Source: Chloroflexota bacterium (lineage in GTDB: Bacteria > Chloroflexota > Anaerolineae > UBA4142). Taken from it: 64,000 nucleotides of DNA. Shown one piece after another: positions 1 to 64,000 of this stretch (its first letter is position 1; each line of letters starts with the position of its first letter). The translations under genes and the position numbers were made by a program. The notes below the pieces were generated by a model, which was not told where the DNA came from, searched no databases, and saw only the letters and a list, made by a program, of their open reading frames with translations. The stretch spans positions 1 to 64,000 of the forward strand of contig JACRBM010000031.1 in NCBI GenBank assembly GCA_016219275.1, written 5' to 3'.

Positions 1-144
1 ATCTCACACGTCAACCTCGGACCAACCGAAACCACCCAATCGCCCGTCAGTGAATCATCCGTGGCGGCGTTCACCGATTGGGCGCGCGCGTTTCAAATCA
101 TCCCGGCAACTGACCAATCCGAAAATCTGACGCACACCCGCTAG
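1..144 (+). CDS. C-terminal end of an unidentified protein (partial)
   Basis: An open frame runs from the first base of the window to a TAG stop at 142-144, giving the last 47 residues of a protein (beginning ISHVNLGP, ending ENLTHTR). There is no recognisable motif. The frame is read because it is open from the edge and stops just before the tRNA promoter. The upstream part lies outside the window, so it could also be a chance open frame; no function is proposed. Confidence 0.4.
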   Translation: MSHVNLGPTETTQSPVSESSVAAFTDWARAFQIIPATDQSENLTHTR

Positions 145-155
145 GCGCGTGGCGT

Positions 156-183
156 TTGACAAATCGCGGCTTTAGAATACAAT
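156..183 (+). promoter_or_regulatory. Promoter for tRNA-Leu
   Basis: TTGACA at 156-161 is followed after 16 bases by TACAAT at 178-183, a good sigma-70-type pair. Transcription would begin near 190, just before the tRNA at 195. Confidence 0.65.
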
Positions 184-194
184 GCAATCCGAAC

Positions 195-278
195 GCCGAG
201 CTGGCGGAACTGGCAGACGCGCACGTTTCAGGGGCGTGTGGGCGAAAGTCCATCAGGGTTCAAGTCCCTGGCTCGGCA
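195..278 (+). tRNA. tRNA-Leu (anticodon CAG)
   Basis: This is a cloverleaf with a long variable arm, as in class II tRNAs. The acceptor strand GCCGAGC (195-201) pairs with GCTCGGC (271-277), and the discriminator is A278. The anticodon stem CACGT/GCGTG (222-226/234-238) encloses the loop TTCAGGG, with anticodon CAG at 229-231, so it reads CUG leucine codons. The T arm contains GGTTCAAGTCC. CCA is not encoded (TGG follows), so it is added after transcription. Confidence 0.95.
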
Positions 279-288
279 TGGCGGAATT

Positions 289-319
289 CCCCAGAGTCAC
301 CGCTCTGGGGTTTGTTTTT
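289..319 (+). terminator. Intrinsic terminator after tRNA-Leu
   Basis: CCCCAGAG (289-296) pairs with CTCTGGGG (303-310) around a 6-base loop, followed by TTTGTTTTT. The last T residues of the U tract are also part of the -35 box of the next promoter. Confidence 0.85.
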
Positions 320-346
320 GACAAAACGGGTCATCGCAAGTATAAT
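318..346 (+). promoter_or_regulatory. Consensus promoter for rplU-rpmA-rpmE
   Basis: TTGACA at 318-323, a 17-base spacer and TATAAT at 341-346 make a perfect sigma-70 consensus promoter. It lies about 40 bases upstream of the L21 start codon, fitting strong constitutive ribosomal-protein expression. Confidence 0.9.
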
Positions 347-387
347 CCTGCGCCGTTGACAGTTGGATTGGAATTGTGGAGGACGAC

Positions 388-699
388 GTGTACGCAGTAC
401 TCAAGACGGGTGGAAAACAATATCGCGTCGCAGTCGGCGACAAGATCGAAGTTGAAAAACTGCCGAACGCGGTCGGCGATCAAGTGACGTTGACGAGCGT
501 GTTGATGCTCGAACACGATGGCAATGTCACGGTCGGCAAACCGATGGTTACCGGCGCTGAAGTCGTCGCGAAAGTGGTTGGCGAAGGCAAGGGCGTCAAA
601 GTGACGCACTTTGATTATCGCAACAAACATCGCCGCCGCAAGACGCTTGGACATCGGCAGGAATTCACACGCCTGGAAATTTCGGAAATCAAAGGGTAG
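388..699 (+). CDS. rplU: Large ribosomal subunit protein bL21
   Basis: Ribosomal protein bL21, a 23S rRNA-binding component of the 50S subunit. The protein opens with YAVLKTGGKQYRV, the hallmark N-terminus of the family, and is 103 residues long, the usual length. I chose the GTG at 388 because GGAGGA (378-383) sits about five bases upstream. A longer start (GTG 376) would put this ribosome binding site inside the gene and add four residues not seen in homologues. The C-terminal segment RNKHRRRKTLGHRQ is the basic rRNA-binding tail. It leads the rplU-rpmA-rpmE unit driven by the promoter at 318-346. Confidence 0.95.
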   Translation: MYAVLKTGGKQYRVAVGDKIEVEKLPNAVGDQVTLTSVLMLEHDGNVTVGKPMVTGAEVVAKVVGEGKGVKVTHFDYRNKHRRRKTLGHRQEFTRLEISEIKG

Positions 700-706
700 A
701 AGTTGG

Positions 707-806
707 ATGTTAGAAATTGGAAATTAGAAAATGGAGGTTGGAAATTGGATGTGAGATGAGATTCCAACTTCCAATTTCCGACCTCCGATTTCCGACCTCC
801 AAAACG
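707..806 (+). repeat. Heptanucleotide repeat array between rplU and rpmA
   Basis: The 117-base rplU-rpmA gap is largely a degenerate 7-base periodic sequence built on TTGGAAA/GGAAATT words. It switches halfway to the complementary TTCCAAC/TTCCGAC words, so the two halves can form an imperfect hairpin. It resembles the array at 24283-24386. Confidence 0.75.
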
Positions 807-816
807 GAGTGATAAG

Positions 817-1077
817 ATGGCACACAAAAAAGGTGGCGGCTCATCGCGCAATGGCCGCGATAGTAATGCGCAACGCTTGGGCGTCAAGCGCTATGATGGT
901 GAGTATGTAAACGCCGGCTCGATTATCGTGCGCCAACGCGGCACGCACATTCGCCCGGGATTGAACGTGGGTCTCGGCAAAGACGATACGCTCTACGCGT
1001 TGATCGCCGGCACCGTCAAGTTCGAACCATTTAGCAAAGAGAAAAAGCAAGTTAGTATTCTGCCCAAGGCAGAGTAG
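817..1077 (+). CDS. rpmA: Large ribosomal subunit protein bL27
   Basis: Ribosomal protein bL27, whose N-terminal tail reaches the peptidyl-transferase centre. The sequence begins [20 protein letters not shown] and carries the typical [10 protein letters not shown] segment. At 86 residues it is standard length. The N-terminus is the direct mature AHKKGG type, without the cleavable extension seen in Firmicutes. A GGAGTG ribosome binding site precedes the ATG. It is separated from rplU by a repeat array rather than the usual short gap, and is followed 11 bases later by rpmE. Confidence 0.96.
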
Positions 1078-1088
1078 GGTAGGTTAAA

Positions 1089-1454
1089 GTGAAAGACGCA
1101 ATTCATCCTACGTGGTATCCCGATGCGGTTGTGACCTGCGCGTGTGGCAACGCGTGGCGCACCGCCTCTACGAAAAAAGAAATTCATACCGACGTGTGCA
1201 ACAAGTGCCACCCGTTCTTCACGGGCGAACAACGCATCGTGGACACGGCGGGTCAGGTCGAGCGTTTTAACAAGCGCATGACGGCGAAAGAACAAATCGC
1301 CGCAACGCAAGCGACCGTCGAAGACAAGCGTGTAAAGAAAGATCGTCGTCGCGGACGCAAAGTTGAAAGCGCACCTCAGCCGGAAGCGCCAGCCGATTTA
1401 CCGCTTGCCGTAGCGGGTGATGCGCCGCAAGCCCAAGACAAACCGGCGGAATAA
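1089..1454 (+). CDS. rpmE: Large ribosomal subunit protein bL31, with C-terminal extension
   Basis: Ribosomal protein bL31, the bridge protein between the subunits. The N-terminal 70 residues match the family, with the zinc-ribbon (C+) pattern: C17-x-C19 and C37-x-x-C40 in CNKCHPFFTGEQR. The start is GTG at 1089. It is 121 residues long, about 50 more than usual. The extra C-terminal part is basic (KKDRRRGRK) and then rich in Ala/Pro/Glu, so it is probably a disordered tail. It ends just before a strong terminator, closing the ribosomal-protein unit. Confidence 0.93.
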   Translation: MKDAIHPTWYPDAVVTCACGNAWRTASTKKEIHTDVCNKCHPFFTGEQRIVDTAGQVERFNKRMTAKEQIAATQATVEDKRVKKDRRRGRKVESAPQPEAPADLPLAVAGDAPQAQDKPAE

Positions 1455-1468
1455 GACACGTAAAGCGA

Positions 1469-1500
1469 AGAGACAGAGCAAAACCTCTGTCTCTTTTTTT
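1469..1500 (+). terminator. Intrinsic terminator after rpmE
   Basis: AGAGACAGAG (1469-1478) pairs with CTCTGTCTCT (1485-1494) around a 6-base loop, followed immediately by an uninterrupted run of T. Confidence 0.92.
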
Positions 1501-1519
1501 GGCGACGACTCTGCCGAGC

Positions 1520-1546
1520 CATGCGAAGGTTGGCAACCTTCGCATG
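1520..1546. repeat. Perfect palindrome of the GCGAAGGTT family
   Basis: CATGCGAAGGTT and AACCTTCGCATG form a perfect 12-bp stem with a 3-base loop, without a following T run. Related hairpins lie at 9077-9108 and, less perfectly, around 48738-48800, so this is a dispersed repeat rather than a terminator. Confidence 0.75.
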
Positions 1547-1575
1547 ACTGAGTAACTTTTGACGAGGAGAAGCGG

Positions 1576-2199
1576 ATGATGGACGCGACGGTTGAACGCG
1601 AACGGGTTCTGCGCTCACGAGGACACATCGAATTGATTTGCGGCTCGATGTTTTCCGGCAAGACCGAAGAATTGATTCGCCGCATTCGCCGCGCCGAGAT
1701 CGCCAAACAACGCGTGCAAGTGTTCTCGCACCGGCTCGACACGCGTTACGGCGCAAGCCAGGTCGCTTCGCACAGCGGCGCAAACTGGAACGCGATCCCG
1801 GTGCAGGACGCGAGCCAGATTCCCTCGCAAATCGCGCCGGACACGACCGTCGTCGCGATTGACGAGGCGCAATTCTTCGACTGGAAAATCGCCGAAGTCG
1901 TCAACCTACTTGCCGATCGCGGAATTCGCGTCATCCTCGCCGGACTCGACATGGATTTTCGCGGCGAGCCGTTCGGTCCGATGCCGCTGTTGATGGCGCA
2001 CGCCGAGCACGTGGATAAACTCTCCGCGATCTGCGTCGTGTGCGGTGATCCGGCGTCGCGCACGCAACGTCTCATCAACGGTTCGCCCGCCAAGTACGAC
2101 GACCCGGTGATTCTCGTCGGCGCGAGCGAAGTGTACGAAGCGCGCTGCCGGCATTGCCATCAAGTGCCGGGACGAGACAAGGCGCAGAGCGCGAAATAG
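1576..2199 (+). CDS. tdk: Thymidine kinase
   Basis: Type II thymidine kinase, which phosphorylates thymidine to dTMP in pyrimidine salvage. Residues about 22-30 carry the P-loop [20 protein letters not shown] provides the Walker B/catalytic region, and [11 protein letters not shown] is the lasso/thymidine-binding region. The zinc-binding cysteines appear as CVVC and CRHC near the C-terminus. The protein is 207 residues, slightly longer than usual because of about 15 extra N-terminal residues. Two adjacent ATGs (1576, 1579) follow a GAGGAG ribosome binding site. It stands alone after the rpmE terminator. Confidence 0.95.
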
Positions 2200-2210
2200 C
2201 GACGAAGGAC

Positions 2211-2238
2211 GGATGACGGATGACGGATGACGGACGAC
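2211..2238 (+). repeat. GGATGAC heptamer array over a start codon
   Basis: Three perfect GGATGAC units and one GGACGAC occupy 2211-2238. Each unit contains an ATG, and because the period is 7 successive ATGs fall in different frames. Only the ATG at 2220 opens the long membrane-protein frame. Confidence 0.85.
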
Positions 2239-4916
2239 CGGCAACCCAGGTCGGCTCGACGCAAACGTTTCGCGCGGACATCGTTGCGCTCATCGCGTAT
2301 CTCGTCCTCGCGATCGTACTCACGTTTCCTCTCGTGTTGCATTTCACCACGCACGTTCCCGGCGACGGCGGCGACGATCCCGCGCTCGCGTGGAACTTGT
2401 GGTGGGTTCCGTACGCGATCATCAACCTGGGTCAGAGTCCCATCTACACCCAGCACATGTTTTATCCAATCGGGATCAACCTCGCGTTTTACACGCTCAC
2501 GTACCTCAACGCCTTTCTTTCGATTCCACTGCAGTACGCCACGAACCTCGTCATCGCGACGAACGCGAATGTGTGGTTCTCGTTTGTCGTCGGCGGGTTG
2601 GGAACATATCTGCTGGTCAAATACCTGTTAGCCCAGTCAACAGTCAACAGTCAACAGTCAACAGTTGCCGCGTTCATTGCCGGCGCGTTGTACGCGTTCT
2701 CGGCGAACAAGATGCTGTACGTATCGCTCGGTCAGTTCAACATCGCGTCGTCGCATTGGATTCCGTACTATGTGCTGTTCCTGTTGAAATTGACCGCTGA
2801 CCGCCGACGGACGACCGCCGAGACACTTCGATTTGGATTTCTTCTGGGACTGTTTCTTCTTTTCCAAGCATTGAGCGAATTTATCTACGCGTCGTTCCTC
2901 ATCATCTTTACCGCGCTTTATCTCGTCTATCGTCTCATCGCGACACGCGGCAAACTAATTACCAATTACCAATTACTAATTACTTTTCTCGTCGCCGTCC
3001 TCACCTTCACCATCCCCATGTCCCCGATTCTCGCCGCGATGATCCAGGATATGCTCACCGAAGGCGATTTCATTCAACAGGGTCTTGGCTTTGCCGATGT
3101 GTTTTCGAGTGATGTGCTGGGATTTTTCGTACCGAGCAAACTCAATCCGATTTTGGGCGGCATTGAGCCGCAGATGAACTTTGCGTACACGAACTTTGCG
3201 TACCTGGGTTTCGTCGCGCTCGCGCTCGCGATTCTCGCGCTATGGAAGATTCCGCACGTGCGTATCTGGGGCGTGTTCGGCGCAATTTTTATTTTGATTT
3301 CACTCGGTCCCGCACTCGTGGTAAATGGTGCGCGTTTCGATCTGCCGATGCCGTTCGACATCCTGCTCGAAATTCCCTTCGTTAAAGGCAATCGCTATCC
3401 GAGTCGTTGGAGCGTGATGGTGACGCTCGCGCTCGCGGTGTTGGTGGGGTACGGAATTGCGCTCGCAAGTCAAAAGTTAAAAGCTAAAAGTCAAAAGTGG
3501 ACGTTACTGTTTACTGTTAGCTGTTTACTGTTTACTTTATTTGAGCATCTCGCCGTTCTGCCGCTCTCCGATTTCCGCATCCCAGATGTCTACAAAACCA
3601 TCGCGCAGGACAAGGGTGATTTCACGCTGCTCGAAATTCCACTGGCATGGCGCAACGGTTTTCGCATGACCGGCACGCTCGACCAAGCGATGATGTTCGC
3701 GCAGTGGTACCAGACCGCGCATCGCCGCCCGATCCTCGGCGGCAACACCTCGCGCAATCCGGAACTGAAATTCCAGTACTTTACTGAAGCGCCGGTGATT
3801 AGTTCGTTGATCTGGGCGGAAAACGGGCGCGACGTTGGTTATTTATGGTATGACGATAGCAAAATCTCACACGGTCTCGTCAGTTTCCTCGGTATTCGGT
3901 ACATTGTATGGCATTCGCCGCGAGAGGAACAGAACCGCGCCGCTCTCGAAAACGCGCGGCAATATATCGAAAATGCGTTTCAGACGACAAAGATTTACGA
4001 TTCGACAGATGAAACGGGGCAAACAATTGCGTATCGCGTGAAGCAAATACCCTGGTCACGGGGTGCAGATATTCGCCCCGACGACGAGTGGGCGCGTTTG
4101 CATTTTGCAGAGGGCTGGGGAACTCTACGGGGCACATCTGTTTGGGCATTGCGCCACGATGCGCGGATATTCTTTCGATTTGAGCAAGTCAAAGAAAATT
4201 ACGTATTCAAAGTACGCGCATTTGCCCCAATGGCAAATCAAAAGCTAGTCGTGTTCGTTAATGGACTTGCTACTGGGCAAGTTGCCCTTCAACCGGGTTG
4301 GGGAGAATACGCGGTTGCAGTTCCTCCGGGCGCATTGCGCGTGGGGATTAATGAAATCATTTTGCATTTTGACACGCTTGCGCCGGTATCAACTATCCAT
4401 GAAGGTGATTTTGCGGTCGGGACAACTACCTCGCCGGTTTCAATCGTTGCGTATAGCGCGGGGAGCGAGGTTGGCGATTTCGCGCACATCTACGTCAATG
4501 GCGTAGAGGCGTCGCCGAATTTGCGCGGTTACAATATTATTGTCATCAACGAAAAAACCGGTGCGGTCGAGTCGCGTGCGGCATTTGATACATTCACGTT
4601 ACGAACCGAATCCGTAAGAATGGCACGATTCATCGCCGCGATTCCGAATGGCAGAATCGTTGCGGTTGCTGTACGCGATGAAGCGTCGCGTCATCTCACA
4701 CCGGAAGCAGTTGAAGCGTTGCACTCAATTGGGGCAAGGGAAGATTTGCGTGACAAGTTTCGCTGGTCACACGCGATTATTGGTGTGAAAGGCGCTTCGA
4801 ACGCGATGGAGTTGCTTGGCGCGACCATGCCCGCACAACTCGTCGTCGGCATCGGCGCGACCGAGCCGAATGTCGCGGCGGCAATCGAGTGGATTAAAAT
4901 CGAAGATGCAAAATAA
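2220..4916 (+). CDS. Large multi-pass membrane protein (GT-C/YfhO-like architecture)
   Basis: An 898-residue membrane protein. About 11-13 hydrophobic helices fill residues 20-430 (for example IVALIAYLVLAIVLTFPLVL near residue 20). A soluble, mostly beta-rich C-terminal half follows from about residue 440. The first loop has a GDGGDDPALAWNLWW acidic stretch, reminiscent of the first periplasmic loop of GT-C glycosyltransferases, where an Asp is catalytic. I therefore infer a membrane glycosyltransferase-like or YfhO-like protein, but the substrate is unknown. Four heptamer arrays lie inside the coding sequence (2634, 2792, 2955, 3467) and are translated without breaking frame. The start codon sits in a fifth. 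It ends at a strong bidirectional terminator. Confidence 0.75.
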   Translation: MTDDGRPATQVGSTQTFRADIVALIAYLVLAIVLTFPLVLHFTTHVPGDGGDDPALAWNLWWVPYAIINLGQSPIYTQHMFYPIGINLAFYTLTYLNAFLSIPLQYATNLVIATNANVWFSFVVGGLGTYLLVKYLLAQSTVNSQQSTVAAFIAGALYAFSANKMLYVSLGQFNIASSHWIPYYVLFLLKLTADRRRTTAETLRFGFLLGLFLLFQALSEFIYASFLIIFTALYLVYRLIATRGKLITNYQLLITFLVAVLTFTIPMSPILAAMIQDMLTEGDFIQQGLGFADVFSSDVLGFFVPSKLNPILGGIEPQMNFAYTNFAYLGFVALALAILALWKIPHVRIWGVFGAIFILISLGPALVVNGARFDLPMPFDILLEIPFVKGNRYPSRWSVMVTLALAVLVGYGIALASQKLKAKSQKWTLLFTVSCLLFTLFEHLAVLPLSDFRIPDVYKTIAQDKGDFTLLEIPLAWRNGFRMTGTLDQAMMFAQWYQTAHRRPILGGNTSRNPELKFQYFTEAPVISSLIWAENGRDVGYLWYDDSKISHGLVSFLGIRYIVWHSPREEQNRAALENARQYIENAFQTTKIYDSTDETGQTIAYRVKQIPWSRGADIRPDDEWARLHFAEGWGTLRGTSVWALRHDARIFFRFEQVKENYVFKVRAFAPMANQKLVVFVNGLATGQVALQPGWGEYAVAVPPGALRVGINEIILHFDTLAPVSTIHEGDFAVGTTTSPVSIVAYSAGSEVGDFAHIYVNGVEASPNLRGYNIIVINEKTGAVESRAAFDTFTLRTESVRMARFIAAIPNGRIVAVAVRDEASRHLTPEAVEALHSIGAREDLRDKFRWSHAIIGVKGASNAMELLGATMPAQLVVGIGATEPNVAAAIEWIKIEDAK
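2634..2665 (+). repeat. CAGTCAA heptamer array, translated
   Basis: Four and a half perfect CAGTCAA units lie inside the membrane-protein gene, encoding QSTVNSQQSTV between two helices. The same heptamer occurs in the NRPS gene at 57910-57937. Confidence 0.9.
2792..2819 (+). repeat. GACCGCC-type heptamer array, translated
   Basis: Four degenerate 7-base units (GACCGCT, GACCGCC, GACGGAC, GACCGCC) encode a basic loop TADRRRTTA in the membrane protein. Confidence 0.6.
2955..2982 (+). repeat. CCAATTA heptamer array, translated
   Basis: Four 7-base units (CTAATTA, CCAATTA, CCAATTA, CTAATTA) encode LITNYQLLIT inside the membrane protein. The same family interrupts the NRPS gene at 54427-54468. 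Confidence 0.85.
3467..3538 (+). repeat. Paired heptamer arrays, translated
   Basis: Five AAGTCAA-like units (3467-3501) are followed by five TTACTGT-like units (3504-3538), both with period 7. They encode the interdomain stretch SQKLKAKSQKWTLLFTVSC. The two halves are partly complementary. Confidence 0.85.
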
Positions 4917-4940
4917 AAATCCCACTCTCTACTTGAACCC

Positions 4941-4977
4941 AAAATCCAGGTTTCTTGAAGAAACCTGGATTTTTTTT
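4941..4977 (+). terminator. Bidirectional terminator between convergent genes
   Basis: AAAATCCAGGTTTC (4941-4954) pairs with GAAACCTGGATTTT (4960-4973), followed by T residues to 4977. The A run at the 5' side gives a U run for the opposite strand, serving the convergent receiver-protein gene as well. Confidence 0.85.
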
Positions 4978-4992
4978 GGCTGACGGTCTTGC

Positions 4993-5496
4993 TTACAGGG
5001 GGGCGGGATTTTCTGCTTGTGCTTGTGCCAGAATCTCGTCAATCAATTCGAGGAGCGTCGTGTCGCGCAAGCCGGCGGATTTCTGCCGGAAAATCTTGAT
5101 GCCGAGCGTATCGAGATGTTGCTGAATTTCGCCGCGACTCTCGACGGTGAACACGCCGACGCGGCACGGCTTGATCCATTCGGGCGGCGCATCGGGATGA
5201 ATCGAAGCATCCTTGCTCAACATCCAGTACAACAATTTCAATCCGAGTTGCGCGTGCACTTTATCGAACCCCGTTTGCTGATAATGCTTGCGCCATTCGG
5301 GATCAATGCCGGGCGGCAAGCGAATGTCTACGATCACGCTGTCGTACTCTTTGACGCGCAACTGGTACAACGCCGAGGTCACATCCTCCGCGAGACTGAA
5401 ATCGTACTTGCCGCTGAAAAAAAGCGGACCGACCAGGTTACGCAATTCAAAACGCGCGCTGTCTTCAATCCAAAGCACACTCGGTCGTTTGTTCAT
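4993..5496 (-). CDS. Response-regulator receiver-like protein
   Basis: A 167-residue protein whose N-terminal 120 residues look like a CheY receiver domain: SVLWIEDSARF gives the acidic pair E11-D12, and VIVDIRLP places the phosphoacceptor Asp at 57. No DNA-binding output domain follows; the rest is an alpha/beta extension containing HPDAPPEWIKP. There is an insertion between the Asp and the switch region, and no clear Thr/Lys pair of a canonical receiver, so phosphorylation is not assured. Its ATG overlaps the stop of the kinase gene upstream by four bases (ATGA at 5493-5496), suggesting translational coupling and a shared signalling pathway. Confidence 0.75.
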   Translation of the reverse strand: MNKRPSVLWIEDSARFELRNLVGPLFFSGKYDFSLAEDVTSALYQLRVKEYDSVIVDIRLPPGIDPEWRKHYQQTGFDKVHAQLGLKLLYWMLSKDASIHPDAPPEWIKPCRVGVFTVESRGEIQQHLDTLGIKIFRQKSAGLRDTTLLELIDEILAQAQAENPAPL

Positions 5497-7007
5497 CGTC
5501 GTACCTCTGCCGATTCGGGCAAACAGAATGTCACCGTTGTGATGAATGGTTGATTGTAATAATCGCGATCATCCGGACGCACCCACCCAGGATTCGCGGG
5601 ACGGCTCGCGACGTGCAGACTGCCGCGATTCGCTTCGGCGGTGCGTTTCGCATCGGTCAAGCCGATGCCGGTGCCCAACCGTCCGCGGTCCTTGGACCAC
5701 TTGCCGCGATAGCCGAGTTGGAAAATCAAACCGTTATCAATTTCTTCTTGCGCGATGGGCACGCCCCAATTTTCAAACTCGATGCATGCGATTCCGTCGC
5801 GCGCGAACGCGCGTACCGTGACCCAGGGTGATTTGTAGCGATCGCGCCGCCACGAGTACTTGATCGCGTTGTGCAACAGATTCGCGAGCGCGCGCGTCAC
5901 ATCGCGCTCGATGCCTTCCACGCCCACATCGAAATCGCGTTCCTTGCGATGAATATCCACGCGCGAGGTGCGCGCAAATTCCGCCATCTGCGTGATGGTC
6001 TGCTCGACGAGCAGTTTGACCGACAAGCGTTTCTTTGGCTCGTGCGTGCGAATGTCGGCGGTGACAAAATCGCGCAACGAGCGGAGCGTCGCGTCCATCT
6101 GCACGATTGCCATGCGCGACATTAACACGTCGGCGAGACACGCGGTATTTTCGAGTTGCGCCGCGGCGCGGAGCACTTCTTTCACGAGTTCGCGCGGCAA
6201 CGCGCCCGTCGTCATCGCGTGACACGTCACGGTGACTTGATGCGCGGCGGTGCGCAGCGCGGGCACGCGCATTTCGAACCCAGGAACCATTTCGCGCACC
6301 TGGCGCAGTGGCGCGATCTTGGTCGCGAGCGCGTCCCATTTCGCTTCGGGCAGCGCTTGGGCGCGACGCGATGCGTCGGAACCCTGGATCAGTTTGTCGA
6401 GCGTGCCGGCGAGTTGCTCGGCTTCCTTGATCAATTGTTCGTCCAAATCTTCGAGCGGAGTGCCGATCACTTCTTTGAGCGCACGCTGGCTCAATGCTTC
6501 CGCGACGCTGTCGAGCGTTTGTTGCGCCATCAACAATGTGCTGGTGTTCGCGTGCAGAATTCGACCGATGTCGAATGTGAGTTCTTCGACTTTGTTCTGG
6601 AGTTGCCCCTCGCGCTTTTGCGCTTCGTACTCGATGGTAATGTCTACGAGGCAACCGATATAGCCGACAATCGCGCGCGTCGCGGGATCGCGCAGGGGCT
6701 TGCAATAATCTTCGACGTAGAGATCGCGCGCGGCAACGCGTAGATGGATGATTTCTTTTTGCAGAAACGAGCCGCGTGCTTCGGCTTCGGCGGCTTTGCG
6801 GAGCAATTCGCCGCGCGTGTTGGCATCGGCGTAGAATTGTGCGAGACTCGCGTGCACGTCGCCGTCGAGCGGCAAGGCAAGCATGTCGCGCACGAGGCGG
6901 TTGCACGCGATAAACTGTCCATCCGTCGCGACGACGTACACGCCGATGGGCATATCGAGATAATGCAATTCGCGCGCGAGTTGCGCGGCGATTTCTTTCG
7001 CGTCCAT
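5493..7007 (-). CDS. PAS-domain sensor histidine-kinase-like protein
   Basis: A predicted cytoplasmic sensor of 504 residues. An N-terminal PAS domain (about 10-125, containing MPIGVYVVATDGQFIACNR) is followed by a helical region (130-365) and a C-terminal HATPase_c domain (370-490). The ATPase shows an N box, NLLHNAIKYS, a G1-like ENWGVP, and a G2 box GRLGTGIGL. No canonical H box with a His-Glu/Asp pair is obvious; GRILHANTSTLL near residue 150 holds a candidate His. The frame continues upstream, but I start at ATG 7007 because GGAG lies just upstream and homology begins there. It precedes the coupled receiver gene. Confidence 0.8.
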   Translation of the reverse strand: MDAKEIAAQLARELHYLDMPIGVYVVATDGQFIACNRLVRDMLALPLDGDVHASLAQFYADANTRGELLRKAAEAEARGSFLQKEIIHLRVAARDLYVEDYCKPLRDPATRAIVGYIGCLVDITIEYEAQKREGQLQNKVEELTFDIGRILHANTSTLLMAQQTLDSVAEALSQRALKEVIGTPLEDLDEQLIKEAEQLAGTLDKLIQGSDASRRAQALPEAKWDALATKIAPLRQVREMVPGFEMRVPALRTAAHQVTVTCHAMTTGALPRELVKEVLRAAAQLENTACLADVLMSRMAIVQMDATLRSLRDFVTADIRTHEPKKRLSVKLLVEQTITQMAEFARTSRVDIHRKERDFDVGVEGIERDVTRALANLLHNAIKYSWRRDRYKSPWVTVRAFARDGIACIEFENWGVPIAQEEIDNGLIFQLGYRGKWSKDRGRLGTGIGLTDAKRTAEANRGSLHVASRPANPGWVRPDDRDYYNQPFITTVTFCLPESAEVRR

Positions 7008-7026
7008 AGAATTTTCTCCGGCGGAG

Positions 7027-7054
7027 ATTATATCACAAACCCAAGTAGGGGCAA
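7027..7054 (-). promoter_or_regulatory. Promoter for the sensor kinase gene
   Basis: On the minus strand, TTGCCC (7054-7049) is followed after 16 bases by TATAAT (7032-7027), placing transcription initiation about 13 bases before the ATG at 7007. Confidence 0.5.
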
Positions 7055-7094
7055 GGCATTCGCCAAATCTGCCACGGCTCAAGTCAGGTATTCT

Positions 7095-7142
7095 GTGGTG
7101 CGGACGGCTCGTCCGCACAAGCGGACAGGCTGCCCGCTCCAC
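7095..7142. repeat. Dispersed palindrome in the 7008-7218 gap
   Basis: The gap contains GTGCGGACGGCTCGTCCGCAC, an imperfect palindrome, followed by GCGGACAGGCTGCCCGC, a second one. It looks like an intergenic dispersed repeat; no gene is seen in the gap. Confidence 0.5.
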
Positions 7143-7218
7143 AGATTGGGCGTTTCCTCGCCGACCCACGCCACACGCGGCTTTGTCTAACACAAAAATG
7201 TTGTACGATTGCCTTGTC

Positions 7219-7563
7219 CTACGCGTCGCGTGAGTCGGGTACGATTTCGACCGGCAGTCCCGCACCCCAGCCATACTTGTCGCGTTCGAGTTGTTGCGCG
7301 CGTTGGTACGTCGCGCGATCACGTTCCGCGTCGAGTATGCGCGCGGTCGCGTCGAACGTGCGTGTACCGATGCGGACGCGGACGCGCGGGTTGTGGCGAA
7401 TATTCTTGACCCACTGTGTGCGTTCGCGATGCTCGGCGAGAATGAAGAATTTATCGTCGAACGTCACGAACCATATTTCGATTTCGCGCGGCAAGCCGGT
7501 TTTGCGTCCGGTCGTCGTGAGGTAGAGGTATTGTTCGCGGGAAAAATCGGATTGTTCGATCAT
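7219..7563 (-). CDS. Nitroreductase/deazaflavin-dependent (split beta-barrel) family protein
   Basis: A 114-residue protein of the split-barrel flavin-binding type (PNPOx-like, F420-dependent nitroreductase DUF385 family). REQYLYLTTTGRKTGLPREIEIWFV is close to the family signature where TTGRKSG contacts the cofactor phosphate; NPRVRVRIGTRTF is the second core strand region. The family reduces diverse substrates using F420 or flavin; the actual substrate cannot be told. I start at ATG 7563; a TTG at 7599 would add 12 residues. It is a single gene between palindromic repeats. Confidence 0.8.
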   Translation of the reverse strand: MIEQSDFSREQYLYLTTTGRKTGLPREIEIWFVTFDDKFFILAEHRERTQWVKNIRHNPRVRVRIGTRTFDATARILDAERDRATYQRAQQLERDKYGWGAGLPVEIVPDSRDA

Positions 7564-8000
7564 GGCGGTAACATTAACCGTGTGGGGTGATACTGTCAAG
7601 CCCCGACGTGTTGTTCATCCCCCCTTGACGCCAAACGTACAGTGGGTACAATGTGCGCGTGCGATTCATCCTCTACGCGCTAGGGTCGGCACTCTCCGCA
7701 TCGCAAGACACGCGCCATCCATTCGTCTCAGAAAACCATCGCAACCTTCCACCCGTAATTCAAACAGACACACTTGACCAACACTAAAGTCAGATTTACT
7801 TTTGGAAATCATCGGTCAAGACCATTCAAGTCCTCGAGACCTGGAAGGTCTATGCTCAAGTCATTTTCTCAAGGTCTGGAGCACGTAAATTGGTATCGGT
7901 TATCCAAATTGTCCGTGCGGCAAAAGCAGAACCTGGGTTGCGCTTCACGGAGCAGCATAGGCGCGTGAGTTTGTAAAAACTCGCAAGAAGTGAGGCACGT
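7564..8000. other. Intergenic region, 437 bases, no convincing gene
   Basis: No coding frame with a ribosome binding site or family motif is seen. It holds a copy of the CCTGGAAGGTCT repeat (about 7818-7857) and a possible promoter for the VWA gene: TTGACC at 7774-7779, 17 bases, TACTTT at 7797-7802. A GAGG ribosome binding site just before 8001 ends it. Confidence 0.5.
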
Positions 8001-9065
8001 ATGATCTTCCTCTGGCAATGGATGTTGCCGGTGTTAATAGCGATCCCGCTCCTCGTCGGCTATTACGTGTGGATTCAACGCCGACGCTCCAAGTACGCGA
8101 TTCGGTATTCGAGTCTCTCGCTCGTCAAAGACGCGCTAGATCAACAGAGCATGTGGCGGCGGCACATACCGCCTTTCTTTTTCCTGCTTGGCATCAGCGC
8201 GATGTTGTTCGCGCTCGCGCGTCCGTTTTCGGTCGTCACGCTGCCCAAACAAGAAGCGACCGTCATTCTCGCGATTGACGTGTCGGGCAGTATGCGCGCC
8301 GACGATCTGAAACCCAGCCGCATCGAAGCCGCCAAAGCTGCCGCCCGCGCGTTCATCAACAAGCAAGACCCCACGACACGCATCGGTATCGTCGCGTTTT
8401 CCGGCACCGCGTCGCTCGTGCAACCGCCGACGATTGATCGCGATGCCGTCCTCGCCGCGGTGGATCGTTTGTATTTGCAACGCGCGACCGCTATCGGGTA
8501 CGGCATCCTCGTCTCGCTCGACGCGATTTTTGAAAATCCGGATATGCCGACTACCGCGTCGCAAGCCATCGTGACGCCCGCCGCGCCCATCGCGCCAAAT
8601 GCGCCCCTGCCAACCCCCACGCCCGTTTCGCCGGGGCATCACGTGCCAGCCATCGTCATCCTGCTGACCGACGGGCAGAGCAACACAGGGGTTCCGCCGC
8701 TCCAAGCCGCCGAAAAAGCGGCGCAGCGCGGCGTCCGCGTCTACACCATCGGTGCGGGCACCGTGCAAGGCGCAACGATTCAAGGTCCGGGCAGCGGCGG
8801 TCCGGGCGGCTTTGGCGGCGGAGGCGGCGGTTTTCGCGCGACGCTCGACGAGAAAACGTTGCGCGCCGTTTCCGAAATGACCGACGGCGAGTATTTTCAC
8901 GCATCCAACGAAGACGCGCTCGTGGAAATTTACCAGAACCTCGACACGCAATTGATTCTCCGGACCGAACGCACTGAAATCACTTCGCTGTTCACCGCCG
9001 GCGCAATTGCTCTGCTGCTCCTGGGCGGCACATTGTCGCTCTTCTGGTTCAACCGCTTGCCGTAA
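8001..9065 (+). CDS. VWA-domain membrane protein, BatA-like
   Basis: A 354-residue membrane-anchored von Willebrand factor A protein resembling BatA of Bacteroides-type aerotolerance operons and Mg-chelatase-associated VWA proteins. There are two N-terminal membrane helices (residues 5-23 and 57-75), a VWA domain (about 85-305) with a complete MIDAS signature DVSGSM at 93-98, and a final helix near 325-347. The VWA domain carries a Pro/Ala-rich insert (about 185-215) and a Gly-rich loop (GSGGPGGFGGGGGG), both likely flexible. It probably binds a partner through the metal site on the outer face. The usual MoxR ATPase and BatB partners are not adjacent. Confidence 0.85.
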   Translation: MIFLWQWMLPVLIAIPLLVGYYVWIQRRRSKYAIRYSSLSLVKDALDQQSMWRRHIPPFFFLLGISAMLFALARPFSVVTLPKQEATVILAIDVSGSMRADDLKPSRIEAAKAAARAFINKQDPTTRIGIVAFSGTASLVQPPTIDRDAVLAAVDRLYLQRATAIGYGILVSLDAIFENPDMPTTASQAIVTPAAPIAPNAPLPTPTPVSPGHHVPAIVILLTDGQSNTGVPPLQAAEKAAQRGVRVYTIGAGTVQGATIQGPGSGGPGGFGGGGGGFRATLDEKTLRAVSEMTDGEYFHASNEDALVEIYQNLDTQLILRTERTEITSLFTAGAIALLLLGGTLSLFWFNRLP

Positions 9066-9076
9066 ATTACCGCAGA

Positions 9077-9108
9077 CCCTTGCGAAGGTTTTAGAACCTT
9101 CGCAAGGG
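9077..9108. repeat. Perfect hairpin of the GCGAAGGTT family
   Basis: CCCTTGCGAAGGTT and AACCTTCGCAAGGG form a 14-bp perfect stem with a 4-base loop between the VWA and protease genes. It has the same core as 1520-1546. Confidence 0.8.
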
Positions 9109-9121
9109 TTTCTGAATCACC

Positions 9122-10240
9122 ATGCCGATCAACCTCGAACGTCAACGTCAAGCCAAAGAGTACGCGCGCATCCGTCATCGTTTGCTCGCGCTCGATGTGA
9201 TCCTGGGCGCGCTCGCCATCCTCGCGGTCATCGCGCTAGGGCTGAACGTGTGGCTCAAGCAGATGATTCTCGCGATTACGACCGACGCGTGGCTCGCGAC
9301 GATGTTGTACTTTATCGTCGCGTTCGTCGGGTACGAAACCTTGTTCGCGCCGTTCGCGTACTATAGCGGATTCGTTCTGCCACACCGCTACGGACTCTCG
9401 ACGCAAACCCTGCGCGCGTGGTTGACCGATGTCGCAAAAGCCGGCGCATTAGGTTGCGTACTCGGCGGCATCGTCATCGAAGTGATCTACGCGGTTTTAC
9501 GCAACGCACCGGACACCTGGTGGCTCTGGGCGACCGGGTTTATGATTCTGTTGAACGTGATCCTCGCGAACCTCGCGCCTGTGCTCATCGCACCGATCTT
9601 TTTCAAGTTCGCGCCGCTGCAAGACGCAGAACTAGTTCGGCGATTAACCGCGCTCGCCGAGCGCGCGCAGGCGCGCGTGCAAGGCGTTTACACGATGATG
9701 CTCTCGGAGAAGACGACGGCGGCAAACGCCGCGTTGATGGGGCTGGGCAACACGCGGCGCATCGTGCTCGGCGACACGTTGTACCAGAATTACTCGCACG
9801 ATGAAATCGAAACGATTCTCGCGCACGAGTTGGGTCATCACGTCCATCGCGATATCGGTTGGTCGCTCGTCTTCGAATCGTTGACGACGCTCGTCGGCTT
9901 TGTCCTCGCCGATGCGTTTTTGCGCGCGGGCGTCGCGTGGTTGAGATACACGAGCGTCGCCGATCTCGCGGCAATGCCGGTGTTCGCGCTCGCGCTCGGC
10001 GCATTCGGTTTGGTGACGACGCCGATGAGCAACACGTTCTCGCGTTGGCGTGAAAGCATGGCGGACGATTACGCGTTGCAAACGACGCGCAACGCGCCGG
10101 CATTCATCGGCGCGATGGAAAAGTTGGCGAATCAAAATCTATCGGAGGTCGAACCAGAGGCGTGGGTCGAGTGGTTGCTCTACTCGCACCCACCGATTGG
10201 CAAGCGGATCAAACGCGGGGAATTGTTCGCGCAAACGTGA
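9122..10240 (+). CDS. M48-family zinc metalloprotease (Ste24/HtpX-like)
   Basis: A 372-residue integral membrane protease. The zinc motif HELGH is at residues 235-239 in ILAHELGHHVHRD, and the third ligand Glu is in RWRESMADDYAL. About five membrane helices are seen (residues 20-45, 55-78, 98-122, 133-155 and a pair around 245-300). The arrangement of N-terminal helices, catalytic domain and a helix pair after HELGH matches the Ste24 CAAX-protease type more than HtpX. In bacteria these proteins are thought to act in membrane protein quality control. It is convergent with a small minus-strand gene 14 bases downstream. Confidence 0.9.
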   Translation: MPINLERQRQAKEYARIRHRLLALDVILGALAILAVIALGLNVWLKQMILAITTDAWLATMLYFIVAFVGYETLFAPFAYYSGFVLPHRYGLSTQTLRAWLTDVAKAGALGCVLGGIVIEVIYAVLRNAPDTWWLWATGFMILLNVILANLAPVLIAPIFFKFAPLQDAELVRRLTALAERAQARVQGVYTMMLSEKTTAANAALMGLGNTRRIVLGDTLYQNYSHDEIETILAHELGHHVHRDIGWSLVFESLTTLVGFVLADAFLRAGVAWLRYTSVADLAAMPVFALALGAFGLVTTPMSNTFSRWRESMADDYALQTTRNAPAFIGAMEKLANQNLSEVEPEAWVEWLLYSHPPIGKRIKRGELFAQT

Positions 10241-10254
10241 CACGCAACCCGACA

Positions 10255-10515
10255 TTATGGATTACGTATCACAGCCCGCCCGCGCCAGCGTTGATTCAGC
10301 AGGACGACGCCGACGAGAATCCCAATCAGAAACGCGCTCACCATCCAGCCCCACACGGGCTGGTTTTCTTTTTCTACGACGACATCGTGACGCGCGGCGA
10401 GCATCAATCCGTTTTGCAGTTGCGCGCGAAAATCGGTTGGCACGGCAACCGGGTGGAGCGCGCGCGACAAGTGCGATTCAACTTGGTCGAGCGAATGTTC
10501 ATCTTTAGGATACAT
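10255..10515 (-). CDS. Small single-TM protein, possible anti-sigma factor
   Basis: An 86-residue protein with a soluble acidic/basic N-terminal part (MYPKDEHSLDQVESHLSR) and one membrane helix (WGWMVSAFLIGILVGVVLL, near residues 57-76). A Shine-Dalgarno GAGG lies about 10 bases upstream of ATG 10515. It directly follows the ECF sigma gene in the same orientation, which is the usual position of an anti-sigma factor. No zinc motif (HxxxCxxC) is present, so the function is inferred from context only. The gap to the sigma gene holds a 7-base TTTTCGA repeat. Confidence 0.6.
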   Translation of the reverse strand: MYPKDEHSLDQVESHLSRALHPVAVPTDFRAQLQNGLMLAARHDVVVEKENQPVWGWMVSAFLIGILVGVVLLNQRWRGRAVIRNP

Positions 10516-10531
10516 CCACCACCTCTTACAC

Positions 10532-10551
10532 ATTTTCGATTTTCGATTTTT
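10532..10551. repeat. ATTTTCG heptamer repeat
   Basis: ATTTTCG, ATTTTCG and ATTTTTC lie in tandem, with the reverse complement CGAAAAT again at 10575-10581 beside the sigma gene stop, so the gap can form a small hairpin. Confidence 0.5.
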
Positions 10552-10580
10552 CCGAACGGGGCAGTGGCGTCAATCGAAAA

Positions 10581-11126
10581 TCAGAAATCCTCCGGCGGCA
10601 TTTGGTCGCGCAGCTCGAGCAGCGTGCGATGATACAGCGACTTGATCGCGCCTTCACTGCGTCCCATTACTTGCGCGATTTCCGCGTTGGACAAACCCTC
10701 GACGTACTTGAGAATCAGAACCTGTTGCCGTTCCTCCGGCAAACGGCGAATTACGTCGAGCAACGCGCGTGCTTGGTCATTGCGCTCGGCGAGATGTTCG
10801 GGTCCGGCATGTTTCTCCGCGACCATCACCGCGTCGTCGAGGCGAATATCGCGGCGGCGGCTCGTATCGCGATACCAGTTCGCGACCAGGTTGTGCGCGA
10901 TGCGATAGAGCCACGCGATAAACGGAATGCCGCGTTGGCGATAATCGCGAATGCGCGCGAGCGCGCGAAAGAACACGCGCGCCGTCAAATCCTCCGCCTC
11001 GCGCGCATCGCCCACACGATACACGATGTAACTAAAAATTCGATCTACGTTCTGTTCGTACAACACCCCGAACGCGTCCGGGTCGCGCTTGGCGCGTTCG
11101 ATCAACTGCTCTTCCGATTCGGACAC
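10581..11126 (-). CDS. ECF-type RNA polymerase sigma factor
   Basis: A 181-residue sigma-70 family factor with only regions 2 and 4, as in the ECF group. Region 2 includes YEQNVDRIFSYIVYRVGDAREAEDLTARVF and the region 2.4-like FIAWLYRIAHNLVANWYRD. Region 4 includes LPEERQQVLILKYVEGLSNAEIAQVMGRSEGAIKSLYHR with a clear helix-turn-helix. I start at GTG 11126 because GGAG lies five bases upstream; the frame is open to 11177. It probably recruits RNA polymerase to a regulon controlled through the downstream membrane protein. A PrsW-type protease lies two genes upstream. Confidence 0.88.
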   Translation of the reverse strand: MSESEEQLIERAKRDPDAFGVLYEQNVDRIFSYIVYRVGDAREAEDLTARVFFRALARIRDYRQRGIPFIAWLYRIAHNLVANWYRDTSRRRDIRLDDAVMVAEKHAGPEHLAERNDQARALLDVIRRLPEERQQVLILKYVEGLSNAEIAQVMGRSEGAIKSLYHRTLLELRDQMPPEDF

Positions 11127-11141
11127 GATCACTCCAGACAA

Positions 11142-11173
11142 CGCGCGGTGTCCTGTGATAAGAACACCGCGCG
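11142..11173. repeat. Hairpin over the sigma gene start region
   Basis: CGCGCGGTGT (11142-11151) pairs with ACACCGCGCG (11164-11173), a 10-bp stem with a 12-base loop. It lies immediately upstream of the chosen sigma start on the minus strand, so it could affect its translation or bind a regulator. Confidence 0.5.
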
Positions 11174-11187
11174 GCATTTCTCGTTAC

Positions 11188-11220
11188 GCGGTCGGGGCGA
11201 CACGCAGTCGCCCCGACCGC
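11188..11220. repeat. Strong hairpin between degV and the sigma gene
   Basis: GCGGTCGGGGCGAC and GTCGCCCCGACCGC form a perfect 14-bp stem with a 5-base loop right after the degV stop. No T run follows on the minus strand, so it looks like a dispersed palindrome or RNA-stabilising hairpin. Confidence 0.65.
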
Positions 11221-11221
11221 T

Positions 11222-12076
11222 TCACTCGGCGTAAAACGCCAAGCCGACCGCGTTCGGTCCGACGTGTACACCAATCGCGGGTCCAATTTCCGAGAGATAA
11301 AGCTCACGGCAATTGACCCGCGCTCGAATGTCTTGCTCCAAAGTCGCGGCGTCGTCCGCGGCTTGGGCGTGCAAAATCGCGGCGTGCGCCGGTTTGCCGG
11401 CGACGCGTTCTTCCATGATCTCAATCGCGCGTTTAAGCGCCTTGGCACGTGAGCGCGGTTGTTCGAGCGGTTCGACCTGTCCGTTCACCACTTCCAACAT
11501 CGGCTTGACGTTCAACAGCGAACCGAGCATCGCCCGCGCGCCGCCGATCCGTCCACCGCGCTTCAAGTACTCGAGCGTGTCCAACACAAAGATCAGATTG
11601 AGTTTTGGAATCAACGCATTCAGCGTCGCCACAATGTCTTGCGGTGACTTGCCCGCTTGCGCGGCTTGCGCCGCCGCGATCACGAGCAGACCCAACCCCA
11701 TCGAAACATTCAACGTGTCTACGATGTTGATGGGTAACGCTTTTTTGAACTGCCCTTCGAGATGTTCCTTTGCTGCGCAGGCAGAGGCGTACGTCCCGCT
11801 CAACTTGGCAGACAAGTGAACGGAAACGATTTCCTTGCCCGCGTCGAGGAGGGGTTTGTAGACTTCGATAAACTCGCCGGCGGAGGGCTGCGATGTTTTA
11901 GGATGATCCTTGGCGTCCGGCAACATCGCGTAGAATTGCTGGTTCGGCAAATCCACTTCATCGCGATAATCCGTTTCACCAAAGAACACGTGCAGCGGCA
12001 CGACTGTGATGTCGAACTGCTCACGCGCCGTCTGCGACAGATGCGCCGACGAGTCGGTGACAATTTTTACTGTCAC
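11222..12076 (-). CDS. DegV family fatty-acid-binding protein
   Basis: A DegV/FakB-type protein of 284 residues. The start MTVKIVTDSSAHLSQ is the family signature, and the fatty-acid carboxylate-binding region appears as KTSQPSAGEF and HLSAKLSGTYASA. FakB proteins present fatty acids to FakA kinase for phosphorylation; no fakA is seen here, so the role is known only at family level. The ATG overlaps the stop of the upstream PrsW-type gene by four bases (12073-12076), implying translational coupling. Confidence 0.92.
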   Translation of the reverse strand: MTVKIVTDSSAHLSQTAREQFDITVVPLHVFFGETDYRDEVDLPNQQFYAMLPDAKDHPKTSQPSAGEFIEVYKPLLDAGKEIVSVHLSAKLSGTYASACAAKEHLEGQFKKALPINIVDTLNVSMGLGLLVIAAAQAAQAGKSPQDIVATLNALIPKLNLIFVLDTLEYLKRGGRIGGARAMLGSLLNVKPMLEVVNGQVEPLEQPRSRAKALKRAIEIMEERVAGKPAHAAILHAQAADDAATLEQDIRARVNCRELYLSEIGPAIGVHVGPNAVGLAFYAE

Positions 12077-13308
12077 AATGAGACACTCCTTTCGTCAACA
12101 TGTTGTTCACGCGATTGACGCTGCGTCGCGTACAAGACACTGCCCAACGCGAGCGCGGTGAGCACGGCGAGGATCATCGCCATCGCGCCCACGAGCAAAC
12201 TCGCGGGCAAGACCGCTGTTGAGGCATTCAACACGAACGTGCCCGCCGTCATCACCAACGCTGCGGCATTCCAAACCGCGTGAATCACTACACTCACCAG
12301 ATACGCGAGAACGAGTTGCCCCCACCTCCTTTCCACGCGCGCGGCATACCAGCCGCGTCCCATCCACGCGCCGTTCGCAATGTGCATCATCGCCGTGCCG
12401 GCGCGCAACAAAATCACCACGCCCCAGTCGGAAACCGTGTTGCCCGCGTTGAATAGATTTTCGACCCAGGCAAAGCCCGCGCCCGCGCAGATGCCCCACA
12501 ACAACGCGTCCCACACGCGCGTACGTTGCGCGTTCATCGGCGCGAGGACGAGCGTTTTTAGCGCCTCTTCGACGACTGGGATGAGCAAGGCGAAATAAAA
12601 CAAGACGCCCGCGATGACGAGCGGGTTGGCAAGCCATTGCGTCAGCACGGACGTATCGTCGAGACGACTCAGGCGTTGCGCCGCGCGTTGCAATTCGTCT
12701 AACTGGGTCGCGCCGTTCGGTTGAATCGCCAACATGACGATCACCACGAGCACGAACATGACGCCGAGAATCAGCTCGATCAAAATCGCGATCGTCGTCG
12801 AACCGCACGCGCCCCAGACGAACGCGAGGAACGCCGCGCGCGAACTCGACGATGCGCCAACGCGCCGCGCGACGTATGCGATCACGGCAAACGATGGCGC
12901 GCTCGCCGCGATGAAATGCAGAAACGGAAAACCCAATACGACCGGCAAAAGCGCGGTATCGCGCAATGCCAACACACCGATGCCTGCCGGCACCGCGATG
13001 AAAAACGCGGCGACGAACACGCCGAAAGGCGGCAGCGCGCGCGCGGCAGACCCAGGTTCGCGTCCGCGCAGGGCAATGACGCTTTGCCACAACAACCCCG
13101 CGCCGAGCAATCCACCGATGCCCGCGAGCGCGCCGAACAGCACATTCGTTTGCACGCTGGGTCGCGCGGTGAGCGGCGCAATCACATACACCGTCGCCGA
13201 ACACACCCCACATAGACCGAGGAACAATGCGAATGCGAGCAAGGCGATCCCACTGGCTAGATGACGGGACGGTTTAGGTGATTCGATAGGCGCACTAGTC
13301 GCTTCCAC
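12073..13308 (-). CDS. PrsW-family intramembrane metalloprotease
   Basis: A 411-residue polytopic membrane protein with about ten helices. It carries the four family motifs in order: VVEEALK (EExxK), GAGFAWVEN (FxxxEN), MMHIANGAWMG (HxxxG) and IHAVWN (HxxxN). In Bacillus, PrsW cleaves the anti-sigma factor RsiW; here an ECF sigma and a small membrane protein lie two genes downstream on the same strand. The start is uncertain: I take GTG at 13308, where a non-hydrophobic leader precedes the first helix; a TTG at 13389 would add 27 residues. It is coupled to degV by an ATGA overlap. Confidence 0.85.
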   Translation of the reverse strand: MEATSAPIESPKPSRHLASGIALLAFALFLGLCGVCSATVYVIAPLTARPSVQTNVLFGALAGIGGLLGAGLLWQSVIALRGREPGSAARALPPFGVFVAAFFIAVPAGIGVLALRDTALLPVVLGFPFLHFIAASAPSFAVIAYVARRVGASSSSRAAFLAFVWGACGSTTIAILIELILGVMFVLVVIVMLAIQPNGATQLDELQRAAQRLSRLDDTSVLTQWLANPLVIAGVLFYFALLIPVVEEALKTLVLAPMNAQRTRVWDALLWGICAGAGFAWVENLFNAGNTVSDWGVVILLRAGTAMMHIANGAWMGRGWYAARVERRWGQLVLAYLVSVVIHAVWNAAALVMTAGTFVLNASTAVLPASLLVGAMAMILAVLTALALGSVLYATQRQSREQHVDERSVSL

Positions 13309-13460
13309 AGTTAAAACACCAAAGTGGCAATTTCGTTCTGCGCGAGGAATGTAGGATTCACCCACCCACCGGCGATGATCAACGGACAAATCCGTGATAC
13401 CTTCTCGAGAATCCCGGTTTCTTCAATTTTGCAGAGACGTTGCAGGATTCGCGAACATCT

Positions 13461-14429
13461 CTACAAAATCCGATCCATACTGCGTTTCAGTGCGGCAAGA
13501 TCATTATCTACAAACGCGTAGAAATACTGACTGCCCCAGTGTTCGATGTTCATTGCCGATACGCCGATAGAGAAGATCGCGCGGATCGCTTCAAAAAATC
13601 CGAGGGCGGCTTTATCCTCACGCGCCAGCGGACGAATCTCCTCGTACCCTTCGAGAAATGCTCTTTCAAATTCTGGTTCTTGTGGCGTATTTCTGATCGT
13701 CAGCAAATAACTGGCTACATCATACGCGCGCCAACCGAACCCACAAAAATCAAAATCGAGGACGGTGACTTGGTGATCGTCTGCCACCAACGCGTTCGCG
13801 CGAATCACATCGCCGTGAATCAATCCATAAGATAACCCTGCATTGCGTAATCCATCGAGCTTGGTTTGCAAAACCGTTGCCGATTCATGGAGGTATGCCA
13901 AATCACTGGGTCGGTCGAAAAGTTCTTTCTCAAAAGATGTGACCGAGTCTTGCATCATCTTTTCGAAATTGAGTGCGGGTCGGTTCAACGTGAACGGCAT
14001 CCGGTCAGCGAGCGCGTGAATTCTTGCGGTGATTTGACCATACGCACGGACAGCGGCAATGCTGGGTCGTCTCCGCAGAATTTGCCCTTTCGCAAATTGC
14101 GTCAATACAGCAAGTCGAATACCTTCGGGTGCGAGAAAACTGAGCAGGTATTCGCCTGATTTCCTGGGAACGGCAGGCGCAACCGGTACACCAGAATCGT
14201 AGAGATAATCTACGAACTGCCATTCGGCAGATACTTCATCGTTCGAGCGTTGCCCGTGCCGATAAACATAGAGAACATGCCTACCCTGGGACGAAGTGAC
14301 CAAATAGACATCACGCAGGGTCGCGGTAATCAGTTGACAGCGTACGTTCGCGAGTCCGTATTCTTCTTCGATTTGATGAGCTAGCGCGTCGCGAAGCAAG
14401 AACGATTTTGAAACTGGAAAATGGTTCAT
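13461..14429 (-). CDS. APH/choline-kinase-fold phosphotransferase
   Basis: A 322-residue protein of the aminoglycoside-phosphotransferase/homoserine-kinase-II fold. SYGLIHGDVIRANALV is the Brenner catalytic loop with the catalytic Asp and metal-binding Asn, and VTVLDFDFCGFG carries the metal-binding Asp. Near the N-terminus LRDVYLVTSSQGRHVLYVYRHG supplies the nucleotide-binding Lys/Arg region. The substrate is unknown; family members phosphorylate small alcohols such as homoserine, choline and aminoglycosides. The start at ATG 14429 is chosen because homology begins there. The gene follows rsmI after 14 bases, so the two are probably cotranscribed. Confidence 0.85.
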   Translation of the reverse strand: MNHFPVSKSFLLRDALAHQIEEEYGLANVRCQLITATLRDVYLVTSSQGRHVLYVYRHGQRSNDEVSAEWQFVDYLYDSGVPVAPAVPRKSGEYLLSFLAPEGIRLAVLTQFAKGQILRRRPSIAAVRAYGQITARIHALADRMPFTLNRPALNFEKMMQDSVTSFEKELFDRPSDLAYLHESATVLQTKLDGLRNAGLSYGLIHGDVIRANALVADDHQVTVLDFDFCGFGWRAYDVASYLLTIRNTPQEPEFERAFLEGYEEIRPLAREDKAALGFFEAIRAIFSIGVSAMNIEHWGSQYFYAFVDNDLAALKRSMDRIL

Positions 14430-14443
14430 TGGGGTGGCACGTC

Positions 14444-15304
14444 CTACACACCCAGCGCGAGCGCGTAGACCGCGTGGCGGTCGCGCTTGGCTTGGCGCGC
14501 CACGCGCTTGACCGCGTCCGTGCGCGGCACGCCCGACTCGATCAGCGCGCGCACCTCCGCGACGACGCGCGCATCGTCCCACGGCTCAACCGCGTCTTGC
14601 GCGTCCGATAAAGTTGCTGGGTCTGCGCCGGCGATGATGAGCGTGAATTCGCCGCGCGGCGCGTGCTCGATGAAATGCTCGCGCGCGGCAGTGACCGTGC
14701 CGCGAAAAAATTCCTCGAACAGCTTGGTCAGTTCACGCGCGACGCACATCTCGCGATCACCCAGGATCGCGGCAAGGTCGTCGAGCGCGGCAAGAACGCG
14801 GTGCGGCGATTCATAGGCGACGAGCGTGCGCGTTTCGCGCGCGACCGATTGCAAAAATTCGCGCCGCGCGTTTTTCTGACGCGGCAAAAAACCGAGGTAG
14901 ACGAATTGATCGGTGGGTAAGCCGGAGGCGGTCAACGCGGCGACGAGCGCGTTCGCGCCGGGAACTGGCACGACGCGGATGTCGCGTTCAATCGCCGCGC
15001 GGACGAGGTTGTAACCAGGGTCGGACAAACCGGGCGTGCCGGCTTCGGAAATCACCGCAACATCGCCGTGTTCGAGCGCGTCGAGAATCTGCGCGAGCTT
15101 GATGCGCGGCGCGGCGTTGCGATCGTACACCGGTTCAAAGTACGCGACGACCGGCGTTGCGAGTTGCAAGTGCGTCAACAATTGCCGCGCGGTGCGCGTG
15201 TCTTCCGCCGCGATCAGCGAGACTTGTTTGAGCACGCGGATTGCGCGCAGCGTAATGTCTTCGAGATTGCCGATTGGCGTCGCCACGAGATAGAGTGTGC
15301 CCAT
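14444..15304 (-). CDS. rsmI: 16S rRNA (cytidine(1402)-2'-O)-methyltransferase
   Basis: RsmI methylates the ribose of C1402 in the decoding centre of 16S rRNA using SAM. The 286 residues match the tetrapyrrole-methylase fold: GTLYLVATPIGNLEDITLRA at the N-terminus, AAEDTRTARQLL, VISEAGTPGLSDPG, VPGANALVAALTASGLP and FVYLGFLPR are all near family consensus. The length is normal. It is the first gene of a two-gene minus-strand unit with the APH-like kinase, and starts at ATG 15304 beside a long intergenic region. Confidence 0.96.
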   Translation of the reverse strand: MGTLYLVATPIGNLEDITLRAIRVLKQVSLIAAEDTRTARQLLTHLQLATPVVAYFEPVYDRNAAPRIKLAQILDALEHGDVAVISEAGTPGLSDPGYNLVRAAIERDIRVVPVPGANALVAALTASGLPTDQFVYLGFLPRQKNARREFLQSVARETRTLVAYESPHRVLAALDDLAAILGDREMCVARELTKLFEEFFRGTVTAAREHFIEHAPRGEFTLIIAGADPATLSDAQDAVEPWDDARVVAEVRALIESGVPRTDAVKRVARQAKRDRHAVYALALGV

Positions 15305-15421
15305 GAGGTGAGGCGCATTGTATCACGGAACGCGCCGCGCGTCTAAAACGAATTCAGAAATTCACCGCGCAGAATTTTTGATTTTTTTTCGGTTCTTCGT
15401 GATATACTACGAATTGTTAGG

Positions 15422-15441
15422 ATCGTTCCGGAGCGATTTTT
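15422..15441 (+). terminator. Terminator-like hairpin
   Basis: ATCGTT/AGCGAT (one G-T pair) around CCGG, followed by TTTT. It lies about 15 bases after a weak -10-like TATACT at 15403-15408, so it may end a very short transcript. The partner gene is unclear. Confidence 0.4.
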
Positions 15442-15490
15442 CGGGTTTTGCTATCACCTAACGCGGACTAGCCGAAACTAACGCCGGCGC

Positions 15491-15622
15491 GTGCATGGTC
15501 TACTCAAAAAAATTGGGCGGCATTACAAATATGATCTGACCGATTGGGAACGTGAGATCGTTACGCTCGCCCTGAAACTGCGTGAACTCTACGTCATCCC
15601 TGCACTCGTACATCAATCGTAA
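15491..15622 (+). CDS. Small hypothetical protein, 43 residues
   Basis: GTG at 15491 opens a 43-codon frame ending TAA at 15622. The product is basic then amphipathic (MHGLLKKIGRHYKYDLTD, then WEREIVTLALKLREL) and looks like a helix-rich peptide or a remnant of a larger gene. No good ribosome binding site is visible and no family is recognised, so it may not be expressed. Confidence 0.3.
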   Translation: MHGLLKKIGRHYKYDLTDWEREIVTLALKLRELYVIPALVHQS

Positions 15623-15663
15623 TTTCTTTGCTTTTTGTACATCAATTGAACTGGATAGATATT

Positions 15664-15712
15664 ATTTTATCCGCGAACCCTGGCTGGAACGCCAGCGCCA
15701 GGGTTCGCGGAT
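15664..15712. repeat. Dispersed palindrome
   Basis: TATCCGCGAACCCTGGC and GCCAGGGTTCGCGGATTA arms form a long stem around a short centre. The words CGCGAA, CCCTGGC and GCGGAT recur in the element at 23026-23131, suggesting one repeat family. Confidence 0.65.
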
Positions 15713-15808
15713 TATTTTAATGGTTTTGGAAATACGGGTGTAGCGTACAGTTCGTTTTTACGCGCCCGGGCGCGCAGACATCCTGCAATTTATTTGTCAA
15801 TATGATAG

Positions 15809-15846
15809 AAAATGAACTTGCAATTTCATTTCAATTATGGTATAAT
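15809..15846 (+). promoter_or_regulatory. Promoter and candidate operator of the RpiR regulator gene
   Basis: TTGCAA (15818-15823), 17 bases, TATAAT (15841-15846) form a strong promoter. An inverted repeat AAATGAA (15810-15816) and TTCATTT (15825-15831) straddles the -35 box, which is where a repressor such as the RpiR protein itself could bind. The promoter is seen directly; the operator role is inferred. Confidence 0.7.
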
Positions 15847-15881
15847 TTTTCAAGAACCGACGCCTTGAAGGAGCTGAAGGT

Positions 15882-16751
15882 ATGGAAGAGTTAACCGATT
15901 TCCGACGGCGGATCGAAGGTCACTTTGGCAACCTCACCAAACGCGAGAAGCGGATTGCCTCCTTCCTTTTATCCAACCACGATCAAGCCACCTTCCTCAC
16001 GGGGTCTGAAATTGCCAAGCACGTGGATGTCAGCGAGGCGACCGTCGTTCGTTTTGCCAAGTCCATCGGCTACAAGAGTTTCCCCGAACTACGCCGCGCA
16101 CTTCAGGAAATCTTCCGAGTCAAAGTGACCCCAGCCGCGCGGCTCCAACGCAAACTCACCGACCTGAAAAGCGGTCAAGGCGATGTTCTCCATCAAGTTG
16201 TGGACATGGAATTACAATATCTTGCCGAAGTGCCCCGCAGTATTTCCACGGCGGATTTCGACCGCGCTGTCAAGATCATCCTCAAAGGACGGCGACTGTT
16301 CATTTTCGGATCGGGTCCCTCGCGTATTCTCGCCGAACTCGTCCAGATCCGCTTTAATCGTTTCGCGTTGCCCAGTGTGCTCATTACCGAGACTGGACGC
16401 GATATGCTCGACAAATTGCTCTTGCTGAAACCTGATGACGCTGTCCTCGCCACCGGCTTTTATCGCGACAATCCAGAACTGGGCGCGATGATCGGCGAAG
16501 CGCACAAAATTGGTTGCAAAATAGTGTTGCTCACCGATACGCTCGGCGCGCGCTACAAAGACCAAGCAGATGTCATTCTCTCGGCGCGACGCGGACCGGT
16601 CTCAACCTTTCATTCTCTTACGGTCCCCATGGCGATCCTCAACGCGATCATTCTCGCCGTCGCCATGGAACGCTCCGAGGCGACCGTCGCTTCACTCGAT
16701 CGCCTGCAAGCGCTACGCGCTCAATACGGTTTTGATTTTCCAACCAAGTGA
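15882..16751 (+). CDS. MurR/RpiR-family transcriptional regulator with SIS domain
   Basis: A 289-residue regulator with an N-terminal HTH_6 domain (residues 1-77; SEIAKHVDVSEATVVRFAKSIGYKSFPELR is the typical helix-turn-helix) and a C-terminal SIS sugar-phosphate-binding domain (about 125-260; RRLFIFGSGPSRILAEL is the phosphate-binding loop). RpiR proteins usually sense phosphorylated sugars or amino sugars and control adjacent catabolic genes. A GGAG ribosome binding site precedes the ATG. It lies directly upstream of, and co-oriented with, the transporter and catabolic genes to 31963, so it is the probable regulator of that island. Confidence 0.92.
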   Translation: MEELTDFRRRIEGHFGNLTKREKRIASFLLSNHDQATFLTGSEIAKHVDVSEATVVRFAKSIGYKSFPELRRALQEIFRVKVTPAARLQRKLTDLKSGQGDVLHQVVDMELQYLAEVPRSISTADFDRAVKIILKGRRLFIFGSGPSRILAELVQIRFNRFALPSVLITETGRDMLDKLLLLKPDDAVLATGFYRDNPELGAMIGEAHKIGCKIVLLTDTLGARYKDQADVILSARRGPVSTFHSLTVPMAILNAIILAVAMERSEATVASLDRLQALRAQYGFDFPTK

Positions 16752-16796
16752 TTGGACGGGCTGGTCCCGGTTCTTCCTCAGTGCGGAGGAAAACGA

Positions 16797-18617
16797 ATGT
16801 CCGCAAGTGTACTACCATCCTCGCTCGTACGCCCCACTCGACGCCTGTGGCGCACGTTGGCGCGTCCACACGTCGTCGTTGCGATTGTTTTGCTGACATT
16901 GCTACTCTATCTCGTGATCACGCCTCTGCTCATTATGATTCAGACGACGATCACGTGGCAACCCGAAGATGTACGCTTGGTGCGCGGCATCACGCCCGGC
17001 GAATTGACCACCTTCCACTGGGAACGCGTATTCAACAGCATCATCAGTCAAACGATGCTGTGGACGCCGTTGCAAAACACGCTCATCACCAGCATCGGGA
17101 TTTCGATTTTTGCGCTAACGATTGGTTCGCTTCTCGCCTGGCTCGTCGTTCGCACCGATTTGCCGGGCAAGAATTACATTTCGAGCATCGCGATTATTCC
17201 GTACATGCTTCCCTCGTGGACGATTTCGCTCGCGTGGATCGTCGTGTTCAAGAACCAACGCATCGGCGGTTCGATTGGTTTTCTCGAAGCGCTCACCGGT
17301 ATCCAGGTCCCCGATTGGTTGTCGTACGGTCCCGCGCCGATCATCATTACATTGTCTCTGCACTATTACGCGTTCGCGTTTCTCCTTGTGTCAGGCGCGC
17401 TGCAATCGTTAGACGCGCGGCTCGAAGAATCCGGCGAGATGTTGGGCGCGTCGCGCTGGCAAGTGCTCAGCCGCATCACGTTTCCACTCGTCATCCCGGC
17501 GATTCTGTCTGCGTTCATCCTGACCTTTTCGCGCGCGATGGGCAGTTTCGGCACACCGGCGTTTCTTGGCAACCCGGTGCGCTATTACGTCCTCTCGACC
17601 ACGCTGTACAATAACATCGCCAGTCGTCTGCAAGCCGACGGCTTTGTGCTGGGTCTGGTGCTCATCGCGATTTCGATTGTCACGATTTATTTCAATCAGC
17701 GCATCATTGGCGTGCGAAAAAGTTATGCCACGCTCACCGGCAAAGGTTTCACATCAACGCCGATTCGTTTGCGCGCATTCAAATATCCCCTCCTGATTTT
17801 GGTGGTCGCGTTTCTAATGATCGCGGTAGTTGCGCCGCTCGGATTCCTGGGTTATCAATCGTTGATGTTGCGCAAAGGCGTCTATTCACTCGACAACATG
17901 ACGCTCCACTTTTGGATTGGCGAAAGCAATCCCAAAATTGCCGATGGCATCGCCGGCATTCTAACCGATGCGCAAACCTGGGTCTCCACTTGGAATAGCG
18001 TTGCGCTCGCGCTGTCGGTGGGCGGCATTACGTCACTCCTGGGAATTTTTCTCGGTTATGCCGTCGTCAAGGGACGCGGCACGTGGCTCTCGAAAATTGT
18101 CGAACAGGTCGCGTTCTTGCCGTACCTGATGCCAAGCATCGCGTTCGGCGCGATCTACATTGGCATGTTCGCCCAGCCGCTCGGACCACTTCCCGCGCTT
18201 TATGGTACGTTTTGGATTCTCGTCGTCGTATCGGTCGCGAAAAACTTGCCGTACTCGTCGCGCGCCGGCACGGCGGCGATGTTGCAGGTGGGCAGTGAAT
18301 TGGAAGAGGCGGCGCTCGTCGGCGGCGCGTCGTGGCTCACGCGCTTTCGCCGCATCATCATTCCGTTAACGAGTTCCGGTCTCGTTTCCGGATTCCTGCT
18401 CACGTTCATCACCTCGATGCGCGAACTGTCGTTGATCGTTCTACTGGTCACGCCGGCGACGCGTACGCTCACGACGCTGAACTTTCGTTACTCGGAACAA
18501 GGATATCACCAACCGGGCGACGCGCTCGCGATGATGCTCGTCGCGATTATTCTGCTGTGTGAATGGCTGGTGCGCCGTTTTCGCGGCGGGCAAATCGGCA
18601 AAGGACTAGGGGCGTAA
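16797..18617 (+). CDS. ABC transporter permease, fused two-domain (AfuB/FbpB type), copy 1
   Basis: A 606-residue inner-membrane permease that fuses two binding-protein-dependent transport domains, as in FbpB, AfuB and 2-aminoethylphosphonate permeases. Each half ends with an EAA loop: EESGEMLGASRWQVLSRIT in the first and EEAALVGGASWLTRFRRII in the second, the contacts for the ATPase. About twelve helices are visible. I start at ATG 16797 because GGAGGA lies seven bases upstream. It follows the regulator by 45 bases and abuts its ATPase gene (TAA then ATG). It is clearly related to the second permease at 21168. Confidence 0.92.
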   Translation: MSASVLPSSLVRPTRRLWRTLARPHVVVAIVLLTLLLYLVITPLLIMIQTTITWQPEDVRLVRGITPGELTTFHWERVFNSIISQTMLWTPLQNTLITSIGISIFALTIGSLLAWLVVRTDLPGKNYISSIAIIPYMLPSWTISLAWIVVFKNQRIGGSIGFLEALTGIQVPDWLSYGPAPIIITLSLHYYAFAFLLVSGALQSLDARLEESGEMLGASRWQVLSRITFPLVIPAILSAFILTFSRAMGSFGTPAFLGNPVRYYVLSTTLYNNIASRLQADGFVLGLVLIAISIVTIYFNQRIIGVRKSYATLTGKGFTSTPIRLRAFKYPLLILVVAFLMIAVVAPLGFLGYQSLMLRKGVYSLDNMTLHFWIGESNPKIADGIAGILTDAQTWVSTWNSVALALSVGGITSLLGIFLGYAVVKGRGTWLSKIVEQVAFLPYLMPSIAFGAIYIGMFAQPLGPLPALYGTFWILVVVSVAKNLPYSSRAGTAAMLQVGSELEEAALVGGASWLTRFRRIIIPLTSSGLVSGFLLTFITSMRELSLIVLLVTPATRTLTTLNFRYSEQGYHQPGDALAMMLVAIILLCEWLVRRFRGGQIGKGLGA

Positions 18618-19709
18618 ATGTATCGCATCGAATTAAAGCACGTCAGCAAACGATTTGGCAAAGTGCTCGCCGTGGATGATTTGAATTTAATGATCGAACC
18701 AGGGAGTTTTTTGACGCTCTTGGGTCCTTCGGGTTGTGGCAAGACGACCGTCCTCCGTATGATTGCCGGGTTGGAGGAACCGGACGCCGGCGAGATTTTG
18801 ATTGATGGTCGCCCAGTCTTTTCCTCCGACCAAGATATTTTTGTGCCGCCGCCGCAACGCAACTTGGGATTGGTTTTTCAATCGTACGCGTTGTGGCCCC
18901 ACCTGACCGTGTTTCAAAATGTCGCGTTCGGTTTACAGATGGCAAAACGACCCCAATCAGAAATCCAGGAACGCGTCGGAACCATTTTGAAGGATTTGCA
19001 AATCGGCGGGATGGCAGAACGCTATCCGCAAGAGATGAGCGGAGGGCAACAACAACGCGTCGCGCTCGCGCGGATGCTTGCGCCCAAACCGGGCATCTTT
19101 TTGCTGGACGAGCCGCTCTCCAATCTCGACGCGCGTTTGCGCGTGGATATGCGCTCGGAATTGAAACGCTTGCATCGCGACACCCGCGCGACGGCGGTGT
19201 ACGTGACGCACGATCAACTCGAAGCGCTTACCATGTCCACGCACATCGCGGTGATGCAGGAAGGGCGCTTGCAACAGTACGCCAGCCCAAGCCAAGTGTA
19301 TCGCACGCCCGCGAATCTTTTCGTCGCTGATTTTATCGGCAATCCAAAAATCAATTTGATTGACGCGAATCTAATTACGAACGATGGCGCACTCACGTTG
19401 CACTGCGGCGCGTTCGAAATCAAGAATGTGACCACGCGCGCGACCGGTGCGGTTGTCGCGGCGATTCGCCCCGAAGACATTCGCATTTCGTTGGAGAAAA
19501 TACCCGATGCCGCCGAATTCACGACGTACGCGGTTCTGCCGGCGGGTTCGGAAATCATTGTGAACGCGCAGTGCGGCGACACGACTATCGTCATCAAGGA
19601 AACACGCGATATCGAGATTGAAATGGATCGTGCTGTGTGGCTCACGTTCGACGCGAAAAAGATCAATCTCTACGACAAAGCAACCGGCAATTTGATCGTC
19701 GCACGTTGA
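18618..19709 (+). CDS. ABC transporter ATP-binding protein (AfuC/FbpC type), copy 1
   Basis: A 363-residue ATPase. Walker A is GPSGCGKTT (about residues 35-43), the Q loop is in LVFQSYALWP, the signature is EMSGGQQQRVALARML, Walker B is IFLLDEPLSNLDARLR and the H loop is YVTHDQLEALT. A C-terminal TOBE-like domain (about 240-363) follows, as in sugar and ferric/phosphonate importers. It starts directly at the permease stop codon, so the two are tightly coupled and work together to energise import. Confidence 0.93.
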   Translation: MYRIELKHVSKRFGKVLAVDDLNLMIEPGSFLTLLGPSGCGKTTVLRMIAGLEEPDAGEILIDGRPVFSSDQDIFVPPPQRNLGLVFQSYALWPHLTVFQNVAFGLQMAKRPQSEIQERVGTILKDLQIGGMAERYPQEMSGGQQQRVALARMLAPKPGIFLLDEPLSNLDARLRVDMRSELKRLHRDTRATAVYVTHDQLEALTMSTHIAVMQEGRLQQYASPSQVYRTPANLFVADFIGNPKINLIDANLITNDGALTLHCGAFEIKNVTTRATGAVVAAIRPEDIRISLEKIPDAAEFTTYAVLPAGSEIIVNAQCGDTTIVIKETRDIEIEMDRAVWLTFDAKKINLYDKATGNLIVAR

Positions 19710-19795
19710 TGCGAACGAGGAGGAGGATGGAAGAAAAATCGCGCGCAAACCAAATCGGCAAACTGAAACTGTTCTCTGTGCACAAGGAGGTACTC

Positions 19796-21079
19796 GTGTT
19801 ACAAAGGTCTGTTTTGCTCGGATTGTTGATTCTGGCTGTGATTGCAGTCGCATGCGCCACACCGACCGAAGCGCCCAAACCGACCGCGCCGCCGGCATCG
19901 TCGTCGGGTCCCGCGCCAACCGCCGCGCCCAAGCCAATCGATGATCCCTTGAAAGGATTGACGGACGCGCAGAAGACCTGGGCAAAAGCCGCCGAGCTGG
20001 GACCCTCTGCGCCCAAGACCCAGGATTGGGCAGCCATCGAAGCCACGGCAAAGAAAGAGGGCAAGGTCGTCATCTACTCCAACTCATCGCGTTGGCCCGA
20101 CATCAAGAAATCATTTGAAGCCGCCTATCCGGGCATCACCGTCGAGGGTTACGACATTTCCACCGTTGACCTCATCACGAAATTGCAGAAAGAACAAAAA
20201 GCCGGTGTGTACACCGCGGACGTGATTCTGTGCGGCGATTATTCGACGCTTGTTAACGAAATGCTCAATCCACCGAACAAAATGCTGTGGAACTTTGTGC
20301 CGCAAGAATTGGAACCACTCGTAGACATTGCCGCGCGCGAACCGCTGATGTACCATCGTTACGGCTTGACGACGTTTGTCTATAACACCGAAGTGTACAA
20401 AGAACCGCCGGTGAAAAACATTTGGGATTTCACGAAACCGGCATGGAAAGGCAAAGTCATTCTGCCCGATCCACAAAAAGTGGCGATGGGTTTACTCGCG
20501 TTGACGATTATTACCAAAAATTCCGATACAATGGCAAACGCATACCAGGACGCGTTTGGCAAACCGCTCCAACTTGAAGCGAACGTGCCGAATGCCGGCT
20601 ATCAATGGATCAAGGACGTGCTCAAGAACGAACCGGCGTTGACTTCAAGTAGCGGCGATGTCGCAACCGCGATTGGCGCGAAAGGGCAAAAAGCCCCACC
20701 GATTGGTTTTACCACGTACTCAAAAATTCGCGATGTTATCAAAGGCGATCTCGTGTTTGACGTGATGTGGAATATGCAACCCATCATCGGTTTTACCGAA
20801 GAGACCGCGCTCGCGATTGCGAACCAAGCGCCACACCCCAACGCCGCCAAGTTGTTGATTCGCTGGATGGAAGGCGACGAAAAGGGTGGCAAGGGTTTTG
20901 TGCCCTTTTACGTTCCCGGCGATTATCCCACCCGCAAAGATGTGCCACCGCCGCAAGGCGCAAAACCGTGGCTTGATGTGCAAAAATTTGTGTGGAGCGG
21001 CGCGGGCGATACGCTGTACGTGTACAACAACTCAGTCAAAGTGCGCGATTTCTGGCTAGCGAACCTGAAACCCAAGTAA
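19796..21079 (+). CDS. Extracellular solute-binding lipoprotein, copy 1
   Basis: A 427-residue periplasmic/extracellular binding protein of the AfuA/FbpA class. The lipoprotein signal is short, LLILAVIAVACAT, with a lipobox before the Cys at about residue 20, then a Thr/Pro/Ala-rich linker. The mature domain begins with KKEGKVVIYSNSSRWPDIKKSF, typical of the class that binds ferric ions, phosphonates or sugar phosphates. I chose GTG 19796 because AAGGAGG lies five bases upstream; the frame itself extends back into the ATPase gene. A large hairpin follows the gene and may protect its mRNA. Confidence 0.9.
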   Translation: MLQRSVLLGLLILAVIAVACATPTEAPKPTAPPASSSGPAPTAAPKPIDDPLKGLTDAQKTWAKAAELGPSAPKTQDWAAIEATAKKEGKVVIYSNSSRWPDIKKSFEAAYPGITVEGYDISTVDLITKLQKEQKAGVYTADVILCGDYSTLVNEMLNPPNKMLWNFVPQELEPLVDIAAREPLMYHRYGLTTFVYNTEVYKEPPVKNIWDFTKPAWKGKVILPDPQKVAMGLLALTIITKNSDTMANAYQDAFGKPLQLEANVPNAGYQWIKDVLKNEPALTSSSGDVATAIGAKGQKAPPIGFTTYSKIRDVIKGDLVFDVMWNMQPIIGFTEETALAIANQAPHPNAAKLLIRWMEGDEKGGKGFVPFYVPGDYPTRKDVPPPQGAKPWLDVQKFVWSGAGDTLYVYNNSVKVRDFWLANLKPK

Positions 21080-21092
21080 CCGATTTGATGAC

Positions 21093-21146
21093 GAACCCGA
21101 TTTCTTGCTTGCCCGAACGATCAAGCGCGGGCAAGCAAGCGGGTTC
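21093..21146 (+). repeat. Intercistronic hairpin after binding-protein gene 1
   Basis: CTTGCTTGCCCG (21104-21115) pairs with CGGGCAAGCAAG (21128-21139), extended beyond a bulge by GAACCCG/CGGGTTC. There is only a weak T-rich tail, so partial termination or mRNA stabilisation between binding protein and second permease is likely. Confidence 0.7.
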
Positions 21147-21167
21147 TTATTCAGATGGAGCACTGTT

Positions 21168-23003
21168 ATGGCAATTCCCCAATCATTGCAGCCACCCGGC
21201 GCGCTGCAACTGCTAGCCAATTACCGGAGGTTTGTCCGCTGGTTCACCAGCCCTAAAGTGATTCTGGCGTTGGTCATGCTTGTCTTGATGGTGTACTTGA
21301 TTCTCGTCCCGCTCTATCGCATGATTGAAACCACGCTGACTTATCAAGAGAGAGACATTCACTATGATCCAGATGCCATCGTGGGTGAGCCGACTCTCTT
21401 TCATTGGGTGAGAATGTTGACGGGTGAGCTTGCCGAAGTGATGACCTACGCGCCCTTGCAACATTCGCTCGTGATCTCGACCGGCGCGACATTGCTCGCG
21501 CTGCTCATCGGCTCGACGTTGGCGTGGATGGCGATTCGTACCGATATGGCGGGTAGGACTATCATCAACACGCTGGCAACCGTCCCCTACATTATGCCAT
21601 CTTGGACGATTGCGATGGCGTGGACGGTGTTGTTCAAGAATCGCACATCGGGTGGTTCGCCGGGCATTTATGAATATCTTGTTGGACAAGGTCCACCCGA
21701 TTGGTTGGCGTACGGTCCTGTGCCGATCATCATCAGCAGCGCACTGCACTATTACACCTTCTTCTTCCTGTTTGTTTCCGCCGCGTTGATGTCTATTGAT
21801 TCCAACCTGGAAGAAGCAGGCGAGTTGATGGGCGCGAGTCGTTGGCGCATCTTGCGGAAAATCACGTTTCCGTTGATCGTGCCTGCGTTGCTTTCCGGTT
21901 TCATTATGACCTTCTCCAAAGTGATGGGCACGTTTGGCGGACCGAACGTGTTGGGAATTCCCGTCGGCTACTATACGATTTCGACGATGATCCGATCGGA
22001 TATGGGCTTGGGTAACTATGCCGATGGCTTTGTGCTAGCTATCGTCTTGATTCTCTTCGCGATGACGACCGTGTATGCGAACCAAAAAGTGGTCGGCACG
22101 CGCAAGAGTTATGAAACGATTGGCGGGCGCGGATTCGTGGCGCAACGCACGCGCCTACGGAACTGGAAATTCAGCTTGACTGCTGGCGTGATCTTTTTTC
22201 AGTTAGTCGTGGCGCTACTACCGCTCGCGCTGTTGGCTTTCAGTACGTTCATGTTGATTGACGGCGAATACAGTCTCAGCAATTTTACCTTGCACTATTG
22301 GATCGGTGAAAGCACGCCCACCATTTCTAATGGCGTGCCGGGCGTACTGCGTAACCCGGATATTTACAAAGGCGCTTGGAATTCGATTGCGCTCTCGTTG
22401 TGGACAGCGTTCTTCACTGCGTTGCTTGGCATGCTTCTCGGCTATGCCATCGCGAAAGGGCGCGGCACGCGGCTGTCGAAACTGGTCGAACAACTCGCGT
22501 TTATTCCGTACGTGATTCCCGGCATCGCGTTTGGCGCGGTCTACATCTCGATGTTCGCCAAATCGGTGGGACCGATTCCGCCGTTGTACGGAACTTTTGC
22601 GTTACTCGTCATCGTCTCGGTGGCGAAACATATTCCGTACTCCGCGCGAACTGGCGTCTCCGCAATGCTCCAAGTGGGGCGGGAATTGGAAGAAGCCGGT
22701 CAAGTGGCGGGCGCGAATGCTTGGCAGCGATTTCAGCGCATCATTTTTCCGCTCACCAGTCCCGGCTTTGTTTCCGGTTTTCTGATGACGTTCATCACGA
22801 CGATGCGCGAACTATCGTTGATCATCCTGTTGGTGACGCCCTCCACGCAAGTGCTCGCCAGTATGACGATCCGCTATCTCGAAAATGACGACACCCAGAT
22901 GGCGAATGCGATCATTATCATCTTGGTCACGCTGGTCTTGATCGGCAACTGGCTCATCAGTCTCTTCCGCGGCGGCAGTCTCAAAAAAGGTCTTGGAATG
23001 TAG
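21168..23003 (+). CDS. ABC transporter permease, fused two-domain (AfuB/FbpB type), copy 2
   Basis: A 611-residue fused permease with two transport domains of about six helices each. EAA loops are EEAGELMGASRWRILRKIT and EEAGQVAGANAWQRFQRII. Large stretches match the copy at 16797 (for example GRGTRLSKLVEQ against GRGTWLSKIVEQ, and TFITTMRELSLIILLVTP against TFITSMRELSLIVLLVTP), so the two arose by duplication or from a common ancestor. The start at ATG 21168 is preceded by GGAG. It would pair with the ATPase at 23184 and the lipoprotein at 24456. Confidence 0.92.
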   Translation: MAIPQSLQPPGALQLLANYRRFVRWFTSPKVILALVMLVLMVYLILVPLYRMIETTLTYQERDIHYDPDAIVGEPTLFHWVRMLTGELAEVMTYAPLQHSLVISTGATLLALLIGSTLAWMAIRTDMAGRTIINTLATVPYIMPSWTIAMAWTVLFKNRTSGGSPGIYEYLVGQGPPDWLAYGPVPIIISSALHYYTFFFLFVSAALMSIDSNLEEAGELMGASRWRILRKITFPLIVPALLSGFIMTFSKVMGTFGGPNVLGIPVGYYTISTMIRSDMGLGNYADGFVLAIVLILFAMTTVYANQKVVGTRKSYETIGGRGFVAQRTRLRNWKFSLTAGVIFFQLVVALLPLALLAFSTFMLIDGEYSLSNFTLHYWIGESTPTISNGVPGVLRNPDIYKGAWNSIALSLWTAFFTALLGMLLGYAIAKGRGTRLSKLVEQLAFIPYVIPGIAFGAVYISMFAKSVGPIPPLYGTFALLVIVSVAKHIPYSARTGVSAMLQVGRELEEAGQVAGANAWQRFQRIIFPLTSPGFVSGFLMTFITTMRELSLIILLVTPSTQVLASMTIRYLENDDTQMANAIIIILVTLVLIGNWLISLFRGGSLKKGLGM

Positions 23004-23025
23004 CAACACCTTCGCCAAAATCATA

Positions 23026-23131
23026 AATTCATCCGCGAATAACGCGAACCCTGGCACTTGCGTTCCCGCCAGGGCAAGTGTAACGCGAATGAATTTAAAA
23101 TTAGCGGAGATTCGCGTTATGCGCGGATAAA
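23026..23131. repeat. Dispersed repeat element with ATTCGCG/CGCGAAT arms
   Basis: The 180-base gap contains ATCCGCGAATAACGCG near its start and CGCGTTATGCGCGGAT near its end, plus an inner palindrome (CCCTGGCACTTGCG against GCCAGGGCAAGTG). The outer arms recur at 35199-35274, so this is a mobile or dispersed non-coding repeat inside the operon. Confidence 0.7.
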
Positions 23132-23183
23132 AAAACGGGCGAAAACGATTTGGCGAAAGTATTGAATGTAGAGAAAGGAATTT

Positions 23184-24269
23184 ATGGGAACATCCATCCT
23201 CATCAAGAATCTCACCAAACGCTTCGGCAAGGTTGCCGCAGTCAACAATGTGAGTCTGACCATCGAACCAGGCGCTTTCTTGACCCTCTTGGGACCGTCC
23301 GGTTGCGGCAAGACCACTTTGTTGCGCTGCATCGCCGGTCTGGAAGATCCGGATGAAGGCGAGATTTCCATCGGCGACAAGTTAGTCTTTTCGAGCGCGC
23401 GCGGCATCAATTTAGCGGCGGGTCAGCGCAATCTTGGCTTGGTCTTTCAAAATTATGCGCTGTGGCCCCACATGACAGTTTACAAAAACATGACCTTTGC
23501 GCTTGAAATCCAGAAAATACCAAAGGAACACATGGCGCAGCGCGTTAACGAATCGCTAGCCGAAGTGCAAATGGCGGGCTATGCCGATCGCTATCCACGC
23601 GAGATGAGCGGTGGACAACAGCAACGCATCGCGCTCGCGCGGATGCTAGCGTATCGTCCCAAAGTTTTTTTGATGGACGAGCCGCTCTCGAATCTAGACG
23701 CGCGCCTGCGAATTGATATGCGCGCGGAACTCAAACGTTTGCATCATATTTCCGGCGCGACCACCGTCTACGTCACCCACGATCAAATCGAAGCGTTGAC
23801 CATGTCGTCCGCGATTGCCGTGATGCGGGATGGCGTCATTCAACAAGTAGATCCGCCCGACCACATCTATCGTTGTCCCGCCAATCTGTTCGTTGCGGAT
23901 TTCATCGGCAATCCCAAAGTGAATCTGTTGGAGGGCACGGTGGACGGTGCGAATTCAGTTGACCTCGGTAAATTCAAGATGCCCATCGCAACACAGAACG
24001 CTACCGGTCCGATCGTAGTTGCCATTCGCCCAGAAGACATCGCCATCTCGACGACCCCGACACCGGATTCCGTTGAGTTCAACGCGTATTCTGTATTGCC
24101 TTCAGGCGCCGATTCAACCATCGTTGCGCATCGGGATGGTTTGGAGATCACGGTCAAAGTCATGGGAATCAGCAAAATCAAAATGGACGACAAGATTTGG
24201 CTGAGATTTGATTCAACAACTCTGAACTTGTACGACAAGGCAAGTGGAAAACTGATCGTCGCGAATTAA
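23184..24269 (+). CDS. ABC transporter ATP-binding protein (AfuC/FbpC type), copy 2
   Basis: A 361-residue ATPase closely related to the copy at 18618. It has Walker A GPSGCGKTT, signature EMSGGQQQRIALARML, Walker B VFLMDEPLSNLDARLR, and YVTHDQIEALT for the H loop. The C-terminal TOBE region carries VVAIRPEDIAIS. The ribosome binding site AAAGGA precedes ATG 23184. It should energise the second permease and completes the duplicate transporter set. Confidence 0.93.
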   Translation: MGTSILIKNLTKRFGKVAAVNNVSLTIEPGAFLTLLGPSGCGKTTLLRCIAGLEDPDEGEISIGDKLVFSSARGINLAAGQRNLGLVFQNYALWPHMTVYKNMTFALEIQKIPKEHMAQRVNESLAEVQMAGYADRYPREMSGGQQQRIALARMLAYRPKVFLMDEPLSNLDARLRIDMRAELKRLHHISGATTVYVTHDQIEALTMSSAIAVMRDGVIQQVDPPDHIYRCPANLFVADFIGNPKVNLLEGTVDGANSVDLGKFKMPIATQNATGPIVVAIRPEDIAISTTPTPDSVEFNAYSVLPSGADSTIVAHRDGLEITVKVMGISKIKMDDKIWLRFDSTTLNLYDKASGKLIVAN

Positions 24270-24282
24270 AAGTTGGCAGTTG

Positions 24283-24386
24283 AGGTTCGAGGATGAAAGT
24301 GAGAGGTTGGAAGTTGGAATCTGGAACATCCAATTTCCAATTTCCAATTTCCAACGTCCAACATCCAATTTCCAGAAAGGGGGTGT
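24283..24386 (+). repeat. Heptamer array upstream of binding-protein gene 2
   Basis: GGTTGGAAGTTGGAAT-like words (24300-24325) are followed by about eight 7-base units CCAATTT, CCAATTT, CCAATTT, CCAACGT, CCAACAT, CCAATTT. The two halves are complementary and can fold into a long imperfect hairpin. Confidence 0.85.
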
Positions 24387-24455
24387 GCGGCAGAGATTCA
24401 AACGAAACAACGCGTATTCCATCCAATCCATTTCCCAATTCTCGAGGAGGAGAAA

Positions 24456-25673
24456 ATGAAAGCGTTTGCAAAATTGTTGATGATTGCGGTGGTCATGAGT
24501 GTCCTAGTCGCGTGCGCATCACCCGCAGCGCCGACCACCGCGCCTGCCGCGCCTAAAGCCGCAACTGTTCCGGCGATAGATGCAGCAATGGATGCTTGGC
24601 TCAAATCTGCCGAACTGGGCAAGTACGCGCCCGCCAAGCAAGATTGGGCAGCCATCGAAGCGGCAGCCAAGAAGGAAGGAAAGGTACTCGTCTATGCCAA
24701 TTCGTCGCGCATTGCCGATGTGAAAAAGACGTTCGAAAAAAAGTATCCCGGGATTACGCTCGAAGGATTTGATCTGGGCAGTGAAGACTCGGTCCTCAAA
24801 ATAAAAGAAGAGCAAAAAGCCGGGGCTTTTACCGGTGATGTGCTCTTCAGTAGCAGTTCCGCCGGCGATGTAGTGGGGGACATGTTGCCCAAGCAGATGC
24901 TGTGGAATTTCATACCCGACACCGTCGCTTCCGTGTACCCCAAAGCCGCCAGCGATCCGTTGCTTGTTTCACGCTACGGCGTCCGTGTCCTGGCATACAA
25001 CTCGGAACTGAACAAGACGTGCCCGGTCGGCAATTGGTGGGAATTGACCGAACCGACTTGGAAAGGCAAAATCTACATCGAGGATCCGTTGGCGGATGCC
25101 AGCACCATGGGTATCTTTGCCACCATCGTTTCGCACGGCAAAGAGTTTGCGGATGCCTACAAAGAGAAATACGGTAAAGACCCCGTTCTCGATAAAGACA
25201 CTCCCGATGCCGCGTGGCTGTGGCTCAAGCTGTTCGCCAAGAACAAACCGATGCCCCAACCGGGCGGCGATGAAGTCACGACCGCCATCGGGTCAAAAGG
25301 AATGAAGGAAGCCGGGATCGGTTTCATCTCCTATTCCAAATACCGCAACGTGGTCAAGGGAACGATTGTCGTCGAGCCATGCAAAGGTCTGAAACCGGTT
25401 CTGGGTCTCCAGACCGCGTCGTATCTGGCAATCGCGAATCGCGCGCCGCATCCCAATGCCGCCAAGCTGTTCATCAATTACATCACTAGCCAGGAAGGGT
25501 TCGAATCCTGGAACGTCATCGGCGACTACAGCCCTCGCACCGATTGGGACTCTCCTAAAGGCGCTATTCCGTACATGGAACTGGGCAAAGTCGTCTGGAC
25601 GGTTGACGAGTCCATCGCGTACAAGACCCTCGGCAAGGTGCGCGACTTTTACGCGATCAACGTGCTCAAGTAA
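24456..25673 (+). CDS. Extracellular solute-binding lipoprotein, copy 2
   Basis: A 405-residue lipoprotein. The signal peptide LLMIAVVMSVLVACAS carries a lipobox with Cys about residue 22, followed by an Ala/Pro/Thr linker. The mature start, KKEGKVLVYANSSRIADVKKTF, parallels copy 1 (KKEGKVVIYSNSSRWPDIKKSF), so both bind related ligands. Divergence elsewhere (for example around residues 100-140) suggests the ligand range is not identical. GAGGAGG lies before the ATG. It closes the second transporter unit, just upstream of catabolic genes. Confidence 0.9.
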   Translation: MKAFAKLLMIAVVMSVLVACASPAAPTTAPAAPKAATVPAIDAAMDAWLKSAELGKYAPAKQDWAAIEAAAKKEGKVLVYANSSRIADVKKTFEKKYPGITLEGFDLGSEDSVLKIKEEQKAGAFTGDVLFSSSSAGDVVGDMLPKQMLWNFIPDTVASVYPKAASDPLLVSRYGVRVLAYNSELNKTCPVGNWWELTEPTWKGKIYIEDPLADASTMGIFATIVSHGKEFADAYKEKYGKDPVLDKDTPDAAWLWLKLFAKNKPMPQPGGDEVTTAIGSKGMKEAGIGFISYSKYRNVVKGTIVVEPCKGLKPVLGLQTASYLAIANRAPHPNAAKLFINYITSQEGFESWNVIGDYSPRTDWDSPKGAIPYMELGKVVWTVDESIAYKTLGKVRDFYAINVLK

Positions 25674-25682
25674 CTCGGCGTA

Positions 25683-25716
25683 GACCTGACGGGTCTCTGC
25701 GATCTGCCAGGTCTTG
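25683..25716. repeat. AGACCTGG repeat fragment at the start of the isomerase gene
   Basis: AGACCTGACGGGTCT and CTGCCAGGTCTT arms form an imperfect palindrome of the family seen perfectly at 45900-45932 and partly at 7818-7857. It occupies the 5' region of the next gene. Confidence 0.5.
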
Positions 25717-25725
25717 GAAACAACC

Positions 25726-26658
25726 TTGACCGAACTCGCCCTCTCTACTTTTTGGTTCAGCGGACGCGATTGGCATCTGCGCAATATCTTTGCCGCCGGG
25801 GCGGAACTTGGATTCGATTGCTTTGAACTCAGTGGCATTCATTTCGACACCTTTTACGATGAGGTCCGTCCCGGAGATTTTCGTATCGCTAGTTTGCACG
25901 ACCCAGCACCACCGGCGCGCGGACAAACGCGCATTGGCTCGAAGGAACTACGCCGCGCCGACATCGTCTACACGTCGCTCGACGACGAACGCCGCCGCCG
26001 CGCAGTGGCGATCACCAAACGCTCGCTCGATGTCGCCGCCGAGTACGGCGCACGCGCAATTGTGTTACACCCAGGTCAGACGGGTGCGCGTCCGCAAATC
26101 GAAGTACGCTTGAAAGAACTGTTCGCGCAAGGCAAGATTCACAACAGCAAAGCCAACACCTTGCGCGAACAACTTGCAATGGAACGCGCACATCAACGTC
26201 GCGAACGCATGGATACACTGCATCGCAGTCTCGATGAACTCGTGATGTACGCGTCGGCGCGCAACGTGAAACTGGGATTGGAAAATCGTCCGACGCACGA
26301 GATTACGAATTTTGTCGAGATGGGCGAAATTCTTTCCTGGTATCCCGATGACGCGGTCGGATACTGGCACGACACTGGACACGCGCAAGTGCAGGCGAAC
26401 CTGGGTTTCACTCCACACGCCGAATGGTTGCGTTCGTATGGCAACCGCATCATCGGCGTGCATTTGCACGACGCCATCGGTACGACCAATCATCACGCGC
26501 CCGGAAGCGGCGACGTACACTGGGATGCGCTCGCGCGCCATGTCCCGGCAAACGCGCTCCGCGTCCTCGAAGTGGATCGTACCGTTGACCCGGACGCGGC
26601 ACGCGCCGGCATCGCTCATCTGCGCGCAACCGGGTGGCTGACGGAATCAGAGCAATGA
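25726..26658 (+). CDS. TIM-barrel sugar phosphate isomerase/epimerase-like protein, copy 1
   Basis: A 310-residue protein of the AP-endonuclease-2/xylose-isomerase-like TIM-barrel family. Metal-ligand segments are AIVLHPGQTG, KLGLENRPTHE, VGYWHDTGHAQ and IIGVHLHDAIG, with a final LEVDR. Its paralogue at 27537 shares these. The start is uncertain: TTG 25726 aligns with the paralogue start (TELALSTFW against IDAALSTMW); TTG 25714 is an alternative. Family enzymes isomerise or epimerise sugars, keto-acids or polyols. The stop overlaps the HAD gene ATG by four bases, so the pair is translationally coupled. Confidence 0.85.
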   Translation: MTELALSTFWFSGRDWHLRNIFAAGAELGFDCFELSGIHFDTFYDEVRPGDFRIASLHDPAPPARGQTRIGSKELRRADIVYTSLDDERRRRAVAITKRSLDVAAEYGARAIVLHPGQTGARPQIEVRLKELFAQGKIHNSKANTLREQLAMERAHQRRERMDTLHRSLDELVMYASARNVKLGLENRPTHEITNFVEMGEILSWYPDDAVGYWHDTGHAQVQANLGFTPHAEWLRSYGNRIIGVHLHDAIGTTNHHAPGSGDVHWDALARHVPANALRVLEVDRTVDPDAARAGIAHLRATGWLTESEQ

Positions 26659-27407
26659 TTGCATCTACATTGAACGTTCGAGACATTCACGCGATTATTT
26701 TCGATATGGGCGGCACGTTGCGGACGCGCGAACCGGATCAAGCCGTTCGAGACGCGGCTATCGCCCGCATCAGCAAACTACTCGGTGTAGAATCCGTCTC
26801 CGATTTGTATTGGACCGAATTGGAACGACGATACAAAATGTACTCGCGCTGGGCGCAAGAACATCTAGTCGAATTGCCGGAGCAAGAAATTTGGACGCGT
26901 TGGCTCGCGCCAGAATTGCCGCCGGAGCGAATCGCGCCAGTGGCATCCGAGCTGACGCTCGCATGGCGCGAACGGCATGGACGCCTCGTCGTCAGAGCCG
27001 ATGCTGCGGATACCTTGGTCGAATTGAATCGGCGTGGTTATCGGCTGGGTTTGATTAGCAACACGATCTCATCGGTAGATGTGCTGAAAAGTTTGGACGC
27101 CTACGGCTGGAAAAAATATTTTGAGGTGGCGCTCCTGTCTTCCATATCCGGGCGCCGCAAACCGGATCCAGAATTTTTTTGGGAGGCGACGCGCGCGATG
27201 CAGATCGAACCGGCGCGTTGCGCGTATCTCGGCGACCGCATCTCGCGCGATGTCGTCGGCGCGCGCCACGCCGGCTTTGGCATGGCGCTCATCATCGAGC
27301 CGCCGGGCAAGGCGCGCGCGGACGAACAAGACCAATCAGCCAAACCCGACGCGCTAATTCGTTCGTTGAGGGAATTGTTGGCAATTTTTCCATCGCGCGT
27401 AAAATAG
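26655..27407 (+). CDS. HAD-superfamily hydrolase, copy 1
   Basis: A 250-residue HAD phosphatase-like protein. Motif I is IIFDMGGTLR, with the nucleophile Asp but Gly instead of the usual second Asp. Motif II is LGLISNT, the motif III Lys is in GRRKPDPEFF and motif IV is YLGDRISRDVVGA. A helical cap lies between motif I and II. Starting at ATG 26655 gives an ATGA overlap with the isomerase gene. It likely dephosphorylates the intermediate handled by that neighbour; catalysis with the altered motif I needs confirmation. Confidence 0.87.
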   Translation: MIASTLNVRDIHAIIFDMGGTLRTREPDQAVRDAAIARISKLLGVESVSDLYWTELERRYKMYSRWAQEHLVELPEQEIWTRWLAPELPPERIAPVASELTLAWRERHGRLVVRADAADTLVELNRRGYRLGLISNTISSVDVLKSLDAYGWKKYFEVALLSSISGRRKPDPEFFWEATRAMQIEPARCAYLGDRISRDVVGARHAGFGMALIIEPPGKARADEQDQSAKPDALIRSLRELLAIFPSRVK

Positions 27408-27536
27408 GTATTCTGGCTTTTGAACGATCCAGCAAGATACCTCACCCATAGAAAGGAATCGTGAACCGATGTTGGCTCGGACAGTTGGACGCCGTGATTT
27501 GAACGGCAGTTTGGAATATTTTTGCGGGAGATTCCA

Positions 27537-28442
27537 ATGATAGACGCCGCGCTTTCCACCATGTGGGGAATCAAAAAATTCGATACGCTCGCGGAATTTT
27601 TTCAGCAAGGCAGCGCGCTCGGTTTCACGCGCTTTGAACTGAACCACGCGGTCAATTCCACGATGCTCAACGGCATGAACGGTTATCGCGTCGTCAGCGT
27701 GCACGAACCTTGTCCCGCGGATGTGTCGGCAAGTGAATTGAAAAAGCGCAACTGGCTTATCTCTGCAACGGATGAAACCAATCGTCGCGAAGGCGTTAAC
27801 GCCGTCAAGCGCAGTATTGACCTCGCGCAAAAATTCGGCGCATCGTTCGTCATCGTGCATCCGGGCAAAGTGGATGTGGATACCGCGCGCGACAATACGA
27901 TGCGCGAGCTGTTTCGCCAGGGCAAAGCCGCGACCGCCGAGTTCGCACAAATCCGCAACCAATTCATCGCGCTGCGCGCCGCGCAAGCGCCGCTCAACCT
28001 GAGCGCGGTGCGGACTAGTCTCATCGAACTTGCCGAGTACGCCGGCGAACGCAACATCAAGCTGGGTCTGGAAAATCGTTATCACTATTTCGAAATTCCT
28101 TTGCCCGACGAACTCGACAGCTTGCTTAACCTGGGTTTCAAGAATGTCGGGTTTTGGTACGATGTCGGTCATGCCGAAACGCTCCACCGCCTCGGATTCT
28201 TTCCGCACGCAGAATGGTTACGGCGTTTCAGCGTGCGCATCATCGGTGTGCATCTGCACGACGTTGTCGGCATTGACGATCATCAAGCCGCCGGGTCGGG
28301 ACAGATTGATTGGGATATGGTCGCGCGTTACGTGCCGGCGAACGCGCACCGCACGTGCGAATTTCAAAATTTCAACTCGCCCGCCCAAGTGCGCGCGGGC
28401 GTGCAGTGGCTCGTGCAGAAAGGTCTAGTCAAGGCATCATGA
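27537..28442 (+). CDS. TIM-barrel sugar phosphate isomerase/epimerase-like protein, copy 2
   Basis: A 301-residue TIM-barrel protein paralogous to the gene at 25726. Metal-binding segments are VIVHPGKVDVD, KLGLENRYHYFE, VGFWYDVGHAE and IIGVHLHDVVG. It differs at the last strand (ahead of CEFQNF instead of LEVDR) and in the first helices, so the two may act on different substrates. GGGAG precedes ATG 27537. Its stop overlaps the next HAD gene start by four bases, repeating the TIM-HAD coupling of the first pair. Confidence 0.87.
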   Translation: MIDAALSTMWGIKKFDTLAEFFQQGSALGFTRFELNHAVNSTMLNGMNGYRVVSVHEPCPADVSASELKKRNWLISATDETNRREGVNAVKRSIDLAQKFGASFVIVHPGKVDVDTARDNTMRELFRQGKAATAEFAQIRNQFIALRAAQAPLNLSAVRTSLIELAEYAGERNIKLGLENRYHYFEIPLPDELDSLLNLGFKNVGFWYDVGHAETLHRLGFFPHAEWLRRFSVRIIGVHLHDVVGIDDHQAAGSGQIDWDMVARYVPANAHRTCEFQNFNSPAQVRAGVQWLVQKGLVKAS

Positions 28443-29188
28443 CAATCCCCATTCGTGCGGTTGTGTTTGACCTGGGCGGCACATTGGAAAACGTGTACTA
28501 TGACGATCTCTTACGCTTGAATGCGACGCCCGGCTTGCGCGCGATTCTCGCCAAACATGATCTCGATCCTGGGTTGAACGACGCCGATCTGTACGGTATC
28601 GTCAAAACCGGGATGAACAAATACGGCAAGTGGCGCGCGGAAACCAATCAAGAGCTAACGCCCGAGCGCGTCTTTAGCGAATTCGTTTTCACCGCTCTGC
28701 CGCAAGAACGTGTTGCGGCGATTGGCGAAGAGATCGCCTTTTACTGGGATACGCAATTTTCCAAACGCACGGTGCGTCCCGAAACGCGTGCGGCGCTGGC
28801 GGCGTTGCGCGCAAAAGGATTCCGGCTCGGCGTGATTTCGAACATCGTCAGCCGACAATTGGTGCCGCACAATCTCGCCGCGTACGGAATTTGGAATTTT
28901 TTCGAGGTCGTGTTGACGAGTTGCGAGTTTGGCTGGCGCAAACCGAGTCCGCGCATCTTTCTCGAAATGACGCGCCGCCTCGAATTGGAACCGCGTGAAT
29001 GCGCATACGTCGGCGACACGGTTTCACGTGATGTGGTTGGCGCGCATCGCGCCGGGTATGGCTTGGCGATTCAAATCAAATCGTTTCTCACCACGCAAGC
29101 CGACCGTGCGTCCGATGTCGAGCCGCCGGACGCCATCGCGCAAAATTTGATGCAAGTGGTAGACCTGGTTAACCACGCGGAGGGGTGA
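28439..29188 (+). CDS. HAD-superfamily hydrolase, copy 2
   Basis: A 249-residue HAD protein. Motif I is VVFDLGGTLENVY, again with Gly in place of the second Asp; motif II is LGVISNI; motif III Lys is in GWRKPSPRIF; motif IV is YVGDTVSRDVVGA. It is related to the gene at 26655 and to both halves of the gene at 29190. The start ATG 28439 overlaps the TIM-barrel stop (ATGA). Predicted cytoplasmic phosphatase of the island. Confidence 0.87.
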   Translation: MTIPIRAVVFDLGGTLENVYYDDLLRLNATPGLRAILAKHDLDPGLNDADLYGIVKTGMNKYGKWRAETNQELTPERVFSEFVFTALPQERVAAIGEEIAFYWDTQFSKRTVRPETRAALAALRAKGFRLGVISNIVSRQLVPHNLAAYGIWNFFEVVLTSCEFGWRKPSPRIFLEMTRRLELEPRECAYVGDTVSRDVVGAHRAGYGLAIQIKSFLTTQADRASDVEPPDAIAQNLMQVVDLVNHAEG

Positions 29189-29189
29189 T

Positions 29190-30614
29190 GTGATTAAAGG
29201 AATTTTTTTCGATGCGGCAGGCGTACTCTATCGCCGGTCGGAGTCAACCAGAACCTTCGCGTTAAAGCTGCTCCAGCAGAATGGCTTTACCGCCGACCTA
29301 TCCGCCGAAAACCTTGTGCTTGAAAAATCATTGCGCGCGCAAGCGAACGAAGGCAAGCTCAATCACGCGGCATACTGGGATCAGTTTGTGCTCATGCGCG
29401 GCGTCGTGAATCCTGAGCAACGCAAAACTTTAATCGCGCAAATTCTCGAATTCTCGAACGACGTCTTGCCGGTCCCCGGCGGCAGAGATGCGCTCGCCGG
29501 TTTGAAACGGCGCGGTTTCGTTCTCGGCATCGTCACCGACACAATGTACCCGCTCGAATGGAAAATGCGGCGGCTCGAAAAAGTGGGCGTCGCCGAATTT
29601 ATTGACGTGGTTACGTGTTCGACCGTGTTCGGCGCGCATAAACCGGATCCGGCGATGTACTGGAATGCGTTGGAACAGGCGCGCCTCACACCGAGCGAAT
29701 CGGCGTTTGTCGGTCACGATGCGGGCGAACTTGAGGGCGCGCGCCAAGCGGGGATGATGACCGTCGCGGTGAACTATGACCCAGGTTCCAAAGCTGATTA
29801 CTACGCCGAGTCGCTCACCGATTTGCTCAACGTGCCGATTTTTCAAAACTCCAACCCAGGAACGGTCACAGAAATAATTTCTGAAATCCATGCCATCTTT
29901 TTCGACGTTGGCGACACGTTGCGAATTGTGGTTGCGGACGAACCATTTGCCGCGCACGCGCGCCAGCAACTTGCGGCGTTGATCGAAACTCCGGAGCCAA
30001 TTGAGGCGTTGTTCGAGCGACTGGACCAGCGATGGAAGGCGTACCGCAAATGGTCATCCGAAAACCTGACCGAAGTACCGGAAAAGGAATTGTGGACGCG
30101 ATTCCTGTTGCCCGATCTTCCGACGGAAAAGATTGCGCCACTCTCCGGTACACTGACGCGCTTGTGGCGCGATAAAGATGGTCGCCGTGTCCCGCGTCCC
30201 GATGCCAAACACACTATTCTCGAATTGCGGAAACGCGGTTATTGCCTCGGCATCATCGCGAACACCATCACCGAAACCGAAATCCCCGATTGGCTCGCCG
30301 CGGACGGACTCGCCGATTATTTCAAAGCGGTGGTTCTTTCATCCCAGGTTGGTTATCGGAAACCCAGCCCGGAAATTTTCTGGGAGGCGACGCGTCGCAT
30401 CGGAATCGCGCCGGCGCACTGCGCGTACGTCGGCGATAGTCCGGTTCGCGATGTGGAGGGTGCGCGCCAAGCCGGCTTTCCGGTGGCGATCATGTTGCTA
30501 GAGCCAGGCAAGGTGGAAAAAGAACCGCTCACCGACGGAAACAAACCGGACGCGACCATTCACGCGTTGAGCGAACTGTTGCATATTTTCCCGCCGCGTA
30601 AAGAGCTGGCTTAG
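29190..30614 (+). CDS. Two-domain HAD protein (tandem HAD fusion)
   Basis: A 474-residue protein made of two complete HAD domains. The first (1-225) has motif I FFDAAGVLYRR, motif II LGIVTDTM, Lys in GAHKPDPAMY and FVGHDAGELEGA. The second (about 230-474) has FFDVGDTLRIV, LGIIANTI, GYRKPSPEIF and YVGDSPVRDVEGA. The second half resembles the HAD at 26655 (WSSENLTEVPEKELWTRFL against WAQEHLVELPEQEIWTRWL), so duplication of a neighbour is likely. The GTG start at 29190 follows GGAGGGG and begins two bases after the preceding stop. Confidence 0.87.
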   Translation: MIKGIFFDAAGVLYRRSESTRTFALKLLQQNGFTADLSAENLVLEKSLRAQANEGKLNHAAYWDQFVLMRGVVNPEQRKTLIAQILEFSNDVLPVPGGRDALAGLKRRGFVLGIVTDTMYPLEWKMRRLEKVGVAEFIDVVTCSTVFGAHKPDPAMYWNALEQARLTPSESAFVGHDAGELEGARQAGMMTVAVNYDPGSKADYYAESLTDLLNVPIFQNSNPGTVTEIISEIHAIFFDVGDTLRIVVADEPFAAHARQQLAALIETPEPIEALFERLDQRWKAYRKWSSENLTEVPEKELWTRFLLPDLPTEKIAPLSGTLTRLWRDKDGRRVPRPDAKHTILELRKRGYCLGIIANTITETEIPDWLAADGLADYFKAVVLSSQVGYRKPSPEIFWEATRRIGIAPAHCAYVGDSPVRDVEGARQAGFPVAIMLLEPGKVEKEPLTDGNKPDATIHALSELLHIFPPRKELA

Positions 30615-30766
30615 CAAATCAATTGCTTGCCGCCAAGAACGCGAAGGAATGGGAACCTCGCATTTCTACGATAACTCTTTGCGCCCCTTTGTTTTGCGGT
30701 GAATGGTTGAACAACCTATCAGGGAATGCCCCTATATTTTTGTTGCGTAAATCGAAAGGAATTTTT

Positions 30767-31963
30767 ATGTGCGCCTCAAACCCGTTCGACCCCGATGAAT
30801 TTTCCGCCGTCCTGTTTGAAAAAATGAAGCAAGTTAATGCCGGTGTAGCGGAAATGGAACTCTATGAATTTCGCTATGCGCTCGATAATTTATATCCTAA
30901 AGATGGTGGCTGGGGCGGTATCGAGCTGGATTCCCAGGCAGAAATCGAACAACGCATTCACACCCGCGAATTTTACAACAGTATTCAGATCAAGCCGCGT
31001 GTCGATGATCGAATCGTGTTAGATAAAACGATTGCGCGTTTGACGAACATGCTTTTGGTCGGTCTGGTCACCGGCGTCTATTCGGTCGAGTGGATCACCG
31101 CGCATTTTTATTTCGACGTTCGCGGATTTTTCTTTTTGACGCGGACAACTTACTTTACCGAACCGGTGTTGGCGCATTTTTGCGGCAAGCCGTACCGGCG
31201 TTTCGAACCAAAGCAAAAACATTTCGAACGATCTCAGGACATTGGCTACAAGGATTTCCAAGCGGCAAATGCCGAGCTGGACGAACTGTTCATCGCCAGC
31301 GTGAAAAAACTTGTCGCCGCCAAGGGCACGCCGATCCTCCTCGCGATTGCGGGACCGACCGCCGCCGGCAAAACCGAAATCGTCGAACGCTTGCGTCGTT
31401 CATTCGAGCACAATGGCAAAAAAACGACCGCGCTCGAGCTGGACAACTTTTTGACCGACCGCGAACCGCGCGAGGAAAAAGGCATCTACTCGCAAGGTAA
31501 AGCGGCAATCCACTTTGAACTTTTCAAACAGAGTCTCGAAGATCTTTGTCGCGGCAAAAAGATCAGCATTCCGCGTTACGATTTTATTTTTGCAACATCG
31601 AGTCATGACCTGGACGGCAACTTGAAACCCGGCGGCGCGCCGATTGAGATCGAGCCAGCCGATATTATTTTCATCGAAGGCAATTTCCCATTTTTGCTCA
31701 AGGAAGTGGCGCACTGGATCGGCATCAAAGTTGTTTACCTGACCGATGACCCGATTCGGCTCAAGCGCAAGTGGAAACGCGATATTGATTATCGCAAGAA
31801 ATACGACCCCGCCTATTTTCGCAACCGCTTTTTCAAAGACCAATTTTTGATGGCGCAGATCGCCTATGTGCCACAAATGCAAATGTGCGATCTGGTTGTG
31901 GATACGACCGGCGCGGCAATGTGGACGACGCCGGAAATCGCGGAGATTCTAAATCGAGAATAG
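30767..31963 (+). CDS. P-loop kinase, phosphoribulokinase/uridine-kinase-like, with novel N-terminal domain
   Basis: A 398-residue protein. The C-terminal half (about 188-398) is a PRK/uridine-kinase P-loop domain: GPTAAGKT at 196-203, ELDNFLTDRE as the substrate/Walker B-like region, and IIFIEGNFPFLL. The N-terminal 185 residues (containing ITAHFYFDVRGFFFLTR and FEPKQKHFERS) have no family I recognise. Starting at ATG 30767, preceded by AAAGGA, avoids an upstream frame without homology. It probably phosphorylates a sugar or nucleoside-like intermediate and closes the island; 262 bases separate it from the hydrogenase genes. Confidence 0.75.
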   Translation: MCASNPFDPDEFSAVLFEKMKQVNAGVAEMELYEFRYALDNLYPKDGGWGGIELDSQAEIEQRIHTREFYNSIQIKPRVDDRIVLDKTIARLTNMLLVGLVTGVYSVEWITAHFYFDVRGFFFLTRTTYFTEPVLAHFCGKPYRRFEPKQKHFERSQDIGYKDFQAANAELDELFIASVKKLVAAKGTPILLAIAGPTAAGKTEIVERLRRSFEHNGKKTTALELDNFLTDREPREEKGIYSQGKAAIHFELFKQSLEDLCRGKKISIPRYDFIFATSSHDLDGNLKPGGAPIEIEPADIIFIEGNFPFLLKEVAHWIGIKVVYLTDDPIRLKRKWKRDIDYRKKYDPAYFRNRFFKDQFLMAQIAYVPQMQMCDLVVDTTGAAMWTTPEIAEILNRE

Positions 31964-32137
31964 GTGTCCGCATACGCGCGAACGCGGCGCGACAATTGTG
32001 CGGTGAAGCACAGACCGCTTATTCGCTCGAACCGATTGTCCTGGTTGAGGCGCAAGCCCAACCGTGGTCGCATTGCCGACGGCGATGCGACCATTTTTTG
32101 TTGGCGGCGCGGCGAGCGCGGACAAGCCGTCCTGCTC

Positions 32138-32169
32138 TTGACATTTACCCTAGGAGAAGGTTTTATAAT
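32138..32169 (+). promoter_or_regulatory. Possible promoter of the hydrogenase operon
   Basis: TTGACA at 32138-32143 and TATAAT at 32164-32169 are both perfect hexamers but separated by 20 bases, longer than optimal; a shifted -10 (TTTATA) would give 18. It lies 57 bases before the small-subunit start, in the only sizeable gap ahead of the operon. Confidence 0.45.
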
Positions 32170-32225
32170 TCGGGTCAAGCACTTGATCGCCGAACGAGTT
32201 ACGATTGCACGAAAGGGGAAGGTCC

Positions 32226-33518
32226 ATGCAAGAAACGATCTTGTCCGCGCCGCCGATGCAAACGGCGTCCGATGTGGTTGACCTCTTGACCTCCAGCGCC
32301 GCACGCGAATTGCAAAAGACGCCCGCCGACGAACGCACCGGCGCGTTGCTCGGTCCGATCAAAGTCGTGCACGCGTTCTGGCTCGCCGGGATGAGTTGCG
32401 ACGGCTGTACGATCGCCGTCACCGGCGCAACCTCGCCGAGCGTCGAAGATTTATTGACCGGGCGTTTGCCCGGCGTTCCGCGTTTGGTCTTGCATCACTC
32501 GGTCGTTTCCGTCGAAGCCGGCGCCGAGTTCATCAAGAATTATGAACTCGCCGCGGCGGGGCAACTGAATGCGCCCTACGTCGTGATTTATGAAGGGTCC
32601 ATCGCGGACGAGAGCATCGCGGAAAAAACCGGCGGCTACTGGAGCGCCATGGGCGCGGACGCGCACGATCAGCCGATTCCGACTGCGACCTGGCTCAAGC
32701 GACTCGCGCCCGGCGCGGCGGCGGTGATCGCGATCGGCACGTGCGCGACCTGGGGCGGCATTCCGGCGGCGATTGGCAATCCCACTCACGCGATGGGCGT
32801 GATGGATTTTCTGGGCAAGGATTATCGCAGCGCGCTCGGTTTGCCGGTCGTCAACATCCCAGGTTGTTCGCCCGTCGGCGATAATTTTAGCGAAACGGTC
32901 GCCGCGGTGTTGTTGTTCTTGCAAGGATTGGGACCACTTCCGGAATTTGATGAACTGGGTCGTCCGGCGTGGCTCTTCAATCAAACGGTTCACCAGGGTT
33001 GCTCGCGCGCGGGATTTTACGAAGAAGGAATTTTCGCCGACCATTACGGCGATCAACGTTGTCTCGTGGAGATTGGTTGCTGGGGACCGGTCGTGCAATG
33101 CAACATCGCGCGGCGCGGCGCGATCAATCACGTCGGCGGTTGTATGAACGTCGGCGGCATCTGCATCGGTTGCACGATGCCCGGTTTTCCGGATCGCTTT
33201 GCGCCGTTCTATCAACGCCCGCCGGGCACGATGCTTTCGTCGAGCGCGTCGCGCGCGCACGGTTTTCTCATCAATAATCTGCGCCGCTTGACGCAAAAGC
33301 ATTTGAATCGTTCGCGGCTGTGGGGCGACCTGGGCGATGTGCCGAGTGGCTGGGGACATGTGCCCAAATTGAACTGGTTCGAACGCATCGAGCATCGTTT
33401 CTACGAACGCTTGCAATGGTGGCGCGGCGGCGAACCGATCGGACACGTTACATTTAGATCGTTCTACGGTCTCCCGCATCCTCACGAAGAAGAAAAACCG
33501 GCGGACAAAAAGGAGTGA
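32226..33518 (+). CDS. hhyS: [NiFe] hydrogenase small subunit, group 1h (actinobacterial high-affinity type)
   Basis: Electron-transfer subunit of a high-affinity H2-oxidising [NiFe] hydrogenase. Proximal-cluster segments are GMSCDGC (58-61), GTCATWGG and PGCSPVGDN; medial/distal ligands are in HQGCSRAGFY, QRCLVEIGCWGPVVQCN and GGICIGCTMPGF. The Asp within CDGC matches the 3Cys-1Asp cluster described for oxygen-insensitive actinobacterial-type enzymes such as that of Ralstonia eutropha. No Tat signal is present, as in group 1h. Length is 430 residues. The ATG at 32226 follows GGGGAAGG. It heads the hydrogenase operon. Confidence 0.92.
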   Translation: MQETILSAPPMQTASDVVDLLTSSAARELQKTPADERTGALLGPIKVVHAFWLAGMSCDGCTIAVTGATSPSVEDLLTGRLPGVPRLVLHHSVVSVEAGAEFIKNYELAAAGQLNAPYVVIYEGSIADESIAEKTGGYWSAMGADAHDQPIPTATWLKRLAPGAAAVIAIGTCATWGGIPAAIGNPTHAMGVMDFLGKDYRSALGLPVVNIPGCSPVGDNFSETVAAVLLFLQGLGPLPEFDELGRPAWLFNQTVHQGCSRAGFYEEGIFADHYGDQRCLVEIGCWGPVVQCNIARRGAINHVGGCMNVGGICIGCTMPGFPDRFAPFYQRPPGTMLSSSASRAHGFLINNLRRLTQKHLNRSRLWGDLGDVPSGWGHVPKLNWFERIEHRFYERLQWWRGGEPIGHVTFRSFYGLPHPHEEEKPADKKE

Positions 33519-33523
33519 CGCGA

Positions 33524-33838
33524 ATGACGGATGCTCAAATTCTCAACGTTTGGTTGATTGGTCTGGGAGTCGCGGCAGTCGTCGTCGTGATCGCGGCGGC
33601 GCTTTTGCTCGCGGTATTGAACGCGGCGAAGAGCATCGAACGCGGCGCAGGCGCGGCGCTCGGCATGGTTAAACAAATTCGCGAAAACACCCAGGTCATC
33701 TGGGCATTGCAAGACACGAACCAGGTCGCGCGTCAATTGCTCTGCGGCGCGAACGCCATTCTCGCGGACGCGCGCGAAATCGCGCAAGCGTTGCACGATG
33801 CCGACGCCCGCAGGGGGCAAGGGAGGGCGCGACTATGA
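33524..33838 (+). CDS. Small single-TM coiled-coil protein 1 of the hydrogenase operon
   Basis: A 104-residue protein with one N-terminal helix (VWLIGLGVAAVVVVIAAALL, residues about 9-30) followed by a helical, probably coiled-coil segment (LNAAKSIERGAGAALGMVKQ and NTQVIWALQDTNQVARQLL). It belongs to the same subfamily as the products at 33835 and 34456. It starts six bases after hhyS with GGAG upstream and overlaps the next gene by ATGA. Its position suggests a membrane anchor or quinone-coupling role for the hydrogenase; no known family is recognised. Confidence 0.78.
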   Translation: MTDAQILNVWLIGLGVAAVVVVIAAALLLAVLNAAKSIERGAGAALGMVKQIRENTQVIWALQDTNQVARQLLCGANAILADAREIAQALHDADARRGQGRARL

Positions 33839-34146
33839 CACCCGAAACAGTTTACAATCTCTGGTGGATCTCGCTTGTAATTTTGTTGGTCGTCACGGGT
33901 GTCGTTGCCGCGTTGTTGACGATGATCCTGCGAACTGCGCGCACGATTGATCACGTCGCGGGCGACATTTGGACGACCGGCAAACTGGTCGCGAACAACA
34001 CCGTGCACATTCCTCTGTTGATCGAGACGAATCGCCACGCGGGCGCGATTCTCGAAACCGCCAAGCAAATCGTCGCGGGCGCGCACGCGATCGAGCAACA
34101 CGCCGCGGGTTGTCCCGGTTGTCCCGCGTGCGTGCTTTCACGTTGA
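33835..34146 (+). CDS. Small single-TM coiled-coil protein 2 of the hydrogenase operon
   Basis: A 103-residue protein with an N-terminal membrane helix (ISLVILLVVTGVVAALLTMI) and a helical stretch (LRTARTIDHVAGDIWTTGKL, NTVHIPLLIETNRHAGAIL) parallel to protein 1. It is unique in ending with CPGCPACVLSR, three cysteines that could bind a metal or cluster. The ATG overlaps the previous stop. Function inferred only from context. Confidence 0.75.
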   Translation: MTPETVYNLWWISLVILLVVTGVVAALLTMILRTARTIDHVAGDIWTTGKLVANNTVHIPLLIETNRHAGAILETAKQIVAGAHAIEQHAAGCPGCPACVLSR

Positions 34147-34159
34147 CCAGGAGGCGACG

Positions 34160-34459
34160 ATGCTCATTTTACTTACGCTCATCTCCGCGTTGGTGGTCGT
34201 CATCTTCTTTGGTGTCGTGGTGGCGTACTTGTTCTTGATCGCCAAGACGCTCGAATCCATCGGCGGACGCGGCGACAGTTTCCTCGCCAAGTTGCGTTTG
34301 GGTCTGCGCGCGATTGAACAGGAGACGAGTCATCTGCCCGCCGAGGTGACGAAACTAAACAGCGGCTTGACCCAGGTCGCAGCGGGCTTGAAGCAGGTGG
34401 ACACGCATCTGGTCAAGACGATTGAAGCGGTCGTCAAGCAAAAGGAGGCGACGCGATGA
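34160..34459 (+). CDS. Small single-TM coiled-coil protein 3 of the hydrogenase operon
   Basis: A 99-residue protein with an N-terminal helix (LILLTLISALVVVIFFGVVV) and a cytoplasmic helical tail with heptad-like hydrophobics (ETSHLPAEVTKLNSGLTQVA, then GLKQVDTHLVKTIEAVV). It resembles the product at 34921 (both have L-x-x-L-T-Q-L/V and ending helices) rather than proteins 1, 2 and 4. AGGAGG lies before the ATG, and its end overlaps gene 4 by four bases. Confidence 0.75.
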   Translation: MLILLTLISALVVVIFFGVVVAYLFLIAKTLESIGGRGDSFLAKLRLGLRAIEQETSHLPAEVTKLNSGLTQVAAGLKQVDTHLVKTIEAVVKQKEATR

Positions 34460-34767
34460 TGGACGTGCCCGACCTGGTTTATTGGATTTGGGGAATCACT
34501 CTAGCCATCGCCGTGCTGGTCATTCTGCCGGTGACGGTCTGGCTCCTTCAACGGACCTTGAACGCGGCGCGCAGTATCGAACGCTATTTCGCCGAGATGC
34601 GCGACGCGGGTGTCGGTATCGCGAACAACACGCGCAACATCAAAGCGTTGGATGACACGATTGGCGTCGCAACGCAAATCCTGGGTGTTGCCGGCGACAT
34701 CAAGTCGCATACCGCGACGATTGGCGCGACGCTGACGAGTCGCGCGAATGAAAATGGACGCGGCTGA
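34456..34767 (+). CDS. Small single-TM coiled-coil protein 4 of the hydrogenase operon
   Basis: A 103-residue protein: membrane helix WGITLAIAVLVILPVTVWLL near residues 12-31, then LNAARSIERYFAEMRDAGVG and NTRNIKALDDTIGVATQIL. The LNAA(K/R)SIER sequence is shared with protein 1, placing it in the same subfamily. The start overlaps gene 3. A MITE-like repeat begins two bases after its stop. Confidence 0.75.
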   Translation: MMDVPDLVYWIWGITLAIAVLVILPVTVWLLQRTLNAARSIERYFAEMRDAGVGIANNTRNIKALDDTIGVATQILGVAGDIKSHTATIGATLTSRANENGRG

Positions 34768-34768
34768 T

Positions 34769-34890
34769 TGTCATTGCGAGGGCGGTCTTTGCCCGAACCA
34801 ATCTCCAACCCCACCCTAGCCCTCCCCTTGTTAAGGGGAGGGTTGGGAGGGGTGATTACTTCGGCGCACAAGCCGCGCCTCGCAATGACA
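34769..34890 (+). repeat. MITE-like palindromic element, copy A
   Basis: Terminal inverted repeats TGTCATTGCGAGG and CCTCGCAATGACA bound a 122-base element with an internal hairpin (CCCTCCCCTTGTTAAGGGGAGG region). Copy B at 41355-41472 carries the same core in reverse orientation, matching at all but about one of 59 core positions. Confidence 0.88.
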
Positions 34891-34920
34891 GGATGAATAG
34901 TACTCCATAGAAAGGCAATC

Positions 34921-35190
34921 ATGGGAACGATTCTCGCATCCATTTCGCTCGTGGTCGTTTTGATCGTCGTGCTCGCGCTGGTCGCTTATTTACTCGGTAT
35001 CATCGCGGCATTGCGCGGCGCGAATCGCAATCTCTACCAGTTGGCGGGCGGTCTCGACGCAATTGTGAAAGACACCCAGCCACTCACCGGCAAACTGAGC
35101 ACGATCAACGGCGCGCTGACCCAGTTATTGACCGGCTTGCTCGCCGTCGAAGCCGATCTCGCGGCGGTGGCTAGACTACTCCGACGCTGA
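34921..35190 (+). CDS. Small single-TM coiled-coil protein 5 of the hydrogenase operon
   Basis: An 89-residue protein with an N-terminal helix (LVVVLIVVLALVAYLLGII) and a helical tail (GGLDAIVKDTQPLTGKLSTI, NGALTQLLTGLLAVEADL). It is most similar to protein 3. It is the last of five small membrane proteins placed between hydrogenase small and large subunits, separated from protein 4 by the inserted repeat. AAAGG lies ahead of the ATG. Confidence 0.75.
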   Translation: MGTILASISLVVVLIVVLALVAYLLGIIAALRGANRNLYQLAGGLDAIVKDTQPLTGKLSTINGALTQLLTGLLAVEADLAAVARLLRR

Positions 35191-35198
35191 GTATTTGT

Positions 35199-35274
35199 CC
35201 GCGAATAACGCGAATAACGCGAATAAGAATGAAGAAAATTAGCGGAGATTCGCGTAATTCGCGGATAAAAAGGA
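35199..35274. repeat. CGCGAATAA array with inverted ATTCGCG arms
   Basis: TCCGCGAATAACGCGAATAA-type words (three CGCGAATAA units) and a downstream GATTCGCGTAATTCGCGGA make an imperfect palindrome between protein 5 and hhyL. The arms are shared with 23026-23131. Confidence 0.75.
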
Positions 35275-35284
35275 AGACACGCGC

Positions 35285-37162
35285 ATGTGTTTCAAAAATC
35301 TACCCATCGAGTTTGACGAACACGGCAAGGCATACTTGAAAGAGGGTGTGCGCGATCCCTACGCGTATCAAACACTCTCGCTCGACGCGCAAGCCGATAA
35401 AATCAAGGATTTGCTCGCGCGCAACGGTCACATCAAATCGGTGGATTTCGATCCGGTGACGCGCGTCGCGGGCGCGCTCGCGTTTCACAGCGTCGTGGAT
35501 TTGAAAGAGCGCCGCGTCCTCGAAACGAATTCGATGGCGACCTTGTTTCGCGGCTACGAGATCATTCTCAAGGGACGCGATCCGCGCGATGCCGCGTTCA
35601 TCAGCAGTCGCGCGTGCGGCGTGTGCGGCGGCGTCCACGCGGCGACTTCGGCGCTCTCGCTCGAAATGGCTTTCCCGGTCGCGCCGCCGCCGCTCGGCAT
35701 CGCCACGCGCAACCTCTTGCTCGCGATTGAATTTCTCTACGATCATCCGCTTCATCTTTTTTTGCTAGCGGGACCGGATTATTCGCAAGCCATCATGCAA
35801 CTCACGAATCCGGAAATCTGGGAACGCGCCAAGACCACGCCCGCGCCGCACGCGAACTGGCACGGCTATCGCACGATTGGCGACATTATGGTGGATATGA
35901 ACCCGCTAACCGGCGCGTTGTATCTCGAAGCGTTGCACATGACACGCGTCGCGCGCGAAGCGTACGTTCTGCTCGGCGGCAAATATCCGCATCCCGAAAC
36001 GGTAATTCCCGGCGGCATGACCTCGACGATTAGCATTACGTCGTTCAACGAAGTGTACTCGCGCATCGCGCGCTTTTTCGATTACTCGAAAAAAGTCGTG
36101 GGCATCTGGGATGACCTGACTGAATTTTTCTATGCGGCGAATCCGGCGTACAAGCAAGTCGGCGCGCGCCCGGCGAACATGATTGATCCCGGCATCTGGG
36201 ATGATCCGTTCGCGTACGACGCGTCGTACGCGAATTGCAACGCGTGGGGCGAGAAACGCTGGGCAACGCCGGGTGTGATCGTGGACGGGCAAGTCGTGAC
36301 GACGAAACTGCAAGCGTTGAACATCGGCATCGAAGAATTCGTCGAACATTCGTATTACGACACCTGGGACAATCCGCGTTTCAAAACCGATCCGGCTGGC
36401 AATCCGCTCAGCCCGCACCACATGTGGAACAAGGACACCAAACCGCGTCCGAGCGGACAAAACTGGCGCGAGAAATATTCCTGGGATACTTCGCCGCGCT
36501 GGGATCGCAAAGCGATGGAAGCGGAATGCGCCGCGCGTTTGTGGAACACCGCGGCGGGCGGCGTGTTTCCGCACACGCGTTTCATCCAAGCGACAGGCAC
36601 GAGTCTCAAACTTCAAGTGCCTGAGGGCAAACAACCTGCCGTCGAAATGGAATGGCATGTGCCGGCGGTGTGGAATGCGTTCGAGCGCAATCGCGGGCGC
36701 GCGTACTGCATTCCGTACACCGTGATGGTCGCGTTCGACAACTGGCTCATCGGTTTGGATTTACTCAAACAGGGCAAGGACAAGATTCACACGCCGTTCG
36801 AACTGCCGCGCAATGGTACACACATCGGCGCGGGATTCTGGGGCGCGGGGCGCGGCTTTTTGACGCATCACGCGATTATTGACAACGGCGTTCTGAGCAA
36901 TTACCAAATTGTAACCCCTTCGACCTGGAACGCGAGTCCGCGCGGTCCGCAAGGCGACCCAGGACCGTACGAAGAAGCGGTGATGAACACGCCGATTTTA
37001 GAGAACGCGTCTAGCATCGAAAATTTCAAAGGCATTGACATTCTGCGAACGATTCGCAGTTTCGACCCGTGTATGCCATGCACGACGCACGTTCACGTTG
37101 ACGGCACGAATCACGTCGTCGTGCGCGAGGTGAATACGTGCGCGTGTGGGCTGGACGAATAA
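35285..37162 (+). CDS. hhyL: [NiFe] hydrogenase large subunit, group 1h
   Basis: Catalytic subunit carrying the NiFe(CN)2CO site. L1 is RACGVCGGVH (109-118, Cys 111 and 114) and L2 is DPCMPCTTH near the end (Cys 596 and 599). About 23 residues follow the final His, ending VNTCACGLDE, the usual place of a peptide removed by a maturation protease. The 625 residues fit the actinobacterial-type enzyme, which oxidises atmospheric or trace H2. It lies after the five small proteins; two protease-like genes and a Rieske protein follow. The cysteines in the C-terminal extension are unusual. Confidence 0.93.
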   Translation: MCFKNLPIEFDEHGKAYLKEGVRDPYAYQTLSLDAQADKIKDLLARNGHIKSVDFDPVTRVAGALAFHSVVDLKERRVLETNSMATLFRGYEIILKGRDPRDAAFISSRACGVCGGVHAATSALSLEMAFPVAPPPLGIATRNLLLAIEFLYDHPLHLFLLAGPDYSQAIMQLTNPEIWERAKTTPAPHANWHGYRTIGDIMVDMNPLTGALYLEALHMTRVAREAYVLLGGKYPHPETVIPGGMTSTISITSFNEVYSRIARFFDYSKKVVGIWDDLTEFFYAANPAYKQVGARPANMIDPGIWDDPFAYDASYANCNAWGEKRWATPGVIVDGQVVTTKLQALNIGIEEFVEHSYYDTWDNPRFKTDPAGNPLSPHHMWNKDTKPRPSGQNWREKYSWDTSPRWDRKAMEAECAARLWNTAAGGVFPHTRFIQATGTSLKLQVPEGKQPAVEMEWHVPAVWNAFERNRGRAYCIPYTVMVAFDNWLIGLDLLKQGKDKIHTPFELPRNGTHIGAGFWGAGRGFLTHHAIIDNGVLSNYQIVTPSTWNASPRGPQGDPGPYEEAVMNTPILENASSIENFKGIDILRTIRSFDPCMPCTTHVHVDGTNHVVVREVNTCACGLDE

Positions 37163-37163
37163 G

Positions 37164-37230
37164 GTAGACACGTAGACAAGTACACACGTAGATTCGTTTC
37201 CTGTGTACCTGTCTACCCGCCTACTTGTTT
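37164..37230. repeat. 8-base periodic array between hhyL and the protease-like gene
   Basis: GTAGACAC, GTAGACAA, GTACACAC and GTAGATTC are followed by complementary GTGTACCT, GTCTACCC, GCCTACTT and GTTTACT words, so the 75-base gap forms a long imperfect hairpin built from octamers. Confidence 0.75.
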
Positions 37231-37237
37231 ACTAGCG

Positions 37238-37732
37238 ATGCGAACACTAATCGCCGGCGTCGGCTATCACAATTTGCGCGACCTATCCATCGGACCCATG
37301 TTGGTCGCGAAATTAAAGCAACTCGATTGGCGCGCCAACGTCGAGATTGACGATTTGAGTTTCGGTCCCATCGCCGTCGTGCAAAGATTGCAAGACCAGC
37401 CATGTTACTACGACCGCGTCGTATTCGTTGCCGGCGTGCAACGCGGGCGCGCGCCGGGTCAAATTTTTTCGTATCACTGGGACAGCGCGTTGCCGAGCAA
37501 GGACGAAATCCAACAGCGGATCGGCGAAGCGGTCACCGGCGTCGTGAGTCTCGACAATCTGTTGATCATTGCCCAACACTTTGGCGTTCTGCCGCGCGAT
37601 GTGCGCGTCGTCGAGGTCGAACCGGCGGACACGAGCTTTGGACTTGAACTTACACCGCGCATCGAGGCAGTGTTCGATCAAGTGATTCAAGCCGTGAAGA
37701 ATGCGGCGCTAGAAACGAGTGTTCCAGCATGA
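37238..37732 (+). CDS. Degenerate hydrogenase maturation protease-like protein
   Basis: A 164-residue protein with the HyaD/HybD fold pattern: LIAGVGYHNLRDLSIGPMLV resembles the GxGNxLxxDDGxG start, and VVFVAGVQRG corresponds to the strand that normally reads VVDAV. In HybD, nickel is held by Glu16, Asp62 and His93; here the central Asp is Ala-Gly and the final His region reads VVSLDNLL. It is therefore probably not a working protease, and may instead be a scaffold or Ni-site chaperone. It overlaps the Rieske gene by four bases. Confidence 0.75.
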   Translation: MRTLIAGVGYHNLRDLSIGPMLVAKLKQLDWRANVEIDDLSFGPIAVVQRLQDQPCYYDRVVFVAGVQRGRAPGQIFSYHWDSALPSKDEIQQRIGEAVTGVVSLDNLLIIAQHFGVLPRDVRVVEVEPADTSFGLELTPRIEAVFDQVIQAVKNAALETSVPA

Positions 37733-38403
37733 GCGCGGATCGGCAAACAGAACTAGAGTTCAACGCGACGTTGCAACACCTCGACGAACTGGTTCAGGAA
37801 TTCGAGCATCTGCCGTTGCCTAAAGTCCGCGCAAAAGCAATGGAGATGCTCGCAACGATTGACGCGGTACATCGCGAAGGATTAAGCCGGCTCATCGCGT
37901 TCATCCGCGAACAAGGTCACGCCGATCTCGTCTTGCGCGCCGCGCACGATCCCATCGTCCACGCGTTACTCCTGCTGTACGATTTTCTTCCCGATGACGA
38001 AACGCCCGGATTTATTCCGTTCGATCAACTGGCGACCTTGCCGCCGCGCGAAAGACGACGCCCAGTTTTTTCTCCCATCGCGCGCGCGCAAGACATTGCG
38101 CTTGGAACGTATCGGGTGTACGATATTGATAATGCACGCGTCTTTATCGCGAATGTGAACGGCGACATTTACGCAGTGCGAAACAATTGTCCCGGCAGCG
38201 CCGCGCCGCTGAACCTGGGTCCGTTCACACCGCCCATCATCGTTTGTCCCTGGCATAACGAGGCGTGGGACATTCGCACTGGCAAACGTTCGGATGGGCA
38301 AGCCGGACCGAATCTCCAAGTCCTGCCGGTCGCGATTGTGGATGGCGTAATTCAGTTGGCGATCAACACGACACGCGCGAACAGCACACCAGGAGTCGGA
38401 TGA
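37729..38403 (+). CDS. Rieske-type [2Fe-2S] protein with a substituted ligand
   Basis: A 224-residue protein with an N-terminal helical domain (1-105) and a C-terminal Rieske domain (about 110-215). The second ligand box CPWH (Cys173, His176) is intact, but the first box reads CPGS (Cys154, Gly156) where CxH is expected. So only one His ligand remains, unless another residue substitutes. Rieske-like genes accompany group 1h hydrogenases and are thought to pass electrons onward. It is coupled to both neighbours by ATGA overlaps. Confidence 0.82.
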   Translation: MSADRQTELEFNATLQHLDELVQEFEHLPLPKVRAKAMEMLATIDAVHREGLSRLIAFIREQGHADLVLRAAHDPIVHALLLLYDFLPDDETPGFIPFDQLATLPPRERRRPVFSPIARAQDIALGTYRVYDIDNARVFIANVNGDIYAVRNNCPGSAAPLNLGPFTPPIIVCPWHNEAWDIRTGKRSDGQAGPNLQVLPVAIVDGVIQLAINTTRANSTPGVG

Positions 38404-38912
38404 AGCGCGTTCTGATCGCCGGGATGGGCAATGTCTTGCGCCGCGACGATGGTTTTGGTGTGCAGGTCGCCAAACATCTCGCCGACACAAACACGTTTCC
38501 CGCGAACGTCAAGGTCGTCGAGGTGGGCATTGGCGGCATCCATCTCGTCCAGGAATTGATGGCGGGCTACGATGTGTTGGTCGTGGTGGATGCCGTCGAA
38601 CACGGGAGCGCGCCGGGAACGATGCGCGCCTCGCAAGCGGATGTGCCCGACCTGGGTTCCTGGGAGGAAGATGCGCGACGCGATTTTCTTTCCGACATGC
38701 ACTATACGACGCCAAGCCAGGCGTTGATTCTTGCCAAGGCGCTCGGCGTTTTGCCGCCCCAGGTTTTCATCGTGGGCTGTCAGCCCGGCGACGTGAACGA
38801 CCTAGGCATTGGTTTGACGGAACCGGTCGCGCGCGCGGCGCAGACGACGATTCGCGTGATCGAAAAAATCGTTCGGGAGACTCAGCGTGGCGAAACGACC
38901 AGCGAAAAATGA
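38400..38912 (+). CDS. Hydrogenase maturation protease
   Basis: A 170-residue HyaD/HoxM-type endopeptidase that removes the C-terminal peptide of the large subunit after nickel insertion. All family landmarks are present: LIAGMGNVLRRDDGFGVQVA, VVVVDAVEHG with the metal-binding Asp, and DMHYTTPSQALILA with the His. The ATG (38400) overlaps the Rieske stop. It is the functional counterpart of the degenerate homologue at 37238. Its 3' end overlaps the wHTH gene by 26 bases. Confidence 0.92.
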   Translation: MKRVLIAGMGNVLRRDDGFGVQVAKHLADTNTFPANVKVVEVGIGGIHLVQELMAGYDVLVVVDAVEHGSAPGTMRASQADVPDLGSWEEDARRDFLSDMHYTTPSQALILAKALGVLPPQVFIVGCQPGDVNDLGIGLTEPVARAAQTTIRVIEKIVRETQRGETTSEK

Positions 38913-39273
38913 TTCCTCGGCGCTCGACGCGATTTTTTGGCGCGACGAGATTTTGCAAGTGATGTTTTGGATGCGCGGCGAAGGTCTGGGCGACGCGCCG
39001 ACCGCCGAAGAACTCGCAACGTTTCTGAACACGACCGCCGAACAACTGCGCGTCCACCTCGACCGGATGACAAAAGAAAAATATCTGACGCGCGCGAAAA
39101 GCAAGGGGTATTCGCTCACCGAGCGTGGACGCGCCGAAGGCGGCAGGCAATTCATGGACGAATTCGCCGGCTTGACGAATCAAGCGCACGGCGAATGCAA
39201 CAACCCGAATTGCGCGTGCCAGACCCAGGGTCCCGAATTTTGCGAATCGCGCCAAACGCGCGCGCACGCATGA
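38887..39273 (+). CDS. Winged-helix regulator with Cys-rich C-terminal tail
   Basis: A 128-residue protein. Residues 15-95 look like a winged helix (DEILQVMFWMRGEGL, PTAEELATFLNTTAEQLRVH, KEKYLTRAKSKGYSLTERG). The tail GECNNPNCACQTQGPEFC holds four Cys (104, 109, 111, 119) suited to a metal or Fe-S cluster. The GTG at 38887, with GGGAG upstream, starts inside the protease gene. It is the first of three HTH proteins in this island with NCxC tails. Confidence 0.8.
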   Translation: MAKRPAKNDSSALDAIFWRDEILQVMFWMRGEGLGDAPTAEELATFLNTTAEQLRVHLDRMTKEKYLTRAKSKGYSLTERGRAEGGRQFMDEFAGLTNQAHGECNNPNCACQTQGPEFCESRQTRAHA

Positions 39274-39295
39274 AATCGGGCTAGCAGAAGACGAT

Positions 39296-39649
39296 ATGAT
39301 TCGATTGGCGGTCAATGCAATCCCGGCTACGCCAGAGGGACGTCAGCGGGCAATTTCGCTGGGTCATGCGATTCGACGCGCGCGGATGCGCGCGCCGTTG
39401 GCGCAGACCGAACTGGCGCGGCGACTGGGCGTAAGCCAGGGCACGATTTCATTTTGGGAACGCGACATCGAATCTCCCTCGCTCGACCATCTCCTCAAAC
39501 TCCTCGATTTATTTCCGGATTTGTTGGACGCGGTGCGCCTGCACAACGGCGAAATGCTGCGGCAGTTGCGGCGCATCGAACGCCTTTTGTTCGACGGGCA
39601 TTGCGCGTGCGAAAACTGCAACTGTCACGCCGAGTCTCCACGCGAGTGA
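39296..39649 (+). CDS. XRE-family HTH protein with Cys-rich tail
   Basis: A 117-residue protein. The central XRE/Cro-like helix-turn-helix is LAQTELARRLGVSQGTISFWERDIESPS (split: TELARRLGVSQ and TISFWERDIE, about residues 41-65). A helical segment follows, and the tail HCACENCNCH (102-111) has four cysteines in ten residues. ATG 39296 is 23 bases after the previous gene. It probably regulates local genes in response to a metal or redox signal; this is inferred from the tail and context. Confidence 0.8.
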   Translation: MIRLAVNAIPATPEGRQRAISLGHAIRRARMRAPLAQTELARRLGVSQGTISFWERDIESPSLDHLLKLLDLFPDLLDAVRLHNGEMLRQLRRIERLLFDGHCACENCNCHAESPRE

Positions 39650-39785
39650 AATTCTTCCTCAGCAGTAATACGGGTAGGGATCGGACGCCGTTCCGTTCCC
39701 TGCACCGACCGATTGCCGATTTGAAAATCAAAATCTATCAGCAGAACTATCAAGACCGCATCCCAGTTGTTTGACAGTTGGGGGC

Positions 39786-39814
39786 TTGACAAAATGCTGG
39801 CTTATCGTTATCGT
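39786..39814 (+). promoter_or_regulatory. Promoter upstream of the CooC-like gene
   Basis: TTGACA (39786-39791), a 17-base spacer and TATCGT (39809-39814). Transcription would start near 39821 and run into the hairpin at 39897. Confidence 0.5.
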
Positions 39815-39896
39815 ATGGCAAGTTAACTTACCTTTCACTAGTCGGTCTCTCAGGGTGGGAGGCCTAGAAAAAGGGATTGGTCATGCGAGAACAAAC

Positions 39897-39938
39897 GCGC
39901 GCTTGCCCGACACACTCGGGGACAAGTGCGCTTTTTTT
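39897..39938 (+). terminator. Intrinsic terminator in the leader of the CooC-like gene
   Basis: GCGCGCTTGCCCGA pairs with TCGGG(GA)CAAGTGCGC (two-base bulge, one G-T pair), followed by seven T. It is co-directional with, and 68 bases before, the CooC-like start. Confidence 0.8.
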
Positions 39939-40005
39939 ATGCGCGCGATTATTAGTCAACTGTTATCCCGCAGAAAATCCGGTATGGTCGCGCAAGGAGC
40001 AATGA

Positions 40006-40785
40006 ATGCGAGTGGCGGTTTCAGGCAAAGGCGGCTCGGGCAAAACGACGATTGCTGGAATTCTCGCGCGGGTGATGGCGCGGGATGGGCACAAGGTGCT
40101 GGCGATTGACGCCGATCCCAGCCCGAATATGGCGGTCGTGATGGGCGTGCCGCGCGAGCAAGCCGCCCAGGTCAATGTGATTCCGCGCGAGATGGCAGAG
40201 TGGCGTCAAGACGATCATGGTCGCGCGTACGTGCATCTCCGCGAACCGCTCGATCAAATCGCGGAGCAGTACGGCTGGCATGTGCCCGATGGCATTCGCT
40301 TGCTCGTCACCGGACAAATCACCGAAGCGGGCGTTGGGTGCATGTGCCAGCCGCACGCGATTGCGCGCGGGCTGATGGCGGCGACGCGCGAGGGACCCTG
40401 GGCAGATGTCACCGTGACGGACATGGAAGCCGGTCTGGAGCATCTGAGCCGCGGCACGACCGAACACGCCGACGTGATGCTCGTCGTCGTCGAACCGTAC
40501 TTTCGTTCGCTCGACCTGGGCGGGCACGCGGCGGAACTCGCGCGCGACCTGGGTATTCCCAACATATTTTTTGTTGCGAACAAGGTGCGAAACGAAACGG
40601 ATCGGCAAGCCGTGAGCGAGTTGGCAGAGCGGAAAAAAGTTGAACTCATCGCAACGATTCCGTACGACGAGCGCGTCCCCGAATCGGATCGCGTTGGAAT
40701 GTCGCCTCTGGATTATGCGGCTGACTCGGGCGTCGTTGCGGCGATCCATCGTCTCGCGCAAGAATTGCAAACACGCGTGGCATAG
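40006..40785 (+). CDS. CooC-like nickel-binding ATPase (MinD/ArsA-type P-loop)
   Basis: A 259-residue SIMIBI-class ATPase related to CooC. The deviant Walker A GKGGSGKTT is at 7-15, the switch-like Asp in LAIDADPSPNMA, and the CxC motif GCMC at Cys112 and Cys114, the same positions that bind nickel between subunits in CooC1. CooC dimers deliver Ni to CO dehydrogenase; no CODH gene is in the window, so a role in hydrogenase nickel supply is more likely here. AAGGAG lies before ATG 40006. The MerR-type gene follows by 13 bases, probably cotranscribed. Confidence 0.88.
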   Translation: MRVAVSGKGGSGKTTIAGILARVMARDGHKVLAIDADPSPNMAVVMGVPREQAAQVNVIPREMAEWRQDDHGRAYVHLREPLDQIAEQYGWHVPDGIRLLVTGQITEAGVGCMCQPHAIARGLMAATREGPWADVTVTDMEAGLEHLSRGTTEHADVMLVVVEPYFRSLDLGGHAAELARDLGIPNIFFVANKVRNETDRQAVSELAERKKVELIATIPYDERVPESDRVGMSPLDYAADSGVVAAIHRLAQELQTRVA

Positions 40786-40798
40786 CGAGGGTTTCTAA

Positions 40799-41257
40799 AT
40801 GGTGCATCGCGATCTACTCAAGATCGGTGAACTGGCGAAACAAACGAACACGACGCGCAAAGCGATTCGCTATTACGAACGGATCGGTTTGCTTGCGCCG
40901 GCGACGCGCGGCGAAAATCGTTATCGCTTGTATGCACGGCAGGCGCTCGACCAACTGCGCTTTATTCGCCGCGCCAAACTGATGGGCTTGTCGCTCAACG
41001 AGATTGCGGAATTGATTGACCTGGCGAGCGATGGCGCGTGCGATCCCCTGCGCGAAAAACTCGGCGCGATGCTCGCGCGCAAAATCCGCGAAACCGACGA
41101 TCAGGTTCAATCGCTGATTGCATTTCGCGATGATTTGAAACTCTTGCGTCGAAGACTGATGCAGTCCGGCAAGAACGCCTGTGGAACGTGCGGTGCGTTC
41201 ATGCCCAACTGCGACTGCATGCCCAAACCGAAAAAAACAACGACGCGTATTCGATAA
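40799..41257 (+). CDS. MerR-family regulator with Cys-rich C-terminal tail
   Basis: A 152-residue MerR protein. The N-terminal wHTH is LKIGELAKQTNTTRKAIRYYERIGLLAP, followed by the dimerisation helix. The tail CGTCGAFMPNCDC (Cys128, 131, 138, 140) resembles the metal loops of ZntR/CueR-type sensors but is arranged with the NCxC motif found in the other two regulators here. It lies 13 bases after the CooC-like gene and ends before a terminator. Confidence 0.87.
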   Translation: MVHRDLLKIGELAKQTNTTRKAIRYYERIGLLAPATRGENRYRLYARQALDQLRFIRRAKLMGLSLNEIAELIDLASDGACDPLREKLGAMLARKIRETDDQVQSLIAFRDDLKLLRRRLMQSGKNACGTCGAFMPNCDCMPKPKKTTTRIR

Positions 41258-41268
41258 CAACTGTTCTG

Positions 41269-41296
41269 CGCGCGTGATTCACGCGCGAGTTTTTTG
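41269..41296 (+). terminator. Intrinsic terminator after the MerR gene
   Basis: CGCGCGT and ACGCGCG pair around GATTC, followed by AG and six T. It separates the hydrogenase island from the FmdE/transporter operon. Confidence 0.8.
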
Positions 41297-41354
41297 GGCA
41301 ACGATATTAGCGAACTAGTACGCCGGACGAACAGCATAAAGGGGCACCTCAGAC

Positions 41355-41472
41355 TGTTTTTGCGAGGAGCGCAGCGACGAAGCAATCACCCCTCCCAACC
41401 CTCCCCTTGACAAGGGGAGGGCTAGGGTGGGGTTGGAGATTGCTTCGGGCAAAAAACACCCTCGCAATGACA
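41355..41472 (-). repeat. MITE-like palindromic element, copy B (inverted)
   Basis: This carries the same core as 34769-34890 but in opposite orientation, bounded by TGTTTTTGCGAGG and CCCTCGCAATGACA. The pair faces each other across 6.5 kb containing hhyL to merR. Confidence 0.88.
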
Positions 41473-41500
41473 GATGGGCTGACTTCAAAAGGAGACCCTG

Positions 41501-42097
41501 GTGGACGAGACGATTCAAAAAGTCAAAGAGTTTCACGGGCACCTGTGCCCAGGTCTGACGATTGGCGTGCGCGCCGCGCAAATCGCCTTGCGCGAAATCG
41601 GTCCCCACTCTGCCGATGAAGAAGTCGTCGCCGTCGTCGAAACGGACATGTGAGCGGTGGACGCGATCCAGTCGTTGACTGGATGCACGTACGGCAAAGG
41701 CAACTTGATTCACCGCGATTACGGCAAGAACGCGTTCACGTTCTATCGTCGCTCCGATGGCAAAGCCATCCGCATCGTCACGCGCCCCGATGGATGGCCC
41801 CCCGAACCGGAAGAGCGCAAAATTCTCTTCGATAAAGTCCGCGCGGGAACGGCAACCGAAGCCGAAGCGAAACGTTTTCGCGAATTGCACGTTCAACGCG
41901 CGCTGGCAGTCCTCCAAGTACCCGAGGAACAATTATTCCGCGTGCGCGAAATTTTGGGCAAGCCGCCGCGCAAGGCGCGCATCCACGATTCGGTGCAATG
42001 CGAATCGTGCGGCGAGTCTACGATGGAAACGCGCGCGCGTCGTTTCAAGGGACAAAATTTGTGCATCCCGTGCTTTGAAGAAGCCGAACGCAAATGA
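41501..42097 (+). CDS. FmdE-family protein, probable selenoprotein (in-frame TGA as Sec51)
   Basis: A single 199-codon frame from GTG 41501 (GGAG upstream) to TGA 42097 if the TGA at 41651-41653 is read as selenocysteine. The N-terminal part has EFHGHLCPGLTIGVRAAQ (Cys16) and VVAVVETDM before the TGA; the continuation is AVDAIQSLTGCTYGKGNLIH. FmdE homologues read E-(N/T)-D-x-C-A/S-V-D-A at this point, so TGA replaces a conserved Cys. The C-terminal zinc ribbon is CESCGESTMETR and LCIPC. A SECIS-like hairpin follows the TGA. The stop overlaps the permease ATG (42094). A point mutation giving a truncated gene is the alternative. Confidence 0.8.
41651..41684 (+). promoter_or_regulatory. Candidate bacterial SECIS element
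   Basis: UGA at 41651-41653 is followed by a perfect 8-bp stem ATCCAGTC (41666-41673)/GACTGGAT (41677-41684) with the 3-base loop GTT. The loop begins 20 bases after the UGA and has G first, fitting published bacterial SECIS rules (apical loop about 16-37 bases after UGA, G in the first two loop positions). Confidence 0.75.
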
Positions 42098-43107
42098 GTG
42101 TGAACATCCGCGCGTTGAACGTGAGGCGCACCCCGCGCTGGCTGAACCAGGTCGGCTTGTACGGGTTGACGGTCTGGGCAGTGTTGACGTTCAATTTTTT
42201 GTTGCCGCGCGCACTGCCGGGTGATCCGATTGCCGCGATGCAAGACTCGTCCTCAAATTTCTACATTGCCGATGCCGAGGCGCGCGCGCGGCTCGCGGCG
42301 TACTATGGTCTCGACCGCCCGCTCGGCGAACAGTACTTGGGCTATCTCGCCGGCATCGCCACCGTCAACCTGGGGTGGTCCATTCGATTGAACACGCCGG
42401 TAATCGAATTGCTTCGCCTGCGCTTGCCGTGGACACTCTTGCTCACGATCCCAACGTTGTTGATCGCTTCGACGATTACCGTGCTCGCCGGCGTGCACTC
42501 TGGCTGGGTGCGCGGTTCACGCACAGATCGCGCGTTGTTGATCGCGTTCAACCTGATTCGCACCATGCCGGTGTATCTCCTCGGCGTTTTTGCGTTGATC
42601 CTGTTCAGCGTGAATCTCGGCTGGCTTCCGCTCTTCGGCGCGACGACGCCGTTTCGCGTCTGGCAAACACCCTGGGAACAAGCCGCCGACATTCTCAAAC
42701 ATTGGATTTTGCCGGCGTCGTTGCTGATCGTCGAAACACTGGGCGCGCGTTTTCTGTTGATGCGTAACAGCATGGTCGCGGTGCTCGGCGAAGATTACAT
42801 GCTCGTCGCGCGCGCCAAGGGTTTGCCCGAACGCGCGATCGAGTTTCGTCACGGCTTGCGTAACGCGATCTTGCCGTTCGTCACCGCGTTCTCGGCGCAA
42901 CTCGGGTTTGCCGTTTCGGGCGCGATCTTTATCGAAACCTTGTTCGCATACCCCGGCATGGGACGACTGATGTTCGACGCGGTCGGCGCGCGCGATTATC
43001 CGGTTCTCGAAGGATCGTTTCTGGTTGTCGCGCTATCCGTGTTGACGATGAATCTGCTTGCCGATCTAATGTACGGCTGGCTCGATCCGCGCGTGAGGGA
43101 AGCATGA
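42094..43107 (+). CDS. ABC permease, dipeptide/nickel type (DppB/NikB-like)
   Basis: A 337-residue inner-membrane permease with about six helices. LPRALPGDPIAAM and YYGLDRPLGEQY are typical of the DppB/NikB first domain, and the EAA loop is MLVARAKGLPERAIEFRHGLRNAILP. These transporters carry oligopeptides, nickel or metal-chelate complexes. Its start overlaps the FmdE stop (ATGA), so the FmdE-like protein is translationally coupled to transport. Confidence 0.9.
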   Translation: MSVNIRALNVRRTPRWLNQVGLYGLTVWAVLTFNFLLPRALPGDPIAAMQDSSSNFYIADAEARARLAAYYGLDRPLGEQYLGYLAGIATVNLGWSIRLNTPVIELLRLRLPWTLLLTIPTLLIASTITVLAGVHSGWVRGSRTDRALLIAFNLIRTMPVYLLGVFALILFSVNLGWLPLFGATTPFRVWQTPWEQAADILKHWILPASLLIVETLGARFLLMRNSMVAVLGEDYMLVARAKGLPERAIEFRHGLRNAILPFVTAFSAQLGFAVSGAIFIETLFAYPGMGRLMFDAVGARDYPVLEGSFLVVALSVLTMNLLADLMYGWLDPRVREA

Positions 43108-44030
43108 GTGTAAAAGTGTGGGCGCAAGGGAGCAAGGGAGCAGAGAAGCAAGGGAGAAAGATTTTATCTCCCGTACCCCCGCGCACCCTTGCGCCCCTGC
43201 CAACGATTGGCGCGACCATCATCGCGTTCTACCTCCTTGGCGCACTCTTCGCGCCCGTGCTCGCGCCGTACGATCCGTCAGCATACGTCGGCAATCCGCT
43301 CGAACGACCGAGCGCGGTGCACTGGCTCGGCACGAACGACGTGGGGCAAGACATATTGAGCGAACTCATTTACGGCGCGCGCATTTCGCTCGTGGTCGGC
43401 GTCGTCGCCGGAATGTTGACCCTGACGCTCGCAACTCTGGTCGGCATGACGGCAGGTTACCTGGGCGGCAAAGTGGATGCGCTCTCGATGCGGTTCGTGG
43501 ATACGTTGATGGCGATTCCGCATTTGCCGTTGATGATTTTGGTCGGCGTCTACCTCGGCGCGAGCATTTTCAATCTCATTCTGCTGATCGCGTTGCTCGG
43601 ATGGATGGTTCCCGCGCGCATTATTCGCGCCCAGGTATTAAGTTTGCGTAGCCGCAGTTACATTCACTCGGCGCGTTTGTTCGGCGCGGGCGCGGGCTAT
43701 GTGATTTTTCGACACCTGATTCCGGCGGTCGCGCCGATTCTCGCGGCGACCTTCGTCGCGCAAGCCGGTCGCGCAATTGGAATGGAAGCCGGGTTGGCGT
43801 TTCTCGGCTTGGGCGATCCCACGGCGAAATCCTGGGGTTTGATTATGCGCTATGCGTTAAATTTTGGCGGCATCTACTTTACGTCTCATTGGTTGTGGTG
43901 GCTGTTGCCCGCCGCGTTGAACATCAGCGCGATTATCCTGGGGTTCACTTTCCTGGGTGTGAGTTTGGAATCGCGCCTGGACCCGCGCTTGAAGCGACAC
44001 GCGGCGACCCAGATTCTATCACATGATTAG
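43104..44030 (+). CDS. ABC permease, dipeptide/nickel type (DppC/NikC-like)
   Basis: A 308-residue permease. HWLGTNDVGQDILSELIYGARISL is the DppC/NikC hallmark, and the EAA loop is HSARLFGAGAGYVIFRHLIPAV. The first 40 residues (WAQGSKGAEKQGRK) are encoded by an 8-base repeat array and look foreign to the family. The ATG overlaps the preceding stop. Partner of the permease at 42094. Confidence 0.9.
   Translation: MSVKVWAQGSKGAEKQGRKILSPVPPRTLAPLPTIGATIIAFYLLGALFAPVLAPYDPSAYVGNPLERPSAVHWLGTNDVGQDILSELIYGARISLVVGVVAGMLTLTLATLVGMTAGYLGGKVDALSMRFVDTLMAIPHLPLMILVGVYLGASIFNLILLIALLGWMVPARIIRAQVLSLRSRSYIHSARLFGAGAGYVIFRHLIPAVAPILAATFVAQAGRAIGMEAGLAFLGLGDPTAKSWGLIMRYALNFGGIYFTSHWLWWLLPAALNISAIILGFTFLGVSLESRLDPRLKRHAATQILSHD
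43118..43160 (+). repeat. GCAAGGGA octamer array, translated
   Basis: GCAAGGGA, GCAAGGGA, GCAGAGAA, GCAAGGGA lie in tandem inside the 5' end of the NikC-like gene, with a complementary CCCTTGCGCCCCTGCC soon after. Confidence 0.75.
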
Positions 44031-44083
44031 CGCCTATCCCGTGAAATGCTACGCAAAATGCAAAGATTTTTTTCCACGAAGGT

Positions 44084-44139
44084 CACGAAGAACACAAAGG
44101 GGAATATTATTATCTTTGTGCCCCTTTGTGTTCTTCGTG
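44084..44139. repeat. Long perfect inverted repeat in the 44031-44188 gap
   Basis: CACGAAGAACACAAAGGGG (44084-44102) and CCCCTTTGTGTTCTTCGTG (44121-44139) are perfect 19-base arms separated by an 18-base AT-rich centre. It occurs inside the transporter operon and is a dispersed repeat rather than a terminator. Confidence 0.85.
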
Positions 44140-44188
44140 GAAAAATTCCTGCCTGGTTTGGACGTGCCCGAGTTGGATCATTCTCGTT

Positions 44189-45892
44189 ATGGATAATCTT
44201 ATCGAAATTCGCGACCTGACCGTTTCCTATTCCACTGCGCCGAACAGTGTCGTTCACGCGCTCAACGGAATTTCATTCGATCTCGCGCGCGGCGAAGTGT
44301 TAGGCATCGTCGGCGAAACCGGGTCGGGCAAGACGACGCTCGCGCTTACGTTGATGGGACTCGCAACGACGGCGCAACTCCACGGGCAAGTGCTTTACGA
44401 AAACGCGCCCTTACCGCTCGGCGATGATAACGCGATGCGCGCGATGCGGTGGCGGCGGATCGCGCTCGCGTTCCAGGGATCGAGCAACGCGTTCGATCCG
44501 GTGTACACGATGGAACACCAGGTCATCGAACCGATCATCGAACACCTAAAACTGGATCAGCGCACGGCGCGCGAACGCGCGCGCGCGCTGTGGGACAATG
44601 TTGGCTTGACGCCGGAATTGTTCGAGCGTTATCCGCACCAACTGAGCGGCGGCGAAAAACAACGCGCGATGCTCGCAATGGCGCTGGCGTGTGATCCAGA
44701 ATTGTTGATCGTGGATGAGCCGACCTCAGGACTCGATATGCTGACGCGCGGGCGCATCCTGGAATTGCTTGCCGAGTTGCGCCGCCAACGCGGATTGACC
44801 ATGATCGTCATCTCACATGATTTGGACGATGTCGCCGGGCTGACGGATCGCACGCTCGTTTTGTATGCCGGTCAAATCGCGGAACTGGGCAAGACTGCCA
44901 ACGTGCTCGACGTGCCACTGCATCCGTACACCTGGGGTCTCGTCAACGCATACCCGCGCATGGATCGCGCTAAAGATTTGTGGGGCATTCGTGGTCAACC
45001 GCCTGACCCGATGAACTTGCCGCGCGGCTGTCCGTTCCACCCGCGTTGTACGCAAGCCATCGAACGTTGCGCGATTGAATTGCCGCGCCTCGCGCCAAGC
45101 GATGGTCGCTTGGTCGCGTGTCATCTCGGCGGATTGCAAACACTGCTCGAGGTGCGCGGTATCACCAAACGTTTTCGCGATGGTCCGGTCGCCGTCAAGA
45201 ACGTCTGGCTCTCCGTGCGCGAAGGCGAAGTCGTCGCCCTGGTCGGACAGACTGGTAGTGGCAAGACGACGCTCGCGAAATGTCTCGTCGGTTTGCATGA
45301 ACCGGATGCGGGTCAAGTCATTTTCGAGGGGCAGGACGTGCACGCGTTGCGCGATCAATCCTTGCGCGCGGCGCGGCGTCGCATCCAAATGATTTTTCAG
45401 GACCCGTTCGAATCGCTCAGCCCGCGCTTGACCGTGCTCGAACTCGTGCGCGAGCCGCTCGACATTCAGCAACTCGGCGCGCGCGAAGAACGCGATCAAC
45501 GCGCCCGTCGCGCGCTTGCCGATGTCCGTTTGCCGGCGACGCCGGCGTTCTTGTCCAAGCATGGTCACGAACTTTCGGGCGGACAATTGCAGCGCGTTGC
45601 GATTGCGCGCGCGCTCATCCTCGAACCCAAGCTCATCATCGCCGACGAGCCGGTCGCGATGCTCGATGCCAGCGAGCAAGCCAAGGTCTTGCGTTTACTC
45701 AAAGAGGCGCAGAACGAACGCGGTATGGGCTTGCTCTTGATCTCGCACGATCTCGCGCTCGTTCGCAAAGTATCGGATCGCATCGCCGTGATGCGCCAGG
45801 GTGAAATTGTCGAAGTGGGTTTGTCACATTCCATCATCCAGCGTCCGGAGCAAGCGTATACCCAAACGCTAATTGCCGCGGCGCAACGGTGA
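44189..45892 (+). CDS. Fused dual ATP-binding protein of the dipeptide/nickel ABC transporter (DppD-DppF type)
   Basis: A 567-residue protein joining two ABC ATPase domains. Domain 1 (1-260) has GETGSGKTT, LSGGEKQRAMLAMAL and LLIVDEPTSGLD, then the oligopeptide-type segment CPFHPRCTQAIERC (four Cys/His that may bind a cluster). Domain 2 (about 325-567) has GQTGSGKTT, ELSGGQLQRVAIARAL and LIIADEPVAMLD. Such fusions replace separate DppD/DppF or NikD/NikE. I start at ATG 44189, where homology begins. Confidence 0.93.
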   Translation: MDNLIEIRDLTVSYSTAPNSVVHALNGISFDLARGEVLGIVGETGSGKTTLALTLMGLATTAQLHGQVLYENAPLPLGDDNAMRAMRWRRIALAFQGSSNAFDPVYTMEHQVIEPIIEHLKLDQRTARERARALWDNVGLTPELFERYPHQLSGGEKQRAMLAMALACDPELLIVDEPTSGLDMLTRGRILELLAELRRQRGLTMIVISHDLDDVAGLTDRTLVLYAGQIAELGKTANVLDVPLHPYTWGLVNAYPRMDRAKDLWGIRGQPPDPMNLPRGCPFHPRCTQAIERCAIELPRLAPSDGRLVACHLGGLQTLLEVRGITKRFRDGPVAVKNVWLSVREGEVVALVGQTGSGKTTLAKCLVGLHEPDAGQVIFEGQDVHALRDQSLRAARRRIQMIFQDPFESLSPRLTVLELVREPLDIQQLGAREERDQRARRALADVRLPATPAFLSKHGHELSGGQLQRVAIARALILEPKLIIADEPVAMLDASEQAKVLRLLKEAQNERGMGLLLISHDLALVRKVSDRIAVMRQGEIVEVGLSHSIIQRPEQAYTQTLIAAAQR

Positions 45893-45899
45893 ATAGACC

Positions 45900-45932
45900 A
45901 GACCTTCCAGGTCTCGGAGACCTGGAAGGTCT
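45900..45932. repeat. Perfect palindrome of the AGACCTGGAAGGTCT family
   Basis: AGACCTTCCAGGTCT and AGACCTGGAAGGTCT are 15-base arms with a 3-base loop. It lies between the ATPase gene and the methyltransferase ribosome binding site; relatives occur at 7818-7857 and 25683-25716. Confidence 0.85.
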
Positions 45933-45952
45933 TGACCGATAGGAGGTGCACG

Positions 45953-46972
45953 CTGTCAGAACTCGAACATCGTCGCCATATCATTGCGATCATGCGCGGC
46001 TATCGTCCGGCGCAGGTGCTGATCGCTTGTACGGAACTGGGAATCTTTGAGATGCTCGGTGAGCAAGCGCTCAGCGCGGCAGACCTCGCGCGCACACTCG
46101 ACGCCGATGCGAGCGCGCTGACGCGGTTGATGAATGCCGCCGTCGCGCTTGGATTTCTCGAAAAACGCGATGGGTTGTACGCGAATAGCGCGGCAACGCT
46201 CGCGTGCCTGGCGCGCGAAGGTCCGTTGTTCGTCGGCAATCTCGTCAAGCGCGAGGGTGCGTTCTTCCGACGCTGGGCGCGATTGAGTGAAGCCGTCAAG
46301 ACCGGTCGTCGTCCCGAGGAAAATCTGCGCGACGAAAAACAAAAAACCTGGGTGCGCGGTTTCGAGTTCGCGTTGCGCGATGCCGCGCGAACGATGGCGC
46401 CCGCCATCGCGGAAACCTTGGAGCCGTTGCTCCCCGCGCGGTCAACTGCGCCGGCGCGCGTGATTGATGTGGGCGGCGGGCATGGGATGTACAGCATCGC
46501 GCTCGCGCAACGCTGTCCGAACGTTCAAGCCGTCGTCTTTGATTTGCCGCCGGTAATCGAAGTCACGCGCGAGATCATTGCCGATTCGGGCGTCGCCGAT
46601 CGCGTCCACACCCATGCCGGCGATTTCAAGATTGATGGACTCGGCAGTGACTTTGATCTCGCCTTGCTCTTTGGCGTGCTCGTGAGCGAAACGCCGGAAA
46701 ACTCGCTCGCGCTGTTGCGAAAAGTATACGCCGCGCTCGCGCCGGGTGGTCATATCGCGATTCGCGGTTTTTACCTGACGCCCGACCGCACGAGTCCGCT
46801 CGAAGCCACGTTGTTCGATCTGCACATGCTGCTCTCGACGGAAGCCGGGCAATCGCGCACGACGGATGAGGTGACAACCTGGTTGATCGAGTCGGGCTTT
46901 GAACCGCCCAAAACGATTCATCTGTCTGCGCCAGAGCCAGCCATGTTGCTCGTCGCGCGAAAAGCAAATTGA
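45953..46972 (+). CDS. SAM-dependent O-methyltransferase (ASMT/plant-OMT-like)
   Basis: A 339-residue class I methyltransferase. An N-terminal winged-helix dimerisation domain (LSAADLARTLDADASALTRL) is followed by the SAM domain: VIDVGGGHGMYSIALAQ is motif I, VVFDLPPVIEVTR and HAGDFKIDGL follow, and GFYLTPDRTSPLEA is the active-site region. Family members methylate hydroxyls of small aromatic or polyketide compounds. The start is unusual: AGGAGG at 45941-45946 points to CTG 45953; TTG 45932 lies inside a palindrome without a ribosome binding site. It sits between transporter genes. Confidence 0.85.
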   Translation: MSELEHRRHIIAIMRGYRPAQVLIACTELGIFEMLGEQALSAADLARTLDADASALTRLMNAAVALGFLEKRDGLYANSAATLACLAREGPLFVGNLVKREGAFFRRWARLSEAVKTGRRPEENLRDEKQKTWVRGFEFALRDAARTMAPAIAETLEPLLPARSTAPARVIDVGGGHGMYSIALAQRCPNVQAVVFDLPPVIEVTREIIADSGVADRVHTHAGDFKIDGLGSDFDLALLFGVLVSETPENSLALLRKVYAALAPGGHIAIRGFYLTPDRTSPLEATLFDLHMLLSTEAGQSRTTDEVTTWLIESGFEPPKTIHLSAPEPAMLLVARKAN

Positions 46973-46991
46973 TTCTGAAGGAGGAATCATT

Positions 46992-48665
46992 ATGTATCCG
47001 ATGACACGTCGTGAGTTTCTACAACTTGTCGGCTTGTCAACGACTGGGTTAATCGTCGCCAGTTGCGCGCCGCAAACCGTTGCGCCAACCGCCGCGCCCG
47101 CCAAACCGGCGATCGCAAAATCGGTGCCGGTCATTCGTTTGGTCGGCGGCGACAATGGCTATCCCACACCATTCGCGTACGTGCGCGGTCCGGGATATAT
47201 CCGGATGAGTTTTATTTTCGATCAACTCGTTTGGAAAGATAGTCAAGGTTACATTCCCTGGCTTGCGACCGAGTGGAAATCGGTGGAGGATGGCAAGCGG
47301 TGGACGTTCACACTGCGCGACAGCGTGAAATGGCAAGACGGTCAGCCGTTCACGGCGGACGATGTTATCTTTACGTTCCAGTATTCCAAAAGCCAGCCCG
47401 CGCTATCGCCGCTCGTGCGCGGACTCGAGTTCATCACGGAGATTCGTAAGACGGATGCCAACCACGTCGAATTTGTTTTCTCGCGACCGTACGCGCCGTT
47501 CCTCGTCAACATCGCCGGCGCAACGCCGATCATCCCCAAGCACATTTGGGAAAAGGTTTCCGACCCGCTTAAATTCACGACGCCCGAAGCGCTGCTGGGA
47601 AGCGGACCGTACAAATTGATTTCGTACGACAAGGCGACCGGCGCGTATCTGTACGAAGCGAACAATAATTTCTTTCTCGGCAAACCGCACGTACAACGCA
47701 TTGAACTGGTGCCGGTCGCGGATGGTCTGGTCGCGTTACAGCAAGGCACGGTGGACGTCGCGGGTCTGCCGACCGATACCGGCGTGCCCGACGATGTGAT
47801 CGCGCCGTTCCAAAAACCCGAGTTTGGAATTCTGAGCGCGCCGGGCGAATGGAACCCCGTCATTCACTTTAACATGTCCAAGGGCGCGCCGTACAACGAT
47901 GTCAAGTTCCGTCAGGCATGGGCGTACGCGATTGATCGCGCCGAAATGGTCAAGCGGCTGTTGTTCGGGCGCGGCGAGCCAGGCGTGCCGGTTTATCTCG
48001 CGCCGTCGAATCCCTGGTTCAATCGCAACGTCGAGCAGTACAAGTTTAACTTGGACAAAGCCAAAACGTTGTTGGAGAGCGCGGGCTATAAGGATGTCAA
48101 CGGCGATGGCGTGCGCGAAAATCCCGACGGCAAACCATTCCGGGTTCCGCTCATTTTCGATTCGAACGGTTTCGTACGCCTCGCCGAAATGGTTCGCGAT
48201 ATGCTCAAGACCGCGGGTATTGCCGTCGAGTTAAAGCCGGTGGATCGCGCGACGATGGACGCTTCGACGTCGAGCGGCAATTACGACGTCGCGATCACGT
48301 ACTATGGCGGACTCGGCGGCGACCCGGATACGATGCGCCAAAACTTTTCGAGCAAGAGTACGTCGAAATCATTTTCGCGCGCGCTGGGTTACAGCAATCC
48401 CCGGTTCGACGAACTGGCGGACCAACAACTTGCGACGACCGACGAAGCGAAACGCCAAGCGCTTGTGATGGAGATGCAAGTGATTCTCGCGCAGGATGTG
48501 CCGGTCTTGCCGATCTACTATCCGACGCGCAACGAAATTCACCGCAAGGCGATTTTCGACAACTGGTACTATACCCCCAACGGGATTGCTTCCGGTGTGC
48601 CGCAGACCTGGAACAAGCAAGTGTTTGTCACCGGGCAAAAGACCGGCACCACGATTCTGCAATGA
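46992..48665 (+). CDS. Solute-binding lipoprotein, dipeptide/nickel family (DppA/NikA-like), Tat-type signal
   Basis: A 557-residue family 5 binding protein. The N-terminus MTRREFLQLVGLSTTGLIVASC combines a twin-arginine-like RR with a lipobox (VASC), so it is probably exported folded by Tat and lipid-anchored. The mature part has WKSVEDGKRWTFTLRD, DVIFTFQYSK and VKFRQAWAYAIDRAEMVKRL, all typical. The ligand may be a peptide, nickel or a metal chelate. AAGGAGG precedes ATG 46992. It completes the operon with the permeases and fused ATPase. Confidence 0.92.
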   Translation: MYPMTRREFLQLVGLSTTGLIVASCAPQTVAPTAAPAKPAIAKSVPVIRLVGGDNGYPTPFAYVRGPGYIRMSFIFDQLVWKDSQGYIPWLATEWKSVEDGKRWTFTLRDSVKWQDGQPFTADDVIFTFQYSKSQPALSPLVRGLEFITEIRKTDANHVEFVFSRPYAPFLVNIAGATPIIPKHIWEKVSDPLKFTTPEALLGSGPYKLISYDKATGAYLYEANNNFFLGKPHVQRIELVPVADGLVALQQGTVDVAGLPTDTGVPDDVIAPFQKPEFGILSAPGEWNPVIHFNMSKGAPYNDVKFRQAWAYAIDRAEMVKRLLFGRGEPGVPVYLAPSNPWFNRNVEQYKFNLDKAKTLLESAGYKDVNGDGVRENPDGKPFRVPLIFDSNGFVRLAEMVRDMLKTAGIAVELKPVDRATMDASTSSGNYDVAITYYGGLGGDPDTMRQNFSSKSTSKSFSRALGYSNPRFDELADQQLATTDEAKRQALVMEMQVILAQDVPVLPIYYPTRNEIHRKAIFDNWYYTPNGIASGVPQTWNKQVFVTGQKTGTTILQ

Positions 48666-49182
48666 GCACGCGTAAAGTGTGACGCGCAAAATCATTTTGG
48701 CGAAGGTATTGACAAAGCATTGGCGTTTGTGACGGCTCATCCTTACGAAGGTTTGAAGGCGCGATGTCTCGCCCAAGTAGTTGGTAACCTTCGCAAGGAT
48801 GGGTTGGATCGTAGTTTGCGGTAGCGCCAAAACGCGTTTCTGTTCTTGCGCGGCGCGGTTTTTGCGCCGAAGCAATCATCCAGTGACACACTCGCTTCGC
48901 GGCTTTGCACAAGCCGCTCCCAATGGCAGTCTGGAGTCTTTGGTAATCACCAGGACCTAACTGCCAAATTACCCTCATTTCACCGCCGAGTTATCCTAAA
49001 AATCTCTGCGCTCTTCGCGATCTCTGCAATACAATTTGGGTAAATCCTAGCACGGCTTTTCAAAAGTCGCTTGACTCACTTGCCAACCAAACCCCCAACC
49101 CCCTTCCCTTATAGGGAAGGGGGCAGGGGGATGGGTCTGCAACTGACTTTTGAAAAACCGTGCAAATTCTAGCCAAACCTAT
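48666..49182. other. Repeat-rich intergenic region, no gene
   Basis: About 500 bases without a supported gene. It contains a degenerate GCGAAGGTT hairpin pair (48738-48800), short palindromes such as GCTTGCACAAGCC-like words near 48900, and the MITE-like element at 49045-49172. Short open frames here have no ribosome binding site or motif. Confidence 0.6.
49045..49172. repeat. MITE-like element with long inverted ends
   Basis: The ends CTAGCACGGCTTTTCAAAAG and TTTTGAAAAACCGTGC...CTAG are inverted repeats of each other, enclosing a GC-rich inner hairpin (CCCCCTTCCC/GGGAAGGGGG). About 128 bases, similar in plan to 34769-34890 but different in sequence. Confidence 0.75.
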
Positions 49183-49210
49183 TTACAAGCAAGCGAGTTT
49201 GTGGTAGAAT
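49183..49210 (+). promoter_or_regulatory. Candidate promoter of the NRPS operon
   Basis: TTACAA (49183-49188), 16 bases, TAGAAT (49205-49210), directly ahead of the structured leader. Confidence 0.5.
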
Positions 49211-49216
49211 CTAACC

Positions 49217-49346
49217 AAACTTTAATGTTGCTGTCAGCATTTTTCTAACTGAAATGCTGCTGAATGGCAAGTGACCCGCGGATGCAAAGATCTTCAGCCA
49301 GATTTTTCTAATCGGTCGCCTGGGGCTGGAGGGAGCAAATGGCGAA
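49217..49346 (+). ncRNA. Structured leader RNA, possible riboswitch (GEMM-like?)
   Basis: Between promoter and terminator lie an 8-bp hairpin CAGCATTT/AAATGCTG (49235-49259) and a bulged stem CAGCCAG/CTGGGGCTG (49295-49328). The words GGCAAGTGACC, GGATGCAAAG and GGTCGCCTGGGG between and around them are reminiscent of the GCAAACC, GACGCAAAG and GGUAGCCGGG blocks of c-di-GMP-I (GEMM) riboswitches, but the match is imperfect. The class is uncertain; the aptamer-then-terminator layout is seen directly. Confidence 0.45.
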
Positions 49347-49386
49347 ACCGGCCGCTACGTTTTGTAGTGGTCGGTTTTTGTTTTTT
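49347..49386 (+). terminator. Intrinsic terminator ending the structured leader
   Basis: ACCGGCCGCTAC (49347-49358) pairs with GTAGTGGTCGGT (49364-49375) using two G-T pairs, followed by TTTTTGTTTTTT. It lies between promoter and the first small gene, so transcription of the NRPS operon must pass it. Confidence 0.8.
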
Positions 49387-49458
49387 GGATTTTACGTTGT
49401 TCAAGGATGCCTTGGTCTTGGAACGCCAATCTATCCAAATCAAATGATTGGAGTTGCA

Positions 49459-49653
49459 ATGATGCAGGACCGTCGCCAAATTGACAAAATGCTCGATGAA
49501 GTCTTGGATCGCCTGTGCCAGTGTGAGTGGATCGCGGTGATTGCCAAACGATATCCGTATTGCCGACTCACGCTTCAAATCCAAGATGGAAAGGTGGTCC
49601 ATACGGACCTGAATCTCTCTTACAAACCGAACTCACACCAGACCGACAAATAG
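49459..49653 (+). CDS. Small DUF2292-like protein
   Basis: A 64-residue protein. The segment YCRLTLQIQDGKVVHTDLNLSYK resembles the short DUF2292 family (V-T-L-x-I-Q-D-G-K-V-x-x-I). GGAG lies five bases before ATG 49459; the frame is open further upstream through the terminator but without homology. No enzymatic motif is seen. It sits between two terminators at the head of the NRPS operon, so it may act in its regulation, which is speculation. Confidence 0.6.
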   Translation: MMQDRRQIDKMLDEVLDRLCQCEWIAVIAKRYPYCRLTLQIQDGKVVHTDLNLSYKPNSHQTDK

Positions 49654-49677
49654 AATCGCTGACTGGAAAACCCAGAG

Positions 49678-49720
49678 GCGGTAGCAATCCTGAACAAGGA
49701 GGGCTATCGCTTTATTTTTT
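49678..49720 (+). terminator. Second terminator-like hairpin before the NRPS genes
   Basis: GCGGTAGC (49678-49685) pairs with GCTATCGC (49703-49710) with inner TCC/GGA pairing, followed by TTTATTTTTT. It is 82 bases before the first NRPS start. Confidence 0.65.
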
Positions 49721-49801
49721 GTGTCGTCAAACTAAAACTAAAACAATCTAGCTGGCATCACCGCAATTGCAGCGTGTCAGTGCATGAACGAGAGGCACAC
49801 T

Positions 49802-52800
49802 ATGAACCAGAGCGCCGAATCGTCCACTGAGACATTTGCCTATCGCGATCTAGTTGATCTGCTTCAGCGGAAATCGTTTCCTCAACCTCATCGCAAGATT
49901 TACACTTTTCTTGATGACGGCGAAACTCAAGAAAGTTATCTGACCCAGGATGCATTAGATTGTCGAGCACGCGCAATCGGCGCGACCCTCGAACGCCTGC
50001 GAGCGACCGGTCAACGCGCTCTATTGCTCTATCCCCCCGGCTTGGAATATATCGCCGGTTTCTTCGGTTGTCTGTACGCTGGCGCTGTTGCTGTTCCCGC
50101 TTATCCACCCGACCCAGCCCGCCTCAATCGTACGTTACCTCGCCTGCAAGCGATGATTGCCGACGCCCAGGCAAGCTTTATTCTCACCACGACTGAAATT
50201 CTTTCGTTTGCCGAATTCCTGTTCGATCAAGCGCCCGACCTTGCGGCACTGCAGTGGATCGCGACCGACACGATTCCTGACAGCGCGGCAGGTGATTGGC
50301 GCGACCCCGGCATTTCGCGCGATACCCTCGCGTTTCTGCAATACACCTCCGGCTCCACGCGCACGCCGCGCGGCGTGATGTTGACCCACGGCAATCTGCT
50401 TCACAACTCGGCGTTGATCAGCCAAGCATTTCGAGTAACTCCACACAGCGTCGGCATGGTCTGGCTTCCGCCCTATCACGACATGGGACTCATCGGCGGG
50501 ATTCTCCAACCCCTATTTGCCGACGTTCCTTGCGTCTTAATGTCGCCGGTCTCGTTTTTGCAACGCCCCTTTCGTTGGCTCCAAGCGATTTCACGTTATC
50601 ACGCGACCATCAGCGGCGGTCCCAATTTTGCGTACGACCTTTGCGTTCGCAAGACGACGCCGGAGCAACGCGCGACGCTCGATCTGAGCAGTTGGAGTTT
50701 GGCGTTCAACGGTGCAGAACCGATTCGCCCGGAAACGCTTGATCGTTTTGCGGAGACGTTCGCGCCGTGTGGCTTTCGCCGCGAGGCATTTTATCCGTGC
50801 TACGGTCTCGCCGAGGCAACGTTGATTGCGACCGGTAGTTTGAAACGCGAACCGCCGGTGCTGTTCACGATTCAGAAATCTGCGCTCGAACACAACCAAG
50901 TGATACCATCGCGCCGAGATGACCCAGACGCGCAAACGCTAGTTGGATGCGGTCAAGCATTGCAAGAGATTGCGCTAGTGGACCCAGGATCGTTGACGCG
51001 CTGTGCGCCCGATCACGTCGGCGAAATATGGATCGCGGGTCCGAGTGTCGCGCAAGGATATTGGAATCAACCGGCAGAAACGCACACCGTCTTTCACGCG
51101 CGGCTGGCTGACGACGACAGCGATTTCATGCGCACCGGCGATCTCGGCTTTGTACACGACGGCGAATTGTTCGTCACCGGGCGCATCAAAGACCTCGTTA
51201 TCATTCGCGGCAGAAATCATTATCCGCAAGATATCGAACTCACCGTCGAGTCATGTCACACCGCATTGCGTCCCGGTTGCGGCGCGGCATTCTCGATTGA
51301 CGTGAACGGCGCAGAGGAACTCGTCATCATGAACGAGGTAGACACACGCCAGGAATTCGACGCGGATGCCATCGTGAACGCGATTCGTCAAGCCGTCGCC
51401 GAGGCGCACGATGTCCAAGTGTACGCGGTGGTGTTGATCGAGCCGCGTAGTATTCCCAAAACCTCGTCCGGCAAAATCCAACGCCACGCGTGTCGCGCCG
51501 AGTATCTTGCCGGGACATTAGAAATTGTCAAGGTGAGCGTGATGGAGATTGCTAGCATTGCCAAGGATCAAGCCGCCACATCCGAACCGCTCTTGGTCAA
51601 AGCACTGCGCGCCATGTCGCCGCAACATCGTCATGTTTTACTCGAATCGCATATCCAAGAACAGGTCGCGCGTGTATTGCGCGTTGCGCCATCGCGCTTG
51701 AATCCCGAACAGCCACTGACCGTGCTGGGAATTGATTCGGTCATGGCAGTGGATTTGGTAAGTGAACTCGAATCGAGTCTGGGTGTCACGTTGCCCATCG
51801 AATATCTAACGCGAGGCATCACGGCGTCTCAACTCGCTCTGCTGATCGCGGATCAATTCACCGCGCGACTGACTCCGCCAGCCCTGGTCGAAGAGCCGCT
51901 CGCCGAATACCCGCTCTCGCACGGTCAGCGCGCGTTGTGGTTCTTGCATCAACTGAATCCGGATAGCGGCGCGTACAACCTTGTGAATATTGTACGCATT
52001 ACCGCGCCGATGGATGTGAAGGCAATGCAACGCGCGTTTGAAAAAATCGTCGAGCGACATCCCACGCTGCGGACGACATTTGCCGCGCCCGATGGCAATC
52101 CGATTCAACGCGTGCACGCGCGCATTCCCAGGTTCTTTTTCAGCGAGAATGCGGCGACGTGGAGCCAAGCGCAACTCGATGCGCGCTTGGCGGAAGAAGT
52201 GTATCGCCCCTTTGATTTGGAGCAGGGTCCGCTCATTCGCGTGAACGTGTTCACCCGTTCGCCGCACGAGTACGTCTTGTCGCTCGCGATGCATCACATC
52301 GTCACCGATCTCTGGTCTATCGCCGTGATTATGTACGAGTTGGGTGTGTTGTATCCGGCAGAGATGACCGGTGTGCCAGCCGTGTTGAAAATGCCGCGCA
52401 CGCAATACGCCGATTTCATTCGCGAGCAAGACGCCATGCTCGCCAGCCCGGAAGGCGCGCGACATTGGGAATATTGGTCTCAGCAACTCGCCGGCGATCT
52501 CGTCCCGCTCGATTTGCCGACGGATCGTCCGCGTCCGCCGGCGCAATCCTACCACGGTTCATCGCAGACGATTCGCTTGGGCGCCGACCTGGCGCGGCGT
52601 CTCGACGCCATCGCGAAAACGCACGGCGCGCCACTGCACGCGCTTTTGCTCGCGGCATTTGAGACCTTGCTCTATCGCTACACCGGCCAAGACGATTTTC
52701 TGGTTGGCTCGCCCAAAGCCGGGCGCACTCAAAAGTGGGCGCGCGTCATCGGCTATTTCGTCAACCCGATTGTTCTGCGCGCCAATCTCGCCGGCAATCC

Positions 52801-55198
52801 CAGCTTTGTCGAATTGCTCGCCCGCGCACGACAAACGGTCGAAGATGCGTTCGCGCACGACGCCTTTCCGATTTCACTTCTCGTCGAAAGGTTGCAGCCG
52901 ACACGCGACCTCAGTCGCTCGCCGCTTTTCCAGGTGATGTTTGCGTGGCAGAAAACGACGCGTCTCGTCGAAGGGCAAAGTTTAACTTCGCTGGCGTTGG
53001 CTGAACCAGGCAAGAACTTCATGCTCGATGGGATGACGCTTCAAGTGTATCCGATGCAAGAGCGCGTCGTTCCGTTCGATTTGCTCTTACAGATGGCAGA
53101 AGCCGACAACGATCTGGTTGCGTTGATGGAGTACAACGCCGATCTATTCGACGGCGCGACGATTGCGCGAATGCTGGGACATTTCCAAAATTTGCTCGAA
53201 GGCATCAGCGCCAATCCCAATTTACCAATTGCCGATTATCAATTCCTGTCCCTCGCCGAGCAACAACACTTTGTCGAATGGAACGCGCACGAAACGCGCG
53301 AACCATCTGCGCCGTGCATGCATCGCCTGATCGAGGCGCAAGTCGAGCGGACGCCGGAGTCGATTGCCGTCGCGCTGGGTGACGCGCAGTTGACGTATCG
53401 CGAATTGAACGCGCGGGCAAATCGGCTCGCACGGCATTTGCAGACGCTCGGCGTTGGACCCGAAGTGATCGTCGCGCTGTCCGTTGAACGATCACTGGAT
53501 ATGATCGTCGGTTTGCTCGGCATCCTCAAAGCCGGCGGCGCGTATTTACCGCTCGACCCGGCTTATCCGCGCGAACGTATCGCGTTTATGCTGAACGATT
53601 CGCAAGCCCGCATCCGGCTGACCCAGCAATCTCTGCTGAATCGTTTGCCGCATCATCACACCCCAACTCTTTGTCTCGATTCAGATTGGGATGCCATTGC
53701 GAAATGGGATGACGCCAATCTGCCGGACAGCGCGGCGTTGGATCATCTTGCGTATGTGCTCTACACCTCCGGCTCGACCGGCGAACCAAAAGGCGTGATG
53801 ATCACGCACGACGCCATCGCGAATCATTGTCGCGATTGCCAACGCTATTACGAAATCACCGCGCAGGACCGCGCCCTGCAATTTGCCTCGCTCAACTTTG
53901 ACGCGTCGCTCGAACAAATTTTTACCGCGTTGATTGCCGGCGCGCAGTTGGTTCTGCGCGGTCCCGAAATCCTCGACGCGCGGCGCTTTAACGAAATGGT
54001 CGCCGCGAATGCGTTGACCATCGTCAACGTTCCGCCGGCGTACTGGCATCAATGGGCGCAAGCATGCGCGGACGCAACCGATCTCTCGCCCAACCACCAG
54101 GTGCGCCTCGTCATCATCGGCGGCGACGTGGTTTTGCCAGAGATGCTCGCACTGTGGCGGCGCACGCCGATGCGCGGCGCGCGTTTACTCAACGCGTATG
54201 GTCCAACCGAGACGACGATCACCGCATTGACGTTCGAGGTCGAGGACCAGATTACGCACGATCCGCGCGTCCCGGTCGGTCGTCCGCTTGCCAATCGCGC
54301 CGCGTACATTTTGGATCGCATGGGCAATCCGGTGCCGGTCGGCGTCCCGGGTGAATTGCACATCGGCGGTGCGAGTCTGGCGCGCGGCTATCTCAATCGT
54401 CCTGAACTCACCGCAGAGAAATTTATCAATTACCAATTACCAATTGCCAATTGCCAATTGCCAATTCGCGTTTACAAGACCGGCGATCTCGCGCGGTTTC
54501 GCTCCGACGGCAACATCGAGTTCCTGGGTCGGCTCGACAATCAAATCAAGATTCGCGGTATTCGTGTCGAATTAGGGGAAATTGAAGCGGCGCTCAATCA
54601 ACATCCCATCGTGCGCGAAGGGATTGTCATCGCGCGTGAAGATTCGGCGGGGGAAAAACAACTTGTGGCGTATGTTGTCGCGCGGGAGGATGGACAGCGA
54701 CCGACCGCAAATGAGTTACGCGATTTTCTGCGCGCCAAACTGCCGGACTATATGGCGCCAGCCGCGTTTATTTTTCTCGACGCGTTACCGCTCAATGTGA
54801 GCGGCAAAGTAGATCGCCGCGCCTTGCCAATCCCCGACCTTGGGCGACCTGACCTAGCATCGTCGTACGTCGCGCCGCGCACAACCATCGAAGCAGAATT
54901 AGCGCGCGTGTGGGCGGCATTGCTCAAGGTCGAACGCGTAGGCATTCACGATAACTTTTTCGATTTGGGTGGACATTCGCTATTGGCAACGCAACTCGCG
55001 TCGCGAATTCGCGATACGTTCCAAGTTGAATTGCCCTTGCGTCGTTTCTTCGAATCCGCCACGATTGCAGATTTGAGCGTTCTGATTTCGTATCAAGTCG
55101 CGCAATCGAACAGCGCGGAGATAGATCAATTACTGGGAGAAATAGAAGCGCTTTCAGATGAGCAGGTGCAAGCGAGCTTGAATTCAGAAACACGTTGA
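49802..55198 (+). CDS. Lipopeptide synthetase starter: FAAL-ACP-C-A-PCP
   Basis: A 1798-residue NRPS loading protein. A fatty acyl-AMP ligase fills residues 1-570 (LQYTSGSTRTPRGVMLTHGN near 180); the ACP (about 605-685) has its phosphopantetheine Ser at 646 in GIDSVMAV. The C domain (about 700-1140) has HHIVTDLW near 831, with Leu after the catalytic Asp, as in some starter-type C domains. The A domain (1160-1650) has TSGSTGEPKG near 1321 and a specificity code read as D-A-E-N-I-G-A-I-T-K, unassigned. The PCP Ser is 1726 in LGGHSLL. A six-unit heptamer array is translated just before YKTGD. Start 49802 is preferred for its GAGAGG site. Confidence 0.92.
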   Translation: MNQSAESSTETFAYRDLVDLLQRKSFPQPHRKIYTFLDDGETQESYLTQDALDCRARAIGATLERLRATGQRALLLYPPGLEYIAGFFGCLYAGAVAVPAYPPDPARLNRTLPRLQAMIADAQASFILTTTEILSFAEFLFDQAPDLAALQWIATDTIPDSAAGDWRDPGISRDTLAFLQYTSGSTRTPRGVMLTHGNLLHNSALISQAFRVTPHSVGMVWLPPYHDMGLIGGILQPLFADVPCVLMSPVSFLQRPFRWLQAISRYHATISGGPNFAYDLCVRKTTPEQRATLDLSSWSLAFNGAEPIRPETLDRFAETFAPCGFRREAFYPCYGLAEATLIATGSLKREPPVLFTIQKSALEHNQVIPSRRDDPDAQTLVGCGQALQEIALVDPGSLTRCAPDHVGEIWIAGPSVAQGYWNQPAETHTVFHARLADDDSDFMRTGDLGFVHDGELFVTGRIKDLVIIRGRNHYPQDIELTVESCHTALRPGCGAAFSIDVNGAEELVIMNEVDTRQEFDADAIVNAIRQAVAEAHDVQVYAVVLIEPRSIPKTSSGKIQRHACRAEYLAGTLEIVKVSVMEIASIAKDQAATSEPLLVKALRAMSPQHRHVLLESHIQEQVARVLRVAPSRLNPEQPLTVLGIDSVMAVDLVSELESSLGVTLPIEYLTRGITASQLALLIADQFTARLTPPALVEEPLAEYPLSHGQRALWFLHQLNPDSGAYNLVNIVRITAPMDVKAMQRAFEKIVERHPTLRTTFAAPDGNPIQRVHARIPRFFFSENAATWSQAQLDARLAEEVYRPFDLEQGPLIRVNVFTRSPHEYVLSLAMHHIVTDLWSIAVIMYELGVLYPAEMTGVPAVLKMPRTQYADFIREQDAMLASPEGARHWEYWSQQLAGDLVPLDLPTDRPRPPAQSYHGSSQTIRLGADLARRLDAIAKTHGAPLHALLLAAFETLLYRYTGQDDFLVGSPKAGRTQKWARVIGYFVNPIVLRANLAGNPSFVELLARARQTVEDAFAHDAFPISLLVERLQPTRDLSRSPLFQVMFAWQKTTRLVEGQSLTSLALAEPGKNFMLDGMTLQVYPMQERVVPFDLLLQMAEADNDLVALMEYNADLFDGATIARMLGHFQNLLEGISANPNLPIADYQFLSLAEQQHFVEWNAHETREPSAPCMHRLIEAQVERTPESIAVALGDAQLTYRELNARANRLARHLQTLGVGPEVIVALSVERSLDMIVGLLGILKAGGAYLPLDPAYPRERIAFMLNDSQARIRLTQQSLLNRLPHHHTPTLCLDSDWDAIAKWDDANLPDSAALDHLAYVLYTSGSTGEPKGVMITHDAIANHCRDCQRYYEITAQDRALQFASLNFDASLEQIFTALIAGAQLVLRGPEILDARRFNEMVAANALTIVNVPPAYWHQWAQACADATDLSPNHQVRLVIIGGDVVLPEMLALWRRTPMRGARLLNAYGPTETTITALTFEVEDQITHDPRVPVGRPLANRAAYILDRMGNPVPVGVPGELHIGGASLARGYLNRPELTAEKFINYQLPIANCQLPIRVYKTGDLARFRSDGNIEFLGRLDNQIKIRGIRVELGEIEAALNQHPIVREGIVIAREDSAGEKQLVAYVVAREDGQRPTANELRDFLRAKLPDYMAPAAFIFLDALPLNVSGKVDRRALPIPDLGRPDLASSYVAPRTTIEAELARVWAALLKVERVGIHDNFFDLGGHSLLATQLASRIRDTFQVELPLRRFFESATIADLSVLISYQVAQSNSAEIDQLLGEIEALSDEQVQASLNSETR
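54427..54468 (+). repeat. CAATTAC/CAATTGC heptamer array inside an A domain
   Basis: Six 7-base units (CAATTAC twice, CAATTGC three times, CAATTCG) total 42 bases, encoding NYQLPIANCQLPI between LTAEKFI and YKTGDLARF. The length is a multiple of three, so the frame is kept. Confidence 0.92.
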
Positions 55199-55207
55199 AG
55201 AAAAATA

Positions 55208-55257
55208 GAACTACGGGACGAACAACCGTGTTGCCATCACGGCGTATCCCGTAGTTC
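55208..55257 (+). repeat. Nested hairpin between the two NRPS genes
   Basis: GAACTACGGGA (55208-55218) pairs with TCCCGTAGTTC (55247-55257), and inside it CCGTG pairs with CACGG around TTGCCAT. No T run follows, so it is not a normal terminator. Confidence 0.75.
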
Positions 55258-55289
55258 CGTACAGTTAGGTCACCAAAGGGGGTATACCA

Positions 55290-58200
55290 ATGAGTGACCT
55301 TGCGCAGCGTGTAGCCAATCTATCGCCAGAAAAACACGCGCTACTGATGATGCGGCTCAAGCAAGCCAAGACCTCCAAGCCGCAAATCATTCCGCGTCGC
55401 CCCGTCATGGACCCAGCGCCGCTGTCCTTTGCGCAACAGCGCCTGTGGTTCATTGACCAACTCGAACCGAATAGCCCGCTCTACAATATTCCCGCCGCGC
55501 TCTTGCTTACTGGCGCGCTGGATGTGGACGCGCTCACGCGCAGTCTCAACGCGATCGTGCGCCGGCACGAATCGTTGCGAACCACCTTTGCAACCGTCGG
55601 CGATCTACCCGTTCAGGTCATCGCACCCGAATTCGACTTGTCTTTGCCAATCACCGACCTCCACGACTTGCCCAAAGAGAAACGCGGCGCGGAAGCATTC
55701 CGCATCGCAACCGAAGAAGCGCAATGTCCGTTTGATCTAGCGCGCGGTCCCCTTTTGCGCGTGCGTCTCTTGAAATTAACCGACGACGAACATGTGCTCC
55801 TCGTGACGATGCATCACATCATATCGGATGGCTGGTCCCTCGGCGTGCTCGTGAAAGAGTTTGCGACACTGTACTCCGCTTTTTCTACTGGGAAATCATC
55901 CGGCTTGCTCGATCTGCCAATCCAATACGCCGATTTCGCCGCGTGGCAACGCACGTCATTGAAAGGCGAAACACTGGACACGCAACTGGCATATTGGAAG
56001 CAACAACTCGGCGGCGAGTTACCGGTTCTGCAACTGCCCACCGACCGCCCGCGCCCGGCGGCGCAATCCAATCGCGGCGCGCAATGTGGGTTTATGCTTC
56101 CGCATGACCTCCTTTCTGCTCTGCAAACATTGAGCCGCCAAGAAGACGTTACACTCTTTATGACGCTGTTGGGGGCGTTTCAGATACTCTTGTATCGCTA
56201 CACTGGGCAAAAAGATTTTTGTGTTGGCACACCCATTGCCAACCGCAATCGCTCGGAACTGGAAGGATTGATCGGCTTTTTCGTCAATACGCTTGTTTTA
56301 CGCGCAGACCTCTCAGGTGAGCCGACCTTTCGCGATCTGCTCAAACGCGTGCGCCCAATGACCTTGGATGCGTTCGCACATCAAGACGTGCCATTCGAAA
56401 TGTTGGTGGACACACTTCAGCCGGAACGAAGTTTGAGTCACACGCCGTTATTTCAAACGATGTTCGTTCTGCAGAACGCGCCCTTGCCCGATCTCCAGTT
56501 GCCCAATTTGACGATCAGCCGCCTTCCCGTTCACAGCGGAACGTCCACGTTCGATCTAACCTTGATGCTCGAAGAAAAACCGAATGGGTTGCATGGAACG
56601 ATTGAGTACGCCGGCGATCTCTTCGACGCCGCGACAATCACGCGTTTTATCGCGCACTATCGCAACATATTGGAAGGCATCGCCGCGCATCCCGATCAAT
56701 CCATCGCAACCTTGCCGTTGTTGAGCGAAGCCGAACAACAGCAGTTGTCCAAATGGAACCAGACCGCGACCGAGTATGCGCGCGATCAGTGCATGCATCA
56801 CTTGTTCCAGGCGCAAGCCAAACGCACGCCCGACGCCATCGCCGTGCAGTTTGAAGGCGAGCCGCTCACGTATCGCGAATTGAACCGGCGCGCGAATCAA
56901 CTCGCGCAGCATTTACAAAAACTGGGTGTCGTTCCGGATACGCTCGTCGGCATTTGCGTCGCGCGGTCGTTCGAGTTGCCGATTGCACTGCTTGCGGTAC
57001 TCAAAGCCGGCGGCGCGTACCTGCCGCTCGATCCAACCTATCCTGCCGACCGGCTCGCCTTCATGCTTGAAGATTCGGGCGCGCCGATTGTGTTGACGCA
57101 AGCGCCTCTCGTGGAACGATTCCGCCATTCGCCATTCGCCATTCGTCATTTCATTTGCCTAGACACCGATTGGAACTCCATCGCGCGAGAGTGTGATACC
57201 GACCCAGCAAGCAATGTCACGCCGGAAAATCTCGCGTACGTGATTTACACCTCGGGTTCAACCGGTAAACCCAAAGGCGTGCTCGTGCCGCACCGCGCCG
57301 TCGTCAACCACAACCTTGCCGTCGCGCAGGCATTTCGCTTGGATGCGCGCGACCGGGTTTTGCAATTCTCGACGATCTGTTTCGATGCCGCCGTCGAAGA
57401 AATATTTCCGGCATGGTCGGTCGGCGCGCGCATCGTTTTGCGACCAGAGCCATTGCCCACGCTGCGCGAGTTTCACCAATTCATCGAGCGCGAGCAGGTT
57501 ACCGTGCTTGACCTGCCGACCGCGTACTGGCAGACCTGGGTTGCCGAGTTGCAAGCCACCGGCGAACGCGTACCGCCATCGGTGCGCCTGGTCGTCGTCG
57601 GCGGCGAAAAAGCATCGGCAGAAAAACTCGCCGAGTGGTTCCAAGTTGCCGGCAAGAACATTGCGTGGATGAACACGTACGGACCCACCGAAGCGACCGT
57701 CATCGCCACGCTGTATCAAGCCAAGCCCGATCAAGCCGATCTCCGCGACGTACCCATCGGGCGACCGATTGCGAACGCGCAAACGTACGTGCTCGACCCC
57801 TACTTGCAGCCCGTGCCGATCGGCGTGCCGGGCGAATTGCACATCGGCGGTGTGTGTCTCGCGCGCGGCTATCTCAATCGTCCGGAGTTGACCGCGGAAA
57901 AGTTCATCACAGTCAACAGTCAACAGTCAACAGTCAACAGTGTTCACTGTTCACTGTTCACTGACAACTGTTCACTGCGCCTCTACAAAACCGGCGACCT
58001 GGCGCGCTATCTCCCGGATGGCAATCTCGAATTCATCGGACGCGCGGATGACCAAGTCAAGGTGCGCGGTTTTCGCGTCGAGTTGAGTGAGATTGAAGTG
58101 ACGCTGGAGCAGCACCCCACTGTGAAACAAGCCGCCGTAATCGCGCGCGATGATAGCGGCGTCAATCGGCTTGTCGCCTATGTAGCAACGGACGACGGCA

Positions 58201-61200
58201 GACCGACGACCGTAGACCTGCGCGAATTTCTGCGCGCCAAGTTGCCGGAGTACATGATTCCATCCGCATTCGTCGTACTGGATTCGCTGCCAACGTTGCC
58301 GAGCGGTAAAGTGAATCGCCGCGCGCTTCCCGCGCCGGAGCCGATTGCCGACGAAGGCGCCTTCGTCGCGCCGCGCACGCCCATCGAAGAAATTCTCGCC
58401 GGGCTGTGGGCAAACTTGCTGGGCGTCGAGCGCGTAAGCATTCACGATAATTTTTTCAACCTGGGTGGTCATTCGTTGCTCGCGACCCAGGTCATCTCGC
58501 GCGTGCGCGCCGCGTTCAACATCGAATTGCCTTTGCGCGCATTGTTCGAATCGCCAACGCTTGCGGAATTCGCGCGTCAGATCGAGAACGCCCAACGCGC
58601 GCCCGCGCCCTCGATTCAACGCGGCGCACGCGACGGCAGGTTGCCGCTTTCATTCGCGCAACAACGTCTGTGGTTCCTCGATCAACTCGAACCGAACAAT
58701 CCGCTCTACAACATCGCGGCGGCAGTGCGCCTGAAAGGGTCGCTCGATGTGGGCGCGCTCGAACACGCCTTGAACGAAATCGTCCGGCGGCACGAATCAC
58801 TGCGCACCACGTTTCCCGTTGTGAACGGACAACCATCCCAGGTCATCGCGCCGCAGTTGATGATCGCGCTGCCGCAAACCGATTTGCGCGCGTTGCCCGA
58901 GTCTGAACGCGAATCCGAAATGCGCCGGCTGGCGAAGGAACACGCGCGCCAGCCGTTCGATCTCGCGCGCGGTCCCTTGCTCCGCGTGCATCTCTTACAA
59001 TTGGCGGACGACGTGTGGGTGGTGTTGCTCGCAATACATCACATCATCTCCGATGGCTGGTCTACCGGCGTACTCACGCGTCAACTCGCGGCGATCTATC
59101 AGGCGCAAGTGAATGGCGAACCCCTGGCTTTGGCTGAACCGCAAATTCAGTACGCCGATTTCGCCGCGTGGCAACGCGCGTGGCTCAACGATGAAACGCT
59201 TCAGGATCAGCGGACATATTGGAAAGAACAACTGGCGGGCGAGTTGCCAGTTTTGAATTTGCCCACCGACCGACCGCGTCCGGCATTGCAAACATTCAAC
59301 GGCGCGTGTCACACATTCGCATTGAGCGAAGCGTTGACGCGCGGACTGAAAACGTCGAGTCACCGCGAAGGCGCGACGCTGTTCATGACCTTGCTCGCGG
59401 CATTTCAAACCGTGCTGTATCGCTACACCGGGCAGACCGACATGAGCGTCGGTACCGTCATCGCCAATCGCAACCGCGCCGAGATTGAAGAGTTGATCGG
59501 ATTTTTTGTCAACACACTCGTTCTGCGGACTGATCTTGGCGGCGAACCCAGCTTTCGCGAATTGCTCAAGCGCGTGCGCGAGGTCGCACTCGGCGCGTAC
59601 GCGCATCAAGATGTGCCGTTCGAGATGATCGTGGATGCGGTGCAACCCAAACGCAATCTGAGTCACACGCCGTTGTTCCAGGTCATGTTCGCTTTGCAAA
59701 ATGCGCCCGACCCATCGCTCGAATTTCCCGGCGTGATTTCGCAGCCGGTCGAAATCGAAACCGGCACTGCCAAGTTTGATTTGACCTTGATCTTTGAAGA
59801 AAAAGGCAATCAACTCATCGGCACGCTCGAATACAACACGGATTTGTTCGATGCGGCGACGATAGCGCGCATGGCAGGACACCTCCAGACCATTTTGGAA
59901 AACGCCGTCGCGCATCCCGATCAATCAATCGCGACGATGCCAATGCTGACCGAAGCCGAGGAGCATCAACTTTTGATTGAGTGGAATGACACGCGCGCCG
60001 ATTTGCCGCTCGACGATTGTGCGCATCACTTATTCCAGGCGCACGTCGAACGCGCGCCGGACGCGCTGGCGATAGCAACCCAGGATCAACAATTGACGTA
60101 TCGCGAGTTGAATCAGCGCGCGAATCAACTCGCGCATTATCTCCAAAAACTAGGTGTCGCTCCCGATGTCCTCGTCGGCATTTGTATGGAACGTTCCATC
60201 GAACTTGTCATCGCAGCGTTGGGCGTGCTAAAAGCGGGCGGCGCGTATGTCCCGCTCGATCCGACGGTTCCACCGGAACGCTTGACGTATATGCTGACGG
60301 ACGCGCAATCCCCAGTGTTGCTCACTCACTCCGGCTTGGTCACAAACCTGGGTCTGTCTCTCGCCAATACAAAAATCGTTTGCCTCGATACCGATTGGCA
60401 TGTGATCGCGCGAGAGCGCGCAGAGAATCCGGCGAATCACGTTACGTGCGCGAATCTCGCATACATGATCTACACCTCCGGTTCGACCGGTTTGCCAAAA
60501 GGCGTGCAGATCGAACATCGCAGCTTGTTGAATTTGGTGTATTGGCATCAGCGCGCGTTTGCGGTTTCGCCAAAAGATCGCGCAACGCTAATTTCGGGTC
60601 CTGGCTTCGACGCCTCGGTGTGGGAATTGTGGTCCTACTTGTGCGCGGGCGCGAGCATTCACATTCCCGATGACGAAACGCGTGCCGCGCCAACCCAGCT
60701 TCGCGATTGGCTCGCGGCGCAATCCATCACGATCACCTTTCTGCCGACGCCGCTCGCCGAAGCAGTTGTAGCGCTTGATTGGCGCAACGACACACCGTTG
60801 CGAACCTTGCTAACGGGCGGAGACAAACTGCACGCGTATCCCTCACACACATTGCCGTTTCAACTGTCGAACAACTATGGTCCCACCGAGTACACCGTCG
60901 TCACTACGTCGGGCATCGTTGCGCCCACAACGCGCGCGGATGTACCGCCGACGATTGGACGTCCGATTGCCAACACCCAGGTTTACATCCTCGACGCGCA
61001 TTCGCAAATCGTGCCGATTGGCGTGCCGGGCGAACTACATATCGGCGGCGCGGGTTTGGCGCGCGGCTATCTCAATCGTCCGCAACTCACCGCAGAGAAA
61101 TTCATCACCGTCAACCGTATCCACTGTTCACTGCGTCTGTACAAGACCGGCGACCTCGTGCGTTATCGCGCGAATGGCGAAATCGAATTCCTGGGTCGGA

Positions 61201-63191
61201 TTGATCATCAAGTCAAGGTTCGCGGATTTCGAATCGAGTTGGGCGAAATCGAAGCCGTCCTGGGACAACATCCGGCAGTCCGCGAGGTCATCGTCATCGC
61301 GCGTGATGCAGAACGCGAACAGGAGGGCAAACGACTGGTGGCGTATGTTGTGATGACCCAGCCCGTTGGCATCGGCGAATTGCGCGAATTCTTGCGCGCG
61401 AAACTGCCCGATTATATGGCGCCATCCGCATTCGTGTTTATGGACGCGTTGCCACTTACACCCAACGGCAAAGTAGATCGCCGCGCTCTGCCCGCGCCGG
61501 ATCAATCGCATCTCGCAAGCGAATTCACCGCGCCTCGCACGCGCACGGAAGAAATTCTGGCAGACATTTGGACCCAAGTTCTGGGTGTCGCGCGTGTCGG
61601 TGTCCACGATAATTTCTTCGAACTGGGCGGCGATTCGATTCTGAGCATCCAGGTCGTCGCGCGCGCGAATCATGCCGGTTTGTCGCTGACGCCCAAGCAG
61701 TTGTTCCAAAACCCGACCGTCGCGCAACTCGCGCAAGTGGCAGGCGCATCGCGCGCAACGCTCGTTCGCGCCGAGCAAGGCATCGTCACCGGCAAGGTAT
61801 TGCTCACGCCGATTCAACGTTGGTTCTTTGAACAGAATTTTGTCGAGCCACATCATTGGAATCAAGCCGTCCTCTTCCAAGTCCGCGAGCCGTTGCAACG
61901 CGAATCGCTTGAGCAGGCAGTTGCCCACTTGTTGCTCCATCACGATGCTTTGCGGACGCGTTTCACGCGCGACGAATCAGGGTGGCGCGCTGACGTGTCG
62001 CCCAAGCCGGAAACGACCGCGGTAGAGTGGTTCGACCTGAACATTTCATCCGAGAGTGAGCAGTCACGCATCATCGAAACTCGCACCGCCGAACTGCAAG
62101 CAAGTTTGAATTTCACACAAGGACAATTGATGCGCGTCGCCTATTTCGATCTCGGCGCAGAGCGCAGCGGACGATTGTTCATCGCGGTCCATCATCTCAG
62201 CGTGGACAATGTCGCGTGGCGAATCTTGATTCAAGATTTGTTGACCGCGTACACGCAAGCGCGTCGCGGTGAACGCGTGCAGGTACCACCCAAGACGACT
62301 TCGTTCCAATATTGGGCGCAACGATTGAACGAGTACGCGCAAACCGACGCGGTGCGCGCGGAAACAGATTATTGGTTGGACACGTTGAACACGGCTGAGT
62401 GTAATCTGCCAACGGACGTGCGCGGTGAAAATATCGAAGCATCGGCGGGCAGTGTTCGAGCAGTGCTCGATGCGGATTCAACGCACGCGCTCCTACGCCA
62501 TGTTCTCGCCGCGTATCACGCCGAGATCAACGATGTGTTGCTCACTGCGCTCGCGCAAACAGTCGCATGCTGGACGGGGGCGCGCGCGCTGCTCGTGGAT
62601 TTGGAAGGACACGGACGCGAAGACTTGTTCGCCGATGTAGATGTATCGCGGACACTGGGCTGGTTCACGAGCGTGTACCCAGTGCGCTTGGAGTTGAACG
62701 CAACAACTCCGGGTCACGCGTTGAAATCGGTGCAAGAACAATTGCGCCGCGTGCCGCATCACGGCATCGGTTTTGGATTATTGCGTTATCTCAATCGCGA
62801 GAGCACCGCGCAATTGGCGGCATCGCCACATGCGCCAGTCAGTTTCAACTACCTGGGTCAACTCGATGCTATCCTGCCCGCGTCTGCGCCGTTCAGCTTA
62901 TCGCGCGAGCCGATTGGCGCAGAGCGCAGTCCGCGCGGACAGCGGACACATCTGCTCGATATAAGCGCCGCGATTGTCGGCGGCGAATTGCAAGTCGAGT
63001 GGACGTACAGCGAGAACATTCATCGGCGCGAAACGATCGAGCGCGTCGCGCGTGATTTCATCGCCGCGTTGCGCGGTCTCCTCGCCCAGTCCCAATCGCC
63101 AGAGGCGCGCGATTATGCGCCATCGGATTTTGACCTGGAACTGACGCAAGCCGAGATGGATGCGCTGATCGCCGAGACCAGCGCCGAATAG
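55290..63191 (+). CDS. Two-module NRPS: C-A-PCP-C-A-PCP-E
   Basis: A 2633-residue synthetase. C1 (about 45-480) has HHIISDGW at 175-182. A1 (about 500-1000) has TSGSTGKPKG near 652 and code D-A-E-D-V-G-T-V-I-K, close to Lys-activating codes such as that of poly-lysine synthetase. PCP1 has Ser1062. C2 (about 1110-1550) has HHIISDGW near 1250. A2 has code D-A-W-F-L-G-N-V-V-K, the classical Leu code. PCP2 has Ser2116 in LGGDSIL. A C-terminal epimerisation domain shows HHLSVDNVAW from 2301 and FNYLGQLD. Predicted addition: a Lys-like residue, then D-Leu. Heptamer arrays interrupt A1. GGGGG precedes ATG 55290. Confidence 0.93.
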   Translation: MSDLAQRVANLSPEKHALLMMRLKQAKTSKPQIIPRRPVMDPAPLSFAQQRLWFIDQLEPNSPLYNIPAALLLTGALDVDALTRSLNAIVRRHESLRTTFATVGDLPVQVIAPEFDLSLPITDLHDLPKEKRGAEAFRIATEEAQCPFDLARGPLLRVRLLKLTDDEHVLLVTMHHIISDGWSLGVLVKEFATLYSAFSTGKSSGLLDLPIQYADFAAWQRTSLKGETLDTQLAYWKQQLGGELPVLQLPTDRPRPAAQSNRGAQCGFMLPHDLLSALQTLSRQEDVTLFMTLLGAFQILLYRYTGQKDFCVGTPIANRNRSELEGLIGFFVNTLVLRADLSGEPTFRDLLKRVRPMTLDAFAHQDVPFEMLVDTLQPERSLSHTPLFQTMFVLQNAPLPDLQLPNLTISRLPVHSGTSTFDLTLMLEEKPNGLHGTIEYAGDLFDAATITRFIAHYRNILEGIAAHPDQSIATLPLLSEAEQQQLSKWNQTATEYARDQCMHHLFQAQAKRTPDAIAVQFEGEPLTYRELNRRANQLAQHLQKLGVVPDTLVGICVARSFELPIALLAVLKAGGAYLPLDPTYPADRLAFMLEDSGAPIVLTQAPLVERFRHSPFAIRHFICLDTDWNSIARECDTDPASNVTPENLAYVIYTSGSTGKPKGVLVPHRAVVNHNLAVAQAFRLDARDRVLQFSTICFDAAVEEIFPAWSVGARIVLRPEPLPTLREFHQFIEREQVTVLDLPTAYWQTWVAELQATGERVPPSVRLVVVGGEKASAEKLAEWFQVAGKNIAWMNTYGPTEATVIATLYQAKPDQADLRDVPIGRPIANAQTYVLDPYLQPVPIGVPGELHIGGVCLARGYLNRPELTAEKFITVNSQQSTVNSVHCSLFTDNCSLRLYKTGDLARYLPDGNLEFIGRADDQVKVRGFRVELSEIEVTLEQHPTVKQAAVIARDDSGVNRLVAYVATDDGRPTTVDLREFLRAKLPEYMIPSAFVVLDSLPTLPSGKVNRRALPAPEPIADEGAFVAPRTPIEEILAGLWANLLGVERVSIHDNFFNLGGHSLLATQVISRVRAAFNIELPLRALFESPTLAEFARQIENAQRAPAPSIQRGARDGRLPLSFAQQRLWFLDQLEPNNPLYNIAAAVRLKGSLDVGALEHALNEIVRRHESLRTTFPVVNGQPSQVIAPQLMIALPQTDLRALPESERESEMRRLAKEHARQPFDLARGPLLRVHLLQLADDVWVVLLAIHHIISDGWSTGVLTRQLAAIYQAQVNGEPLALAEPQIQYADFAAWQRAWLNDETLQDQRTYWKEQLAGELPVLNLPTDRPRPALQTFNGACHTFALSEALTRGLKTSSHREGATLFMTLLAAFQTVLYRYTGQTDMSVGTVIANRNRAEIEELIGFFVNTLVLRTDLGGEPSFRELLKRVREVALGAYAHQDVPFEMIVDAVQPKRNLSHTPLFQVMFALQNAPDPSLEFPGVISQPVEIETGTAKFDLTLIFEEKGNQLIGTLEYNTDLFDAATIARMAGHLQTILENAVAHPDQSIATMPMLTEAEEHQLLIEWNDTRADLPLDDCAHHLFQAHVERAPDALAIATQDQQLTYRELNQRANQLAHYLQKLGVAPDVLVGICMERSIELVIAALGVLKAGGAYVPLDPTVPPERLTYMLTDAQSPVLLTHSGLVTNLGLSLANTKIVCLDTDWHVIARERAENPANHVTCANLAYMIYTSGSTGLPKGVQIEHRSLLNLVYWHQRAFAVSPKDRATLISGPGFDASVWELWSYLCAGASIHIPDDETRAAPTQLRDWLAAQSITITFLPTPLAEAVVALDWRNDTPLRTLLTGGDKLHAYPSHTLPFQLSNNYGPTEYTVVTTSGIVAPTTRADVPPTIGRPIANTQVYILDAHSQIVPIGVPGELHIGGAGLARGYLNRPQLTAEKFITVNRIHCSLRLYKTGDLVRYRANGEIEFLGRIDHQVKVRGFRIELGEIEAVLGQHPAVREVIVIARDAEREQEGKRLVAYVVMTQPVGIGELREFLRAKLPDYMAPSAFVFMDALPLTPNGKVDRRALPAPDQSHLASEFTAPRTRTEEILADIWTQVLGVARVGVHDNFFELGGDSILSIQVVARANHAGLSLTPKQLFQNPTVAQLAQVAGASRATLVRAEQGIVTGKVLLTPIQRWFFEQNFVEPHHWNQAVLFQVREPLQRESLEQAVAHLLLHHDALRTRFTRDESGWRADVSPKPETTAVEWFDLNISSESEQSRIIETRTAELQASLNFTQGQLMRVAYFDLGAERSGRLFIAVHHLSVDNVAWRILIQDLLTAYTQARRGERVQVPPKTTSFQYWAQRLNEYAQTDAVRAETDYWLDTLNTAECNLPTDVRGENIEASAGSVRAVLDADSTHALLRHVLAAYHAEINDVLLTALAQTVACWTGARALLVDLEGHGREDLFADVDVSRTLGWFTSVYPVRLELNATTPGHALKSVQEQLRRVPHHGIGFGLLRYLNRESTAQLAASPHAPVSFNYLGQLDAILPASAPFSLSREPIGAERSPRGQRTHLLDISAAIVGGELQVEWTYSENIHRRETIERVARDFIAALRGLLAQSQSPEARDYAPSDFDLELTQAEMDALIAETSAE
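57123..57150 (+). repeat. CGCCATT heptamer array inside A1
   Basis: CGCCATT three times and CGTCATT once, encoding RHSPFAIRHF in a surface loop before LDTDWN. Confidence 0.85.
57910..57977 (+). repeat. CAGTCAA/TTCACTG heptamer arrays inside A1
   Basis: Four CAGTCAA units, a junction, then TTCACTG units (three, one ACAACTG, one more), encoding TVNSQQSTVNSVHCSLF and on to CSL between LTAEKFI and RLYKTGDLARY, the same linker position as the array at 54427. The module 2 A domain has a short decayed version near 61108-61132. Confidence 0.92.
58188..58215 (+). repeat. ACGGACG-type degenerate heptamer array
   Basis: ACGGACG, ACGGCAG, ACCGACG, ACCGTAG in tandem, encoding DDGRPTTVD in the A1 C-terminal subdomain. 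Confidence 0.55.
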
Positions 63192-63200
63192 GTGATGACG

Positions 63201-64000
63201 ATGAATAACAAGAACATCGAGGCGGTCTATCCGCTTTCGCCGATGCAACAAGGCATGATCTTTCATAGTGTGTACGCCCCCGAGTCCGGCGCGTACATCG
63301 AGCAATTGATGTGCGCCTTGCACGGCGATTTGAACGTCGCCGCGTTTGAACGCGCGTGGAAACATGTTGTCGCCCGGCATTCGGTTTTGCGAACCGCCTT
63401 TGTGTGGAAACGTCTCGACAAAATGTTTCAGGTCGTGCATCGCGAGGTTAATCTCAAACTCGATCAATCCGATTGGCGCGATTTGTCGGCGTCGGAACAA
63501 GAAACCGAGTTGGAAATATTTTTGCGCGCGGATCGCCGGCGCGGATTTGATTTGACGCACGCGCCATTGTTGCGGCTTGCGTTGATCCGGCTTGCCGATA
63601 ACGCATGGCGATTCGTGTGGACCTGGCATCACGCGTTGGCGGATGGATGGTCGCTGCCGATCTTGCTGAAAGAGATGCTCACCAGTTACGCCGCATTTCG
63701 CCGTGATCAATCGCCGATGCTCGAACCGGTCCGCCCGTATCGCGATTACATCGCTTGGTTGCAAAATCGAGACGCCGCGCAAGCCGAATCATTTTGGCGA
63801 CGCACCTTGCAAGGTTTCACTGCGCCGACGCCATTGACCGTTGATCACCCGGCATCAAACACCGACGCCACTTTTTCTGAAATCGAAACACGTTTGACCG
63901 CTAAAGCGACATCAGAGTTGCAAAACCTCGCGCGGCAAAATCAATTGACCTTGAACACACTCGTACAGGGCGCGTGGGCATTGCTCTTGAATCGTTACAG
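63201..64000 (+). CDS. NRPS, N-terminal DCL condensation domain (partial, cut by window end)
   Basis: The frame is open from ATG 63201 (alternatives GTG 63192, ATG 63195) to the window end, 266 codons. The start YPLSPMQQGMIFHSVY is typical of DCL condensation domains, which accept a D-residue from an upstream epimerised module, matching the E domain ending the previous gene. The catalytic motif HHALADGW follows near residue 142. It lies nine bases after the previous stop, so it continues the same operon and adds at least one further residue. Domains after C lie outside the window. Confidence 0.93.
   Translation, partial: MNNKNIEAVYPLSPMQQGMIFHSVYAPESGAYIEQLMCALHGDLNVAAFERAWKHVVARHSVLRTAFVWKRLDKMFQVVHREVNLKLDQSDWRDLSASEQETELEIFLRADRRRGFDLTHAPLLRLALIRLADNAWRFVWTWHHALADGWSLPILLKEMLTSYAAFRRDQSPMLEPVRPYRDYIAWLQNRDAAQAESFWRRTLQGFTAPTPLTVDHPASNTDATFSEIETRLTAKATSELQNLARQNQLTLNTLVQGAWALLLNRY

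What the first reader, a model, noticed from the sequence alone, without database searches (positions are those of the whole stretch)
33524..35190. Five tiny single-TM coiled-coil proteins between hydrogenase small and large subunits
Five genes of 89-104 codons, in two interleaved subfamilies (1, 2, 4 sharing LNAA(K/R)SIER-like segments; 3 and 5 sharing L-T-Q repeats), separate hhyS from hhyL. The layout recalls HucM, the coiled-coil stalk that anchors mycobacterial Huc hydrogenase and shuttles quinone. Here a heteromeric five-protein stalk or membrane assembly is suggested. Protein 2 also ends in CPGCPAC.
Basis: partly seen in the sequence, partly recalled or inferred. Interest (0 to 1): 0.7.

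Follow-up and report, generated by a model that had tools for sequence, protein, structure and literature searches.

The report
Membrane proteins of an atmospheric-hydrogen-type hydrogenase
Five small membrane proteins encoded between the two halves of a hydrogen-eating enzyme are a known but unexplained signature of one enzyme class (group 1l), and comparing many genomes here suggests they fix this otherwise soluble enzyme to the cell membrane.

Summary
The five genes are real, at the stated places, and coding (dN well below dS). They are not tied to a group 1h enzyme. The large subunit sits in one clade (97/96) with Hymenobacter roseosalivarius, my recalled group 1l reference, and apart from group 1h (100/100). 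The five interposed genes are already on record as HylTM1-5 of group 1l (PMC9561532), without a function. New here: (1) the five families keep order in 21 aligned loci from Chloroflexota, Pseudomonadota, Bacteroidota, SAR324, Rhodothermota and a Chthoniobacterales MAG. (2) They are two paralogous types, a (1, 2, 4) and b (3, 5). (3) Group-1m-like actinobacterial loci, where S and L adjoin, carry the set split 3+2 around S-L in 7 of 7 loci read far enough. (4) Cassette-bearing S subunits have a C-terminal extension that group 1h lacks. Each protein is predicted single-pass, N-out/C-in, with a heptad-like amphipathic cytosolic helix. Best reading: a heteromeric a/b bundle anchors the cytosolic enzyme to the membrane, possibly feeding quinone. 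It would work like HucM; no homology to HucM was found. Anchoring and electron route are inferred.

The parts
32226..33518 (+). [NiFe]-hydrogenase small subunit (hylS type, group 1l), no TM segment seen; C-terminal extension (about residues 366-404) of the cassette-bearing clade
   Evidence: Pfam Oxidored_q6 and NiFe_hyd_SSU_C; best PDB match HofK 5aa5; extension present in all cassette-bearing S aligned, absent in all group 1h S aligned
33524..33838 (+). HylTM1-like protein, type a, 104 aa, single N-terminal TM
   Evidence: Conserved family TM1 in 21 loci; window E 7.2e-39 to TM1 profile; dN 0.23-0.39 vs dS 1.9-2.5
33835..34146 (+). HylTM2-like protein, type a, 103 aa, single TM, C-terminal CPGCPAC
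   Evidence: Family TM2; E 6.1e-47; CxxC-type tail in 16 of 21 five-gene loci; model helices 3-56 and 60-90
34160..34459 (+). HylTM3-like protein, type b, 99 aa, single TM
   Evidence: Family TM3; E 6.7e-43; model helices 2-35, 41-56, 59-98
34456..34767 (+). HylTM4-like protein, type a, 103 aa, single TM with invariant Pro
   Evidence: Family TM4; E 1.2e-43
34921..35190 (+). HylTM5-like protein, type b, 89 aa, single TM
   Evidence: Family TM5; E 3.2e-34
35285..37162 (+). [NiFe]-hydrogenase large subunit (hylL type, group 1l)
   Evidence: Pfam NiFeSe_Hases 8.9e-74; clade with H. roseosalivarius
37238..37732 (+). hydrogenase maturation protease
   Evidence: NCBIfam TIGR00072 6.2e-15; relatives in many of the compared loci
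37729..38403 (+). accessory protein with C-terminal Rieske-like domain
   Evidence: Pfam Rieske 8.2e-9; relatives in cassette loci
38391..38912 (+). second hydrogenase maturation protease
   Evidence: NCBIfam TIGR00072 2.2e-34

Best explanation
The five genes encode the HylTM1-5 set of a group 1l [NiFe]-hydrogenase. They are dedicated accessory subunits that hold the cytosolic HylSL enzyme at the membrane. Each protein spans the membrane once with its N-terminus outside and puts an amphipathic, heptad-like helical region of about 50 residues into the cytosol. Three type-a proteins (1, 2, 4) and two type-b proteins (3, 5), which arose by duplication within each type, pack as a mixed bundle whose cytosolic helices dock on the small subunit, probably on its clade-specific C-terminal extension. 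Electrons from H2 then pass along the Fe-S chain of HylS to quinone held in or next to the bundle. Shown here: gene identity, coding, two paralogous types, linkage to one hydrogenase clade, and the correlation with the S extension. Predicted: topology and helix. Inferred: the complex, docking site and quinone delivery.
For: Order TM1-TM2-TM3-TM4-TM5 kept between S and L in all 21 five-gene loci aligned. All 8 sampled Chloroflexota genomes whose S is 59% or more identical to the window's also carry a TM3 homologue; of about 37 with a group-1h-like S only 2 do, on other contigs, and none of the rest. Actinobacterial S-L pairs keep the set split as 1-2-3 divergent upstream and 4-5 convergent downstream in 7 of 7 loci read far enough; in two of these the first module is blurred. 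S C-terminal extension in all 24 cassette-bearing S aligned (cut short in one), absent from all 8 group 1h S. Charge pattern gives C-in topology in 19-21 of 21 members of each family. Cytosolic segments peak at 102-108 degrees per residue, stronger than at least 99% of shuffles. Neither S nor L shows a Tat signal or TM segment (sequence read), so some anchor is needed for membrane electron transfer.
Against: No interaction was tested; multimer modelling was not available. Linkage and the S extension may reflect one evolutionary event, so their agreement is not many independent tests. Two genomes hold a/b arrays without an adjacent hydrogenase, so the proteins can exist apart from it. No sequence link to HucM was found. 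Group 1h enzymes associate with membranes without such genes between S and L (PMC7174314), so a cassette is not required for every high-affinity hydrogenase. Amphipathic helices alone do not show a quinone channel.
Confidence: 0.6

Rival explanations
1. The five proteins are an assembly or maturation platform: they hold S, L and the proteases at the membrane during cluster insertion but are not in the finished enzyme.
For: Genes lie beside two maturation proteases, a Rieske-like accessory and a CooC-type ATPase; the CxxC-type tail of protein 2 could bind a metal in transit.
Against: The CxxC-type tail is missing in 5 of 21 five-gene loci and in the actinobacterial TM2. Five TM helices conserved in order and sitting between the structural genes fit a structural part better. 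Group 1h enzymes are matured without them.
Confidence: 0.17
2. A HucM-like conduit (a stronger form of the best explanation): the bundle forms a closed hydrophobic tube through which quinone travels from membrane to the small subunit, and organises several HylSL units into a large oligomer.
For: Amphipathic helices with heptad-like period in all five; Huc and HucM show that a hydrogenase can use such a tube (PMC10017518).
Against: HucM as published is one gene forming a tetramer that contacts the membrane peripherally; the profiles searched hit no HucM chain; no stoichiometry is known; the two modelled monomers show broken helices.
Confidence: 0.25
3. A general membrane scaffold family of unrelated main function that was recruited next to this hydrogenase.
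For: Five-gene (G054) and nine-gene (G231) a/b arrays without adjacent hydrogenase.
Against: These are 2 of 10 cassette-positive Chloroflexota genomes other than the window's; the other 8 have the cassette-type hydrogenase.
Confidence: 0.12

Closest known systems
HylTM1-5 of group 1l [NiFe]-hydrogenase (Ray et al. 2022 PMC9561532, citing Ortiz et al. 2021)
   Same: Five short predicted TM proteins between small and large subunit genes of a group 1l enzyme; H. roseosalivarius falls in the same clade and has the same five.
   Different: Nothing that separates the window from it; the passages read give no sequence families, topology or function.
Group 1m [NiFe]-hydrogenase of Actinobacteriota (PMC9561532)
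   Same: Actinobacterial loci here match its description (S and L adjacent; HybD-type protease, CooC-type ATPase, TPR, BirA-like; small TM proteins).
   Different: The paper reports two small TM proteins; here five HylTM homologues flank the S-L pair. The window has them between S and L.
HucM of Huc, group 2a (PMC10017518)
   Same: Small helical accessory protein of a high-affinity hydrogenase without its own TM subunit; amphipathic helices; membrane contact.
   Different: One gene, about 190 aa, tetramer, peripheral membrane contact through basic residues; no detectable sequence relation. The present proteins are five, about 90-104 aa, each with a TM segment.
Group 1h HhySL (C. necator HofKG, M. 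intracellulare, Chloroflexota loci L015-L035)
   Same: Nearest solved hydrogenase (5aa5); no Tat signal or TM in the subunits.
   Different: S and L adjacent, no HylTM homologue found beside them, S lacks the C-terminal extension.

Membership tests
Group 1l [NiFe]-hydrogenase | Large subunit falls with the group 1l reference, apart from group 1h | tested here: met
   ML tree of 66 large subunits: five-gene clade 97/96 with H. roseosalivarius; group 1h separate 100/100. That H. roseosalivarius is the 1l reference isolate rests on my knowledge of Ortiz et al. 2021 (not held); PMC10305171 says only a Bacteroidota isolate from Antarctic soil.
Group 1l [NiFe]-hydrogenase | Five short TM proteins (HylTM1-5) between small and large subunit genes | tested here: met
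   description in PMC9561532
Group 1l [NiFe]-hydrogenase | Atmospheric H2 oxidation | not testable with these tools
   Needs culture or heterologous expression; two group 1l strains did not substantially consume H2 in PMC10305171
Group 1h [NiFe]-hydrogenase | Large subunit in group 1h clade; S and L adjacent | tested here: not met
   1766 bp and five genes lie between S and L
HucM stalk | Sequence relation to HucM | tested here: not met
   TM2, TM3 and TM4 profiles hit no HucM chain in the PDB sequence set up to E 10; HucM itself was not compared directly, and a more remote relation is not excluded
HucM stalk | Tetrameric scaffold carrying HucSL units and a hydrophobic quinone tube | not testable with these tools
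   No multimer modelling available
HucM stalk | Peripheral membrane contact rather than a TM helix | tested here: not met
   All five have a TM-like segment of 23-30 residues on average

The most novel reading that the evidence does not exclude
HylTM1-5 are obligate subunits not only of group 1l but of the whole 1l/1m-like superclade. They are built from duplicated a and b units (a+b pair, four, five, or 3+2 split) that co-evolved with a docking tail on the small subunit, making a heteromeric membrane quinone-reduction module with no homologue in other hydrogenases.
Probability: 0.4. Interest if true: 0.72.

Novelty: new member of a known kind. Interest (0 to 1): 0.5.

Why it matters
High-affinity hydrogenases remove much of the H2 in the atmosphere, yet how groups 1h, 1l and 1m reach the respiratory chain is open. 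The cassette marks one large clade with a specific partner set, and the matching small-subunit tail gives a concrete docking hypothesis to test. It also shows that group 1m-like loci, described with two small TM proteins, can carry all five.

Tried and rejected
Group 1h assignment: rejected by identity and tree. Known Pfam/NCBIfam family for the small proteins: only sub-threshold hits. HucM homology: no hit. The protein 2 CxxC-type tail as an essential metal site: not favoured, because it is absent in 5 of 21 five-gene loci and in the actinobacterial TM2. 'Cassette absent from actinobacterial loci', my first reading of the 100-bp S-L gap, was overturned by profile search. Apparent TM2-TM3 fusion in L099: one reading frame in a MAG, probably a frameshift, not used. 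Orphan arrays as partners of the group 1h enzymes in those genomes: those S subunits lack the extension. Fold search with the two monomer models was skipped, as long single helices match anything. A genome survey centred on Actinomycetota failed because 'of' takes only G handles. Ortiz et al. 2021 is not held.

Full report
What is there. The window holds a small-subunit gene (32226-33518), five short genes, and a large-subunit gene (35285-37162), all on the + strand, followed by a maturation protease, a protein with a Rieske-like domain, a second protease, and further on a CooC-type ATPase and a MerR regulator. The five proteins have no Pfam or NCBIfam family above threshold. Proteins 1, 2 and 4 find each other in a search of the whole genome. 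The genome (6.16 Mb, 107 contigs) is probably of Chloroflexota: genomes of its phylum and order coincide with contigs labelled Chloroflexi. Its nearest cassette relatives are in its own family and order.

Are the genes real? Between the window and two relatives (L100, L103) amino-acid identity is 58-73% per gene, third codon positions differ most, and dN is 0.21-0.39 against dS above 1.2 in all pairs where dS could be computed; one pair was saturated.

Which hydrogenase? The closest solved structure is the group 1h enzyme HofKG of Cupriavidus necator, but at only 42% identity in the large subunit. A tree of 66 large subunits has the group 1h set, including C. necator, Mycobacterium intracellulare and Methylocystis loci, as one side of a 100/100 branch. 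On the other side are three groups: a five-gene clade with the window and Hymenobacter roseosalivarius (97/96), a four-gene Chloroflexota clade (100/99), and an actinobacterial clade (100/100). One two-gene locus (L097) and one very long branch (L106) are of uncertain place. H. roseosalivarius as the group 1l reference isolate is from my memory of Ortiz et al. 2021, which is not held. Ray et al. [quoted passage not shown] That sentence describes this window. It is the only held paper with the term, and no function is given in the passage read.

Conservation. In one search I extracted all small TM-bearing ORFs between S and L, and aligned the 21 five-gene loci. They come from Chloroflexota, Pseudomonadota (Rhizobiaceae, Paracoccaceae, Luteimonas, Cycloclasticus), Bacteroidota, SAR324, a Rhodothermaceae MAG and a Chthoniobacterales MAG; most are MAGs, so taxon labels carry that caution. 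The order 1-2-3-4-5 holds in all. In one search two loci appear as 1-2-4-3-5, but only because midpoints of long stop-to-stop frames were sorted; the gene coordinates give the normal order. Profiles divide the proteins into type a (TM1, TM2, TM4) and type b (TM3, TM5); four-gene loci have a, b, a, b and L097 has one of each.

Actinobacterial loci. Their S and L genes nearly adjoin, which at first looked like absence. Profile search found TM1-TM2-TM3 divergently upstream of S. Fetching wider stretches of seven of these genomes showed TM4-TM5 downstream on the opposite strand in all seven. In five, each family is recovered separately; in L172 the first upstream gene scores best to TM5, and in L173 TM2 and TM3 share one frame in a MAG. 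The Amycolatopsis marina locus also has CooC-type ATPases, a TPR protein, a biotin-ligase-like protein and a HycI protease, which fits the published description of group 1m; I call these loci 1m-like, since no 1m reference sequence was compared. The paper counts two small TM proteins in group 1m.

Specificity. Among the same 400 Chloroflexota genomes, a TM3 profile hit 10 (plus the window). Eight have the cassette-type small subunit (59% identity or more), and all eight such genomes were hit. The other two (G054, G231) have group-1h-like S genes and carry a/b arrays of five and nine genes on other contigs, with no hydrogenase nearby. By my count about 37 genomes have the 1h-like S. Held flanks of the group 1h Chloroflexota loci are short (about 1.5 kb), so absence nearby rests on this whole-genome search, done with TM3 only.

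Small-subunit tail. All 24 cassette-bearing S subunits aligned continue past the point where the eight group 1h ones end, with a segment like W...PSGWG......HYFY.K; in L085 the tail is cut short by a changed frame. The two traits divide along the same branch of the tree, so this is one correlation, not many.

Anatomy and mechanism. In each family the TM segment averages 23-30 residues, N-tails are short and poor in Lys/Arg, and the 20 residues after the TM are rich in them, which predicts N-out/C-in. AlphaFold2 on the family alignments gives helices 3-56 and 60-90 for TM2 and 2-35, 41-56, 59-98 for TM3, mean pLDDT 83 and 87 but pTM below 0.4. The cytosolic parts have a hydrophobic period near a heptad (102-108 degrees; 0 to 18 of 2000 shuffles as strong). 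Neither subunit of the enzyme has a membrane segment or Tat signal by eye. I therefore think a mixed a/b bundle anchors HylSL on the cytosolic face and brings it to quinone. Huc offers a precedent for such a role by a different protein. No interaction, stoichiometry or activity was tested.

Protein 2's cysteine tail. A CxxC-type cluster ends 16 of 21 TM2 proteins: 15 by strict pattern plus CPRCPQQC in L056. It is absent in L048, L051, L052, L057, L093 and in the actinobacterial TM2 examined. It is a lineage trait rather than a core part.

Verdict. The added value is the two-type architecture, its presence in 1m-like loci in split form, the matching small-subunit tail, and a testable anchor hypothesis.

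Noticed in passing
34768-34890 and 41354-41472: A dispersed palindromic repeat (core CCTCCCCTTnnnAAGGGGAGG) sits between genes 4 and 5 and again near 41.4 kb; the genome search lists 67 matches counting both orientations, so tens of copies.
   Followed up: partly
37729-38403: The downstream Rieske-like protein lacks the His of the first CxH motif (CPGS) but keeps CPWH; relatives in cassette loci also mostly lack that His.
   Followed up: partly
L133 4580-6276 (G054:C35) and L134 3128-7219 (G231:C18): Arrays of five and nine HylTM-like genes with no hydrogenase nearby; the TM2-like member in L134 ends CKHCPTC.
   Followed up: partly
L106 242-1590: A four-gene a/b cassette lies upstream of S instead of between S and L in genome G097.
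   Followed up: no
L084 3334-5926, L086, L087: Solirubrobacteraceae and Thermoleophilaceae loci with two tandem or extra copies of the HylTM-like set.
   Followed up: no
NC_005241.1 59962-61017 (L109), also L110 and L111: The protein annotated 'hydrogenase expression protein HypE' just before the large subunit is where the small subunit matches: a naming error in the public records.
   Followed up: no

Follow-up and report, generated by a model that had tools for sequence, protein, structure and literature searches.

The gene at positions 41501 to 42097 on the forward strand of a 64,000-nucleotide stretch of Chloroflexota DNA (the window) is best explained, taken as a whole, as encoding a selenoprotein form of FmdE, and we have little doubt about this reading. 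Actual incorporation of selenocysteine (Sec) at the UGA at 41651 is, judging from the sequence, very likely. FmdE can with high confidence be regarded as a genuine, apparently undescribed selenoprotein family. As for what the protein does, nickel handling for a neighboring hydrogenase is the best-supported role, which we assign with moderate confidence; to a selenoprotein that instead acts as a zinc-dependent regulator or redox protein we give a little under an even chance. The gene and its elements are as follows.

41490–41494, forward strand: Shine-Dalgarno-like AGGAG, six bases 5' of the GTG start
41501–42097, forward strand: FmdE gene of 198 codons, residue 51 predicted as Sec, matches to PF02663 and PF01258
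41531–41548, forward strand: codons of the FHGHLC metal-ligand motif (H12, H14, C16), whose counterparts are ligands in 2glz and 2gvi
41651–41653, forward strand: in-frame TGA, read as selenocysteine (U51), placed by codon alignment at Cys55 of 2glz and Cys61 of 2gvi
41666–41684, forward strand: bacterial SECIS-type hairpin with 8-bp stem ATCCAGTC/GACTGGAT and loop GTT at 41674–41676

The frame opens with GTG at 41501, and the TGA at 41651–41653 is the sole in-frame stop before the gene end; re-reading gave the same otherwise continuous frame as the initial annotation. The final stop, TGA at 42095–42097, shares the ATGA at 42094–42097 with the ATG of the next gene, which is the overlap with an ABC operon that had been noted before. 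If the TGA is translated as an amino acid, the protein matches PF02663 with an E-value of 4.8e-47 and 159.8 bits (cut-off 22.9). The FmdE core comprises residues 11–146, and a DksA/TraR-type C4 zinc finger (PF01258, E 2.3e-08) occupies the C-terminus (residues 167–197). There are sequence matches to the solved FmdE proteins 2gvi, 2glz and 3d00, and the AlphaFold model (mean pLDDT 94) has the FmdE fold, with Z 18.2 and rmsd 2.5 over 145 residues for the predicted structure against 2glz, and Z 15.8 and rmsd 2.9 over 184 residues against 2gvi. The window protein resembles the three solved proteins in its fold and in the metal site of HxHxC and a distal residue, and 2gvi and 3d00 also in the two-domain layout; it differs from them in that Sec would take the place of the distal ligand Cys.

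Homologues were gathered from over 800 genomes and by scanning a species collection, which gave 107 distinct sequences. The codon aligned with the TGA encodes Cys in 103 of them and Gly in one, and is TGA in three, so that the proposed location of the TGA at the conserved Cys of the family holds in the sense that 106 of the 107 sequences have Cys or TGA there. The three TGAs, all at the U51 codon, are the only in-frame stops in the 107 alignments, and H12, H14 and C16 are invariant (107/107). The three TGA genes stem from three independent assemblies: the window's own gene, L051/L022 on JACRMI010000137 (83% identity to the window gene; same family, another genus) and L087/L023 on JAJVIM010000005 (65% identity; another family of the class). 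Within Chloroflexota, they represent three genera from two families. Besides a UGA aligned to the Cys of its homologues, the gene has predicted Sec-containing homologues (L051, L087) in other Sec-using species. In both of their genomes selB and selC are present, and each also has an Fdh-alpha match with an in-frame TGA. Searches across the phylum and across the order of G324 found no further TGA members, and a scan of viral contigs found no FmdE relatives. The window's genome also has a second FmdE paralogue of the Cys type (L002, at G000:C32:35366-35881; 35–40% identical), on a contig that carries several molybdopterin oxidoreductase matches and selA as well.

A premature stop, either in a decaying pseudogene or between two split genes with a restart at GTG 41657, is highly improbable. 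A 146-residue open frame does run from this GTG, two codons past the TGA, and genes of the operon can decay: in G301 (L051:5594-7038), the ABC genes past FmdE are deletion-fused remnants, with permease 1 joined to permease 2 and NikDE joined to NikA. However, the same TGA is kept in three genera together with the hairpin, without any other stop or frameshift, and purifying selection is evident on both sides. Comparison of the window gene with L051 gives a dN/dS of 0.12 ahead of the TGA and 0.11 beyond it, so that the two regions are equally constrained at the protein level. The restart product would moreover lose H12, H14 and C16, yet these upstream residues are conserved. As the Sec-FmdE gene of G301 is intact beside the ABC remnants, the FmdE protein is not tied to the ABC transporter.

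The hairpin downstream of the TGA is more than chance. Its arms (41666–41673 and 41677–41684) pair perfectly over 8 bp, starting 12 nt past the TGA and placing the GTT loop 20 nt downstream of it. These features satisfy the published bSECIS constraints (PMC13188914), as the initial annotation had supposed, and at the hairpin Rfam gave no more than chance-level matches. The hairpin alone has a folding energy of -13.6 kcal/mol; the 60 nt from the TGA have an MFE of -20.2 kcal/mol, with z = -2.2 relative to dinucleotide-shuffled sequences. When the peptide was recoded 5000 times with random synonymous codons, 0.16% of the versions formed a stem of 8 bp or longer. The window contains 154 TGAs flanked by open frame on either side; just two of them have a hairpin of this type with a stem of 7 bp or more, and the second of these marks the true end of a gene, behind which lies an inverted repeat.

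The comparison between homologues points in the same direction. The 17-nt hairpin core, ATCCAGTCGTTGACTGG, is identical in all three TGA genes, and the stem hardly varies among them. Between the window gene and L087, synonymous sites are otherwise at or near saturation, yet this core is unchanged, and 10 of 13 codons in the hairpin zone are identical versus 48 of 110 in the rest of the gene (p 0.037), with the synonymous-site tests reaching moderate significance only (p 0.04 to 0.08). Where the TGA genes have a Ser codon, almost every one of the closest Cys homologues has another residue, mostly F or Y. The hairpin is missing from those Cys homologues that were folded. A stem of any kind of at least 6 bp, a weak generic test, was found in 12 of 86 Cys homologues examined, and none of these 12 has a GTT loop 20 nt past the codon.

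As had been suggested as a check, the window's genome was searched for sel genes. selA, selB, selC and selD are all present, each above its family cut-off; selD itself has an in-frame TGA, and so have formate dehydrogenase (FdhA) genes. The FdhA loops are GTT or GTC, 19 nt past the TGA (spacing counted by hand), and the geometry of the FmdE hairpin therefore resembles what the organism's SelB presumably recognizes. FdhA and FmdE thus have in common the UGA, a G-U-pyrimidine loop 19–20 nt past it and the same decoding genes, although they belong to unrelated protein families and the FdhA type has a longer uninterrupted stem under the loop. The tRNA-Sec was found in 12 of 14 genomes tested of the class; because it is this common, it is a prerequisite that does not discriminate.

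Decoding of the UGA as Cys or another amino acid would agree with the Cys of the homologues, and misreading of UGA exists in principle. Nevertheless, we find it hardly credible in a genome with a complete Sec machinery and further selenoprotein genes that contain UGA, with similar SECIS-type hairpins in FdhA, and in which UGA elsewhere serves as a normal stop codon, among other places where the FmdE gene itself terminates. An assembly or sequencing error that turned TGC or TGT into TGA is a negligible prospect, since the same codon, although from metagenome-derived relatives, occurs in three independent assemblies along with a hairpin that Cys homologues lack. Alignment, hairpin and sel genes together support the original proposal that the gene encodes a new selenoprotein of the FmdE family, its Sec codon in frame and accompanied by a SECIS element. 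In the pathway that we envisage, SelB would deliver Sec-tRNA to UGA 41651, directed by the hairpin at 41666–41684, and ribosomes reading through to 42097 could couple to the overlapping ABC permease gene.

What the Sec residue would do can be judged from the solved Cys homologues. The 2glz crystal contains one ion site with a zinc/nickel mixture, liganded by His15, His17, Cys19 and Cys55, and 2gvi has zinc bound by His16, His18, Cys20 and Cys61 (PMC2954224). In the alignment, U51 falls on Cys55/Cys61, and H12, H14 and C16 fall on the remaining ligands; Sec is therefore expected as a metal ligand. The protein thus has the FHGHxC motif of the family and, if Sec is accepted as a ligand, also the distal one, whose position is the TGA. 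Most likely, then, Sec ligates a metal, and this metal is probably nickel. It had been thought that the Cys of the HGHLC motif may pair with the Sec. The two do appear to belong to the same metal site, but the Cys is probably not simply a redox partner, because both Cys and the two motif His ligate one Zn/Ni ion in the solved Cys homologues (PMC2954224).

Part of the case for nickel comes from the gene neighborhood.

32205–33518, forward strand: [NiFe]-hydrogenase small-subunit-like gene, labeled by sequence and context (64% in L160)
35285–37162, forward strand: [NiFe]-hydrogenase large subunit (PF00374, E 8.9e-74; 66% in L160)
37238–38912, forward strand: two hydrogenase maturation proteases (37238–37732 and 38397–38912; TIGR00072)
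37729–38403, forward strand: Rieske-type ferredoxin gene between the two proteases (Rieske-type models)
40006–40785, forward strand: CooC-type ATPase for nickel insertion, with Cys112-X-Cys114 (CooC 3kje as closest solved match, E 2.2e-35)
40799–41257, forward strand: MerR-family metal-type regulator (CueR/ZntR-like, under the cut-offs)
42094–43107, forward strand: Nik/Opp-type ABC permease 1 (PF00528), its start overlapping the FmdE stop
43104–44030, forward strand: Nik/Opp-type ABC permease 2 (PF00528)
44192–45892, forward strand: fused NikD/NikE-type ABC ATPase (NikE and NikD models above cut-offs; other oligopeptide models match too)
45932–46972 (putative start), forward strand: O-methyltransferase-like protein of the transporter operon (PF00891; same cluster in L160)
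46989–48665, forward strand: NikA/Opp-type solute-binding protein (PF00496; best NCBIfam match NikA TIGR02294, 174 bits, under cut-off)

We favor a nickel role because a CooC homologue, a [NiFe]-hydrogenase with its maturation proteases and a Nik/Opp-type importer surround the gene. The nickel/zinc cysteines of CooC are Cys112 and Cys114 (PMC6006190), and C112 and C114 of the CooC homologue are also kept in L087. The order hydrogenase, CooC, FmdE, Nik/Opp is seen again in L160, in the distant TGA genome. A Cys-type FmdE adjoins the same ABC genes at several loci, the association of FmdE with CooC and/or ABC genes recurs, and the Cys-type loci L058, L060 and L076 have CooC and a hydrogenase as well. 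Genes of the FmdE family are often found beside metal transporters (PMC2954224), as here. The substrate of the ABC importer is ambiguous, with NikA under its model cut-off and oligopeptide models matching as well.

Several findings would suit a zinc-dependent regulator or a redox protein. The solved Thermoplasma member bears zinc, and a part in transcription regulation has been suggested for the family (PMC2954224); zinc is present in solved members, and the window protein ends in a zinc finger. The permuted core is thioredoxin-like, most known Sec residues are thought to be redox-active, and in 2gvi an unknown ligand lies 1.8 Å from the sulphur of Cys61, covalently attached (PMC2954224). On the other hand, the context of CooC, hydrogenase and Nik/Opp importer is common to Sec and Cys forms, and nickel is present in the 2glz site.

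For nickel handling, we envisage that nickel (or a similar soft metal) is imported by the adjacent Nik/Opp-type importer and bound by FmdE, in which Sec would stand where 2glz has Cys55, the fourth ligand of the His-x-His-x-Cys...Cys site, and that FmdE and the CooC-type ATPase would hand the metal to the [NiFe]-hydrogenase of the cluster as it matures. For nickel as the metal together with a chaperone role, the chances are roughly balanced. In its most specific form, the model makes FmdE a Sec-tuned nickel metallochaperone, with the selenolate as an exchangeable fourth ligand, that carries Ni from the Nik/Opp-type importer to CooC-driven hydrogenase maturation; we put this forward tentatively, together with the possible double origin or core-segment transfer of the Sec form. 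Sec is a nickel ligand in [NiFeSe]-hydrogenases (PMC13188914), which would share a metal-ligand Sec with FmdE, where it is expected by homology. Those enzymes are catalytic, whereas FmdE is a small protein beside a hydrogenase, and the large subunit of this neighboring hydrogenase, unlike [NiFeSe] enzymes, keeps Cys (DPCMPC).

Other elements of the region deserve mention. A small protein encoded at 38887–39273, with a Cys/His-rich tail (HGECNNPNCACQ) and without a Pfam or NCBIfam match, is conserved beside CooC and maturation protease in L160 (50%), L159 (76%), L075 and L076, and is possibly an undescribed accessory protein of the hydrogenase. Between the MerR gene and FmdE, at 41362–41487, there is a repeat-like element with inverted arms GAAGCAATC/GATTGCTTC and CCCTCCCC/GGGGAGGG, single-copy within the window for the probe used. 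A perfect 15-bp inverted repeat (AGACCTTCCAGGTCT/AGACCTGGAAGGTCT) at 45893–45940, right after the fused NikDE stop and before the methyltransferase gene, is terminator- or attenuator-like, without a clear T run. Further downstream, a c-di-GMP-II-GAG riboswitch (49271–49362, forward strand, 56 bits) lies about 420 bases 5' of an NRPS-like ORF of 1804 residues (49784–55198), and control of this secondary-metabolite gene by c-di-GMP is possible.

In the best tree, the two Sec lineages stand apart among Cys relatives, which suggests two gains of the Sec form, or one gain followed by losses; a single TGA clade is not rejected (AU p 0.104). Around the Sec (residues 39–98), the window protein and L087 are 95% identical, versus at most 88% for Cys homologues in the set, and their C-terminal parts are 47% identical. 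Given this difference between core and C-terminus, the Sec form may also have spread by transfer of the core segment, SECIS included, or it may have arisen twice.

The initial annotation knew of no described FmdE selenoprotein, and none turned up in the 2026 catalogue or in the open-access full text searched. A review of that year lists 119 prokaryotic selenoprotein families and subfamilies, with FmdB included and FmdE (PF02663) absent (PMC13188914). A full-text literature search for FmdE and selenoprotein found no relevant paper, in a corpus limited to open access, so that absence is not proof, and NCBIfam has no FmdE-type selenoprotein model for the protein. The FmdB-family selenoprotein (TIGR02605) is similar in gene name only; it belongs to a different family and has a UxxU motif.

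With FmdE, the selenoprotein catalogue gains one more family, and the role expected of its Sec, that of a Zn/Ni ligand in a protein of small size, is unusual. Through the crystal structures of the Cys homologues, it is among the clearer cases of a Sec position known as a Zn/Ni ligand. Genes that contain such a TGA will be cut short or split by standard gene callers. The Sec and Cys forms are a natural pair for asking what selenium buys at a metal-transfer site, and in uncultured Chloroflexota the Sec form would link the use of selenium with the handling of nickel and the maturation of hydrogenase.
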